From Liolophura sinensis (lineage: Eukaryota; Mollusca; Polyplacophora; Chitonida; Chitonidae), in assembly GCF_032854445.1 (NCBI RefSeq), contig NC_088298.1:22279295-22343294 (forward strand): 64,000 bases of DNA. Direction: 5' to 3'. A program made the translations under genes and the position numbers. Numbering within the stretch: position 1 is the stretch's first letter; every line of letters begins with the position of its first letter. Positions 1 through 64,000 of this stretch are shown here, one piece after another. The notes beneath the pieces were generated by a model. It saw only the letters and a list, made by a program, of their open reading frames with translations, was not told the origin of the DNA and did not search any database.

Positions 1-149
1 AAAGGCCTTATTGGCTGATGGCTGGTATAAGAATGTCTGTGTGGACACATAGATACAAGATCAGTGTGAAATCATGCTAGTGGTGAGAAGTTGGCGAGAT
101 GTCATCAGTTGTATTTGGCCGTGGAACTGTGAAATCAGTCATTTGTGAT

Positions 150-745
150 TAACCGAGAAGAAAATTTAAAAACATGCCGCTGTAGGCTGAAAAGAGCACA
201 TTTTTTTATATCTGGTAGTGCCTGCTGCATAATTTTGCGATTTTTCCTGGCCATACACATAAAGCCTGAAAACGGTAAAGCTGGCATAAATCGCATAAGT
301 CCATCGCATCCTCCATCTTTAACACACTGTACTTTATGTTGGGGGTGTGTTGCCTCTCAGCCAATGAGATTCGTTAAAACAGCCGGCTTGTTTGTGCAAA
401 CTCGGAACCTACAACCAAGATTCAGGTTTCCCCTTCGTCAAGCGGAAATCATGGAAGCAACGTGAAGTACTGGCGGTTGGCAGGCCACGTACATTTTTTA
501 CTGGAAATGTACGAACTCCACTTCGGCGGTTTCCGATGGAAATTCTCCTCCTAACACAGAAGACTTCAGACCTAGTTCTTAGGCAAAATGGAGTCGCCCG
601 CAGCGGATTTTGGCGCTGAATTTATTTATAATTTATCCACTTGAGGTACACATTAGAAATTTTTTTATGGCATGCACATGCGAGGAAATGCATACTATTT
701 TTAATGGTATTTGTTTGATATTGAAGCTTTCTTCTCCTTTAACTG
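150..745 (-). repeat. MITE family M1, copy 1
   Basis: A dispersed element of about 590 bp, opposite in orientation to the copies at 36890 and 56395. Its ends are inverted repeats of the form TTAAAGGAGAAGAAAA. TA at both borders of the copy at 36890 fits a TA target site. It contains a CCAAT box (GCCTCTCAGCCAATGAGA). Confidence 0.75.
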
Positions 746-902
746 AGTGCTAAATTGTAAGCAGTGGCAGTCACAGTGTACATACATGTACAGGTGTGGG
801 GTATTTTCTGATTATTAAGAGGTGTAGGTCTCAGGATATCATTAGTTGTTGTTTACTTTCCTATTTTGGTGTTTTTCTGTGTTAACTTTCACCTTGTTAT
901 CT

Positions 903-1075
903 GTGCCAAAAATGGTGTTCACAAGTGAGAGGTTAGAGCAAGGAACCATGACTGGTTAGCCCAGTATAATGTGACTGGATGGGGTGTCATGTCTGGTGTC
1001 TTCGACATGATGCTTCATTGGTGGCAGGACTTTAGTATATGGCCTCAACCTGCCAAAAAAATACTCAATAGACCC
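903..1075 (+). repeat. SINE family S2 body fragment
   Basis: Contains GTATAATGTGACTGGATGGG and GTGTCATGTCTGGTGTCTTC, the body shared with 5870-6010 (-), 20150-20400 (-), 22850-22960 (-) and 40135-40270 (+). A tail of the form AAGCACAATGTTAAACCCCA follows at 1340. Confidence 0.6.
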
Positions 1076-1912
1076 TTAATGACCCTAAATTTCGTCCATG
1101 ACTAACTTGCCCATTTTTCTTGACAGTGAGAAATCTATTAATTTCAGAAGTCTAGAGTGTTTATTAGGTTTGCATTGAACATGGGATGATATTGTATTGC
1201 AAAGTTTCAGCACAGAAAATACAATTTTCTGACATTTATTTGCCTAAGCAAAATGCACATTTGTGGATGATATTTATGGTCATTCAGGGTATGTACTGAC
1301 ATCTAATGACACCTTGTCATTATACGGCTGAAAAATGATCAAGCACAATGTTAAACCCCAAGCATACGTGTGCATACTTCGTCGTCAGCTTACAACATCC
1401 TTATGCGGGCAGAACGCCCAGATGTGTGTTTTCTTGAATAAGTTTATGCCTGAAAACAGTTCATTGTATTGGGATATTTATTCCATTTTCAACAAAAGCA
1501 TGGCCGTTTTTTTTTTTAGTTGTGTTTTGGTTTTTTTGAGTTTTCCAGATATGTTTTTTTTTAAGCAAGTTCGTCCCATTGCATACATGTAGCTTTTCCA
1601 TGACGAGTTACCGATACCAAATGCGTTATAGGCCATTTTGTCTGTTTTCAACAAAATTTTGGCTGTTTTTTTGTTGTTTTGGAGTTTTCTGTGCTCCTGT
1701 GCTAATAATAAGGTGTAAAACACCAATCAAATAAATCAATAAATTCAGTTGAATTAAAACTTTGTGGGTGTATTGTAACCTTTTCCAAATTGGATAAGAT
1801 TCCTGAGATATACCAAAACATGCGTATATGACTGGTGTCAAATTTGTTTAGGGTTAAGAGTATATGTGTAGCTGATTAGACATATTTTTTTCTTTCTTCT
1901 CCACTTTCCCAG

Positions 1913-1996
1913 GGGTTGTGGCTGACCCCTCAGACTTTTGCTGGTCTAGGCACGCCTTCATCCTGCAGCTCTGGTACCTGCAGACTTCCTAATCAG
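1913..1996 (+). CDS. BET-like gene, first exon in window (linker)
   Basis: There is a pyrimidine-rich acceptor before 1913 and a GTATGT donor after 1996. Only one frame is open through the 84 nt, and it joins in phase 0 to the next exon. It encodes 28 residues rich in Ser, Gly, Thr and Cys with no recognised domain, fitting the linker before a BET second bromodomain. It is the weakest of the nine exons because it has no conserved motif. Confidence 0.6.
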
Positions 1997-4900
1997 GTAT
2001 GTATGAAGCCCGTTTATAAGAATCCAAGTTTTACCATCCTGCAAAAACACATTCAGTTTTATTTTAACTTTTTGAATTTAAAATACTTTTAAATACATTT
2101 TAGCCCATTACTGCAGTGATGTCATTCAGGTGATAACGATTTTAGTATCAGCAGCAAAACATGGTGTTATTTATTTTCTTATTTGATTGATGTTTACGCC
2201 ATACTCAAGAATATTTCACTTATACAACGGCGGCCAGTGGTGGGAGGAAACTGGACACAGCCCGGGGGAAACCCACGACCATCCGCAGTTTGCTGGAAGA
2301 CCTTCCAGCTGGAGAGGAAGCCAGCATGAGCTGGGCTTGAACTCACAGCGGCTGCATTGATGCATAAAATCTTAAAACTACCTATGAAAAGTTCATGTAA
2401 TGTTAAAGGTAAGATGTTTGCGAATCCCAGGGGCATGTGTGGACAAGTGGTTAACATACCAGCGGGGCACAGTAACTCTCCCCAATGCGGTCGCTGTGAG
2501 TTCAAGTCCATTTTATGATGGCTTTCTCTCCAGCTATATGTGAGAAGGTCTGCTAGTTTGGTGTTATAACTCTGAAACCTCTCTGTGAGTTCAAGTCATA
2601 TGATGGCTTCCTCTCCGGTCTATGTGAGAAGGTCTGTCAGCATGGTGCAAAAACTCAGAAGCCTTTTACTGCTGTGAGTCCAGCACATGCTGGCTTCCTC
2701 TCCTTTCGTACATGGAAAGGTCTACCAGCATGGCGCAATAACTTAGGAACCTCTCAGTAATGCGGCTGCTGTGAGTTCAAGCCCAGCTCATTCTGGCTTC
2801 CTCTCCAGTCAATGTGGGAAGGCCTGCCAGCAAGCATTGTTTTGCCGACAGCTTTGCCCAGTTTCCTCTCACCATAATCCCGGCTATATACCTCAGTATT
2901 AGTGAATTATCCTTGAATACAGTGTAAACTACCAATCAAATAAATGGATTGTATGAATCCCTGCATGCAGGAAACTATCTTTGTTTATAATACAGGAATT
3001 CCAGAAGCTTTTTGCATGGGAAGAACAACTTCCACTGCAAATTATGCAACTTTTTTTTGTCAGTCTACTAAGAATAATGCTGTCAGAACAGATTTGAATA
3101 AACATCTAGCAAACATGCACAAGGTTTAAAGATGTACACTATAAATGAAAATTGTGGAGATTGATTCTATGTTACCCCAAAAGTTGCATTTATAAAGGCA
3201 ACTAAAATGTCTTAAAATATTGTTTTGTTTTTTTTTTGTGCTGAAACTAACCATTTTTTCTGGAGGATATCATCCTACTTGCCAAACAATTTTCAAAATA
3301 CCTGTCTGTGATTAAAGTAGAACGTTAATAATTAGGCAGAATTGACAGCTTGGTGATGGGTGAAATTTTTGTCATTGATCCTGTATGTTTTCATTTATAT
3401 ACATTTTGTAGTTTGTGGTTTTAACTATTCTTCTCATCGTGATTATTGTGATGGATTAAATAATTAGCTGATTAATATAAAGAATGTTCTTGTTGTTTAG
3501 ATGTCCAAAAAGAAGGAAAAAAAGAAGGAAGGTCTCAATTATTGCAAAGTCATTTTGAAAGAACTACTTGCGAAGAAGCATGCTGTGAGTAACTTATGGC
3601 TTTGCATCAAGGGGTTAATGGGGTACCATCGTACATGTGTCATGGAAAGACTTGAACAAATCCATACATGCATTGATAAAGGTGCTCACAGGGAGTTTAA
3701 AAACCACAACTCTGTTTTCGTGATGTTGCACAATCAAGATAGCACAGTTCAGTGTGAGCAAAACTGCAAACAAATTGCAAAAAGTGTACAGTTTAGTAGT
3801 CAGCATATACCCAGGTGATTTTTCAGACTAGCCCAAATAATTTCCTTTAACAAAATATGAAGTCTGTCTACACGTTATCATCCAAAATTGGTAATAAATT
3901 TCATCAAATTTATAACGCAACTTGCTTTATAACTTTTTCAGACTTTAGAATCTGATACTTTCTGAAAGGCAGTAATTTGAGCTATTCTGAGAAAATGGAG
4001 AAAATTTCTTTTTATTTGCGAATATGAATACTTTGACCAAGGTCTTCGGTATAGCTTCTTGTAGTGTACGTTGTATACCTTGTGTTTTTTATTTTGATGG
4101 TGCAGAGCTATTCTTGGCCCTTCCTCAAACCTGTGGATGCCAGTGTGTTAGGATTGAAAGACTACCATCAGAGAGTGAAGACCCCCATGGACCTGGGCAC
4201 TGTCAGCGTGAGTTTCACTTTGTTCTCCAGTATTGTCCCCACTTGCTTCAAATTCTGACCTGCAGGAATTTCTGTACAGCTGACATGGCCTTTGTATTGA
4301 CAGTGTGTCAAACAGTGGGCTGATTAGAACACGTCAAGACAAACAAATCCATTTCAAGTTCTCATTATGAATCAAATTAAATTTTGTATTTACCTCCGGC
4401 GTTAAGAATGCAGGCATATAAAGGTAGGTGGGAAAAAGTTAGATGTCACAAAATTGAGAAGGCTGCATTCATCGAACTTCAAAATTCGATGAATGCAATT
4501 ATTTTCAAATGTCTTGGCGTGAATGATGTTATCTGCTTTTGTCTCTGTACACTTCATGTATTCAGGGACCAGTAGATATTCTCTGGTGAATTGCATGAAA
4601 AACATGTGATGTTACATAGTGTAAATCTTCAAACTTTTCAACCAATAAAGCATTTTTTTCAGTGGAATTCACGCATTCAATTATTATGAAAATGATATCG
4701 AAATTGATATGTTTGTGTTGTTAAAGATGCAAGTTTCATAAAACTGGACAAAGTATTTCTCTACATCCCATAGTTCTCTCAGAATGTTTCAAAATTTTGG
4801 CAGCAGAGGTGGTTGAAAAGGTTGAGGAATTAGGTTATTGACAACATTCCATGTTGGAAATTTTGTCAGCTTGACCAAAAACGGTTCAGTTAAAGGGATA

Positions 4901-7900
4901 CAGAATCAACACTGATTGGCTGACAATGGATATAGCATTTCCTGGGTTAAACCCTACAGGCTTGGTCACGCTTGAATAAATCTGCCATACCTAAAGTTCA
5001 GCTGAGGCTCGGCAAAGCCTGAACTTGACTATTTCTAACACCAGCCAATCAGAATAGATTGTGTATCCCTTTAAGACAAAATAATTGTCTGTGTTGTGCT
5101 GTTCAGATTGCTGAATCCTGTAAATAAAATATAGTTTACTGCATTTCACCTGAAGTTAAGCATTTTTCAGGTGACACATTTTGAGAGGTCCTGATTGATT
5201 GATACATCATATGGAGCCACAAAAAGTTTTGTCTGAAGCCTGATTACTTTCTTATTGGATATGCTGGTATAAAAAATATCATTTTAAGGTCTATTGTAAT
5301 TCTTCAACTTTTTCGCATGTTTGCAAGGTGTTTATTCAAGTATATTATGAAGGCATTATTCTCGGCAGAAGACTGATAAAATTATACTTTCTGTGAAGCC
5401 CTGAAAGTAGCCAACTGAACTAATGTAGTTTTGTCCTATAACGTCCCATTTAAAGGGTGCATAAATTGCACTGAAAGTTGCTCTTTCATATGCAGCATAA
5501 AACATCAATCAGTCATATGCGAGAAGCTTGAGGAATTAGGGTATATATGAGAATGCAGTCATTTATACTGCAAATTTTAGGTCTTTTAACATATTGTATT
5601 TAAATAAGAGCTGTATTTCATGTTTCAGAGAAAATTACACCATGGAGAGTATAGGGATCATAGAGAGTTTGCGGAGGACGTGCGTTTGATCTTCACAAAC
5701 TGTTACCGGTATAATCCCTGGCAAAGTAATGTTGCCAACATGGCCAGGAAGTTGCACGTAAATACTTAAAATGTATAGGAATCTCTGCTCTGAGTTTTAC
5801 GTCGTACTTTACAATTTTTCAGTCATTTGATGACGAGGTGTTGACGATTAGGTGTGTGTACATTTACTTCATCTCCTGCTGGCAGGACGAGTCCATGCGG
5901 CCAAAGTGCTGCAGCCACTGAAGTATCATGCCGAAGATGCCAGATATGACACCATACATGACACCCCACCCAGTCACATTGCAGTTAGCATTAGGCCACT
6001 GAAGCGGTCTCAAGTTCCTTAAAATTGGGCCTGATACTGTGAATTGCAATGAAAAATTGGCCAACATGGACCAACATTGGTGGCATGGACCAACATTGGC
6101 GGCATGGACCAACATTAGCCAACATGGATCAGCATTGGTGGCATGGACCAACATTGGCGGCATGGACCAACATAGGCCAACATGGACCAGCATAGGCCTA
6201 CATGGACCAACATTGGCGGCATGGACCAACATTGGCGGCATGGACCAACATTGACCAACATGGACCAACATTGGCGGCATGGACCAACATTGGCGGCATG
6301 GACCAACATTGGCCAACATGGACCAACATTGGCAGCATGGACCAACATTGGCCAACATGGACCAACATTGGCAGCATGGACCAACATTGGCCAACATGGA
6401 CCAACATTAGCGGCATTGACTCGCCCTGCCACAAGATGGCACAATATATGCACACACACCTAATGGCACGTCATCATCGTATGACAGCAAAATTGTTAAG
6501 TACGATGTTAAACCCCAATCGTACAAACACACACACACACATATAAACTAAAAATGACCTTAAATTTCATCCATGACGAAAGTTGCTCATATTCCTGATT
6601 CTTAATAACATTCTACTGATGAGAAAGGTTTTGATGTTTGTTTGGAAGGTGGGATGATATCCTACTGAAAAAAATGCAAGTTTCAGAGAAAGAATCGACA
6701 AAGAAAAATTTAAATACTTACTTTGCCTTTGTGGAAATTTGAGGCGGTTGAGGGGATTTTTGTACATGAACGTGAACCCTGCAAGCGGTACATCTCTGAA
6801 GCCAGACAGGATATACATTTATGGCATATTTGTCTTCTAGGAAGTGTTTGAAAGGAAATACGCATCCGTAGCTGATGATCCACCAGCTCCCCCACAGAGA
6901 TCTCTGTCAACTCGGGCTCCCGCAGGTCCTCCTTTCTCCGACCCGGCTTCGGACAGTCTGATCCCGTTTTGCTCAGTCGAGGAGCAATGTGACAGGCAGT
7001 TGAGAGAATTACAGGTGAGGGCTAGTGGGTTTTGATTTGGGACCATAGAAACACCAGCAAGAGTGACCTCATTAATGAAGCAGTATTAATTAAAAGAAAA
7101 GATAAAACTAGACCCAATGTATATATGCAGAGATAAAGCATTCCACGGGAAACTTCAAAGGCAGAAGTTTTTATTAGCTTGCCGTATGATTAGCTCTCCT
7201 TATGAAGTATGGAGAGATATTGTGAGAGGGGGACCAGATGCTATTGGGGGCAGTAGTGGTGTCCAGTTTGGTTAAAGTTTTTGGCCAATCATAGGGCTGC
7301 AGTGACCACCCATAGTACTTAGGTAGATACACAAATATAAAAATATCAGTGGACAAGTTTTTCAGTAACTTGCCCAAGTGTCATTGGTTTACTCTGAATA
7401 CTCGTTCATTCACCAACAAAACTCAGCCATCGTACAGGTGAAAAACTCTTGAGTGTTGCCTTATATATTAATTAATCAATCAATCAATCAATTAGTTAGT
7501 CAGTCAATCAGTCAAATGCAATCTGACATATCTGCAGGCTGCTGAAGGATTAGGGATTCAAAATGTGAAAGCGATAAGAAAGGAATTACAGAAACTCAAG
7601 GAGCTGGAGTCAAAACTCAAACTCAACATCCAGTCCCGCCGAGAAAAGCTCAGGCTGCTTCGTGATGACAAGAACCTGAATAAGTCTGTTAATAAGGTAA
7701 GAAACTGGAAAGTTGGCCTAGTGGTTAGTCCGCTAGCGCAGCACAGTGATCCAGAAGCCTTTCACCAATGCGGTCGCCGTAAGTTGAAGTTCAGCTCATC
7801 CGGCTTCCTCTCTGAAGGTCTATCTGCAGCCTTTAGATGATCATTATGGGTTTCTCTCTTTCCTCCTACCAAGATTCTGGCTTCCGTCGAAATAAATAAA

Positions 7901-10900
7901 TCTAATTTGCCAGTATAATGAATAAATAAATAACCACAGCATACTGGTATGCTGCCTTGTTAATGCAAAATGGGGCATCATGATTTGTGTCTGTCTAGAT
8001 GGGTTTGTCATTTTGTTCACTTGTTTTGGGAGGAGATGTAATCTTTTGAGCAAGATATCTCCAAAAAACTAAGGCTTCTAATTTGATACTTTGCCACTAT
8101 TTTCTTAATGTGATTAATGTTAAAAAACGATTTTTTTCTCCATTTTTTATCACTTTAGTGGCCTAGTTTTGGCTATTTATCAACGGTTGCATGAGGCCAT
8201 TAGCTATTTATCAATGGTTACGTGTGGCCAATGGCTATTTATCACCAGTTACGTGAGGCCATTGGCTATTTATCACCATGTACATGTGGCCATTGGCTAT
8301 TTATCACCATGTACGTGTGGCCATTGGCTATTTATCACCGGTTATATGAGTCCATTGGCTATTTATCACCGTTTACTTGTGGTCATTGGCTATTTATCAC
8401 CGGTTACATGAGGCCATTGGCTATTTATCACCATGTACATGTGGCCATTGGCTATTTATCACGGGTTATATGAGTCCATTGGCTATTTATCACCATTTAC
8501 ATGTGGCCATTGGCTATTTATCACCAGTTACACGAGGCCATTGGCTATTTATCACTGGTTACATGAGGCCATTGGCTATTTATCACCATTTACATGTGGC
8601 CATTGGCTATTTATTACCGGTTACATGTGGCCATTGGCTATTTATCATCATTTACATGTGGCCATTGGCTATTAATCACCGGTTACATGTGGCTATTGGC
8701 TATTTATCACCGGTTACATGAGGCTATTGGCTATTTATCACCATTTACATGTGGCCATTGGTATTTATCACCGGTTACATGTGGCCATTGGCTGTTTATC
8801 ATCATTTACATGTGGCCATTGGCTATTTATCACTAGTTACATGTGGCTATTGGCTATTTTTCACCGGTTACGTGAGGCCATTGGCTATTTATCACCATTT
8901 ACATGTGGCCATTGGCTATTTATCACCAGTTACATGTGGCCATTGGCTATTTATCACCAGTTACATGTGGCTATTGGCTATTTATCACTAGTTACATGTG
9001 GCCATTGGCTATTTATCACCAGTTACATGTGGCTATTGGCTATTTATCACCAGTTACATGTGGCTATTGGCTATTTATATTTGAAAGATTAATGCATTTT
9101 ATCTGCTTGTTTGTGACGCAGTTAACACAGTGGATCACCAGGTCTGCCCGGGAGAGTTTTCCTTCGTGGGTGTCGGGAACAAATGAGGGTGGGAGGCTAC
9201 AGAACGCACAGGATCCAGACCCCTCCTATACCCAGTCGATGAACATCATGCCACACTTATCTGATCAGCTTGGAGAACAACTTATCACACCTGTACAAAT
9301 TGCTGGGAATTCAGGAGCCCAGACAGTCAAACAACAACAACTACCATTGGATGAACAGTTTTTAAATTTGCATTTATTACAGAACATTTTGGGGCCAGTG
9401 GGTTTGCCAAATCCAACACCATTGTTGCAAAGTGGTCCCCATCAGGCTGATGCAGTAGGATGCGCACAGGGGCCATGGCAACCATTGCCACAAGGCGTGG
9501 CATTGAGAGAAACACAGCAGCAGGTGCTACAATTGCCACAAGTTGGGCCACAAACTTCACAGCGGCAACCCTCATCACCATTAAGGGATTTATTAAATCA
9601 ACCTACATTATTGCAAAGACAACAAGTGGTACAACAACAACAAGAAGCTCTGATAACCTCATTCCATCCAATGCAGCCATCATCGACAACTGAACTGCAG
9701 CAGCCACAGACTACTCCCAGTTCAACTCCTGTAGAGCGCGGACAAAATCCTGAGATAAACATCAAAAAAGACTCAACAAAGCAACAACAACAACAACCAA
9801 ACAACGTTAAAGACATAACCCCTGTGGGAGTAGACATACCTGTAGATATTGGGGCACAGTTTCCTGTGAGCGTTTTCGCCAGCGATGGCAGCGGTAAGTT
9901 GGTCAAAGTTAATCAAGTCACAGAGATTTTTCAGTGTGTGTTTTGTGCCAAGATGTTTTCATCGCAGGAGTTTCTTGATAAGCATTTGGAAGGGAAGCAC
10001 GAAGACGATGTGATCAAATTAGAGAAGCGAGCATCAGTGGCCACACCCAAAGCTCATACCAGACCAGTGGGTGCATGCAAGAGAAGTAGAGGCCAAGATA
10101 AGAATAACTCTGGCCAGTCATCAGACAATGACGCAATGTCAGACAAAAGGATTTTATCAGATAAAGATGTTATAATTGTAAGCTTTGAGAACATGTCGTC
10201 GGTCAACAATCCTGCTCAGACAGATGTTATTGTGTTGGGTAAAGAGCCAGCGCACACACCTGCTTTCTCGACAGATGAAGATGTGCAACTCGCCCGTATA
10301 TCATCGCTGAGGCCAAAGCAAGTAAGATCATTTCTATCATAAACGACAAGTTTGGATACAAATATACAATAAATTTTTTTTCTTTTTTTTTGGGAACTGA
10401 ATATTCTGTTACACTAAATGTCAGAGAAAACGAAAGAACATTAAACACTGTCCAGGAAAATAGTTTGATTTTTTTCTTCAACATGGTAAAATGGTTTTGA
10501 AACTTTGAATTCTACAGTAGCCCTTTCTGACCATATAAGGATTTCATCATTCAAAACGATGTATAAGTACATTGGCTGAATAGGCGTTCAAACAAACTAA
10601 CTGGCCCTGCTGGCACAGTTGGTAGAGCGCCTGCTTTAGGAGCGGTAGATCCAGGATCAATCCTGGGTCGAGTCACACCTAAGACTTTAAAAGAGGAAGT
10701 TGCAGCTTCCTCGTTTGGCGTTCAGCATGAAGGGGATGGTACAACGACTGGTTGAAGCGTATCAGTATAATGGCTCGGGCAGGGCGGCTTACTTGCCTTC
10801 GGTGAGGCGTCTCAGTGAAGCAGCACTATATAAAAGAGGGGTGGAAATCCGTACTGCAACAAGGAGGCACATTACATACATTCTAATGATTCCTTCGTCG

Positions 10901-13900
10901 TCATCTGACTGAAAAATTGTTAAGCACAACATTAATCCCCAAGCATTCACTCACTCACTCACTCAAACAAACTACTTTAAGCAAAAAGTGTAGTTATGAC
11001 CTACAGCCCAGCTTACAAACTAATGTTTTAAAACCATTTTACTCAGGTGGAAAAATTCCAGAAAAAAAAAGGTTATCAAACTATTTTTGCCATATATACT
11101 GTAAATGTTTAACCTTTTCAATCATTGCAGAACATTTGATGGTTTAAAATTATTATGAAAATGATACTAATAATGATTCCTTTGTGTTATTAAAGATGAA
11201 AGCTTCATAAAACTGTGCAAAATTATTTTTCTACACCCCATAGTTCTCTAAGAATATTTCATAATATTGGTTGCAGAGGCAGTTGAAAAGGGTGAAGAGT
11301 TAGGGTAATCTTTGTGTTAGTGTTTTCTTTGCCCTTTTAAACCTTGCATATTTCAAAGCCAGCTATATACTATAGCTATATACTACAAATTGTCAGGTAC
11401 ATACTGGGCAGTCTATATAGATGTGCTATGTTAAAAGTGTGACATTCATCATTACAACCCTACCTCTCTAAAAAGGGGGCGATGGACATGCAATGTACAT
11501 CTGTCTAATCTCTCTGATTGCATATTTGTTTAACTCTCATTCCTCAACCATTTTGCATATGAAGGAGCAATTTAGTGCATATTTTAGTGCAATTTAAGCA
11601 TATTTTTAATTAGGATTCGAAGACAAAACTACATTGGTGGGATTCACACAAAATATAATTTTATCAGTCAACACAGAATAAAGCCTTCAGGATATGCTTG
11701 AATAAACATGTTTGCAAACATGCGGAAAGGTTGAAGAACTACTGTAAGTAGCCCTTTCATTTTAACAACCTTCGGATCGTTGTGAGCTTTCCCCGGGCTC
11801 TGCCCAGTTTCCTTCCACCATAATGCTGGCCGCTGTCATATAAGTGAAATATTCTTGAGTATGGCATAAAACCCCAATGAAATAAGTAAAATAAATTTCA
11901 TTTGAACAGCTGTACATGTCTTGGATTTTGGTCTTTGGTTTGCTTAGTCCCCAAGGAATAAGGTTGAATGTACTAATGAGGAGTCCACATCAGCAAGTGG
12001 GGAGGCAAACAACGGCAACAAGAGCAAGAATGAAGAGGACACAAGTTATGCAGAATGTGACATTTGTGGGAAGCATTTCCTTTCTCCCGATTTCCTGGTC
12101 AAACACATCAACAGGAGGCATGGAAAGGTTCAATCAGATTCACAGAGGGGGCGGTCAACCAAGTTGAATAGTGTAGACGTCAGCTAAGTTCTTTCACCTG
12201 TAGTTTTACCTGTGACACATATAAGAGTTCGTCAGTAACTTGCCAAGGATCAGTGGTTTACTACAAGCACTTCAGTTTCCTCCATGTATAAAGCTTGCTA
12301 CCATCTTGAAAGTGAAAAATTCAACAGTATGGCAATTAAAAGCAATCAGCGGGTAAATATTTGCATTAAAAATGTAGAAAACATAAGGATTACATAAAGT
12401 TAAGAGTGCGAAAGATAAATGTAATCTTCAATATTTTTTTCGTCTTTTCTTTAAAGAGAAATACACTTGAAAATGATTTTTGTATGGTGGATAGTTTGGA
12501 CCACCTGTCCTCTTGGTATGTATCATGTTTGTGTAATAATGTTATAAATGATTATGTAACATGTATTTAATAAATACATGTGTACTAGAATTGCGGTCTT
12601 CCCAGCTGACAAACGTGTTCTTATTCGATATTGATCATAGTTTATATTATTAGTAAATATATAATATTGTATGTATTATATTGATAAATATTATTGTAAT
12701 TCACATCAAATGCATTTGTTCAAATAAATTTATTAAACATGTATTACATGCTTATTTGGAACATCATTTTGCAAAGACATGCCAAAATACCAAAAGGTGG
12801 TCCCATATACCCACCATGCATAAAAATTTTCAAATGGCCTTCTCTGATGAAAGAGAAGTTGAAAAAAAATATTAGAGTGACATGGGCACCCGAAATCTAG
12901 ATTTAAAAAAAAAAATCTGAGTGTGATTTGTTAACAAAGGTTTAAAGTTCGTTCACAAACAAAATCACACATACCAAAAGGTGGTCCCATATACCCACTT
13001 TTTTCAAATCTTCTTTCCTACAGAAAGCAAAAATTAGAAAAAATCTCGAATCCCATATTTACAAGATAAGTTTTCACATTCTTTCATCTGATTTTGGCAT
13101 GAATTTTATGGTTACTTCTCCTTTAATGCAAAGAGTCATGTAATTTGTAACAAAAAGTCGATTCACTTTTTTTGTTAGGATTATACGGAAACTGCCTTAA
13201 TGCAGAACAGAATTGACACCCTCAGTTCAAAAGATTAAATTGAATGTAGATTTAGTACTGTAGCTATCCTACTGACATGACTGATCTTTGCTGATGAAAA
13301 TCAAAATCAAATCAAATCCATAATGGGGCAAAATATGGTGGCTTTGTAGAATCATTTTCTGGTGGTATTATATGTCCTTGTTAGTTTATGCTAATTAGTT
13401 TGCTGAATTTAATTACAAATCAATTAAATTACAGGAACTATGTGTAAATAACAGAAAAAGTTAATTTCTTCTTCATTTTTGACATAATAAGTTCAAGGAT
13501 GCTTTTCATTGTTTTTGTTGGCCGAGAGGGTTACCATGCCTGTGCAGCGTAGTGACCCAGGTGCCTCTCACCAATGTGGTCGCTGTGAGTTCAAGTCTAG
13601 CTCGTGCTGTCTTCCTCTCCGACCGTTAGTAGGAAGGTCTGCCAGCAACTTGCTGATGGTTGTGGGGTTTTTCCGGGCTCTGTCTGGTTTCCTCCCACCA
13701 TAAAGTTGGCCGCCAGCGTATGAGTCAAATATTCTTGAGTACGGCATAAAACACCATTCAAATAAATAATTGTTCTTGAAACCCTTGGTGGAAATAACGG
13801 TCTGACAGAGCGCACTTATGTAGTCTTGCATAAATGTGGACAACCCTGCCCAAGGACTACACATAAAAATGGCTATTTCTCCCACTTTCAGACCAGTGAT

Positions 13901-14209
13901 GATAACACACATGAAAACAAATCGAAGTGCTCGGACGAGCATCAGTGTAAAGGCTGTGACAAATGCTTCATGAGCAGACACTTCCCGGCCAATCATATCA
14001 AGCGGCGACACCCAGCCTCAGTGTCAAAGGTCAAGAAAATGTCAGGGAGGAAAGAGGTGGGAAATGAGGTGAATCTGGCCCTAAAATCCAGTGCCAAGTT
14101 GGAACTGTCGGATCTACCCAACATCAGTTTGGAATGCACACATTGTGACCTGACTTTCAAGAACAGAGATTTGTTGAACAAACATATAGCGAGCACACAT
14201 TCTGTGTGA
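1913..14209 (+). CDS. BET-like bromodomain protein with C-terminal C2H2 zinc fingers (5'-truncated by window edge)
   Basis: Predicted chromatin reader. Nine exons are seen: 1913-1996, 3501-3584, 4106-4207, 5629-5757, 6841-7014, 7538-7696, 9122-10321, 11948-12127 (or 12172) and 13892-14209. All junctions are AG/GT and phase 0, giving about 809 codons. Window-relative residues: bromodomain about 40-143, with the WPF shelf, the PMDLGT motif and the NCYRYNP motif holding the acetyl-lysine-binding Asn; coiled coil about 200-235; Gln-rich low-complexity stretch about 290-470; four C-x2-C-x12-H-x4-H fingers starting at about 516, 681, 723 and 786. The bromodomain matches the second one of BRD2/3/4, with the KEL.AKKHA lead-in helix and MARKLHEVFE exit. 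BET proteins normally end with an ET domain and none is visible here. Family knowledge: BET proteins bind acetylated histones. Inferred: a divergent BET paralogue that gained DNA- or protein-binding fingers. The N-terminus is outside the window. Confidence 0.85.
2190..2345 (-). repeat. SINE family S1, 3' part
   Basis: Reverse orientation of the window's commonest SINE. The 3' end reads GTATAAGTGAAATATTCTTG then AGTATGGCGTAAA on the minus strand. It lies within an intron of the BET-like gene. Confidence 0.75.
2430..2948 (+). repeat. Multimerised SINE S1 heads
   Basis: About four tandem, diverged copies of the S1 B-box segment (GCTGTGAGTTCAAGTCC...ATGGCTTCCTCTCC), about 85 bp apart at roughly 2497, 2583, 2670 and 2768. 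They are followed by one normal S1 3' end and an ATAAATGG junction. Confidence 0.65.
3040..3130 (+). repeat. MITE M4 fragment
   Basis: Matches the AATAATGCCTTCAGAACAAG...AATAAACACCTTGCAAACAT segment of the copy at 28485-28695. Confidence 0.5.
3501..3584 (+). CDS. BET-like gene, exon with Lys-rich patch and bromodomain helix Z
   Basis: The acceptor is TTTAG before 3501 and the donor is GTGAGT after 3584. The 28 codons start with a Lys/Glu patch ([11 protein letters not shown]) followed by [17 protein letters not shown], the equivalent of the helix that opens the second bromodomain in BRD2/3/4. The ATG at 3501 is the first codon of an internal exon, not necessarily the start of translation. 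The basic patch could act as a nuclear localisation signal. Confidence 0.85.
4106..4207 (+). CDS. BET-like gene, bromodomain exon (WPF shelf, ZA loop)
   Basis: The 34 codons run from the AGC after GGTGCAG to the GTGAGT donor. They carry the WPF shelf (WPFLKPVD), the LGLKDYH helix and the PMDLGT motif that characterise BET bromodomains. Splice phases on both sides are 0. Confidence 0.9.
4620..4850 (+). repeat. MITE family M3 copy
   Basis: Begins GTAAATCTTCAAACTTTTCA and ends GGTTGAAAAGGTTGAGGAAT. The ends are inverted repeats of CTTCAACCTTTTCAACC. The core (ATTATGAAAATGA, AGTTCTCTCAGAATGTTTCA) recurs at 11095, 15595, 29635 (-), 41435 and 43185. Confidence 0.75.
4890..5074 (+). repeat. MITE family M5, copy 1
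   Basis: 185 bp. Starts TTAAAGGGATACAGAATC and ends with the inverse, ATTGTGTATCCCTTTAA. The sub-terminal GATTGGCTG / CAGCCAATC is also inverted. A second copy lies at 14458-14642. Confidence 0.8.
5090..5295 (+). repeat. Dispersed repeat sharing the TTTCACCTGAAAATTAGC motif
   Basis: Sequence around GCATTTCACCTGAAGTTAAG and TTTTTCAGGTGACACATTTT recurs at 27935-28090, about 29540-29620 and 43735-43940 (-). The motif is itself a small inverted repeat (TTCACCTGAA / TTCAGGTGA). Confidence 0.6.
5296..5555 (-). repeat. MITE family M4 copy
   Basis: Ends TTCTTCAACTTTTTCGCATG and GAAGCTTGAGGAATTAGGGT. The interior matches 11535-11745 and 28485-28695 in reverse. Confidence 0.65.
5629..5757 (+). CDS. 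BET-like gene, bromodomain exon (acetyl-lysine-binding Asn)
   Basis: The 43 codons run between TTTCAG and GTAAAT. They encode the B helix ([16 protein letters not shown]) and NCYRYNP, whose YN asparagine is the acetyl-lysine-contacting residue (N433 in BRD4 BD2). The following BC loop reads WQSNV where BRD4 BD2 has PDHEV, so the BD2-typical His is absent while the gatekeeper-position Val is kept. Confidence 0.9.
5865..6015 (-). repeat. SINE S2 body, inverted, left of minisatellite
   Basis: On the minus strand it reads ATGTGACTGGGTGGGGTGTC to GGCCGCATGGACTCGTCCTG. It faces the + oriented S2 end at 6408-6545 across the array. Confidence 0.65.
6050..6410 (+). repeat. Minisatellite of ATGGACCAACATTGG units
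   Basis: About 18-20-bp units ATGGACCAACATTGGCGGC or ...GGCCAAC repeated roughly 19 times in the intron between BET-like exons 5629-5757 and 6841-7014. Open frames on both strands through this block are by-products of stop-free units. Confidence 0.9.
6408..6545 (+). repeat. SINE S2 3' end with CA tail
   Basis: CATTGACTCGCCCTGCCACA, then AAAATTGTTAAGTACGATGT and TAAACCCCAATCGTA, ending in (CA)n at about 6530. Confidence 0.6.
6841..7014 (+). CDS. BET-like gene, bromodomain exit helix and Pro/Ser linker
   Basis: The acceptor is TTCTAG and the donor is GTGAGG. The 58 codons begin [10 protein letters not shown], the end of the bromodomain C helix (compare DVFEMRFA in BRD3/4), then a Pro/Ser-rich linker and an acidic, Arg/Gln-rich end ([13 protein letters not shown]) that leads into the coiled coil of the next exon. 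Confidence 0.85.
7270..7515 (+). repeat. SINE-like 3' end with (AATC)n tail
   Basis: GTAACTTGCCCAAGTGTCAT...GTGAAAAACTCTTGAGTG, then AATCAATCAATCAATC. A related sequence without the tail lies at 12225-12345. Confidence 0.45.
7538..7696 (+). CDS. BET-like gene, coiled-coil exon
   Basis: The 53 codons run between CTGCAG and GTAAGA. The product is Lys/Leu/Glu-rich with heptad-like spacing of hydrophobic residues ([17 protein letters not shown]), so a basic coiled coil is predicted. It occupies the place where BET proteins carry a basic motif after the second bromodomain, but I see no clear sequence identity to that motif. Confidence 0.8.
7708..7905 (+). repeat. SINE S1, 3'-deleted copy
   Basis: The head GTTGGCCTAGTGGTTAGTCC and B-box region are present; the centre is deleted and a short AAATAAATAAA tail follows. 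It begins 12 bases after the exon ending at 7696. Confidence 0.65.
8160..9078 (+). repeat. 31-bp minisatellite upstream of exon 9122-10321
   Basis: About thirty copies of a 31-bp unit, GGCCATTGGCTATTTATCAC then CAGTTACATGT. All three + frames are largely open because the unit lacks stops. The array ends about 45 bases before the splice acceptor of the Gln-rich exon. Confidence 0.95.
9122..10321 (+). CDS. BET-like gene, 400-codon Gln-rich exon with zinc finger 1
   Basis: The acceptor CAG ends at 9121, and a second in-phase AG lies at 9129-9130. The donor after 10321 is GTAAGA. The exon encodes a long low-complexity region with several Gln runs (around 9331, 9630 and 9780), then a C-x2-C-x12-H-x4-H finger (first Cys codon at 9935), then a Lys/Arg/Ser-rich segment and an acidic end. 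The open frame also runs back through the 31-bp minisatellite to 8903, but that part is judged intronic because a proper acceptor separates it. Confidence 0.85.
10600..10972 (+). repeat. tRNA-derived SINE (S3) with (CACT)n tail
   Basis: The head has an A box, TGGCACAGTTGGTAGAGCGC, and a B-box-like GGATCAATCCTGGGTCGA. A long body follows, then AAAATTGTTAAGCACAACAT and an (ACTC)n tail. The tail block matches S2 at 6490, so two SINEs share one 3' end. Confidence 0.75.
11095..11310 (+). repeat. MITE M3 copy
   Basis: GTAAATGTTTAACCTTTTCA at the left and CAGTTGAAAAGGGTGAAGAG at the right, with the M3 core between. Confidence 0.65.
11535..11750 (+). repeat. MITE M4 copy
   Basis: CATTCCTCAACCATTTTGCA to GAAAGGTTGAAGAACTACTG. 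The core includes TCAGTCAACACAGAATAAAG. Confidence 0.65.
11775..11900 (+). repeat. SINE S1 3' end
   Basis: CGGATCGTTGTGAGCTTTCC...ATAAGTGAAATATTCTTGAG...AAATAAG. It lies 48 bases before the zinc-finger-2 exon. Confidence 0.7.
11948..12187 (+). CDS. BET-like gene, exon with zinc finger 2 and an optional stop
   Basis: The acceptor is GCTTAG. The acidic, Asn/Ser-rich lead is followed by a C2H2 finger (first Cys codon at 12056; helix end INRRH). Two phase-0 donors are possible, AAG|GTTCAA after 12127 and AGT|GTAGAC after 12172. Both are weak matches to the consensus. If neither is used, the frame ends at TAA 12185-12187 and gives a shorter isoform with two fingers. An AATAAA lies at about 12569. 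Confidence 0.75.
   Translation, partial: SPRNKVECTNEESTSASGEANNGNKSKNEEDTSYAECDICGKHFLSPDFLVKHINRRHGKVQSDSQRGRSTKLNSVDVS
12360..13126 (+). repeat. MITE family M2, copy A
   Basis: About 765 bp. The left end is TGTAGAAAACATAAGGATTA and the right end GGCATGAATTTTATGGTTAC then TTCTCCTTTAA. It carries an internal near-duplication around ACCAAAAGGTGGTCCCATAT (12790 and 12975). The AATAAA at 12569 lies inside it. Confidence 0.7.
13515..13770 (+). repeat. SINE S1, near full length
   Basis: The tRNA-like head GTTGGCCGAGAGGGTTACCA, the B box GTGAGTTCAAGTCTAGC, a body, and the 3' end AAATATTCTTGAGTACGGCA with an AAATAAATAA tail. It lies just upstream of the terminal BET-like exon. Confidence 0.85.
13892..14209 (+). 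CDS. BET-like gene, terminal exon with zinc fingers 3 and 4
   Basis: The acceptor is CCACTTTCAG. The 105 codons and TGA stop follow in phase 0. There are two C-x2-C-x12-H-x4-H fingers, with first Cys codons at 13946 and 14135. Finger 3 ends IKRRH, very like finger 2, which supports one gene with duplicated fingers. A Lys-rich linker joins them. The protein ends two residues after the last His. Confidence 0.8.
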   Translation, partial: TSDDNTHENKSKCSDEHQCKGCDKCFMSRHFPANHIKRRHPASVSKVKKMSGRKEVGNEVNLALKSSAKLELSDLPNISLECTHCDLTFKNRDLLNKHIASTHSV

Positions 14210-14457
14210 AGGTGAAATTTGTGGACTATATTGGCAGAGCACACTGTTCAGACACAGATATTTACATGCACAGGTATTTCCAGCTTTAAGTTGGGTAATT
14301 TTGCCTTTTATATAGAATAGATCAGAGATACCTTTGAAATGACAACGGCTTTAGTTTATTTTACGTTTACTTTAGTACACTGTGTTTTTGTTTTCTGCTT
14401 AATATGAAAAATTTTGCTTTTATGTATTTGTACAATAAGTTAAATAATTGTGTAACT

Positions 14458-14642
14458 TCAAGGGATACAGAATCGATTCCGATTGGCTGATAGTGGAAAT
14501 AGGATTTCCTGGGTTAACTCTTAAAGCTGCAGTCATGCTTGAATAAATCTGCTATACCTAAAATTCAGCTTACACTGGACATAGCTTGGACTTGCCTATC
14601 TCTCAGAACAGCCAATAAGAAACGTTTCTCTATCCCTTTAAG
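14458..14642 (+). repeat. MITE family M5, copy 2
   Basis: TCAAGGGATACAGAATCGAT at the left and CTCTATCCCTTTAAGA at the right. Same internal GATTGGCTG / CAGCCAAT pair. It sits about 250 bp after the BET-like stop codon, in its probable 3' flank. Confidence 0.75.
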
Positions 14643-14954
14643 AAGCACTTGTAATCCTTTGACCTAGTTTTCAGCAAATTTAAAACAAAGACTATTTGGA
14701 TTATCAGTTTCATGAAGCACACTCACTTAAAATGTGATGAACTTGAACAGGTAATGTATTTGACCTGTGGTTTGCATCAAACAATCAAACATTCATATTA
14801 TTTTTTGGTGAAAATTTTTATTTTTATCATTTATCGTATGCGTGTTTAGGACTTACTCAAAGGTGCATGTATGTCAACATTCCATTTTACTATTTTATTA
14901 AACTTCATACGTGTACTGTATATGGTGTTGCAGGTGCACAGATTCATGCTACTA

Positions 14955-15145
14955 ATGACCCTGTAGCCATTCACCAATGCAGCTGCTGTGAGTTCAGCTC
15001 GTGCTGCCTTCCTCTCTGACCATACTTGGGAAGGTCTGCTAGCAATCTGTAGAAGGTCGTGGGTTCCCCTGGGCTCTGCCTGGGTTTCTCCCACCATAGC
15101 GCTGGTAGTGTAAGTGAATATGCGTGAGTGGGAAAATAAATAAAT
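14955..15145 (+). repeat. SINE S1, partial
   Basis: B-box to 3' part, with internal deletions: CCATTCACCAATGCAGCTGC to AAAATAAATAAATAG. Confidence 0.7.
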
Positions 15146-15289
15146 AGTAAAGGCAAAAAACTCCCACTAAAATCAAGTATGCAGATACATCAAATCAAAG
15201 AGCATTAAACATTGTCCAGGAAAATATTTTTAAAAATTTTTTTTCAATTTTATTTTTTTCCAAAGATGGGTAAAATGGGTTTTAAACAT

Positions 15290-15436
15290 CAGAAGTCTCT
15301 CGGCAACCTGCGGATGGTCGTGGATTTCGCCCGGGCTCTGCCTAATTTCCTCCCACTATAATGCTGGCCACCATCGTATAAGTGAAATATTCTTGAGTAC
15401 AGCGTGAAACACCAATCAAATAAATAAATAAATAAA
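15290..15436 (+). repeat. SINE S1 3' end
   Basis: CTCGGCAACCTGCGGATGGT through AAATATTCTTGAGTACAGCG and an (AAAT)n tail. Confidence 0.75.
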
Positions 15437-15594
15437 CATGAGAATCTATGGGGGTCTTTAATAACCCAGAGGTTATCAGTGGGGGTCTGTAATAACCCAG
15501 AGGTTATCAGTGCGTCACATCTATATTTTTTTACTGGTACATGAAATAGTTTGTATTCCCAGTAGGGTTCATATATAATATATGGTATGACCTG

Positions 15595-15815
15595 TATACT
15601 GTAAATCTTCAACCTTTTCAACCTCTGAAGCACTTTCTTCATTGGAATTTAAGCGTACAATTGTTATGAAAATGACATCAAAAATAATTTGTTTGTGTTG
15701 ATAAAGATGTAAGCTTCGTAAAACTGTAGATTATTTCTTTAAATTCCATAGTTCTTTCGGAATGTTTCAAAATATTGCTTACAGTGAAGGTTGAAAAATT
15801 AGGGTATGCCTTTGA
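15595..15815 (+). repeat. MITE M3 copy
   Basis: CTGTAAATCTTCAACCTTTT to GAAGGTTGAAAAATTAGGGT. This is the clearest inverted-end pair of the family. It is preceded at 15445-15510 by a 31-bp direct duplication (AATAACCCAGAGGTTATCAG twice). Confidence 0.75.
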
Positions 15816-16339
15816 AAAAATGAAATACAGTAGTTTATATGTTATTAAAGTGGCGAAAACCTGATGTGACGCCATACATCTCAAAATGGTCAGGAAAGGC
15901 GACCTATGAATCCAAAGTTGCACATGCATTTTACTGGGTTGAAAAAATTCAACTGAAAAAAAAAAAAAAAAATCCAACTGTTTATATAGGACAGTATTTA
16001 ATGGACTTTCGTCAGATATGTAGTTCTTGTTCGTGTTTGCCTCAAACAGGTTTGCTCGCAGTTCGGTATTCTCTAATGCATCATTAGTTCATGTAGACCC
16101 AAATTTGTAATATTCTTGACTAGAAAGCATCACAAGACATGAGTCAAAATAAAACAACACTATATAAATTTATTTTTCAAGCATTTCATATGTGAACACT
16201 TAAATATATGAAACCGTTTTTTTGTTTTTTTTTATTTACATTTTATGGTGTACTTTTGTAATGTTATGGTCTAAGGGTTATTCAATGACAAGTTGTTTTG
16301 TCTAAAGTGTAACTTAATTGTCCGTAAATGGAATGGTCT

Positions 16340-16485
16340 TACAGCAACCCGCGAATCGTCGTGGGTTTCCCCTGAGCTCTATCTGTTCAGTTTCATCCCA
16401 CCATAATGCTGGCCGCGGTCATGTAAGTGAAATATTCTTGAGTCTGGCATAAATCAGCAATCAAATAAATAACTTAATTGTTTCT
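16340..16485 (+). repeat. SINE S1 3' end
   Basis: CAGCAACCCGCGAATCGTCG to GAGTCTGGCATAAATCAGCA and AAATAAATAA. Confidence 0.75.
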
Positions 16486-16689
16486 TTAATGTTGTTGCCT
16501 AATTCCCACTTACACGTATCGTTAGAATGTTATTTTGTATGTTAAGTTGAATCTATAATCTTCTGTTGCACAAGCTGATTGTGTGGTCATTTTTCACGGA
16601 GTGTTAAATGCACTGAGTAAGTTGGTTATTCATTACTTCCTTCAGCAAGTGTAATTTGTTTTCACATTTGGTTGTTCTGTTTCAGTGAG

Positions 16690-16935
16690 AAAGTGTAATT
16701 TGGTTGTGCATCATTCCATTAAGTGTAATTTGGTTGTGCATCATTCCATTAAGTGTAATTTGGTTGTGCATCATTCCATTAAGTGTAAATTGGTTGTGCA
16801 TCATTCCATTCAGTAATTGTAATTTGATTGTGCATAGTTTCATTCAGTAATTTTAATTTGCTTGTGATTAGTTTTGTTCAGTAAGGTATTGCGAATGGAA
16901 AGCGTGATTTGGTTTTGCATTGTAATTTGGTTGTG
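16690..16935 (+). repeat. 30-bp minisatellite (TGTAATTTGGTTGTGCAT)
   Basis: Four nearly identical 30-bp units, AAGTGTAATTTGGTTGTGCA plus TCATTCCATT, followed by several diverged copies. Confidence 0.85.
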
Positions 16936-16967
16936 CATAGTTGCATTATCTGTTAGCTTTTCATACT

Positions 16968-17132
16968 AATGACAGTCTGAATGTAAATTAGACTGTAAAT
17001 GACAGTCTGAATGTAAATTAGACTGTAAATGACAGTCTGAATGTAAATTAGACTGTAAATGACAGTCTACATGTAAATTAGACTGTAAATGACAGTCTGC
17101 ATGTAAATTAGACTGTAAATGACAGTCCACAT
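16968..17132 (+). repeat. 30-bp minisatellite with internal inverted repeat
   Basis: About five and a half units of GACAGTCTGAATGTAAATTA plus GACTGTAAAT. Each unit holds CAGTCT ... AGACTG and could fold into a small hairpin. Confidence 0.85.
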
Positions 17133-18235
17133 GTACTTGTAGTTTGATTGTTCCATGTTCATCCATGTTTATTTTGATTGCTAAATTGCTAAGGTACATT
17201 TTAATTGTAAGACGTTCATGTAAATAACCAGCCCCACCATCACTGATCAATGTATACATACATTTACACCCTCCCAAGGCTGCATGGCTAGCTTAGCATA
17301 AACCTTCGGCCTTTGTCAAGTTACTGACAGCTTTTCCAGTGTGTGATGTACATCTGGTACAAGGCAACAGGGCACAGTTGCACACAGCGGCGTACATCAT
17401 TTTTTTATCGTACATTTTTCGTGCGAAATTTTGTAAGTCTCTTATTATCTCACCATTGTCCTATATGTGCGATTATCGTACATGTGCGACATCTTTGTGA
17501 AACTGAGCGCAGGTCTTCAAAACAGATGTTAAGAAACGCAAACATGTACAGTCGTATAAGTGACTACCTGGACCAATTATTGTCACCAATCCCGCATGAA
17601 CAGTGAGAGATTCCACAAATTTTCTGCCAACGGCTGGGATTGAACCAGTACCTTGCGTGTCCTAGTACATGAAAAACAAGTAACTTTAACTACGCATCCA
17701 GGGCCCTCAACCCCACTTGCTAGATGGAGTATCAAACAATGTTTCGTACCGGTACACTAGGTGTGAAATTTTAACCTTTTGTCTCAGAGTGAAAATTTTA
17801 CACCCAACCAGGGTTTGAATCCCGATATTCCTTTCTTAATGTCTCGATATAAACTTGTGGATTAAGTGTCTTACTAAAACAACATGTACATGAATGAATG
17901 GTTGTATAGGTGTCCAGGACATGTATGTGCAATTCCTCTATGTGACATGATTTGTACCATTTGGAAAAGCCTCAATCCAACAGTAAATACAAAATGCGTT
18001 CATGGTTTAAATCTGTTAGTTGGTCAGCCAAGGTTTTCGTTCATCATCTAGAAGCAACGTAGTATTAAAGTCATTCCTCTGTATATACATGTATTTGTGT
18101 TGTCTGTGTAAGTGATTTTTTTTCCTGAAGTGAAAGTAATGTAGTGATCATGTATGGTCTGGATAAAGTTCGTTAGAATGATTATGGTTAAATGGCGATT
18201 TGGTAGAATGTCTATTGCAGCCTTGCATTTTTCGG
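17133..18235. other. Intergenic, no gene seen
   Basis: Contains a possible SINE fragment on the minus strand (GGTTCAATCCCAGCCGTTGG at about 17630-17650, a B-box match). The open stretch at 17343-17606 has no recognisable domain. Confidence 0.4.
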
Positions 18236-18239
18236 CATG

Positions 18240-18835
18240 GTTAAAGGTGGAGAAAACATAAAAATGACATAAAGTTCACATGAAAGAGTGCGAGAAGTTA
18301 TTCCTAAATGTGGTCTTCAATTTTTTTTTCCAATTTTTCCTTAAGGAGAAAAAGACACTTGAAAACAATTTTTGTATGGTATTTGGGACAACCTTTTGGT
18401 ATTTATAGTCTTTGTTTAATAATGTCATAAATGAGGATGTAAGACAGGTTTAATAAATATTTTTGCACCAGAATTTGTTCTTTTCAGCTAACAAATGTAT
18501 AAAAGCCCAACTTGGATCATAGTTATTTTTTTAATATGTTCATAAATACTATCATAATTTAGGTAAAATGCATATGTTTTGATATAAACAACAAATTTAC
18601 ATTCAAATAAAGTTATTTAGACAAGCATCACATCCTTATTTAGAACATTATTATGCAACAAAGATAAAGATACCAAAAGTTGGTCCCAAATATCCACCAT
18701 ACAAAACTTTTTCAAATACCCTTTTCTCTTGAAAAAAAAAAATCCAAATAAATATTAGTGACCATATTTGCAAAAAAGTTTTTACGCTCTTTCATCTTTT
18801 TTTGGCATCATTTTTATGTTTTGTTCTTTAAAGAT
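18240..18835 (+). repeat. MITE family M2, copy B
   Basis: TTAAAGGTGGAGAAAACATA at the left and GGCATCATTTTTATGTTTTG then TTCTTTAAAG at the right. This inverted pair defines the family ends. Confidence 0.8.
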
Positions 18836-19102
18836 CATGAAATTTCTGTTTGTTAATTTTATGCTTACATTAATCCATGAAGATTGTATAAAGGTGAACA
18901 GTCCGATTTACAGAACTCTGTTTTCACCAAAGACTATGTTTACGCATGATGAAAATTATATGTGTGCATAGTAAAGCTTACTTAACGTATGTACACAAAG
19001 TGTCTGAAGTTTTTCAAATGTGCATGATAACAAAGTGTTCGTCTTAAATAAATTGTGAAGCTTACACGCATATTTTTTATCTAACATCTTCAGTCCTGTC
19101 TG

Positions 19103-19357
19103 GAGGCCAGGTTGGTTAGAGCACTAGCGCAGCGTAATGATCCAGGAGCCTCTCACTAATGCGTTTGCTGTGAGTTAAAGTCCAACTCATGCTAGCGTCC
19201 TCTCTGGCCGTAGGTGGGAAGGTTTTCCAGCAACCTGCAGGTAGTTGTGGGTTTTCCCTGGGCTCTGCCCGGTTTTCTCCCACCATAATGCTGGCCTCCG
19301 TCGTAGAAGTGAAATATTCTTGAGTACGGCATAACACACCAATCAAATAAATAAATC
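19103..19357 (+). repeat. SINE S1, near full length
   Basis: CAGGTTGGTTAGAGCACTAG head, GTGAGTTAAAGTCCAACTC B box, 3' end AAATATTCTTGAGTACGGCA and (AAAT)n. Confidence 0.85.
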
Positions 19358-19359
19358 GA

Positions 19360-20145
19360 TCAATCCTGACCCACAACCACTTTTCCCAGGTCACTTCATT
19401 AATCCAGGAAAGTTTCTCTTAATTACAAAGTGGCGTTTATAAGTTCATGGATACAATGACAACGGCACACTAATCAGACCGTGACCATACCAGTCAAGCC
19501 ATCCTCCTACCAAATCCTGCTAACAATCCATCGAGTTGCTCTCTGTACATTTACATGGACCAGCCCACAATACCTAGGCCAAGCCAATACCTAATTTCAA
19601 GATTTTTCCAGATGGGACTACGAAAACAGCAAATTTTCAAGGCCTTTTACGGCCTATATATTGAAAAGTAAACTGCAATTTCAAGGGTTTTTATGGCCTC
19701 ATATGAACTTTAGGAGAGTTTCGAGTTCAAACTCTCTACTTGTTAAAGATAAAAACAGTCCTACTGTATCAAGTGAGTGGCGAATAATGTTACGCAATGT
19801 TTCTTGACGTTAATGATTGTGTGTCTGATCATCTTCCTGAGGCCCAAATGACAACATCTGAAATTCACTAACATTTAGCTTGTCAAGTTTCTCCATTCGT
19901 CTACGCTAATTACTTTTTTGAAACTTCCGACAAACATGTTATATTGTAAATGTAATCAACAACAGTTGCTTAACGTTGTTGACAGGTCACATAGCAGAGT
20001 AGGGCTGTTTCACCTGAAAAGAAAAGTTCAAACTCGAAACTCCAACATGTTCATTATCACAGGTTGACTGAAGTACGTACAAATATGTGGAACTTCAAGT
20101 TGTACTTACCAATGTTTCAGTCGTATGACAAGGAGTTATCATTAG
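19360..20145. other. Intergenic, nothing recognised
   Basis: No splice-flanked open frame and no match to the repeat families defined here. Confidence 0.4.
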
Positions 20146-20149
20146 ATAT

Positions 20150-20400
20150 GTGTACATATCATGTATTGTATCTCCTTGTGGCAGGGTGAGTCAATGCCAC
20201 CACTAAAGTATCGGGTCAAAGACACCAGACATGACACCTCACCCAGTCACATTATACTGACACCGGATCAACCCTGCTCTTGCATGTACCTCTCAGTGCT
20301 GAGAGGCAGCAACATGTAGCATTTTTAAAGTCTTGGACCCGGACCCGGGACTCCTGGTTTTAAGGCGGACACTCTAACCATTAGGCAGCCGCAGTGAAGT
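20150..20400 (-). repeat. SINE S2, longest copy with tRNA-like head
   Basis: Read on the minus strand: the head GGCTGCCTAATGGTTAGAGT, a B box CCCGGGTCCGGGTCCAAG, then the body with AATGTGACTGGGTGAGGTGT and the GGCATTGACTCACCCTGCCA end. Confidence 0.7.
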
Positions 20401-20439
20401 GAAATAGATTTGACTAGGATCGAACACCGATCAGATAAT

Positions 20440-20690
20440 AAAATACCCAGTCGACTTTCCTACTCCAGTCTACGGACTCAGAACAATTTCACTTACGCGA
20501 CAGAGAACAGCATTATGATAGGGGGAAATTTACTGGGCACAGCACGGGGAAAACCCACAACCATCCGCAGGTCGCTGGAAGACCTGCATGAGCTTGATTT
20601 GAACTCACAGCAACTGCATGGGTGAAAAAAAAAAAAAAAAAAAAAAGAGGTCTCTGTTTCATTGTGCTACGCTAGCATGCCTACCACAGG
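20440..20690 (-). repeat. SINE S1 with poly-A interruption
   Basis: The minus strand carries the S1 3' half (ATGCTGTTCTCTGTCGCGTA), an A/T run at 20626-20646 and the head at 20660-20690. Confidence 0.6.
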
Positions 20691-20894
20691 AAGTTTTTTC
20701 AACTCTAATCACAACACTTAATGTTGGAATAACTCTTTCTTCACATGAGTAAAAGATTACTGAAATAATGTTCCCAAACTTCCTTCCTTCTGGTGAACAT
20801 GAGGAAAAAAACAAAGGTGACGTGACGTCAAGAGTTCCTAGATACCGTCAGTATGGTTCATTAAGCCCACCATAGTACTCAAATATTTGAATGC

Positions 20895-22412
20895 CTTTCA
20901 ACACTCCTAAAAAAAATCTGGAAAATACATTGAAGTATTTGTACACATAGTTTTGATAAACCTTGACCACATTTTGGTATTTATAGTCTTTGTGTAATAA
21001 TGTTTTTTTTTATAAATGAGGATGTAACATTTGTTTAATAAATATATTTGCACTAGAATTTAGTAATTTTGGCTAACAAATGTGTTCAATCTGAATTTTG
21101 ATCATATTTATGTTTTTAATATATTCAAAAATCTTGTCATAATTCAGATTAAATACATATGTTTGGACATGAACAACAATTAAATTTACATTCACATAAA
21201 TTTATTAGACAAGCAACACATCCTTATTTAGGAAATTTTTGTGCAACGGTAACTACCAAGAAGTGGTCCCAAATACCCACCACACATAAATATTTTCAAA
21301 TTGCTTTTTCTAATGAAAGAAATATCGGAGTGACATGGTTGCCCAAAATCTGGATTTTAAAAAAAAATTTGAGTTCGACGTCTTAACGAAGTTTTAAAGT
21401 TCGTTCATAAATAATTAGTATTCACCGAGCTTGTTTGTACGAGCCGGGGAAGTTGTGTCGTTGTTCGAATTCAACACGAAGAGGGCGGGATATTTTGCCT
21501 CATTAATATTCAACCCGAAGCACATGCGCAGCCTTCGGAAAGTTCTCGACACCAACTTTTGATCAGTCAACGAAGTTGGAAAGTTTGAAATATTGATACA
21601 CACAGACATATGCAGAGTACAGCAGCTTTAACAGCTTTGAGGAAAGGTTACGAATAATCTTCTCATCAAATTAATAGTCAGGCACATGTGTCTGTTTTTT
21701 AACATCCCTTGCCCACAACAACAACAACATTTGCACCCACAGTTTTGCAACATCTTCGTGCTTTGTGAGACCCTTTTCTTTACTCAGTGTACTCCACCGT
21801 TTAAACTGACCACCAATTACAACTCTAGATTTCCTCGTCAGCATGTCAAGGTCTTTTTTACGAATCTATTTGGCCGATCATGTCACGAGCCTTAAGTCGT
21901 TTAATAGGCTATGTTCGTTTACATATGAAGTTTACCGAGCACTGTGCGCATGCTCCATTACCACGGAATGAGGAGTCTCGTGGACATGCTACACTGACGG
22001 TCCAAATGACAGTAGAATGCATAGCTTTCTTCAGTGACGTTCCAGTGGGTGTGTACTTCATAAATGTTTAAAGAGCACACATACATGTACATCGATAATT
22101 GTCACATAATAAAGGGAAGAACAAATGAGTTCGCAGTTTTGGACTGTCTTGATGCAGGTGCGAAGAAGTCATAAGAGTTTCCCATGACAGCACCTCATTT
22201 AAATATTCTGGCATAATTTTCAGTTTTCAGTTAACGCACAATTCTGGGGGTGGGATTAACGAAAACCTTGTGACGTTTACTTGTTGAGAAAAATACCCAG
22301 TACTAAGGACATTCTGTGATACCTCCAAAATACCTAATATCTGGGCTTTTAAGTTTTGACGCTCTTTCATCTGACTTTGGCATCATTTTTATGTTCTTTC
22401 CTCCTTTAACAA
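20895..22412 (+). repeat. MITE family M2, copy C, interrupted
   Basis: The left part (20940-21411) and right end (about 22325-22412, GGCATCATTTTTATGTTCTT) match copies A and B. About 900 bp between them (21412-22325) is foreign to the family, suggesting an insertion. Confidence 0.6.
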
Positions 22413-25064
22413 ATCACTGGTGAACTCTCCGATGGGCGACATGCATGTACCTGATGTACATTATCTTGATGGATGAATGAATAAATACATGATTATTGCA
22501 CAACACTGGCAATATTTCAGCCATTTTGTGTCCAGAACATATTTAAAACATGAGGCAGTGAATGGTTTTCAATGTGATAATGAAGACTTCTAAAACAGTG
22601 CACAAAAGACGAGATCACCAAATAAACCCACCAAGCAGCAACTAACTACATGTAATTGTGTATTTCGGCTGATCTATGTAACGTACATACCGGTGGGTTA
22701 AAGCAGATAACCTTTAGCCATCTCGAAGACCGCTGCGGACACGCCTGACGTTACCATCAACAACTCATTGCCAACCAGGCTCCGCGAACAGTGGAAACAA
22801 TGGAAACCCAAAAATTCATTGCCTGAGAATGTGACAGAACCCAGGCTACCATACTGACAAGTATAGTGCTGCCTCACTGAAATATCATGACAAAGAAGCT
22901 AAATTTGCCACCCACTCAGTCACAGTATATACAGGGCAGTGGAATGGAAAGCTAGTACTTTGCATATCATAGTATGCTGACTGGCAATCCATGGAAACAT
23001 GACTACCTATTTTTTTTTTTTTTTTTTAGATATTTTGATACATGTACAGGTATGACCAGTAACGGACAAATTTCTTCAAAATATTGAAGACCAATGAATA
23101 TATAACCTAAACCAAGGTTATTCTGCAGAGCTCACCAAAATGTCTTCTGTGAATAGGTGAAATAAGACAATAATTAAGAAATTTTATGTCCTTCCAGTAT
23201 CTTGATCATTCATTTAGAATAACGCAAACAAAATGATGAGGGCAAACAAATCTAGTGTGGTTGGAAGACATGCGACTTTCATTAAACCTTGTTGTCTGTA
23301 AATTTGCCAAGTCTCTCTTCAATCTTCCCAAGAAGATGTTGTCAACAGAAAAAAAAATAAACAAAGAGTACATAGTTTTTAGAAAGAGACCTGAATTCCA
23401 CAAGTTCAGTACATGTATCAAAACATCTTTTGAGTATTAAGATTGGGAAATTTTATTAACAAAAAATCATAAGCAGGAGCATAAAATCAATGAGTACAAT
23501 ATTTTTTTTATTTAAACCAGACTACAATATACAGGCTCCATTCATGACTAACTCTGACGCAATCTGATTGGTCAATCACACCACCGAGATAACTGAGAAC
23601 ATAGTTACTGCCCTTGTTTTTCCTGCCACTGTGCACCAAACGGCAAAATGGACTCTTGGCTTAGAATGAAGTGTACAACAGATGATCGAGAGGAGCATGC
23701 AGTCACAAATTAAAGCCACAAACATCGCATTCAGACTCCGTCTTTCACACAAAATATGAATTCTGTACAAAATCTGTCAGCTAATTAAACATGCTGCAAC
23801 AATTGCAATTGTGTTCATCAATCATCTGAAATTATAGTACTTGAAAAAATCAGCACTGGTTTAGTGAAATGTCTCCAACAAGTGTGAACTGGAATTTGAA
23901 CAAAAAGTGCGAACGTCCACTCAATAGCTATACAGATTACTTTGTTTTTGTTTTCTTTGCAAGTTCTGTTCATCCAGAAAAGAAAATATTAAAGCATTAA
24001 TTCTGCAAGGTACAAAGTATATAAAGGCAAGTCTACATGAGTCTGGACATACATAGGTGAGTATACCATTTCAAAAGGATTGTATCAAACTAAAATGAAT
24101 ATAAACTGTCCACAATGTTGTACGAGATGATGCCCTCATTCTTTTCTTTCATGAGAATGACAAATGGCTGTTACGAAAAAAAAAAAAAAAAAAACAGAGA
24201 AACTTTCCTTTCTTCTTTCTTCGCATACGTTTGACTTCACTGTTTTACTACACTGTTCATGTTTCTACATGTAAAAGCAGCGACGTTACTCGAAGCAAAA
24301 TGTACCTGAACTTTCATTGCGCTTTAACTCGGCGACGTCTCTGACCCAACAAAAAGGGATGTTGTATATCAGGCTAGTGTACAGTATGTGTGTACTTTTC
24401 TGGCTACCAGTATCATTATCCATCCCTAACACCTCTATCCTTGTGCGTTTCTCTTCTCAATGAACTGGTAAATACTGGATACACCGTTAAGCAAACTCAC
24501 ACTCATGAAGTACCATCTTGGATGTCAGACAGCAACAGTTAAGTGAACATGCAAAAGAGTTCTTAAAAATACAGAAGATATGTATGCAAAAGCTGTTTTC
24601 CTGTCTTTCTCATAGCCTTTTCATACATGCAAGTCAAAAAATAATTTAGAAGAAACTACAGTTATATTACTGCAAATGAACTTGAATATCAAACTTAGGT
24701 CTGGAAACATTAGTCCTAAGACTGTAGATCACAAATGTCCATAACTGCGCCCATGTACATCAAAGTAACACTTATGGAAGATCACTCCTTCTTAACACTG
24801 TGACTTGTAGATGTAACTTTTCCATTGTCATCTTAGCACAATGGGAGAACGAACTGACACTTTGTCTTTACAAGCATTTAGAAAAAAACACTAACATTAA
24901 TCAGTAAATCACTAGCAATATTTTGTGATGTTAATTACCCATATGCCAAAGTCATTGACCGATACTGATAACTGCATTATTGCCATTGGTTAATCGTCTA
25001 ACAGTATCACTTGTTTTCACATTAACAATAAATTCAAAGCAAGGATGTTTGTACGTGGTGAGAG
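22413..25064. other. Intergenic, 3' side of WAC
   Basis: An S2 body fragment (-) lies at 22850-22960. Poly-T lies at 23011 and poly-A at 24177. TTTATT at about 23510 gives AATAAA on the minus strand, a distant possible WAC polyadenylation signal. No coding exon recognised. Confidence 0.35.
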
Positions 25065-25074
25065 TTTCAAGCAG

Positions 25075-26062
25075 CCAGTTTTACATGGGTGAGAATTCTC
25101 AACAGTAGCACACAAGTACATGTACTTGGGTGAGAATTCTCAACAGTAGCACACAAGTACATATACATGGTTGAGAATTCCAAACAGTAGCACACCAGTA
25201 CATGTACATGGGTGAGAATTCCCAACAGTACCACACCAGTAGATGTACATGGGTGAGAATTCCCAACAGTAGCATGCAAGCACATGGGCGAGAATTCCCA
25301 ACAGTAGCACACCAGTACATGTACATGGTTGAGAATTCCCAACAGTAGCATGCAAGCACATGGGTGAGAATTCCCAACAGTACCACACCAGTAGATGTAC
25401 ATGGGTGAGAATTCCCAACAGTACCACACCAGTAGATGTACATGGGTGAGAATTCCCAACAGTACCACACCAGTAGATGTACATGGGTGAGAATTCCAAC
25501 AGTAGCATGCAAGCACATGGGTGAGAATTCCCAACAGTAGCACACCAGTAGATGTACATGGGTGAGAATTCCCAACAGTAGCACACAAGTAGATGTACAT
25601 GGGTGAGAATTTCCAACAGTAGCATGCAAGCACATGGGTGAGAATTCCCAACAGTAGCACACCAGTAGATGTACATGGGTGAGAATTCCCAACAGTAGCA
25701 GACCAGTAGATGTACATGGGTGAGAATTCCCAACAGTAGCATGCAAGCACATGGGTGAAAATTCCCAACAGTAGCACACCAGTAGATGTACATGGGTGAG
25801 AATTCCCAACAGTAGCACACCAGTAGATGTACATGGGTGAGAATTCCCAACAGTAGCATGCAAGCACATGGGTGAGAATTCCCAACAGTAGCACACCAGT
25901 AGATGTACATGGGTGAGAATTCCCAACAGTAGCACACCAGTAGATGTACATGGGTGAGAATTCCCAACAGTACCACACCAGTAGATGTACATGGGTGAGA
26001 ATTCCCAACAGTACCACACCAGCAGATGTACATGGGTGAGAATTCCCAACAGTAGCATACAA
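25075..26062 (-). repeat. 41/35-bp minisatellite with 117-bp higher-order period
   Basis: Long units of 41 bp (CATGGGTGAGAATTCCCAAC + AGTAGCACACCAGTAGATGT + A) and short units of 35 bp ending GCATGCAAGCA, about 25 in all. In the centre they follow long-long-short, with GCATGC at 25505, 25622, 25739 and 25856, exactly 117 apart. All three minus frames stay open for about 300-340 codons because units lack stops. Confidence 0.95.
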
Positions 26063-27110
26063 GTAAATGACATGCAAGTGTGAGAAATCTTCAGTGATGT
26101 GCAGGAATTCTGATCAATCATCTACATACCCTATTTCTTCTAATTTTTGGGACACCTGGTCTGCTCATTTTAGCCAATACATCTGTAATTCTAGCAGCAA
26201 TATTGAGTTCCTTTTTTTCTCACATGGTTAGACCATCTAATGAACAACATACTCATATCTTTACTTTTCCAAAAGCCTGGTAAAGAAATGTAATACACCA
26301 CTTTCAACACTACTAATACCTGTCCCAAAAATGAGAAGAATTACACCATTACAAATTGGCAGATCTCTTCATTTAATCAACCCAGAATTATTACCAGTAT
26401 TATATCCACCGTCAAGTAACAAAAATATTCCTTTGTACCATACGTATTACAATTATCCTGGACTTCTGATTACCCTTACAGATCTCCTCTAATTAATAAA
26501 GCTGTGTCTCGCTTAAAAACTGATACATGTTTATACTATAAATTTTAACGTTTTAGTACGTAACCATGTTAATAATGCATCTACATTCACTTCCATTTTC
26601 AGTTTGAAAGATGACAGTTTAATTATATGAACTGTTTGCTCGGACTCTCATCCTAGCGTTCTCACAAGCCATTCTCCACAAATGCTGACCGTAAGTCTGT
26701 CTCAAGCCTCTTGTAACCAATGTATACACAAAATACATGTGCAGTAAGAAGAAGAAAAAGCTTATTTCTGGACAAGACCACCTTTGTGGCAGGCTGAGTG
26801 AATGCTACAATCACACCCTCACATAGCACACTCAGTCAATCATGGCTGGTGAACATTTATAGCAAAATATATATATCTTCAGCTTGAGACGGCAGGGCCT
26901 ACACTTGTCCATCGTGAACCTTGGGAGTAGCGTGTTGCCATTAGGTCAAATGTTACATGTATGTCTCCATTATTATGGATACAGGTGACACACTATCACT
27001 GGGAAACTGTCAAAACGTTTTAATCTTGAGTACAAGATGGCAATTTATTCCATCCCTATACTACACAAAACTAAACGCCAATGGAAGTATCCAAACGGAG
27101 GATCTTGGTC
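26063..27110. other. Intergenic, nothing recognised
   Basis: A weak S2-like fragment at 26775-26850 (-). No supported exon. Confidence 0.35.
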
Positions 27111-27114
27111 ATCT

Positions 27115-27351
27115 GGGCCCAGTTGTTCGAAAGTGTATTAGCTAATACTGGTATTAAGTCATATTTTATATTTAAAATTTTAGACAATCTCACAGCCAAT
27201 GCAGTTCTCCAAAGTAAAATTATATCAGCAGCAGTTTCAGTTCATATTTAATATACTGGTACACAATTTTTAAGGCCAAGTACTAAATTAAAGACTTGGC
27301 TTAAAGTTAAATCTGGTATTAAGTCTTAAGCAGTTTTGAACAACTGGGCCC
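27115..27351 (+). repeat. MITE family M6 (GGGCCCAGTTGTTC ends)
   Basis: 237 bp. Begins GGGCCCAGTTGTTCGAAA and ends TTTTGAACAACTGGGCCC, a near-perfect 18-bp terminal inverted repeat. A related degenerate element (AGGCCCAACTGTTCACAA ... CCATCTGGGCCT) follows at 27448-27596. Confidence 0.85.
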
Positions 27352-27929
27352 TGTTAATGTAAGTACCATGATGATGTAACACCTACAGTATTGGTCTCCA
27401 TGGAAGCTAAGTACACGTAATGTTACATGTGCTTTGTGAAAAGGGCCCCTAGGCCCAACTGTTCACAAGAACTTAAACATGGTATTAATTTTCACCACAG
27501 TATTAACTAATGCCCCATTTATTTTGTGTCAGGATAAACTAGTATTAAGCCTGACTTTACATGTACTGTTAACACTCTTCTGACCATCTGGGCCTTGATT
27601 AATGATAAAAAAAAATATCACGCTTGAGAAAAAGCTATGAAGAAAGAATTTAATATTCCACTCAAATGTCTTCAGTTATGTCCCCTTCGTCCCTATTACA
27701 CAAAATGCACCACTGGAACCAAAATAAGGTATTGTTGACTTCCTACCGAGATATCAAGAAAGACAAATTCTGAAACTCTATGAAAGATTCATCAAGTTGT
27801 CTGAGGTGTAAATGTATCTTGATTGGGTTGTTAGATTTAAGTCGTCACATGATGCACAACTGTAGTATAGAGGTCCATAAATAGAACAGATGAATTATGG
27901 CAGGTTTCATGCACCTGAACAACTACAGG

Positions 27930-28090
27930 TGTACTGTATTTCACCTGGAAATTAGCCTTTTTCAAGTGACACATTTTGCTTGGCTCTGATTGACTCATCG
28001 ACCTTGTTTTGCTGAAGTCTAACTAATTTCTGATCAGCAAAACCTAAATGTAAGTGTTGGCATCAATAGTATCATTTTAAAACGTTCACA
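27930..28090 (+). repeat. TTTCACCTGAAAATTAGC repeat copy
   Basis: Matches 5140-5290: GTATTTCACCTGGAAATTAG, TTTTTCAAGTGACACATTTT and AGTATCATTTTAA. Confidence 0.6.
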
Positions 28091-28484
28091 GTTATGTGTT
28101 TCTAAGAGTGTGTTTTTACCTATCAAACTTTTGGTAAAATACAGTCAATTATACGTACTTCTGCAAGGTTTTTGTGTTTGAAAATGCTAACAAAGCCGTC
28201 TCTGCAACTCCTAGAATGAGGAATTTGAGAAGTTGTTCCTTGTCCAGCAAGCAACATTCTAGCACAGGAAGAAACAATACATCTACACGTGTAAGCATGT
28301 CAGCAGTTTTAGCTGCCAGGATTTCATTCAACAGAGACCCTTCTTGTTTCACCTACATTTACATATATAAATTGGACAGGGGTGTAACCTTAATGCAAGT
28401 GTATGAAATCAGCCTTAGCATGCAAATTTGTTGCTAAAATTAGAAATTACAGTAATAAAAAATCTTACTGCAAAGACAGTATAT

Positions 28485-28697
28485 ATATGTACCCTAATTC
28501 CTCAACTTTTCAACTTTCAGTGCAATTTATGCATATCTTAATTTCATTTTGGAGACGAAACTACAATGGCTAGATCATCCAGGGCTTCAAAAAAAAATAC
28601 ACAATTTTATCAGTCAACACAGAATAATACCTTCAGAACAAGCTTGAATAAACACCTTGCAAACATCTGAAAAGGTTGAAGAATTACCGTACGCCTG
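28485..28697 (+). repeat. MITE M4 copy (best ends)
   Basis: TACCCTAATTCCTCAACTTT at the left and AAAGGTTGAAGAATTACCGT at the right. A further partial copy lies at 28860-29010. Confidence 0.75.
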
Positions 28698-29539
28698 ATC
28701 GCATTTGCTTCGACAAAACTGACAGATCTTAGTACACATGTATCTGTACAAGAACAGTAGAGCAGGTAACCTTGAAATTAAGGAACTGCAAAAGCAATAA
28801 ATTGCAGATCATTACATGTGCATAGTAAAGACTTGCACTGGAAGAGTCCCCAACCTCTGATAGATATTAATGTACAGACAAAACTAAATTGGTCAGATTT
28901 GCAAATGTCAGAGCTTAACAAAAAGTCTAATTTTACCAGTCTACACAGAACAATGCCCTCAGAATTTGCTAATTTGTAATGTAAAGCGTAAAAAAATGAA
29001 TTTGCCCTTAAAATTTGCACGAAAAATACATTTTTATGGGCAAATAAATATTAACTCTGGTGCTGAAAGTTGAATTTTCCCCAATAGGCTATCATTCGAT
29101 ATGTAGGACACGGTGCTGTATCTTCAAAACAAAGGACTGAAACATATTTTATCAGGTGAACAAAACTACAGTATGTGTATCAGGCAGGCAAAAACAGATA
29201 AGCATAATGTGTGACTCTACTTTGTTACAAGCCCTCAATACTGGTCAATACTTATGTCAGTAGCACTTTGTCATGTTGCCAGCTTAGTACTTTCTATTTC
29301 AGTGAACTTGTGAAGTTGGAAACTTATTAATTCTATGTCTTGACTACGACTAATAATTGAAACTACTGCATTACTGGTGATACGTATTCCACCTTGCTTC
29401 TTTCATCTAAACAGACAGAGGAGAAATAATTACATTTTCCTGTCCTACTTGGGACCAAACCAAAAAGGGCAGATGTACAGATGTGCATACACCTACAGGT
29501 AGAAAATGTATCTTCCTGTAGGACAACACTATATTTCTA

Positions 29540-29910
29540 CTTCACCTAAACTTTTTGCATTTTTCAGGGAGCACACTTAGCTTGAAGCTGATGGATTCAT
29601 CCACCTTGTAGCACGACAGTTTGATTACAATAATTCTTCAACCTTTTCAACTGCCTCTGCAGCCAATATTTTGAAACATTCTGAGAGAACCATGCGGTGT
29701 AGAGAAATAATTTGTACAGTTTTATGAAGCTTGCATATTTAACGACACACACTGATCATTTTTAGCAGTTTTTTCCTTTAATATTTGTATGTTTAAATCT
29801 CACTGAAAAAAGTGCTTTAGTGGTTTGAAAAGGTCGTGGATTTACAGTAATTTCTCATTAAAAAAGACCTGGCATCAAAAGTAGTATTTTAAGGTCTTCT
29901 GAAACTTCAT
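29540..29910 (-). repeat. MITE M3 copy and adjoining repeat
   Basis: M3 in reverse at about 29630-29850 (ATTCTTCAACCTTTTCAACT, TTTTGAAACATTCTGAGAGA, GTCGTGGATTTACAGTAA). It is flanked by TTTCACCTGAA-family sequence, so two elements are nested or abutted. Confidence 0.6.
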
Positions 29911-30060
29911 TTTTACAAACTAACCTTTAGATGTGTTAAATACAGTAATTTAGATGCTTTTCCCTGTTGGACAAAAATTTAATTTGTAACAATGTACAAT
30001 AAAGCCTGCGCTGACTGGCTGCTGTGTTTGATAGGAAACCATTTAGGCTGCATGCGAGCC

Positions 30061-30192
30061 AGGGCCCACTTGCATGAAGCCCTCGTAATGTTGAGAGCAT
30101 GGAAGTACCATGCCAACCAGCACTGTAGGCATTGCTTCGCCATGGTAGTTACATGCACTTAGCTTTAATGCGGCTTCATGCAAGTGTGCCCT
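30061..30192 (+). repeat. MITE M7 with 21-bp terminal inverted repeats
   Basis: 132 bp. Left end AGGGCCCACTTGCATGAAGC (then C) and right end GGCTTCATGCAAGTGTGCCC (then T). The ends match at 20 of 21 positions as inverted repeats. No second copy was seen in the window. Confidence 0.85.
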
Positions 30193-31165
30193 GAGTTCTA
30201 GTAGCTGGTCACAGCCTTCTAAAGACCACTACAAACAATACCCTTCTAAAAGCTAAGTTGACCAGAAGGGTACAAATCAATTCAACAAAGAACAATCTAC
30301 ATTAACCATTCAACAGTCAACCCGAAAGCATGTCAAATGTTTATATGAATCAAATCAACCAGCAATGATGAGATAGCCAGCAGTAGCTTCCTGCATAATT
30401 TAATAGCAGAGCATTAATGTGCATTGTATTACAGTACATACAAGGTACATGTACAGATAACATAGAAATGCTCGTGTAGTAAACGAATCAACAAATAAAG
30501 CCGCAAGAAATGAACTGCAAAGCTTTTACAAGGAAGTCAAACCTACTGGAAAATGCAGTCACCCAGGTGCTCAGTGCTAGATTCCAAGAAATTTTAACTG
30601 AAAGCAGCACTTCAGGCATTATAAAATAGGCTCTTTTGGTTCTTGATCGGAAAATGCATGTAAATTTCTTTATTCAAGACAGAAGTGAATGGTAAAAAAG
30701 AATTTAACACTTTCAAGTACTACAGTAGACAAACAAAATAAAAATTAACAAGAAGAAAAACATGTATATGAATCTTTGTTAACAAATGAATATGTGTAAT
30801 GAAAAAGAAAAAAAAAAAAAAAATCTTTAAGTAACCAAAATTGCAATTCTAACTGAGAGGAACAGGAGCAGTAACAGCAAAATACATACACATGTAGCTC
30901 CATCTTAGCGGACAGAGTTTGTTAGTAAACTAGCCACTCACCCAATCGCCCATGACGTTTGACGATTTCCAACAGTGACAGGTATATCCCAGTAATCCGT
31001 ATTGGTGGACACACAAATGACCATAAGGAAAAAAAAAAAACAAAAAACACTCAGCCCCCAAGGCTGAGTCAAAGGCTTCGTTCACAGACAACCGCACTTT
31101 TTTTTTTTGTTTTCATAACTTTACAATTAATATATTTATACAGGAGTTTAAAAACTAGCCGTGTC
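30193..31165 (-). other. WAC: Probable WAC 3' untranslated region
   Basis: Non-coding sequence directly after the WAC stop codon. The minus strand has an AATAAA at about 30674-30669, a candidate polyadenylation signal that would give a UTR of about 0.5 kb. Longer UTRs cannot be excluded. Confidence 0.45.
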
Positions 31166-31327
31166 TCATTGATTTTTGAGCGCGTTTAACGCAACACATC
31201 TTTGTTCGTGCAACGTTGATTGTATTGCAGCTAGTCGCACCAGGGAGCGAGCCCTCTTAAGTTCCACTGACACATGTTGACAATGAACGCTGCCGATTGT
31301 CAAGTATTCCTCCATGAACCGGTTCGC
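31166..31327 (-). CDS. WAC: WAC exon 12 (C-terminal coiled coil and stop)
   Basis: The acceptor is TTTTCAG. The 53 codons end in TGA at 31168-31166. It carries the [15 protein letters not shown] and STLHEQR segments of the RNF20/40-binding coiled coil, then LKNQ-stop. The human tail continues a few residues further. Confidence 0.93.
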   Translation of the reverse strand, partial: ANRFMEEYLTIGSVHCQHVSVELKRARSLVRLAAIQSTLHEQRCVALNALKNQ

Positions 31328-32906
31328 CTGAAAACAAAACAAAACAGGAGTTAGGTGAAAGTTAGCAAATCTCCAACAAGGAGACAGTTGCCATGCATAA
31401 TCGTAAATACAGATAAATATGTATCCTAACTCTTCAACCTCTCGATCAAAAAGTGCTTTATTGTTCGAAAAAGTTGATGATTTACAGTATATACTGCAAG
31501 TTGAAGATGCTAAATGACTGCTATAATTTATCCACTTTTATGTTGTTTTATTACATGTATGTCTAAACTGGAATACTTTAACAGCATAATGGATGACCTC
31601 ATGTGGGACTGTATCACTCAGCAAAGGCAGTGTGGTTTCATGTATGAGGAGAAAATCATCTGCCTTCACACATATTCTAAGCTCGCACATATATTCTGAG
31701 CTCACACACACGCAGGGTTGACTCGCATACTCTGAGCTTGCACATATATTCTGTGATCGCACACATGCAGGGCTCCCTTGCATACTCTGAGCTTGCATAC
31801 ATATTCTCAACTCGCACATATGCAGGGCTCACTTGCACACTCTGAACTTGCACATATGCATGGCTCGCACACATATTCTGTCCTTACACATATCCCAAGC
31901 TGACACAGCCACCTGTTAGTTACCAGCCTGTATATCAAACTCACCTGTCTTTCTGCATGGTCTGCCTGCCAACCCTGGACATGACTAATTAATTTTTCAT
32001 TGAAGTGATTGGCTAGGGACGGCGTCAGCTGGGGAGTTGTGTGTCTGATGCCTGCCACAGGCAGGGCGCTGGACCCCACAGGGGCATCCTTACTACTGCT
32101 GACACTTGGGGTAGGGCTCCTGTACACACAGACAAAACAAGTAGACCTTTATGTTTACATGGCAAAAAAGCACTCTAAGGAAACACAAGAAGGAACTTTA
32201 AAACAAAGGTTATGTCTCTATGTTAATTGAAGAAAATTACGCCCGGAATGTTTGTTAAAAAATTTTATTTTGAGGGTATTTTTATACCTATTAATTACAC
32301 CTCTATATTATGCATATTTTCAGAAATTACGTCATCATTGATCCTGCTCTGAACCCGGTGAACACCCCCAAAGTGCCACGAGCCCAGTGAACTGTGTCGC
32401 TACAGTGTGGGCAGGGTGACAGGTACACAAATACTGCATGGCTGCTTCAGGCCAGCTTAGTACCCCCTCCGCGCCTCTACCATCACACCCATTCCATCTG
32501 TTCACCACAACCCTGCCCCCATTCAGCCAGACCTGTTCGGTCTGCCCCCAACAGAGTTCTTTTTAAACAGGGATCATCACTGATGTCATCATTGCAAGCT
32601 ACTTAAATTTCCGGACTGACCGCTGGGGCCTAAAGAAAACTGTACTTTGAAGCCATTTTTACCTCCCAAAGTGAAAGCTAAAAACTTTGTTTTTCACTGT
32701 TAAATGTTATTACACATGACAATCTGCGCATTAAGTTATAAAACCAAACTGTTTCATGTGTCCTTTAAACAGAGTATACATGTACATATGTACAGGATAA
32801 ACAACCCTAGATTTACCTCCCCTTGGCATTATTTTCTCCCAACTCAAAATCATCATAAACAAAACAAAATCTCCAATGCTCAAAAAATCATAAAAAACTT
32901 TTATAC

Positions 32907-32944
<38 letters not shown>

Positions 32945-33099
32945 GCAAATAAATATTGTATAATAGTTGCTAAATATTACTTTTGATATAGGTCTATCCT
33001 TAAAAATCTTTGGCGGTAACCTAACAATATCTGAAAAAAATATCGTAGGTCAATAGCACAATTTGTAAATATATTCTGGCTAATGGAGGCGAGGGGCTG

Positions 33100-33131
<32 letters not shown>

Positions 33132-36100
33132 AATTAACCTTGGCAGGAAAATACAGAAAGAAATGTCATCAAAATTCCAATAAACACAGCCCTTTTTTTG
33201 GACCCGTCAACCACAAGAGACATGAATTTCATTTATGGCCTAGAACTCTCTCTTCATCCAGTTGGACAGATTCTTGAAATATTTATTTCAAAATAATCGC
33301 TGCAGACATACCCGGACCGCACACTTTTCTCTGAGCGTGGCGTTTCGCGCCCTTTTTCCATGTCGTCATGCAACGCCTGGTGCTGATGGTGGAGCGATTG
33401 TGATGTGGGCACACTGCCCATACTCATTAGCGTCACGCCGGTCTGACCCATGCTTCCCGCACTAGATACCAAGTGTGTCCCATGTGGGCGTTGGGCCTGA
33501 TTTGACAGAAGGTCTTGATTGGACAACGTCAATCCACCAGGAGAGGAACTTGGAACTGGAAAACAAAATAAAATCTTAACATCAAGACAGATAGCATTGA
33601 GCAAACTTCACAGACAGATTCAGAATTTCTAGTGTTGTGACAAAATTAATATGCATATATGCTTGTTCTGAGATGGTGTGTTATATGTGTGATACGGAGT
33701 TTTAATGACTTCATAATACCGAAAGAAAAATAAATAACCTACATGTAAGATCATACTGAAACGGACTTTGATGTCACAACAAACATTTTATAAACTTGTG
33801 CAACTGTTTTCATTGGTTTCATGCTCTGGTACCACAAAATGCAGTCCACAGTTGATAAGAGTCCTGAAGTTCAAAACTAACACAAAACTTTACATCTTTA
33901 CAAAAAGGAAACTTCAGGAGATCAGATTTTTTTCATTGACTGGGTAAAACTGTCAAAAAACAAGCAAAATGGCACATAGGTGACTAGCACTGTTATTCCT
34001 CAGAGCTCCGTATCAAATTTCTAACCGCAGCAGGCCCTACTTCTTTCTCAAGCAGATCATGATCCATGTGACAAAAAAAAAAATCTTCTATGAATTTTGT
34101 GGAATGGAATAAAATACATAACCATGAAGGCACACACAAAACTGGACCATGTTCCTCAATGGGTTGACAGTAAGACACAGCAAGTGAGAGATTTACAAAG
34201 GGAGATAACTCAGTACAGTTCAATAGCGGTGTTGTGTTCTAGAAGTCTTACCTGTTCTCGCCAGTTGCTGACTCAACGCTTCTTGTAACTTCTGAAGAGT
34301 TTGCAAGGCTGATTTGAGAAAAGAAAATAACAGATGTTACACATACATCCTTACTATTAGAGAACTGGTGTCAAATTCTTTCATTCTACACAGCAATGGT
34401 TGTCATACTTAGTAAATTTCAGCACATATACATACTGTTTTTGAATATACTAAGCACTAAGTTCAAATACCGTTTATCGATTGACTTATTGATAAACTTT
34501 ATTTACAGAGGGTTCATAACCTTAGTCACCTGATCTTCGCTGAGGCCATCTCATTGACACATACACCCACTCACTCACAGACATTTCAAACTTATCTATA
34601 ACAAACCAATACGTTAAGTTATACAGAAATTCTAAGGCAATACTGCAGTTTAAAGCCACCCTAACTACTCCCCCTCCCCTATGACAAAAAAAGACATCAA
34701 CACTATCAAAGCTGTTCATCAAAGGGCAGCAACATCCCCTTCTTCCGTCTTCACAAAATAACAGTCTTGTAAGTCCTCATCGTACATCATACATATTGCC
34801 CGAATTTGAAATCATACTCATTTCCAATATTCTTGTATTTTCCCATGTTAATTTGTCAGAAAAGGATGTCTCAACAACACTGAGACACCCCATGGGTAAA
34901 CCTATGCTGTACATGTGCCTATACAGATGTAATATACATGTAGCTACACTTAGGATCTTTCCACTGTCATTATTTGTTTATTTATTCATACGATTGATGT
35001 TTTACGCCGTACTCAAGAATATTTCACTTACACGACGGCGGCCAGCATTATGGCGGGGCAAACCCACGACCATCCGCAGGTTGCTGCAAGGCCTTCACAC
35101 GTACGTCGAATGTCATTAGGTTCACATGTAATTGAGGTCTTTACGATAAAGCGAAAACGCTGGTGTTGCCAGCTTATCACATAATTATAACAGTGAATAA
35201 CACCACCCGACTGGCCCTTCGATTCCACCATTCTCTGACCTGTGTGTTCCACCCTAATCCTGAGCTGTTGAAAAATATCCTGGAGTGTGTTGACTGATTG
35301 ATTGACCTTGAGCACCACACTCAAAAATTTTCACTTATGGCAGTGGTCAGGTATAAGGGTGGGGGCTACTGGGTAGGATGACAGAGTAAACCACAGTCTT
35401 CACCAGGCACCTGACAATCTTGTCAATTTAAAGCCACGGCCTTAACTGTGAATGAGTACATGTACTATGATAATCAATCCCATCCAGGGCTTGTTTTATA
35501 CAATGTCCCAAAATATTTTATGTTATTCAATAAAGTTGCAGACCAAATCTGAAATGATCCAATACCTTTTTCAACGAACCTGACAATTTATCGAAACTCA
35601 CTGTCGCAGAGGTATTCCCTACATTCTGATTTGAAGGTTTTGGAATTCATGATTACTTCACGTTATTGTATTAAAAATAACGTGTATTGTGTTAAAAAAA
35701 TATATATATGTATACAAGTATACAAATATCCATACAAAAAATGAAGATTGGCCTGCTATTTTTTTTTCTTTTAATTTATTTTTAGCAAGTCATTTCAAAA
35801 CTGGCCTGCTATATGTTATTTTCCCCCTGGTTTTAGCCATTAGCACACTGTTAAATTGCTAATTATAAGAAGTGACCCACCTTTTTGAGTAAATTCATGA
35901 TCCTGATTGTTAGGTCGGGCTGAGGGGCTGAGTAGTGTATTTATGGAGGGGTGGCCATGTGAGGAGTTGACCGGCGGGGAGGTGTGGGTAAGACAGACTC
36001 CACTCCCGGAATAGGCTTGGGCCCACGTAGGCGTCGTCACCGTTATCGGGGTGCTGGAGGAGGGGAGAATAGGTGTGCCGCTGAGGCGAGAATTCTGACG

Positions 36101-39100
36101 GCTGTACGGTGGTGTGTTAGTCGGGGATATATCCATGTCATCTGTTTGGTGCGAACCTGGAAATACACATAAAGGGGAGAGAACTCATTACATGTAGTGC
36201 AGCAATAGTGTAAGAAAAGAAAATGCATTTGTTTTAGTTAAATATCAGACAAGGCTTCACCAGATATTAAAACCACCAACCTCTGCATGTATCAATGAAA
36301 TGCATGTACACATAACATGTGGTTAGTATTTAACTCTTCCACATCTTAACAGACATGTCTGGATAAATAGGCTATAAATCAACATTTATAGCCTACAGTA
36401 CATCACCTACACTGTATACAAAAAATTGCCCCGGTCTACGAACTGAAATACAGAAGGCAAAATTTTGCCTGGCCAGGGATAGCCCCAATTCACCATCAGA
36501 GTGCAGTTATCTGCCCTTGTAAATCGTGTCTAGAATGGGTATAGAGTGGATACATGTAATTTTGACCAGTGCCACGAGTGCGGATAAGGGAAGGTCAGCT
36601 GGCAGTTCATTGGTTCAGTGTGTTCATGAGCAGCTATGTAATCTGATATGTCACTAAGCTAAAAATAGAATAAAGCACATGGCAAGTCTCTACTGGGTGT
36701 CCAGGCAAGGCAGTGACCATAACAACATCCCACAACTACTGATAACGGCCATCCCCTGGGATGGGAGTGTCACATGAATCATGTAAGGTTTATTGCTTAA
36801 TTTTCATTGTTTCTTTGGTTAGCAGAGAGTATTCATCATGGAAGTACATGTAGGTTAGTAACAATGTATATCTTGGTCAAGGGGGTATGCTAAAGGAGAA
36901 GAAAATTTAAATATCAATCAAATAACAATAAAGAGTATGCATTTCCTCGCAGGTGCATGCCACAAAAAACATTCTAATTTGTTCCTCAAGATAATAAATT
37001 ATAAATAACTCCATTTTGCCTAAGAACTAGTCCTGAAGTCTTCTGTGTTAGGAGGAGAATTGCTGTCGGAAACCGCCAAAGTGCAGTTCATACATTTCCG
37101 GTAGAACCCTTCTTCCCAGAAGGAAGCGAACAGTACAGTTCGTTTTCCCCTTGATGATCGTGAAACCGGAATGTTGGATGTAGGTTCCGAATTTACACAA
37201 ACAAGCCGGTACTTTTAAGACTCTCATTGGCTGAGAGGCAACACACCCCCAGCATAAATTACAGGGTGTTAAAGATGGAGGACGCGATGGACTCATGGCG
37301 ATTTATGCCAGCTTTGCCGTTTTCAGGCTTTACGTGTATGGCGAGGAAAACTCGCAAAATTATGCAGCAGGCACCGTCAGATAGAAAAAAATGTGCTCTT
37401 TTCAGCCTATAGTGTCATGTTTTTAAGTTTTCTTCTCCTTTAATGAGCTGCATAGGACCTACCGAATTCTGAAACTGTACACTGGATACTATCACGTGTC
37501 TGTTGGAACATACAGGTTTTTAGGAACTGGCCTATATACTATGAAGCAATGTACTAAAAGCAATTTAATTTTAGCTCAGGAAACATAAAAAAGTGAAAAA
37601 TAAAATATATACATGCACCGTGGCTGATATGTGTGTGCAAAATTGGAAAATGTTGAAATGACACTGCATTATGGCACTCGAAGATTATGATTATGATTAT
37701 TATTATTATTTAATATACAATTGTAATATTACAAAAATTACTTTTTGATGTCACCATGTATATCTAATTCTTCACTTATTCATCTCTTGCTTCAACAAAC
37801 ATCTATGCTCATGAAACAATACATGATCCTGACGTAATGATAACGCATAGCACTCGTAGTGTTTTCAGATAATTAGTTTCTACTGGAATGTGGGTCAGAA
37901 TTCTGACATGTCTTAGTTAAAATTAAGCCCCTTTCAGTGCTTTGCCTCATATATAGTAGCACATTAACATACAGCCTATACCAAGACATAAATTCTTACC
38001 AATATATGATGTGTATTTTCTGCTTCCCAAGGAAACAATATAATTAGCAATAAACCTGACAAAATTCATGTGAGGCTGCCAGCCCACGCATCCCGGCTGT
38101 TATCAGTGACATCAGGAGTTGTCAACTGTCATCGGCTTGTCTGACTGGCCATGTGCTTTTTTCATTTTTAGCGTAGTGGCGTATCAGATTACCCAGCTGC
38201 GCATGTACTGAACCAATGAACTGCTGGCTGACCTTCTTCCCCTGTGCGCAAGTCCTGTGAGCTGTTTCTCATAGGTGTCCTAACGCCACCATGACGTCGC
38301 ATTCTGATGACATACGTTGACCGGTGTAAGGTTATTACCCCTTTGAGAAACAGCTCCCTGCTCTGGCCCACATGGTCTTGCATGTAACCAATTGATGCTG
38401 TGTTTGTGATGAAGTTTAATTGAAAATCTGAACTATTCACATGTATAACATTGTGCCAAACGTGTACCAATTTCACATCATAACATGAAAAAGCTATTGA
38501 AAACGTGCATCATTTTATACAACTTCACTGCTGTAACTTCACTATATTCTGCCATAGAGAAAGATCCAAGCAGAGCTTGCACTGAAAATAAAATGTGTTT
38601 ATAAAGGGATACTGCAATAACACTCAATGATCTAATAGAAGGCCTTAATTCAGATAAAATTAGTGCAGCAAGTTTAAGACATAACACATTCACATCTTCC
38701 TGAAGAATGTGTACATGTAGAAAACCAACAAAGTTTTAATGTGAATAAGGCATAAAAACACTGCAAACTTCATATGATATTGATTTACATAAATGCTCCA
38801 TATGAAGATGTGATTCATCTCTAATAAATTTATTTTATTGTAAGGTTGTTGTTTATATCTAAAGACATCAGCTAATTCCAAACAAGAATCAGGGTGTCCA
38901 AAATACTGCCCTTCTATCCCTAAACATGTATAACACTTCCCGAAATAAAGGGAAAAAAAAAAAAGAAAAAGAAAAAGAAATTTGGCTTGATTGTTTCATG
39001 GGCCATTCGTGGTGTACATGTGCATAAGAAGATAATACAGTGTACCTGTAAATCCATTATTTCCGTAAGAAAATACTGAAGACCATATTTACAGTTCTTT

Positions 39101-41398
39101 CATACATTTCTTCTAAAGTTCATATCAGATTGCTCCACATTTAAAGAGATACAGAATCATTTCTCATTGGCAGACGTATGGCAGAATTATTCAAGCATGA
39201 CCGAGGCTCTCGGGTTTAACCAAGAAAACTTTTTCTCCATTCAGTTTAAAAGAACGGTGTCATAGCACAAGTTTAATCATTCCTATGTCATGCAACAAGA
39301 TCCGACATGCAACTTCTCATGCATAATGTCATGTTTTGTACACAAGTCTGTTAAAATCTACCACTCAAATGTTACCTAAACTTGTTCAAATACACAAAAC
39401 CATGAAATTGTCAAAATCTAAACAAAAATGAAAATATTGCACAGTAATGGAAAAATACCATGGATGTTTTCTAGAGAGGTGGAAATGATAACGCACTTGA
39501 AGCCTTATGCCTTATGAGATATAATTATCACATCTATGGAGAAATATTCATGGTTAAGGGTTCAACACCTTTGTCATGCCATTTATTGTGTAACCCCATG
39601 CTGCCGAACCTTGTTTCGCACTGAGTCAAATCCCGCAAGTTGTTACAGTGTGTTCTCCTCCAAAAACTGAAGAAAATGTGCCAAAACGGCATATGCCATG
39701 CTGCTGTTCCCTTTCACTCCCTCTGCAAAAGTCTTGCATTTTAGACCAATCAAGGGCAAGCTTAAGCCACACTGCAGTTGACCAAGATCTTTCAAATTTG
39801 CGTAAGTATGACGTTGTGTCTCATTGTTGCGTGTTGTAGGAATGTAAAAGTATATTGTACATGTATTGGCGTCACATCCCCATGCTCAGATTAGAACCTC
39901 AAGAAACAATGGTTTCTTTTTCCATGTCAAGGGCAATATCCATAAACTGTGCAAAAAAACACTTTTATCACTGAAGGAAATTCTGACAGCTCAACTTTAT
40001 ATAGATAATAAAATGCAAATTTGACCGCTTTCGTGGCCTAATCCAAGAGTCCGGACACTCTCCGGGTCATATCAAAGTTTTAAAAATGGTACTTGCTGCA
40101 GCGTCGCTTGGCACTCATCAATGACAGGTAAGAGCAAAGAAATATGTCTGGTTGGCCCATTGTCAGTATAATGTGAATGGGTGGGGTGTCTGGGGCGTCT
40201 GGTGTCTTAAGCATTATACATCAGTGGTGCAGCACATTGGCGGCATGGACTCGCCCTACCACGAGAACTGACTGAAACTCTCAACATGAACCAAAAAATA
40301 ATACTAGTCATGAACCAATACAGAATGGTCATTAATGGCTTATGGAATATATGTGTTTGTCACTCTCAGTCTATATCAGGACATTTCAAAAATGAATTAA
40401 AGAAAAAAAGAAAAAGAGAAAATCAGCAATCATGCAACACCTCACATGTACATGTATTATATACTAGAAACTGATTTGAATAGTGCATCCGGATGAATGT
40501 CCTGTGCATTATCTAAATTCTCTTGTAATGTTATCCTTACTTGTCAAAATAAACAAAGATTTCAATCAACAAAAGCAGTTCAAAACAAAGTCTGATTTGA
40601 CTTACTGATCACGAGACCAACAGATGGTGAATTACCCCATGAAGTATTAAAAAAAATGATCTTTAAATAGAGAGGCTATATTTTTAGAGAGATAAAATAC
40701 ATTGCTACCTTATGTACTGATCAATGGACTGTCACTGTTCTCAACGACAAATATGGCTGGATTTCAACAGCTTGCAGTCCTCTCTGGCACAAGTTGAGTT
40801 TTTGAATGAAAAGTTCAATTTTACAAAGAAACAATGTTGCTAATGTTCAGATCTGGCAAAGAAGGTTTCAAATTTAACTTCACTGCTATTAGCTATTTAT
40901 CAAACTTCAGACTCGAAAAAACGAAACCTGGAGGCAAACTGCCTGCTTGCCTTGAAAGGAGCTGAAGATATTAGTGCCACCTGACATCAGGGAGAGGAAA
41001 CCAATGCGTGCGCTCACATGCAGTCAATCGTGCTACGTTTATGTCAAAAACAAAACTATCGGAAGCCGAAGACGGTCAAATTATTTGTAAGGCTCGATTT
41101 GGCAGGGACCAAAGAAGCTTAAGACATGTCATGTTTAATTTCATACTCCCCACCGCTTCCAACAATTGCCTTCTTAAATCGAATCAAAGCAGACAGTAAT
41201 GAAGATTTCCGTAAAAGGAAGATAACTCGTAATGCAAAAAGGTTGCTTTGCAGAATTTAGTATAATTAAATTGAGTTCATGTAAAATTTTGAATATTTCT
41301 TTCAAAAAACAACCTCAAAATATGACCAGTTATTGAGCTTTCTATTCAATCGACGGAACGAATACTGGCTTGTTCAGACGACTTCTATGAACCCTTGC

Positions 41399-41429
<31 letters not shown>

Positions 41430-44400
41430 CATATAAAATACCTCTAAAGCACTTTTTTCTATGGAATTTATGCATTTAATCATTATGAAAATGACAACAA
41501 AAATGATTTCTTTGAATCACAAAAGATGCCAGCTTCGCAAAACAGTGCAAATTATTTCCCTACACCCTGTAGTTCTCTCGGACTGTTTCAAAATACTGGT
41601 CACAGTGGTGGTTGAAAAGGTTGAAGTATTAGGGTACATCATATACAACTTGGGCATAAATGGGTACAGAAAAAATAATTTACATAGGTACGTGCACAAG
41701 AACTGTACATGTACTTCTACGCCAAAGGAACTTTTAAATGTACTGAGTGAAAATTCCCTACAAAAAGTGCATTTTATTAGCCTAGTAAAGGTCATAAAAC
41801 ATTGCACAAATTTTATGCCAAATACAGTATTTAAAATGCACATGTGCTGTCATCAGGAATCAAATCTGTTGCATGACATATACATACAAATCTGTAAAAA
41901 TGTACATGTGGTGTTTAACGCTGTACTGTTTTTCACTTAAGGGCTCAGCTTTATGAGTTAAGGAAAGCAGACACTTGAAATTTTTAGTAATTTTGTAACT
42001 GAAGAAATGTTTGCAACACCTGTACATGCTCCACATTTTCTAGACGGACAGTGACATAAACAAGGTTGAAGACAAGGTGCATCAGTGCATACATGCAGGC
42101 CATATTTCAAACTCTGCAGTAAACGGGGTTGTTGTACATACGTACATTGTGTGGAGAGTGTAGCTCTCATGGTTGGTTGTTAATCAACATTCAGTGACCT
42201 ACTTACAGCAGTTCAGTGTACATGCACACACTAAATTTAGCAACAACCTTCAACACAGCAGGTCACAGTGTTCTATGCACCAGATTTTATTAAGCTTACT
42301 ATACACCAGTACCTCAGTAAATACAGGCAGATTTTTCAACTTCCTCTTCTAAAATCAGAGCAGAGAAAGAGCGAGTTGCACAATGAAGATTAAAGGATTC
42401 GTGAAATGTACCTATTAATTGATAATTGTAAATGGCCAGTATTAACAGGTCAGCAAACACCACAGAATCATGGGATACACAGTCTAGCAAGTCTAGGAGC
42501 GAAACTTTAGCTTTTAGCATGAACGCACTGTTCATGTCAGCGAACATTACACAAATGAATACTTAATTTTTCATTTTTAGTGTGGAGAGACTACAAGCCA
42601 TGTGCAAAGACAGGCTTAGTGCCTCTCCTCTTTTCTAATAACAATGGGATACTGACAGAACTCCAAAGAGGGACATACTATGTCATGTCAGTGGTAATGG
42701 ATATTCCATTGCAGCGTCAACAGTGCAACATCACAGTGCGTAGACTATATACGCAGTGAAGTTGCAGCATGCAAAAAGTTTTTGTGACGTGCAACAAACT
42801 TGTGGCGAGGATGTCCCAATTCACAGGACTTGAGAGGAAAATCTGCCAGTGCCCCCATCAAACAGTGGTTTTCACAATGTTCACTACCTACATGTATACA
42901 TACATAACCTGTGAAGCTCATTAAGATTCAGGTTGACCGCTGAGAGCTCATGAAGCCTGATCTTAAGCATCTTACATACTCTTACATGTACGCATAAGGA
43001 CCTGCTATATACTTATTTTCACATTATTAACTTACAGAGTACAAGAAATGAGACACTTGCGGAATCCTATAAAGATTAATGTCACTAATTACAGTTTAAT
43101 GCTGTACTCCAAGAATGCTTCAGAATCCTTCAAACATAATATTTGTCCATGTATATTCATGTTCAAGTAACATTTTGCTGTACATATTCAAACTTTTTGA
43201 CCTCTAAAGCTCTTTTTTCAGAGAAAATTTACGCAAAAAATTATGAGAAAATGATGCCAAAAATGATATGTTTGAGTCAATGAGGATACAAGCTTCATAA
43301 AACTCTGAAAATTAGTTCTCTATTCCCCATAGTTCTCTCAAAAAGGATTCAAAATATTCTGGTCACAGTGGTTGTTGGAAAGAATTAGGGTATATATATA
43401 GGAGTGGCAGGTAGAATTGACAACCCTACCCGCTGCCGCTTGTACAAAGGAATCGTTGGCTAAGTTGACCGTACATACCATGGCGACACAGATATGTTAA
43501 AAGCATATGTTGCCTTGGTAGTTACCATCAACTTTGGCTATGACTGCTTTGTGCAGGAGGCCTCAAATGTTCAACAAAGCGTCCAAGAAATGACATATTA
43601 TTTACCAGTGTATATACAGTATGTACAACAATGGAGTAATTTACAACACAATTCTGCAATTCACAAATTTTCTGTGGCACTAATACTATCTATACATATA
43701 CACATACTGTATTTCAAATAAAGTTTGGTATGTAAAATTCCACTTTCAGAAGCAAACAGAGACCTTAAAATAATACTTTTGATGTCAACACTTACATACA
43801 AGCTTTTTTGTTAAGAAATTAATAAAATTTCTAAAAAAAAAAAATCATAAGTGGCCCAATATGATGAATGAATCAATAAGCATCATGCAAAATGAATCAC
43901 CTGAAAAATGCTGAACTTAAGGTGAAATACAGTAATTACCCTAATTTTGGGGATAGATATTAGTAGTGCTGAAAGCAGAATATTATATTTCTTTCCCAGC
44001 TTTTCGGAAAAGTAAAGACATGAGTATACTTTTCACTAGACGGACTAGCCAAGTGAGAAAACAGGAAAGTGAATATTCCTGCTACAATTACATGTATGCT
44101 GGCTAAAAAGGGCAGACCAGGTATCCCAAAAATTAGACGAAATAGGGAATTTCTGACTACAGTGACTGTAACTGATACATATGACAGTTCTAAGATAAAT
44201 TCCTCATTGCCAAGTCCTGTAAGAAAACAGTGGCAACACTTCGAACACAAGAACAACATACAAATCAGCACTGCCAGAAAACACTGTTGGCTCTCTGCAG
44301 CTTGACATGAGCTCAGACGACTTCCTGTTCTCAGAACATAAAGCTCATGTAAGGAAGGCAATAACGATTCAGGGCTCAAACTGGAAAACACATTTAGGAT

Positions 44401-47400
44401 GTGACTTGTGCACCCAAACATGCAAAACTTTTTTGGGGGTGTTATTGGCTAATACTGCACCCTATATTTCAAACCCTGCAATTTAGTGACAGCAGTGGAT
44501 TTGATACGTCTTTTTAAATGGTTCAGAGACACAGCTATCAGCTGGACCCTACACATGTAGATAATCCTAGACAAACGAGACTACATATACACAAAATCAA
44601 AGAAAGAAAGCACAGAAGGGGGAGCATCCTTACCTCTCCGGTCGTTTTCCGTCGCTCTCTTCTCGGTACTCCGTGAAGAATAATGTCCGGTCATTTGGCG
44701 ACTGCTGTTGTCGCTGTCTCTTCGCTCCCGCTTATAGCCCGAGTGCGAGCCACTATGAGCAGGATAAACACTATGATTCCTTCTGTCTTTGTACGTGCCA
44801 TCGTCCATCGGGCCGTAGTTGTGATGGGGGTGCCCACTGCTCCCTCCGGCATTTGAAAACTTATAGTCTCCCTGTGGCTGACCGTGGGAGGCGGCTGAAG
44901 ACGTGGGTTGGCCGGAATAAAGGCCGCCAGATCTGTCCGTGTTTTTACTGCCGGAAAAAGAGCCCCTGTTGCCATGGTTACTTGCCCTGTATGGTCTGTC
45001 TCTGTCTCCAGCGCTGGAATGTCGACCCCCATCTCCAGAGGCTGTTCATGCGCAAAGGAAAAACATGATTATTTCTCACTATCACAAGAAAAACTTAGCA
45101 AACCCTTTGAGACACAAACTTACAACCTGAGAAAGTGGTGGAACACAGTCCTCAGACACATAAGTGTAAAACTTAAACACTAAATTCAAGATGTGCAAAA
45201 GTATATAAAACACAAAACTAAAAGACGGAAGTTTAAAAGTTTCAACCCATTAACATTCTCAAGTGCTTGGCCAAGGGATCAAGAAGCGATCTTGGATATG
45301 TTTATGTTCCTTTCCCTTATTTTCCCTGAAATTTGTTGTGCAATAACATACCCAGAATTAACGTTGTCAAGCAATATTCTCATCTTGTTGCATTAGAATT
45401 AACAATTTTAAAGTGATTTGGAATTTTGACATAAGTCTCAGATCGCTTCGTAATTCTGGGACCAGGGGTACATATAAACCCCCGATCTTGGGCAAGTTAC
45501 TGATGGGCTTTCCCACATGAGATACAGATACTTATATGCACATCCTATTGATGGAAACCAAGTGGTCTTCATACAACGAATGTTAGCATGTGCAAACAGC
45601 CCAATGAGCGTCATCAACCACTTTCACATTCACACAGCCAAAATTTAATCCAGATCTAATTTGAACCTGCTTAAATCTAAGCCAGTAGTAAAAATGTATG
45701 CGTTCACACGACCATGCGGCCGGGCCACTTTTAAGCCAGTTCAAGCACTTGTCAGTTCACAAGGTCACTTTTAGGCCGGTTTAGCAAATGCAACATCATC
45801 CCGACTTCCACGTATCCGAGGCATTTAATCCAGTTACCGTTCACATGACAGAGAAAAACCGGTTCAAAACATGAAACTGGTTTAAAGCAACGGCAAATAA
45901 CCCAGATTAAATATCTCCGCTTTGCTTTCACACGTCAAACTGACTCAAAGCCACAATCGGATTTAAACCAGCTTAACTTTGAGTATTACTGTCACCAATG
46001 CTCCACACACAGTGAGAGTGTGAGAATCCACAAATTACCAAAGAATGAGCTACTACATCAAAGTTGCTGGACTTACATTTGTTTGAGGTATAGGCTGGCT
46101 GTCTGTTACTGCTTGACCTGCTGTCTTTTGATCTGCTGTCAGAACCTCGGCTTCCAGGGCTAAAAATGGACGTACAGACATAAAGCAATGCATATTTCCA
46201 TCACCAAATCAAACTTTCATGTCTTTAATAATTTTTTTATCATACTTATTAATGAATAAAATTAACTCGTTTTTATGAGCTCAAAATAAATACAATGACC
46301 TTGAATTGAGCCCAGGTCATCACAAAGATGACCTGGTATCTTCCAAATATTCATAATTTCAGATGCTTCAATGTTTTCTTATTCAATTTTTTTTTCATTT
46401 AACAGTGATACAAATGGAATCTAATACAATTTATAACTCTGAACACACTGGATGACCTCAATTTTTTTTAACATTATTCGGGAGACCTTGTGGTATCAAA
46501 CACTTTGACCCGTATATACATCATCCCATGTGGTACTGTTCCCTTCTAGCAACTCTGTGTCTCATACACTGTATTTATGCAGTGCTGCCTCACTAAAACA
46601 CCATGTAGATCAGTTTGCATGTCACAGTGTGGGGAAATATGTAAGTCCTCAAAGTGCTTTGAGCTGTGCTTTCAAGTTTAATTTGTTGTTCAACATGATG
46701 GCATATAGGTAGTCCTACAGACTAAACAGATGTACTGGTAACTGTGTAATTAACACATTTGATGTTTAATTTAGCAGAGAGGAAAGGCTAACGATTGGAT
46801 GAAACAAAAGTGAAAAAGAATGTATCCGAAATGGTGAGGACACTTACAGGTCAACCCAGTCCTTGGGTTTCTCCCACTGCGAGACCTCTGTGCGACAATT
46901 GTAGTAGTACTTCTTCCCCGATGAGCTGATATGTTCAGACCAGTCCCCCGACAAGCCCACCGCCGACTTGTGTACCTAACCACACAACAACAACAACATA
47001 AGCTTCCCACAACGCATGGTCTGCAGAAGAACAGATACCAGTTCATGCATCAAAACAGGTACATGTACTGAGATAAATGCATGCATCACCGATATAGCGT
47101 ACTTTACGCTATTTTGGCGCATCATCACTTCTTGCGCGTGGTCTTCTGTCTGGGAAATTGTAGGTTTAATGTACATTGTAACAGTTTGTAAAACAGTGCT
47201 GGAAGAGTGCATGACAAAACTCATGACACTCAGAAGTCAATGAAAAATGCAGTTTTTATGCAGTTAAAAAGACATAATAGAAAGACAGCGCAACATTACA
47301 AGAGGCATAAGGTCCAGCATGCAAACAAAAACATGCAATAAAATTTATTTGATTGGTATTTTATGCCGTACGCAAGAATATTCCACTTGTGCGACGGTGA

Positions 47401-50400
47401 CCAGCATGATAGTGGGAAGGAACTCAGCAGAGCCCATGGAAAATCCACAACCATCTGTAGTTTGCTGACAAACCTTAGCGCAAATCTGCCCGTCTGAATG
47501 GAGGTGTGGCTAAAAACCAATCATGCTCCACAAGCGTGATGCTTCTGACAAGCCTGGCATTGAACTCAAAACACAACTGTTACCTTTCTTTGCATGTACC
47601 ATCAGCACCAACATACATGTACTAGAAAATGTTAACAGTAGAACTTCTCTTCCATAAGTTTTCCAGCATCAACGGGTACAATTAGTCACACCATCTGATA
47701 TTCTAATCAAAAGGTCAGGATCAAAACTATAATCTTCTTGTCAACGCAACATATTTGAAGCTGAATGTTCTAACTTCATTGAAATTTGACACCACAACAC
47801 AGAATTGGCAATCAAACTTTATAAATTTAAAACTGAAAGATTTTAAAAAGAGTTTAATTTGGATTACAACTTTAGGCTAATATCTGAAATCACTTTATGA
47901 GACAGGCCTCTGCATACATGTTACTTTGTACATATGATCCTATAAAATCGATGCATTTTTTGCTCTACTGCCCAAAACAGAATTGTTTTTCAATTTCAAA
48001 AATTTTGGGAAAAGAAATCATGCCTTGTCCCTGAATTTTTAAGAGTCGATCAAAAACGGGCCAATCTGGTCTCTTTTTCTTGATCACTGGTGCCCTAACA
48101 AGGAATTACAAGCATTCCTGATGTAACTATAGGCTTATACAAGCTGTATAAACAGAAGACCAGACTACTCACCTCTGATCTGTGATCCCTTTCCTTGGAA
48201 TCCTTGCCAGAGCTGGCCGACTCTTTAGCAGCCTTAGAAGCTCTGTCGTAACCACCGCCGTTAGCGTTGCTGCTAGATCCACCATAATGGTTGGCGCGCC
48301 AATCTCCCGGCGAGCTGGTGGAACCTGAAGACATTGTCCACCATAAAAATCATTGACTCAATGACTCACTGATTATGGCATTATGGTCTGAATTTTATTT
48401 CTTTTTTTTTTTGGAAGCAAAATATAACTTTTTGTGCTGACTTAAATCATTTCTTACAATGGGTTGACACAATTTTTTTGACTTAAACATGACAGGATAC
48501 ATGAAAAGGTGCTATGAAACAAAGAGAATGGTCTTAGCATAATGATAAAAGATATTCAAAAACAAAATAAATTTATTTCCAAGTCATATTTTTATATTTC
48601 TTAATAACCCATCTTTTTAAAGCACACACTGTATTTCCCTTCACTGGTCGCGAGTATTTGGTAATTACACCATCGATGAACATACTGGAAATGTGTGATC
48701 ACCTTAGCGCTCCAAATTCAGGGTTTTGCCCAAATAAAAGAGTTCTGACAGCTATCACTGTTGAGGTCACCACTGCAGGCTGCTTAATTTCCAGACAGAC
48801 TACTAGGGCCTTAGGAAAACTGTTAACAACCGATTCCACACTCCAGGAAGAAAGCTGAGGAGCTTTTTTACATTTTTATAAATTAGGTCACATCCTAAAC
48901 TCCATATTAAAAAAATAAGAACCAGGTGTTTAATGTATCCTTTATAAAAGCCCATAAATGTGCAACCATGACATGACATTTCATCCATGACGTGTGGTCA
49001 TTTCATCCATGACGTGGTCCTTTCATCCATGACGTGTGGTCATTTCATCCATGACATGTGGTCATTTCATCCATGACCTGTGGTCATTTCATCGATGACG
49101 TGGTCATTTCATCCATGACATAGCGATTTCAACGATGACGTGGTCATTTAATCCATGACATGGTCATTTCATCCATGACATGTGGTCATTTCATCGATGA
49201 CGTGTGGTCATTTCAACCATGATGTGTGGTCATTTCAACCATGACATAGTCATTTCAACTCCTGTTCATTACTGATGGTTGTAATCCTATTGGCTCCCAG
49301 TAAAAACAGAACATTTTGAAAGCAACTAAACATATCCTTTATCACCTAAAATAACAGAAAATGTTTCAAAATTTTCTTTTCAATGAAATTCACAAGCTGT
49401 CAATTCTTTTTTTTTAATTAAGAACTTTCCATGCTTTCAAGGATATATAAAATTTATTTATTTCACTGGTGCTTTACGCCATACTCAAGAACATGGTGGG
49501 AGGAAACTGGGTCGAACCCAGAGGAAACCAATGACCACGTGCAGGTTGCTGTGAGACCTTCCCATGTACGACCCGAGAGGAAGCCAGCATGAGCTGCACT
49601 TGAACTCACAACTATCGCGTTAGTGAGAGGCTCCTGTGTCATTGCGTCATGCTGGCACGCTAACCACTAGTCCCTGGTGCCAAACGTTGTGTATCCACAG
49701 AACATGTCAATATACATCATCTTAGTGCCAAACCTATGACACTGTAGAACAAGTCAAAATATATTTACCTTGCTGCAGCTTTTCTCGGCCTCTTTCAATA
49801 TACGAAGCTTTGTTAGCGTATCGAGGACTGCGGCGACTGCTGGGGCTGTCGTCTCTGTTTCTGAAGGATGGGGAGTCTCTCCGTGCGTACCTGTCAGGGT
49901 GACCCCCCTGGTGGTTTTTAGGCGGGTACTGGGTACTCTGAAAAAAAAAAAAAACCCATCAAAGTCCATGCTGACTGATATCCATATTTAAGAACACTTT
50001 TATTCAATGAGAGACATTAATATTGTATTAATTAATATTAATACTGTTATCAAGCATAATGATCAGCAATAGGTATTTAAAGAGCAGGCCAAGTTGTTGA
50101 TTTCAAGATATGGACAAAGCGGAAAACATACCACACACTGACAAGATTGACAAGAGATGGTGGCTTTGTTGATTAAGCAATTGAACAATAGATAAAACAT
50201 ACAATAGACGAAACATACACCAGTTAAACAATAACCTTTAGCATCTATTAGTGCCTATACTGAAACTTCACTCAGTGAATAAATAGAAGTTGTTATCCAT
50301 ATATTATTTTTGTTATCGGTGTTAGTACCTATACCAAAACGTCACTCAATGAATAAATGTAAGCTGTTATTCATATTTTTGTTTTGTTATCAAACTCAAC

Positions 50401-52682
50401 TTCTAAATGCTATTGATTTATTTATCTTTTTTTGATTGGTCTTTTATGCCACATTCAAGAATATTTCACTTATGCGACGGCAGCCAGCATTATGGTGGGA
50501 AGAGACCAGGCACAGCCTGGGGGGAAACCCAGGACCATCTGCAGGTTGCTAGAAAACCTTTCTACGTACTGCTGAAGAAAATGCTATTGAAAGAAGTCAT
50601 ATAAACTGTGTGTCAACAGACCACAGGTTTGGACTTTTTGGCTGCTGTAAAGCAGAGATTTGCAAGTAGTTTCATGCCATTTAGACTATTTTTATCGTCA
50701 TGTCTGAGGGAGTTAAACAGCATGCTCCCGAATCTCTCTAGTCTTGATTAATGGAATTATCTAGGCTACGCAACGTCATCAGCTTCATCAGGACTTGCTG
50801 CTTAGAAATCTCATGAAATGCCGTGCCAAACTAGTATTACAGTCTATGTCGATTTCTTCCCACCTCTCTACAAGATCTTACTGCCGGTTACCACGGAGGA
50901 CAACTTGAAATATTTTGTAAATATCTGGGTGGTTTGAGTTTGGTTGCATGGCTTCAAACCCATAGTATGCATTTTCAATCTGGGAAAATGGAATAAATGT
51001 CTGCATCTTGCAAAGTGGTTGTCTTTGTTTCAAAGAAATTATGCAGATATCTGGTGTTTACATCTCATCTATTAATAACATGCTTCATGTACACAGGCTA
51101 AAGAAATTAATGACGCAGCACTTGGCTGCAGTTGAGCCGGGCAAGATTTCTAAGAAAATCACTGCATCTTCAAATGTCAGTAAAACTGAAAGTTACCACC
51201 TTCGCAGTGATCAACTACATGTTCATCAACCTCTGCGCTGGAAACTTATCCAGAAGTTGCAACTTCACTGTATAATCCACCCCCATATAGTAACGTCAAT
51301 TTTTGGGTTATAAATTTAACCAGAAAATCTTGCTGAAAATCACAACATTTTGAAGTTGTTATGTTTCCTTGGTGGTTTAGGCCCTGCTTCAACTCATTAA
51401 GTTCAAAATGAGCATACCGCAGTCCTCAACTGAACACTGCTTACCCTGTGTTGTTTACCACCTAATTACAACAACAACACTTCCTTGTTTCACATATTTT
51501 GGGCATATTTTTTAATAAATTATGCCGATTTTTCTTCTGAATTTCAAGGAAGCATGCTGATTCACATTTTGCCATAGTCCCTAAGCCAGTCTGTCAAGTC
51601 TGATCAGAAGGATCAAAACAAATGAAAATTGTGTTTTGTGTCCAGCAGTCAAATTGAACAATATGTCAGTTTTGACATTCACACAACACATTGGTAAAAT
51701 TCTGTCAAACAGCCTTGAACACATCATGGCACTTGTCGTTCGCTGCAACACTCGGTTAGTTGATACTTTTTTTTATGTAAACAAGGCTTTCTTTGACATC
51801 TGATTTGTGTCTTCCTTTTGAAGTCCACTGCAGGACATGTCGTATGACCTCACCCATGTGGACTTCCTTCTTCACTAACCTGATACAGACGGGTGTCCTT
51901 TCTGTCGTAGTACCTGTAAAATACAATGTGAAATTATGAAAAGATCACAGCAGATGCCAAAAATCTGACAAATTTCGGATGAATTTTATTGAAATTTGCA
52001 GATTTGACAACAAACATGGCGGAAAATTCCCAACATTGAGAAACCACAAAAATTCCGACTGCAGTACGGTCATTACCCATCATTGATGAGGCGTGGATGT
52101 TTCCTTGCATGCATTACCATTAATGCTATTATAAAGGGGGTACTTTGCAGTACACTGAAGTGTAATTCAGGATAAAAATAACGCTAAAATCATGTGTATT
52201 AAATTCTCTCTCAAGCCTCCAGACGCCATGACACAGAGAGCTTTCGCCAAGATTCGGTGAGTACCGACACACAAGAAAACTTGACTTGAAATGCTGAAAA
52301 CATGAAATTAACCTTGAATTTATATATAAATCATTTCTGAATACATCGTACAGAAAAAAGAGTAAATTTTATTAACAACTCCCACAAATTATCGCGATAA
52401 TTTCACGTTCCCTTCTCCTAGATGCGGTTAATCTTTCGACAATACAGCCGAATCGAGGAGAATGCGTAAACGTCCTTATAACGTCTGCAATGTTTTGGTT
52501 GTCGAAAATTACTAATTTGCAACCCTTGTGAGGTACAGTATTTTCTGAATGTGTTATCAAGGAGATTTTTTTATTGCGTTATACACTTTTCAGATTATAG
52601 TTCATTGAATGTTCTGGTTTTCATGCCTATATCAAACGAAAATTTAGACTTTCTCTACTTACTTGACTGCGGGATTGACCAT
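31166..52682 (-). CDS. WAC: WAC, WW domain-containing adaptor with coiled coil
   Basis: Complete gene read right to left. Its exons are 52682-52663, 51913-51880, 49937-49769, 48324-48173, 46975-46848, 46159-46077, 45041-44634, 36156-35881, 34308-34252, 33555-33312, 32119-31945 and 31327-31166. All eleven junctions have AG/GT sites and matching phases. The total is 1908 nt, or 635 residues plus stop; vertebrate WAC is about 650. The short N-terminus MVNPAVKYYDRKD resembles the MVM...DRR start of WAC. The WW domain is at about 137-165 with W137, YYY, W159 and P162. The C-terminus has [19 protein letters not shown] and the RSLVR/LHEQR coiled coil. Family knowledge: WAC is nuclear, contacts RNA polymerase II through WW and RNF20/40 through the coiled coil, promotes H2B monoubiquitination, and also has mTORC1 and autophagy roles. 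The Ser/Arg-rich middle is poorly conserved, and a small extra exon in the 8.5-kb intron cannot be excluded. Confidence 0.95.
31665..31900 (-). repeat. Degenerate minisatellite in last WAC intron
   Basis: Repeated CACATATTCTGAGCTCGCAC / ACATGCAGGGCTCACTTGCA blocks, about 50-60 bp per cycle, with changing order. Minus-strand open frames here are repeat-derived. Confidence 0.75.
31945..32119 (-). CDS. WAC: WAC exon 11 (conserved C-terminal region)
   Basis: The acceptor is TGTACAG and the donor is GTGAGT. It contains [20 protein letters not shown] and QADHAERQ, clear counterparts of the most conserved C-terminal block of WAC (LTP.LA.HF.E.LI.HVQGW.ADHAE.Q). Confidence 0.95.
32230..32790. repeat. 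Dispersed repeat shared with 48690-48960
   Basis: The common blocks are GTCATCATTGCAAGCTACTT / GTCACCACTGCAGGCTGCTT, AATTTCCGGACTGACCGCTG / AATTTCCAGACAGACTACTA, and a CCTTTAAACAG / CCTTTATAAAAG end. Confidence 0.5.
32911..32942 (+). repeat. (TA)n microsatellite
   Basis: Perfect TA dinucleotide run in a WAC intron, flanked by CATATATACATG-type sequence. A shorter (AT)n run is at 41400-41420. Confidence 0.95.
33312..33555 (-). CDS. WAC: WAC exon 10
   Basis: The acceptor is GTTTTCCAG and the donor is GTATGT. About 81 residues, Ser/Gln/His-rich (for example [18 protein letters not shown]). It is the region before the conserved C-terminus. Confidence 0.8.
34252..34308 (-). CDS. WAC: WAC exon 9 (short helix)
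   Basis: A 57-nt exon between AAATCAG and GTAAGA. It encodes [18 protein letters not shown], a predicted amphipathic helix. Phases 1 in and 1 out match both neighbours. Confidence 0.8.
34980..35100 (-). repeat. SINE S1 3' half
   Basis: On + it reads CGATTGATGTTTTACGCCGT, ACTCAAGAATATTTCACTTA, CACGACGGCGGCCAGCATTA. It lies in the WAC intron between exons 8 and 9. A related SINE end follows at 35290-35440. Confidence 0.75.
35881..36156 (-). CDS. WAC: WAC exon 8 (Pro/Ser/Thr-rich)
   Basis: The acceptor is ATTTCCAG and the donor is GTGGGT. The product starts [16 protein letters not shown] and continues Ser/Pro/Thr-rich, as in the central WAC linker. It joins in phase to exon 7 across an 8.5-kb intron. 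Confidence 0.8.
36890..37443 (+). repeat. MITE family M1, copy 2 (best preserved)
   Basis: Starts CTAAAGGAGAAGAAAATTTAAA and ends AGTTTTCTTCTCCTTTAATG. It lies in the large WAC intron. Inside, a CCAAT box is followed by a short open frame (ATG at 37275, product [20 protein letters not shown] and onwards, stop near 37410). Confidence 0.8.
37444..40130. other. Inside the large WAC intron, little recognised
   Basis: A partial M5 element at about 39140-39235 (AAAGAGATACAGAATCATTT). A small ATT run lies at 37690-37712. No splice-flanked open frame was found. Confidence 0.35.
40135..40270 (+). repeat. SINE S2 copy
   Basis: TTGGCCCATTGTCAGTATAA, GTGGGGTGTCTGGGGCGTCT and CATTGGCGGCATGGACTCGC. The last block contains the motif amplified in the array at 6050-6410. 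Confidence 0.7.
41435..41640 (+). repeat. MITE M3 copy
   Basis: CTCTAAAGCACTTTTTTCTA to GTTGAAAAGGTTGAAGTATT. The left terminal part is truncated next to the (AT)n run. Confidence 0.65.
41641..43184. other. WAC intron, nothing recognised
   Basis: Open frames here (for example the right part of 41461-41940) start inside the M3 element and have no domain signature. Confidence 0.35.
43185..43395 (+). repeat. MITE M3 copy
   Basis: ATTCAAACTTTTTGACCTCT to GTGGTTGTTGGAAAGAATTA. The core is AGTTCTCTCAAAAAGGATTC. Confidence 0.6.
43735..43945 (-). repeat. TTTCACCTGAA-family repeat copy
   Basis: On + it ends AATCACCTGAAAAATGCTGA then ACTTAAGGTGAAATACAGTA; reverse of 27930-28090. Confidence 0.55.
44634..45041 (-). 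CDS. WAC: WAC exon 7 (large low-complexity exon)
   Basis: 408 nt between ATGAACAG and GTAAGG. The product is rich in Gly, Ser, Arg, His and Tyr (for example [20 protein letters not shown]) and is likely disordered. A second AG at 45016-45015 could give a shorter exon, but its phase does not match exon 6. Confidence 0.8.
45240..46060. other. WAC intron 6 with TTTAAACC-rich tract
   Basis: At 45620-45980 short motifs such as TTTAATCCAG, GGTTTAAAG, AGATTAAAT and TTTAAACCAGCTTAA recur in both orientations, suggesting a decayed palindromic element. No exon other than those of WAC. Confidence 0.35.
46077..46159 (-). CDS. WAC: WAC exon 6 (Ser/Arg-rich)
   Basis: The acceptor is TTTTAG and the donor is GTAAGT. 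The 83 nt encode a [19 protein letters not shown]-type segment. It fits between phase 2 and phase 1 neighbours. Confidence 0.85.
46848..46975 (-). CDS. WAC: WAC exon 5 (WW domain)
   Basis: The 42 codons encode [18 protein letters not shown] followed by [12 protein letters not shown], essentially the WAC WW domain with both Trp residues 22 positions apart and the terminal Pro. This exon identifies the gene. The donor is GTAAGT, phase 2. Confidence 0.97.
47340..47480 (-). repeat. SINE S1 3' half
   Basis: On + it reads TTTATGCCGTACGCAAGAAT, GACCAGCATGATAGTGGGAA and CATCTGTAGTTTGCTGACAA. WAC intron 4. Confidence 0.7.
48173..48324 (-). CDS. WAC: WAC exon 4 (Gly/Ser/Asn-rich)
   Basis: The acceptor is TCTTCAG and the donor is GTGAGT. 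It encodes a low-complexity segment ending in [11 protein letters not shown], just before the WW exon. Phase 1 in, phase 0 out. Confidence 0.85.
48985..49260 (+). repeat. 20-22-bp minisatellite (CATTTCATCCATGACGTGTGGT)
   Basis: About thirteen units. The variable part is GTGTGGT, GTGGT or ATGT between TCATTTCATCCATGAC cores. WAC intron 3. Confidence 0.9.
49455..49680 (-). repeat. SINE S1 copy
   Basis: On + it reads TGCTTTACGCCATACTCAAG, GGTGGGAGGAAACTGGGTCG, AGCTGCACTTGAACTCACAA and the head CTGGCACGCTAACCACTAG. A 24-bp central deletion removes the AATATTTCACTTA block. Confidence 0.75.
49769..49937 (-). CDS. WAC: WAC exon 3 (Arg/Ser-rich)
   Basis: The acceptor follows a long T tract (seen as A's at 49941-49954 on +). 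The donor is GTAAAT. The 56 codons contain [26 protein letters not shown]. The SRRSPRY stretch is similar to the NKMLRRSDSPENKY region of WAC N-termini. Confidence 0.85.
50408..50572 (-). repeat. SINE S1 3' half
   Basis: On + it reads TTGGTCTTTTATGCCACATT, CAAGAATATTTCACTTATGC and CATCTGCAGGTTGCTAGAAA. WAC intron 2. Confidence 0.75.
50573..51879. other. WAC intron 2, nothing recognised
   Basis: A 101-codon + frame at 51008-51313 has no domain and no splice support. Confidence 0.35.
51880..51913 (-). CDS. WAC: WAC exon 2
   Basis: A 34-nt micro-exon lies between TTTTACAG and GTTAGT. It encodes [11 protein letters not shown], matching the charged N-terminal segment of WAC. It is found only because both splice sites and both phases fit. 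Confidence 0.85.
52663..52682 (-). CDS. WAC: WAC exon 1 (start codon)
   Basis: There are 20 nt from ATG at 52682 to a GTAAGT donor. It encodes MVNPAV plus two bases of a Lys codon completed by exon 2. This start was chosen because it follows the MVM-type WAC N-terminus, phases perfectly into exon 2, and has a consensus donor. The 5' leader lies above 52682, with no obvious TATA box. Confidence 0.8.
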
Positions 52683-55600
52683 GTGAGTGCGCGTTGTCAC
52701 GTAACAATCGACATGAGTCACTAGCCTAGCGGTTTTCTGCTTGGTTGTTGGTTTTTTAAAGTAGATACATTTAATTAGAGTTATGAAATAATACCGCATG
52801 TTTTAATTTTTAAGGTGAACGCACTGGTGTAATCCATGGAAAACAATACAGTCATACAAAGGAATTTTAAAACCACGATTTGACAGGTTGGAACAAGCGT
52901 GTATTCCGAATTGGTTTAAGTTTCTGCAACACTGAGCAGCCAATAACTGTCATAATGTAATGGCAAATATTCCTTCTGACATGGCTGATTATTCATCAGG
53001 TGACAGGGTTATTTACATGGCAGTGTTTCTCCTTTACCAAACAGTTGGTCCCGATCTGTCAAAATAATATATTGTACAGGACATTGTCCTTGTTTTGCTG
53101 CTAATTTCCATGTCTATCTGTGCAGACATTTTGGGATTTGTAAAGTTGAGGTTGATGTAACATGGCGAAGTAATGTCAGTTCATTGGCAAATCTGCTGTT
53201 CACAACAACCATCAAAGTAGACAAGAAATTGGCTGTCAGCTATTAATATTGGGTATAAGGTCTATTTCATAGCAGAGAAGACATCTACGGGTAAGGTATC
53301 TGTGCCAGATCGAGCTTTGCTTAAACTTGCTAAAAATTATGATCCAAATCTTACACGCCATGGACAATTTTTATCTCATTCTGTGGTGTATGTGAGTTGT
53401 AACACCATGATATCGCGCTTCTGCCCTTCTGGCAAATGTTCTGTCATCATTTTACCTGTGAAGCTATTGTTTACGTGCACTTGTCAAAGGGTCAGTTTCT
53501 TGTCATTTTCAGGTTCCCACACTTTTACCTCACATCGTTGTCCACCTTATGCATGTTGAGCTGTTTCATAGTCTGGAATGCTTGTGACATTGGTTCTGAC
53601 ATTTTTGATGATGTCAGTGTCTCAACATGATTGTTGTACATGTACCAATAGGGTTTAGGGTAGACATCGTGTCACACGTCACATGGCTCAAAACAGGCCT
53701 TATATTCGAGTTTGGCGGATATTTTCTGAAGAAATATCCAATAAATGTCAGTGGTGATGGTTGCAAAAGCAGCATAAATGTCTTAGCTTGTGAACAAACT
53801 ATGTTTTAAGTGGATTTTGATATTAAGTAACGCATTTACTGATGGGGTATGTAAATATACATGTAGGTACGATGTGATACTGTTGTTTGGTCTAAGGATC
53901 TCAGCGGTATCTGCGTATCAGTAAATTAAGACATCTTTAGATCAGATATTCAGGCTACCGTCGAAAGTATCAGCGTTGTCTATATTATGGCCTATATGTC
54001 TGTTTCACAGAAGTTCTTTATATAACATATAACATAGTCTGAGATTCCTCTGGCGTTAGCTTTGGCAAAAGTTTGTTTGGCCAAAGATGTCTCATTTTTA
54101 CACTTGCACACGTTCTTTTTGTTCTAACTGTATCCACTTGCACGCCAGTTATATATTGAGACAACTTAGTGTCAGGTACAATAGTAAATTAATTGTCTGT
54201 TAAGTTTAAAAAAATGCGTTATACAGTTATTAAGTATCAGTAAAAAATTCATGTGCGATGACAACTTTCCTTAGTGATGGGGGCCATCATTTGTATTTGA
54301 ACACGCCCTCAGTTTCTCTCTAGCTGTCTTTTGGCTGCCATACCCAAGCTACCTTTTCAGCCAGTTTACCTACACTGCAACTGGGTATCAAACTAACCTC
54401 AATTAATAACCTCTATGAACCTCATGACATCCTTCCAAAACCTAGAACCAGTGCTCTTTAAAATTCTTTTAGATATTCTCTGATGACATTGTGGAACTGA
54501 CTACCTATACATGTTAAAAAATCACAGAATGTTAATGTTTTGTAAAAAAAAAAATGGAAGTGTTATTCACGTCAAAATATGTCCCTGTTGATTAAGTATG
54601 AAATTGTCTATGATACATTGTATTGTCTGTACTACTTTGTATTGTCTGTACTACATTGTATTGTCTGTACTACATTGTATTGTCTGTACTACATTGTATA
54701 CACAGGCATGAGGATTTCAGAATTGCTTGGACCACTTTTTTGGATCAGTGTACTTTTAACCTGGTAAATGTTGGGATATGATTTTTCGGTTCTCAAGAAG
54801 TTCTGCTATGGGAACCGATATCCCTGTAACAATTTTAATATTAATGACATTTCATCAAATAAATTTTGGTCTTTCTTGCAGATCTAATTATCATTTGCTT
54901 TGTAAAGTAAAAATTACCATAATTACTCAACCTTTTTGTTTAAAATGGATGAACTGTCACTGAATGATTGAGGTATCGGACTGCAAACTATGCAAAAAAG
55001 ATTGGAGAGGACTGGGTGCTCTAAACTTTGTCAGTTTGAGTTATCTCCCCTACCAGAAGAGTACAGTGCAACATGTGTTAAAGGCAACTTCCACAACAGC
55101 CTTCTAATCAAACGCAACTCAGAATTCGAATTTCATATGAATTAGTTAACTTTTTTGGTCAAGGACCTTGACTGCCTTTCTGTCATTCATGAAATTCATC
55201 GGCTCTGCTACTTCCTGTCAATCGTGGCATATATATCATTGCAGACTCGCTGTATGTATACTCGTGATGGTCAATTTCAAGTGATGGTCATATTTTGCCC
55301 CTGTGTGATGTCATGCCATTAAAAATGGATACACCATAAAACCAATATTTCTATATTATAAGCCAAAACGAACAATGTACAATACCGGTTTTAATACTTT
55401 GAAATTTTTTCACAGATTAGAAAACCATTAGAAATTCAGTTTATATTAATTTGTCTCATTTAACCATGTTTTTAAGACCCAGAGACTTTAGCACTGATGT
55501 AGTAGCTTTTAGAATGTGTCGGTTCTGAAATTTGACCCTTTTCTTTTTTGTCTTTCTACAGTGTGTGTCACATTTTGATTCTCCATTTCCTTTCCTGTCA

Positions 55601-55690
55601 TTTTAAGATGGAATCCTAACTTGTTAACCAAGGCAGTTGTGTTTTCTTAATTCCCTGACGGGGGTTATCAGCTGACAAAAAGACATGCAG
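52683..55690. other. Upstream of WAC; no gene recognised
   Basis: Should contain the WAC 5' leader and promoter close to 52683, but no TATA box or other core element stands out. A 19-bp tandem repeat (TATTGTCTGTACTACATTG, about five units) lies at 54610-54695. Confidence 0.4.
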
Positions 55691-55692
55691 CA

Positions 55693-55937
55693 GACGTAGT
55701 TAGCATGCCAGCACGGTGCAATAACCTAGGAGCTTCCCACCAATGCGGTCGCTGCGAGTTCAAGTCCACCTCATGCTGGCTTCCTCTCTGGTCGTAGGTG
55801 GGAAGGTCCGACAGCGACCTGCAGATGGTCGTGAATTTCCCTTGGGCTCTACCCAGTTAATACTGGCTGCCACCGTATAAATGAAATATTCTTGAGTATG
55901 GCGTAAAACACCAATCAAACAAATAACCAAGTAAAAC
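55693..55937 (+). repeat. SINE S1, near full length
   Basis: Head GTTAGCATGCCAGCACGGTG, B box GCGAGTTCAAGTCCACC, 3' end AAATATTCTTGAGTATGGCG and a degenerate tail. Confidence 0.8.
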
Positions 55938-56394
55938 ACATGGATAAACCTCCTGGTGGCTTCCTTAATTCCATTTGTCAATAAACTGTGCACCACTGTT
56001 TGTGCAGCTCTCTGCCCATGTAGGCGGCGTGGCCCTATTTATGCCCATGGGGGAAGGGGTTTATAAACACGTTCAGGTTTCGCTTAATAAAACACCACTG
56101 TAGGCTTTCCTGGAGCAATATAGTTTGTTGCAAATAATATTTTAGTGTAATAGGTTGATCTGTTCTCACTTACATGTAAATTGGAGAAGTAATAGTTCTT
56201 GATTAAAATTAATTGGAATGGAATTATTAAGGATGAAATTTGTCACAGTTGTCACACTGTAGCCAGCAACATGGTTATTTCCTCCCTTCCCAGCAGTTTT
56301 TGTGTAGTGTTTTGGAATACTTCTATAATTCAACATAATTCTTTGAAATTTGGCAAACTTTTCACTGAATACTCTTCCACATATTTTGATGTCT

Positions 56395-56985
56395 TTTCTA
56401 GTTTTAGAGGAGAAAAAAATTTAAATATCAAACAAATACCACTGAAAAGAGTATGCATTTCCTCGCAGGTGCATGCCAAACAAAAAAATTCTAATATGTA
56501 CATGTACCTCAAGTTGATAAATTTTAAATAAAGTCAGTGCCAAAATCTGCTGTGGGCGACTCCATTTTGCCTAAGAACTAGTCCTGAAGTCTTCTGTGTT
56601 AGGAAGGGAATTGCTGCCGGAAACCACCTAAGTGCAGTTCGTACATTTCCAGTAGAACTCTTTCTTCCAAGAAGGTAGCGAACAGTACAGTTCATTTTCC
56701 GCTTGATGATCGGGAAACCAAAATGATGGACGTAGGTTCCAAGTTTACATGAACAAGCCGGCAGTTTTAACGACTCTCATTGGCTGAGAGGCAAAACGCC
56801 CCCAGCATAATTTACAGCGTGTTAAAGATGGAGGACTGAGAAATTTATGCCAGCTTTGCTGTTTTCAGACTTTACGTGTATGGCTAGGAAAAATCGCAAA
56901 ATTATGCAGCAGGCACCAGCAGATGGAAAAAAAATGTGCTCTTTTCAGCCTACTGTGTCATTGTTTAAAGTTTTCTTCTCCTTTA
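56395..56985 (+). repeat. MITE family M1, copy 3
   Basis: Same element and orientation as the copy at 36890. The ends are AGAGGAGAAAAAAATTTAAA and AGTTTTCTTCTCCTTTAAAC. The internal frame is altered near its start but still reads MPALLFSDFTCMARKNRKIM. Confidence 0.75.
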
Positions 56986-57204
56986 AACAGTGCATGTATT
57001 ATGAAGTTTTTGAAAGGTTTTACTTGAAATGATCATTCGGAAAAATCCAAGGTGAATATTAAAAATCTTATTGTTTTTAGCATTTATTTTAATAAGTAAT
57101 TAACTATTCACTTGGACAATAAAAATTTGAAGATGTTGAAAAGTGGTAAAAAAGCACATATACATGTAACACTGTAATAAAATAACAACTTTTTATTTTA
57201 CGCA

Positions 57205-57298
57205 CGGTTTCCTCCCACCATAATGCTGGCTGCCGTCGTATAAGTGAAATATTCTTTAGTACGGCATAAAACACCAATCAAATAAATAAATAAATATA
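57205..57298 (+). repeat. SINE S1 3' end
   Basis: GGTTTCCTCCCACCATAATG to AGTACGGCATAAAACACCAA and (AAAT)n. 5'-truncated. Confidence 0.8.
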
Positions 57299-57639
57299 TT
57301 TTATCATTTTTTCATTATTCTCTTGAATCTGAGAGATAAATTTTCAACGTAATTTGGAAATCAGCAGTTTATTAACTTTCAAAATGTACATAGCAACTCC
57401 ACCGTAGTATCCTTTACGCTATGCTAACATACTCTCATTTGTTAATATTGCGTCATCAAATTGATCTTCAATGGCCTTCACAGCTGGACAAGAACAGCAG
57501 TCATTTTTTCTTGTTGACATACATCGCAATTTGACAGAAACACCAGCTTCCAATTGTCCATCTTATTTGTTGATGGACTTTTAACTGGAATGTGGTTACT
57601 GTTTCATTGGATTCAGTACATTTGTTGGAAGAATGCCAG

Positions 57640-57800
57640 GATCAGATGCTAGCACCTTGGCACCTTCATTGCTTTGCACTTAGTCACCTTTATTATTCCA
57701 CACATTGATTCTTTCATTGCTTCACACCTTTAAACATCTTGATTGCTTTCCACCTAGTCACCTTCATTACTTCACACCTTGACTCCTTCATTTAATCACA
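57640..57800 (+). repeat. Degenerate ~30-40-bp tandem repeat
   Basis: CACCTTCATTGCTTTGCAC-type blocks with ACCTTGATT/GACTCC variants recur about five times. Confidence 0.5.
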
Positions 57801-58011
57801 CCAGTCATGTTTGATTGCTCTCAGAGCTGAGCGCCAAGCAAGGCAGCAGTCAGTGCCATTTTTACATGTCTAGTGACTTTTGATCATATGTCCCCGACGT
57901 TGAGACAGATGCTGTAAATATTACTCTGTCACTGAAGCTGTCTTAGCCCCTCTATGTAAAATAAATGAAGGTCCAAATAACGCCCTAAGCCAGAGAATCA
58001 AGACATTTGAT

Positions 58012-58175
58012 TTATTTTTATTTATTTCGATTTGTGTTTAATGCCGGCAATATTTAATTCTCGGCAATATTTCACTTATACGACGGCAGCCAGCATTATT
58101 GTGAGAGGAAACCGAGCAGAGCCCAGGGGAAACCCTGGGCCATCCACAGGTTGCTGGCAGACCTTCCCACGTACG
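58012..58175 (-). repeat. SINE S1 3' half
   Basis: On + it reads TTCTCGGCAATATTTCACTT, ATACGACGGCAGCCAGCATT and CATCCACAGGTTGCTGGCAG. It lies head to head with the copy at 58266. Confidence 0.75.
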
Positions 58176-58265
58176 GTCAAGACATTTGAGAAAAGACTGT
58201 ATAATGTTATCTCACAGATTAGCTCTGTAATTGGTTTGATAATATTATTGATGTTAATAAAAAAC

Positions 58266-58527
58266 AGGGGCCTCTGTGGCTCAGTTGGTTAGCGCACTAG
58301 CGCAGCGTAACGACCCAGGAGCCTCTCACCAATGCAGTCGCTAGCTCACGCTGGCTTCCTCTCCGGCCGTACGTGGGAAGGTTTTCCAGCAACTTGCGGA
58401 TGGTCGTGGGTTTCCCCCAGGCGCTGCCTGGTTTCCTCCCACCATAATGCTGGTCGCCATCGTATAAGTGAAATATTCTTCAGTATGGCATAAAACACCA
58501 ATCAAATAAATAAATCAAATAAAGTTA
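58266..58527 (+). repeat. SINE S1, reference copy
   Basis: The best tRNA-like head in the window: A box GTGGCTCAGTTGGTTAGCGC and the conserved GAGCCTCTCACCAATGC block. The B box itself is mostly deleted here. The body is AACTTGCGGATGGTCGTGGG, the 3' end AAATATTCTTCAGTATGGCA, and the tail AATAAATAAATCAAATAAA. Confidence 0.9.
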
Positions 58528-58930
58528 ATAAAAAAAATGTATTTCAACAGAGTTAGGATAAAGCACAGGTATGTGTGTCCTCTAAGAGGTAGATTCATGT
58601 GAATTTAGACCTAATGGTCAGTTGATTGCCATTGGGGTATTTTTTGGCATGTCTGTCACTTGAGTTGAACTGTAGAATAGTCCTTTTCCTCATTGATCAA
58701 TCGAGATGAAAGGTGAGAAAATATTGATGTATTCAACCTGCCCGAGATTCAGCTGACTCTTTGAATGTAAACCCCATGCTGGCAGTCAATTTTTTAGTTA
58801 GAGCGACCTCGCCGTCTTAGGCTGATCTTGATGCTGATTTGATGTGCTGTAAAATTGATTTTTCATTCAGTGTCTGAATCAGGACAGAATTGCCACTGTA
58901 ATTGAGACATTTGTCCATTCATGTTGACAG

Positions 58931-59131
58931 GGTAATGGAACACTCCTATTCTGGGCACGTTTGGTGTGGAGCAAAAGGAGGAGGAGGATGCTGGCTGACA
59001 GAGCTGCCTGTCACCCCCTCCAGGAGCAGGAAGATGGACTGTTCCAGGGAGCCATCATAGATGATGGAAGCAGAGACATAGAGCTCCCAGTACACAAGCC
59101 AGCAGAATCACCAGACTGCGGGGAACACTAG
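58931..59131 (+). CDS. Possible terminal coding exon of an unidentified gene
   Basis: After TTGACAG at 58930 a frame stays open for 66 codons to TAG at 59129-59131. The base composition is richer than the surroundings. The product starts GNGTLLFWARLVWSKRRRR and ends acidic (IIDDGSRDIELPVHKPAE), reminiscent of a membrane-proximal basic patch plus cytoplasmic tail. No family is recognised and no upstream exon was found. Alternatively this is a 5' untranslated exon: a GTAAGT donor lies at 59315, and just before it a short frame begins (ATG at 59297, product MKFTMM). Confidence 0.3.
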   Translation, partial: GNGTLLFWARLVWSKRRRRMLADRAACHPLQEQEDGLFQGAIIDDGSRDIELPVHKPAESPDCGEH

Positions 59132-60547
59132 CTGCTGTGTCTCCCTAGACAGACTTTCTGCCAGGATTTCGTCCTGGGACAACCATTTGAAGCATATAAA
59201 CACCACAGATATATGTAACAGTACTGCAAGCTTCACCGATGCCAAGTTGATCTGGATGTCTCCGGACACCGGGCAATGTGGGAAGACTGTCTGAAAATGA
59301 AATTCACCATGATGGTAAGTTGCTCTCTTCGTGTATCTCTTTAATTTTCCTCGCTAGCTGGTTGGTTCGAGATCACCAGCGAAGGAATTCTATTCATAAC
59401 TATTGATATGGTTATGGCTGTAGATTTCTATCAGTCAATCAGTTATGATATCGGCAGTGAGATCGGACTGGTACGTGCTGCCAGTTTAGATGTCTTGATT
59501 ATTCACCGGAGAAATCTGATGGCATTGAGTGTTCCTGAAATGTTGATGTGTCCCGTTCATTTAATATAAAAAAAACAATATCCTTGACAATTTTCACGTT
59601 TTATATTTCTGTCATTGGATACAATGACGCTGGACTTTGACCCACTTTTACATTTTATGTGTATCATCAAGACAAAAATAAACCCACGGACACATTATAT
59701 GCCTACCTAAAATTTTTACGACATGTAGCTTTGTCTTCATTACGATGGAAGGTGAAAAAATGTGACATGCATGTACACAATGCCTCATATCTCATGGAGG
59801 GTCGCTTTTTAGAGACTTCTACAATATTAATGGCATTTAAACTTGACTTTTGGAACAAAATATCTGACTGCTGAGGTAGATTGACAAGGTGCCATTTGCC
59901 AGTTATCACACTGTCGTTGCTCCTCTGGTTTTACTTTCTATGCTGTACATCATATAATCTATTATATTGTATTCAGGCTTCTCCCGGTGGACCAGATATC
60001 CCTGAGGCCTGACCCCTTAGCAATGTTTAATGCTAATGTGTGTAATATATAATGACAACATAGCATTCTAAAAGATTCTACACCAGTCATGTCTTATAAT
60101 TTTGAAAGAGAGGAGTGCATATTTGTACACATGTAAGAAAAAAAAAACATATATTTTGGGAAATCACCTCCAAATTAGGACATTTGTGGGTGCAAATTGT
60201 GAAACAAACCATTGGAAACTATGGGCCAAATGTCAGCCCCTGGAGCAGTTTCTCGTTTTTAGGCTACACTGTATGTCCTCTCCTACAGTGACATATATCA
60301 CACCTCTCATACTGGTATTGACACAGACAACTGTGTGATTTTGTTGCTCTACTGGCACAGAATAAGAGTAGAGACCAGTGAAGTACATGTACATGTGATT
60401 ATGAGCTTGAACTGTCCACATGTGCTATGATTAATTGGGGACCAGGTCATGCATTATCTGTTGTCTGTGATATGGTGTTCCAGTGAATCAGCACTATGGA
60501 TAATTGGATATGTCATTAGTCTACTGCATGGAGACACTAATGCTGAA
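59132..60547. other. No supported gene
   Basis: GTAAGT at 59315 and TATTCAG at 59978 would splice, but the joined product after ATG 59297 ends within about 17 codons. Confidence 0.3.
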
Positions 60548-61297
60548 ATAATGCTGAAAGTAATGTTAGACCCCAAGCAACGCCTAGGAAACAAATCCAG
60601 ACAGTCCTACTAAAGCCTACATGTTCCCAAACACCGAATAAATAAATATACATATATGCTGTAATGAAACGCTAGGCCATTCTAGGGCCTTCGGAGCCAA
60701 AGTGGCTATTGTGCCGACACAGCGCAATAACTCAGCAGCCTCTCACCATTGCGGACGCTGTGAGTTCAAGTCCAGCTCATGCATCCTGGCTTCCTGTCCA
60801 GGTGCATGTGATAAGGTCTGTCAACAGCCTGCCAATAGTTGTAGATTTCCCCACAGGTTCTGCCCAATTTCTTTCCACTGTAAACCTGGCCACCGTAGTG
60901 TAAGTGAAATATTCTTGAGTATGATGTAAAACACCAATTAAATAAATAATTAAATACATGTACCAATCCTGTTACTTTAATAATAGTTCAATCCTGTTAC
61001 TTTTAACAGAAAAGACAATGTTAGAGAACATTGACATTTACACATATATGTACATGTAGGTCAGGGGGCACATGTAAATGTAGGTCGGTGCACATGTAAA
61101 TGTACATGTAGGTCAGGTGGCACATGTAAATGTACATGTAGGTCGGGGCACATTTAAATGTAGGTCAGGGGACACATGTACATTTAGGCCAGGGAGCACA
61201 TGTACAAGTAGACCAGGGAGCACAGGTAAATGTACATGTAGGTCAGGGGCATAGATGTACATGTAGGTCAGGGGGTAGAGATGGATCTTTTTGAGGA
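60548..61297 (+). repeat. 750-bp tandem duplication, copy 1
   Basis: Contains an S3-like tail (AATGTTAGACCCCAAGCAAC), a full S1 SINE (60690-60955) and a minisatellite of ACATGTAAATGTACATGTAGGTCAG units (61045-61275). Copy 2 repeats this exactly 750 bases later with only a few differences. Confidence 0.9.
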
Positions 61298-62043
61298 ATA
61301 ATGCTGAAAGTAATGTTAGACCCCAAGCAACGCCTAGGAAACAAATCCAGACAGTCCTACTAAAGCCTACATGTTCCCAAACACCGAATAAATAAATATA
61401 CATATATGCTGTAATGAAACGCTAGGCCATTCTAGGGCCTTCGGAGCCAAAGTGGCTATTGTGCCGACACAGCGCAATAACTCAGCAGCCTCTCACCATT
61501 GCGGACGCTGTGAATTCAAGTCCAGCTCATGCATCCTGGCTTCCTGTCCAGGTGCATGTGATAAGGTCTGTCAACAGCCTGCCAATAGTTGTAGATTTCC
61601 CCACAGGTTCTGCCCAATTTCTTTCCACTGTAAACCTGGCCACCGTAGTGTAAGTGAAATATTCTTGAGTATGATGTAAAACACCAATTAAATAAATAAT
61701 TAAATACATGTACCAATCCTGTTACTTTAATAATAGTTCAATCCTGTTACTTTTAACAGAAAAGACAATGTTAGAGAACATTGACATTTACACATATATG
61801 TACATGTAGGTCAGGGGGCACATGTAAATGTAGGTCGGTGCACATGTAAATGTACATGTAGGTCAGGTGGCACATGTAAATGTACATGTAGGTCAGGGCA
61901 CATTTAAATGTAGGTCAGGGGACACATGTACATTTAGGCCAGGGAGCACATGTACAAGTAGACCAGGGAGCACAGGTAAATGTACATGTAGGTCAGGGGG
62001 CATATGTACATGTAGGTCAGGGGGTAGAGATGGATCTTTTTGG
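61298..62043 (+). repeat. 750-bp tandem duplication, copy 2
   Basis: Same contents as copy 1: S1 at 61440-61705 and the minisatellite at 61795-62025. Differences include GAGTTC/GAATTC in the B box (60764 versus 61514) and small changes in the minisatellite. Confidence 0.9.
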
Positions 62044-63058
62044 ACACGTCAGAGCCCAGACTGACATCCCCAAATTCTTAGAGGAAACCCCTATTTTATA
62101 CCCTTTGGTCACATGACCAAACAGCTAAATTCGAGCTAAAACGGCGTGGTAAAACTAATTAAATTACGTTTAGATACCCAAAACCACTTACAGGGGTTTT
62201 TAGAGCAGGTTTCAAGATTAGTAAACAATTTCATCTAGAGAGTGTGCAATGAGCATAACTGGTTCATTTAGGTGCAGCAGCAAGTGACGCAATCAACTAA
62301 CAGGTAGGCCAAACATGGCAGTGATGGGTAACCGCCAAGTGGAGATAAACTGGAATGGAGCAAGTTTCTAAGCCACATTATTTATAGTCTTCAAAGACTG
62401 TAGAATCAGAACCTATAGTTCATTACACTACTTTAAGTAATAATTTCTACTAGCTCACTCAAAATATGCAGTAGGGGGTCAAATATCGGGCTGAGTCTAA
62501 CTTTGAGGTCAACCAGTGCAGTACTGTGGCTCCTAATCTCAGAAAAAATAATCCCATTAGGATTGCTTTATACGGATCATCAAGCTACCAAAATTAGTTA
62601 ATTAACAGTGGTTAATACCAGAATAAATATAACAAATAACAGTGAAATAGCATCATAACATGTGTAAACAGCTCTGATGCAAACATGACCGAGAGTAGTA
62701 CATGAAGTGCACATAATGTGACCATTGCGCCAACAACATGGCCGACACGAACGAGGGAATAAGAGCTGAAAACATTGGGTATACCCAGAGTAAAAGAGAG
62801 CCAAAGGTATGAAAAACAGTCAATTCAGGTATTTAGCACTTTGGTTTTTCCTGTTTTTCAAGTTTAGTTTTATTTAGAATTCTACGAAAGTGTGTTTGGT
62901 CCAAGTCGGATAGTTCATATTACACACAAGCACTGTTCATGCAATACATAGTACATAAGTATCACAGTATGTTCGATCTTTTGAGATGACCTTTTAAATA
63001 CATGTACATGTATTTTGTGATGTCACGCTCTTATATGTACACGTACGACATGTAAAGG
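62044..63058. other. No gene recognised
   Basis: No match to the repeat families above and no splice-flanked open frame noticed. Confidence 0.35.
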
Positions 63059-63060
63059 AT

Positions 63061-63332
63061 GGAGCCTCCGTGATTCAGTTGATTAGCATGCTAGCGCAGC
63101 GTAATGACCCAGGAGCCTCTCACCAATGCGGTTGCTGTGAGTTCATGTCCAGCTCATGTTGGCTTCCTCTCTGGCCATACATGGGAAGGTCTGGCAGCAA
63201 CCTGCGGATGGTTTTGGGTTTTCCTTGGGCTCTGCCCGGTTTCCTCCCACCATAATGCTGGCCACCATCGTATAAGTGAAATATTCTTGAGTACTATGTA
63301 AAACAACAATCAAATAAATAAAATAAATATGT
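63061..63332 (+). repeat. SINE S1, full length
   Basis: Head CCGTGATTCAGTTGATTAGC, B box GTGAGTTCATGTCCAGC, body CAACCTGCGGATGGTTTTGG, 3' end AAATATTCTTGAGTACTATG and (AAAT)n tail. Confidence 0.9.
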
Positions 63333-63339
63333 AATGGAA

Positions 63340-63537
63340 AACCTCTCACCAATGCGGTCGCTGTGAGTTCAAGTCCAGCTCATGCTGGCTTCCTCTCCGA
63401 CTGGTTGTCGGAAGGTCTGTCAGAAACCTGCAGATAGTCGTGGCTTTCCTTCCACCATAATGCTGGTCGCCATCATATAAGTGAAATATTCTTGAGTAAT
63501 TTGTAAAACACCAATCAAGTAAATAAATAAATAAATG
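63340..63537 (+). repeat. SINE S1, headless tandem copy
   Basis: Starts at CTCTCACCAATGCGGTCGCT directly after the previous copy's tail and ends in AAATAAATAAATAAATG, so two S1 units are joined head to tail. Confidence 0.85.
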
Positions 63538-63729
63538 TCATGGATAAAACGGCGAGAGAGAAATGCCGTTTTCGAACAAATACAGTACTGCAAATGTACA
63601 GGGATATCATGAAAAATGTACGTAATTTTGTTACTCTAGTTACACTGTATGTAAATACATGTGTTATGTAACAGTTCATCTAGTTATGGATATACATGTA
63701 CATGTATGAAGAAAAGATATTATACTTAC

Positions 63730-63835
63730 ACGTGACTGGTACATTTCTGTGATAGAGCACACTCAGACCTTTATCCGTCACTCCAATGACAAGGGTGGAG
63801 GAATGTGATTGATTTGTCAGGGAAAAAGCGTCGAA
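63730..63835 (-). CDS. Candidate internal exon of an unidentified gene
   Basis: 106 nt between GTGTTACAG and GTAAGT on the minus strand. The open product contains FDAFSLTNQSHSSTLVIGVT and DKGLSVLYHRNVPVT. The alternating beta pattern (LVIGVTDKGLSVLY) resembles a PH- or FERM-type strand pair, but the family is not recognised. Further coding-like sequence on the same strand (ELPETWFVAKEKKG) lies at about 63900-63960, so this may be the 3' side of a gene continuing beyond the window. Confidence 0.4.
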
Positions 63836-64000
63836 CTGTAACACGGTGATCAATATTACAGGCTTCGTTACTGGTATTATCCAGTGCACGTTCTACCAAG
63901 ACGAATTTCCCTCTCGACCCTTTTTTTCCTTGGCCACAAACCATGTTTCAGGCAATTCCATGGTTCTGCACCCCTCGAAGCTTGCATTGATCAGGCTAAA

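Follow-up and report, generated by a model that had tools for sequence, protein, structure and literature searches.

BET proteins are much-studied acetyl-lysine readers whose action is usually credited to their bromodomains together with the effector-recruiting ET domain; the long forms have a P-TEFb-binding domain at the C-terminus as well. On contig C4 of the chiton Liolophura sinensis, exons for a bromodomain resembling the second one of BET proteins (BD2) are followed by exons for C2H2 zinc fingers, which raises the question of whether this locus holds a BET paralogue in which fingers replaced the ET domain, as the original prediction had it, or whether the bromodomain came to stand beside the fingers in another way. 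The window analyzed here comprises 64,000 nucleotides, to which all coordinates refer unless a contig is named; it is free of N, and the contig has a stretch of 200 N some 29.5 kb before it. All C4 exons described below lie on the plus strand.

A second bromodomain of the BET type

Four exons encode the bromodomain: E2 (3501..3584), which holds the start of BD2 and has ATG as its first codon, E3 (4106..4207) with the WPF shelf and the ZA loop, E4 (5629..5757) with the part containing NCYRYNP, and E5 (6841..7014) with the end of BD2 and a 14-residue motif matching BET ESEEERERRLRELQEQ. BD2 of human BRD2 aligns to this bromodomain at 156.8 bits and that of BRD4 at 133.7 bits, compared with 72.9 bits for BRD4 BD1. 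The separate conventional BET gene that the original prediction presupposed does exist in the same genome, with BD1, BD2 and ET at C13 16.960-16.973 Mb, and its BD2 is identical to that of the window at 78 of 119 positions (66%); the corresponding figures are 72/120 (60%) for BRD2 BD2 and 64/120 for BRD4 BD2, and 40/103 and 39/83 for BD1 of BRD4 and of the C13 gene, respectively. In a tree of six short sequences, none of them from any other protostome, the window bromodomain groups with C13 BD2 (ultrafast bootstrap 79) on a branch of 0.54, compared with 0.08 for C13 BD2. Profile match, pairwise scores and tree all assign the domain to the BET type and, judged by its sequence, it is a real BET-type BD2, as had been predicted.

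Eleven of the 12 pocket residues checked equal those of BRD4, and the sole change, from His437 (BRD4 numbering) to Ser, is common to C13 BD2. The signature of the acetyl-lysine reader pocket, namely the Asn, the Tyr and the WPF shelf, is kept. Comparison with C13 BD2 over 117 codons gave dN 0.24 and dS 1.30 (dN/dS about 0.19), a pairwise estimate which also takes in constraint on C13. Because the pocket is intact and the domain appears constrained, acetyl-lysine reading by the window BD2 is likely. In addition, the Ser common to both chiton BD2s and the tree suggest that the duplication postdates the split from the human lineage; it perhaps took place within the molluscs.

The relationship to the C13 gene, the one BET gene included in the comparison of exon structures, extends to the introns. 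E2 is identical to its C13 counterpart at 18 of 25 residues with the same 3' border, and E3 (24/32) and E4 (26/44) have the same borders as theirs. Three borders within BD2 thus fall at the same codons in both genes, after KKHA, GTVS/GTVK and KLH/NLQ, the next lies within two codons (after RELQ in the window, after RELQEQ in C13), and all borders compared in the BD2 region are phase 0. The E5 region matches C13:16969252-16969464 at 42% identity over query residues 100-165 (E 6.6e-4), which includes the post-BD2 RELQEQ motif, and beyond residue 165 the C13 alignment gave no BET match. E6 (7538..7696), a Leu/Lys-rich exon which looks helix-like by eye, gave no clear homologue and no C13 match in the BD2-region searches. 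The detected BET homology is therefore confined to E2-E5. A stretch at 183-735, of which the C13 gene has an inverted copy with 80% identity ahead of its BD1 exons, was considered as a common promoter and set aside as a dispersed repeat with at least 41 matches in the genome (40 of 1,857 candidates scored).

The whole genome (632 contigs, 609,464,459 bases) was searched with profiles. The bromodomain profile PF00439 gave 31 matches, the one on C4 being E4, and the ET profile PF17035 gave a single match, on C13 (3 candidates scored). Neither the two tandem bromodomains nor the ET domain of the BET family was found at the C4 locus by this search, which takes each exon separately and did not pick up the short E3, so that short or diverged exons can escape it. 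The first bromodomain looked for upstream was not seen in frames of at least 35 codons in 10 kb, in a 30-kb exon scan or among the PF00439 matches on C4. In line with the predicted lack of ET, the joined E1-E9 protein matches Pfam Bromodomain (3.3e-18) and zf-C2H2 (3.1e-9) and gives no PF17035 match at E up to 1, and the idea that E1-E9 or overlooked exons conceal an ET domain was rejected, as PF17035 gave no match in this protein or on C4. Apart from C4 and the conventional BET gene on C13, the BD2 query matched four more loci, which look non-BET by eye.

Exons around the bromodomain

Nine stretches bordered by AG, and by GT where internal, can be read as originally proposed; all are in phase 0 and have lengths that are multiples of three. 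Their borders were scored with weights set to typical animal splice-site frequencies and not trained on this genome. E1 (1913..1996; 28 codons without Met, phase 0/0) has the best acceptor of the set (11.7) and the third best donor (5.6), and would be an internal exon, which is coding or, should translation begin in E2, part of the 5' UTR. The acceptor of E2 itself is weak (-2.8); the donors of E2, E3, E4 and E5 score 2.5, 2.3, -0.3 and 8.6. Because the short exons were picked for being open, the openness of their frames carries little information. E7 (9122..10321) is different in that its 400 stop-free codons are far above chance, with 1.2e-8 such runs expected for independent bases in six frames of 64 kb, a model which fails in repeats, as a minisatellite near 25070-26121 has three open frames of 316-348 codons; E7 begins only once the minisatellite before it has ended. 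Gln makes up 18% of its first 250 residues, in agreement with the Gln-rich region described before.

The gene probably does not start at 1913, the position initially given, because E1 has no Met and phase-0 candidates continue upstream. These come from a gene-strand scan, complemented by reading by eye, that covered 16 kb of the window and the 30 kb before it; as only phase-0/0 exons were sought, the scan could not reveal phase disagreement. The scan gave 158 candidates, 73 of them starting before 2500, and exons were picked from 45 of the 73. Exon A (C4:22265124-22268504) runs for 1,127 codons from an ATG to a donor of 7.2. It is followed by exon B (C4:22270267-22270881; borders -0.5 and 0.1), whose frame may alternatively run to a stop of its own, exon C (C4:22274338-22274424; 1.2 and 1.4), exon D (C4:22277333-22277446; 7.7 and 3.5) and two mini-exons (C4:22278389-22278427 and 22279095-22279139), which are near copies of each other and after which E1 comes next. 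Sums of border scores of at least 4, 6, 8 and 10 were reached by 35, 12, 11 and 6 candidates on the gene strand of 28.5 kb, counts that include overlapping alternatives of one exon, compared with 6, 4, 3 and 0 on the opposite strand of the same 28.5 kb and, in 49.7 kb downstream, 2, 1, 0 and 0 on the plus and 10, 5, 3 and 2 on the minus strand.

Exon D (CEVCGLPVAVNFMSIHQAAC) carries the motif CX2CX11HX3C, which is the pattern of the RAD18-type UBZ4 finger; Pfam profiles gave exon D no hit with E of 5 or less, and a PDB search gave weak matches to BCL11A (E 0.037-0.054). This C2HC exon has as its acceptor the final copy in a minisatellite built of the same ttttcag motif. Exons A-D and the first mini-exon have no Pfam match better than E 0.35, and exons B, C and D have no second place in the genome at E 0.001 and no BET-like match. 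That exons D and E1 belong to this gene is fairly well supported, and it is possible that exons A and B do so as well. A MADF match upstream (L001:1912-2067; 5.2e-4, 20.7 bits with a cut-off of 22) was rejected as a short broken frame between exon candidates, probably a transposon remnant.

Isolated fingers and probable alternative C-termini

Four of the nine CX2CX11-13HX3-5[HC] patterns found in six frames of 94 kb are the C2H2 motifs downstream of the bromodomain: finger 1 in E7 (from 9935), finger 2 in E8 (11948..12187; from 12056) and fingers 3 and 4 in E9 (13892..14209; from 13946 and 14135). They share 7-11 of 27 residues in pairwise comparison and reach 37.2 bits with zf-C2H2, the curated cut-off being 25.2; E9 matches this profile at 1.6e-6. 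The best Pfam model for finger 1 is zf-C2H2_jaz, described as dsRNA-binding (5.9e-5, 23.6 bits, cut-off 22.6). The E7-E9 fingers have no second place in the genome at E 0.001 and no BET-like match. A PDB search with those of E8-E9 returned weak matches (best E 0.0046), and AlphaFold models of single sequences had a mean pLDDT of 52.8 for E9 and 36.8 for E7, the finger 4 stretch alone reaching about 80.

The four motifs thus exist as predicted, although their union in one protein is doubtful, as it depends on the E8-E9 join. The E8 donor at 12128 scores -5.1, a value equalled or beaten by 50.2% of the 3,808 GTs in the window, and an in-phase alternative at 12179 scores -0.6, about as much as the accepted E4 donor. 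E8, entered through an acceptor of 1.4, reads on to a TAA at 12185-12187 and is probably a terminal exon; an AATAAA at 12569..12574 on the plus strand could serve a transcript ending there. AATAAA hexamers are frequent in this AT-rich DNA. E9 ends with a TGA stop, is in phase with both E7 and E8, and its acceptor (6.1) ranks in the top 0.5% of 3,608 AGs. Because the E8 donor is poor, E7 and E9 are in phase and the E9 acceptor is strong, products with fingers 1 and 2 (E7 to the E8 stop) or with fingers 1, 3 and 4 (E7-E9) are likelier than a four-finger form, which is the least supported splice form but could be made through the donor at 12179.

Arrays of C2H2 fingers that bind DNA sequence-specifically are tandem ones with short TGEKP-like linkers. 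In the four-finger model of this gene, the gaps between successive finger segments measure 138, 15 and 36 residues, so the fingers do not form such an array. Owing to this spacing, the suggested tethering to specific DNA ranks below contact with RNA or protein among the predicted roles of the fingers, and the dsRNA-binding model preferred by finger 1 adds to the doubt.

Origin of the arrangement and known bromodomain proteins

The locus shows a real and unusual exon arrangement which the earlier reading had in part mis-modelled. Its idea of a BET paralogue with an exchanged ET holds for the BET-type BD2 and the lack of a detected ET; however, neither flank has a BET match and BD1 is missing too, and for these reasons a BET paralogue with a swapped tail fits less well than the capture of BD2 exons by a different gene. 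Building on the observed homology, borders, phases and pocket residues and on the lack of a BD1 or ET match at the locus, we lean, with modest confidence, towards a BET BD2 exon block captured into a larger C2H2 gene. The E2-E5 block would have been duplicated from a conventional BET gene and would now sit, with its phase-0 introns, inside a host gene providing the exon with the finger-like CX2CX11HX3C motif and perhaps a long disordered N-terminus upstream, and the Gln-rich and C2H2 exons downstream. Such a gene would yield a nuclear reader, its intact BD2 pocket binding acetylated lysine and its isolated fingers, two (E7-E8) or three (E7-E9) on alternative C-termini, holding nucleic acid or partner proteins, while ET-based recruitment would be lacking; the capture, its timing, the binding and the function are all proposals of this model. 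More tentatively, and on balance with some doubt, a mollusc lineage could have captured the block in a multi-finger gene whose single protein of up to about 2,200 residues has a C2HC finger before an intact BD2 and C2H2 fingers after it, reads acetylation without an ET partner and switches finger sets by alternative terminal exons.

That bromodomain and fingers belong to one transcript is suggested by the E6-E7 junction, which rests on phase and on border scores of 6.1 for the E6 donor (top 0.3% of GTs; E6 is phase 0/0) and 2.6 for the E7 acceptor (top 3.6% of AGs). These in-phase borders, and the internal look of E7, whose frame stays open over 39 codons ahead of the first Met, make it unlikely that two genes adjoin here, a short BD2-only BET relic that begins at E1 or E2 and ends with E6, and an independent C2H2 gene of E7 to E9. 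In favour of that reading, E6 can be read beyond its donor as far as a stop that ends at 7840, with an AATAAA at 7891, a minisatellite lies between E6 and E7 (by eye), and the sources searched yielded no protein combining the two halves. Still less probable is a duplicate of the whole BET gene with BD1 lost and fingers acquired in place of ET: the BET homology does run past BD2 into the RELQ motif, and fly tBRD-1 is a BET relative without ET according to excerpts of PMC4345279, but C4 holds no second PF00439 match, exons B-D and E7-E9 have no BET-like match and exon A has no Pfam match. The longer BD2 branch, the weak E8 donor and the many repeats nearby would suit a decaying or unexpressed copy, an idea to which we give very little credence in view of the 1,200-base open E7, the kept pocket residues and the low dN/dS, C13 constraint included.

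If the capture model is true, a BD2 without BD1 and ET would separate acetyl-lysine reading from ET recruitment and could reveal the part that BD2 plays once something else holds it in place; the gene would, moreover, clearly exemplify the capture of exons by way of symmetric phase-0 borders, those of BD2. TRIM24/28/33/66, ZMYND8/11, BRPF and BAZ, the last two likewise being bromodomain architectures with zinc-binding modules, resemble the window gene in joining bromodomain and zinc-binding domains, and have B-box, MYND, PHD or N-terminal C2H2 modules beside non-BET bromodomains. A bromodomain review covers the TRIM and ZMYND proteins and does not contain the term C2H2 (PMC8303718). No description of a BET bromodomain with C2H2 fingers was found among literature titles and abstract beginnings, most subscription journals being outside their scope.

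Departures from two bromodomains plus ET are known from the fly testis, where tBRD-1 has no ET and tBRD-2 has one bromodomain and keeps ET; the excerpts differ from our case in describing no zinc fingers (PMC4345279). The mammalian splice forms Brd3-S and Brdt-S, which arise via an alternative terminal exon, are BET products without ET as well, whereas their BD2 is truncated and fingers are not described in the excerpted text (PMC5133849). With the BET family itself (BRD2, BRD3, BRD4, BRDT, fly FSH and yeast Bdf1/2, as listed in excerpts of PMC5133849) the window gene has in common the BD2 sequence and the acetyl-lysine pocket. It differs from the family in that neither BD1 nor ET was found and C2H2 fingers are present instead, and with the chiton's own BET gene it shares the BD2 intron positions and the RELQ motif.

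Open frames upstream and downstream of E1-E9

Upstream of the window, on the contig that carries it (C4), lies a 1,127-codon exon open from its ATG (exon A; C4:22265124-22268504, corresponding to 5830-9210 of the upstream stretch L005), which contains acidic repeats, e.g. DDESDNQREDVLNPRTCI, and returned no match in a Pfam search. It may constitute the N-terminus of the same gene as exons E1-E9. Downstream, Ser/Pro-rich or low-complexity frames on the minus strand (window 33257-33607, 35843-36184 and 44584-45045), none of which was matched by Pfam, may be exons of downstream genes.

Duplications and repeats

Near-copies of about 700 bases in tandem were seen by eye at ~8600-9999 of L001, another upstream C4 stretch. 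This tandem gives a mini-exon twice, RNLNNRYRVVSQE and KNLNNHHGATVVSQE (C4:22278389-22278427 and 22279095-22279139). Within the window, two 95-codon open frames with identical translations (60642-60926 and 61392-61676), 750 bases apart, probably reflect a recent direct duplication. Window 183-735 is a dispersed repeat, with at least 41 matches, 40 of 1,857 first-look candidates having been scored; in these matches the other copies are 81-88% alike and spread over 12 contigs. An inverted copy also precedes the conventional BET gene on contig C13. Minisatellites were recognized by eye or from repetitive open frames at window 6060-6420, 8165-9085 and 25070-26121, the first two being located between exons of the putative BD2-finger gene and containing long accidental open frames.

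A bromodomain-like locus on C6

Bromodomain-like frames with the motifs NCYRYNGPDH and RVKRPMWL are found at C6:47457400-47458400; these frames may resemble human BRD10/KIAA2026.
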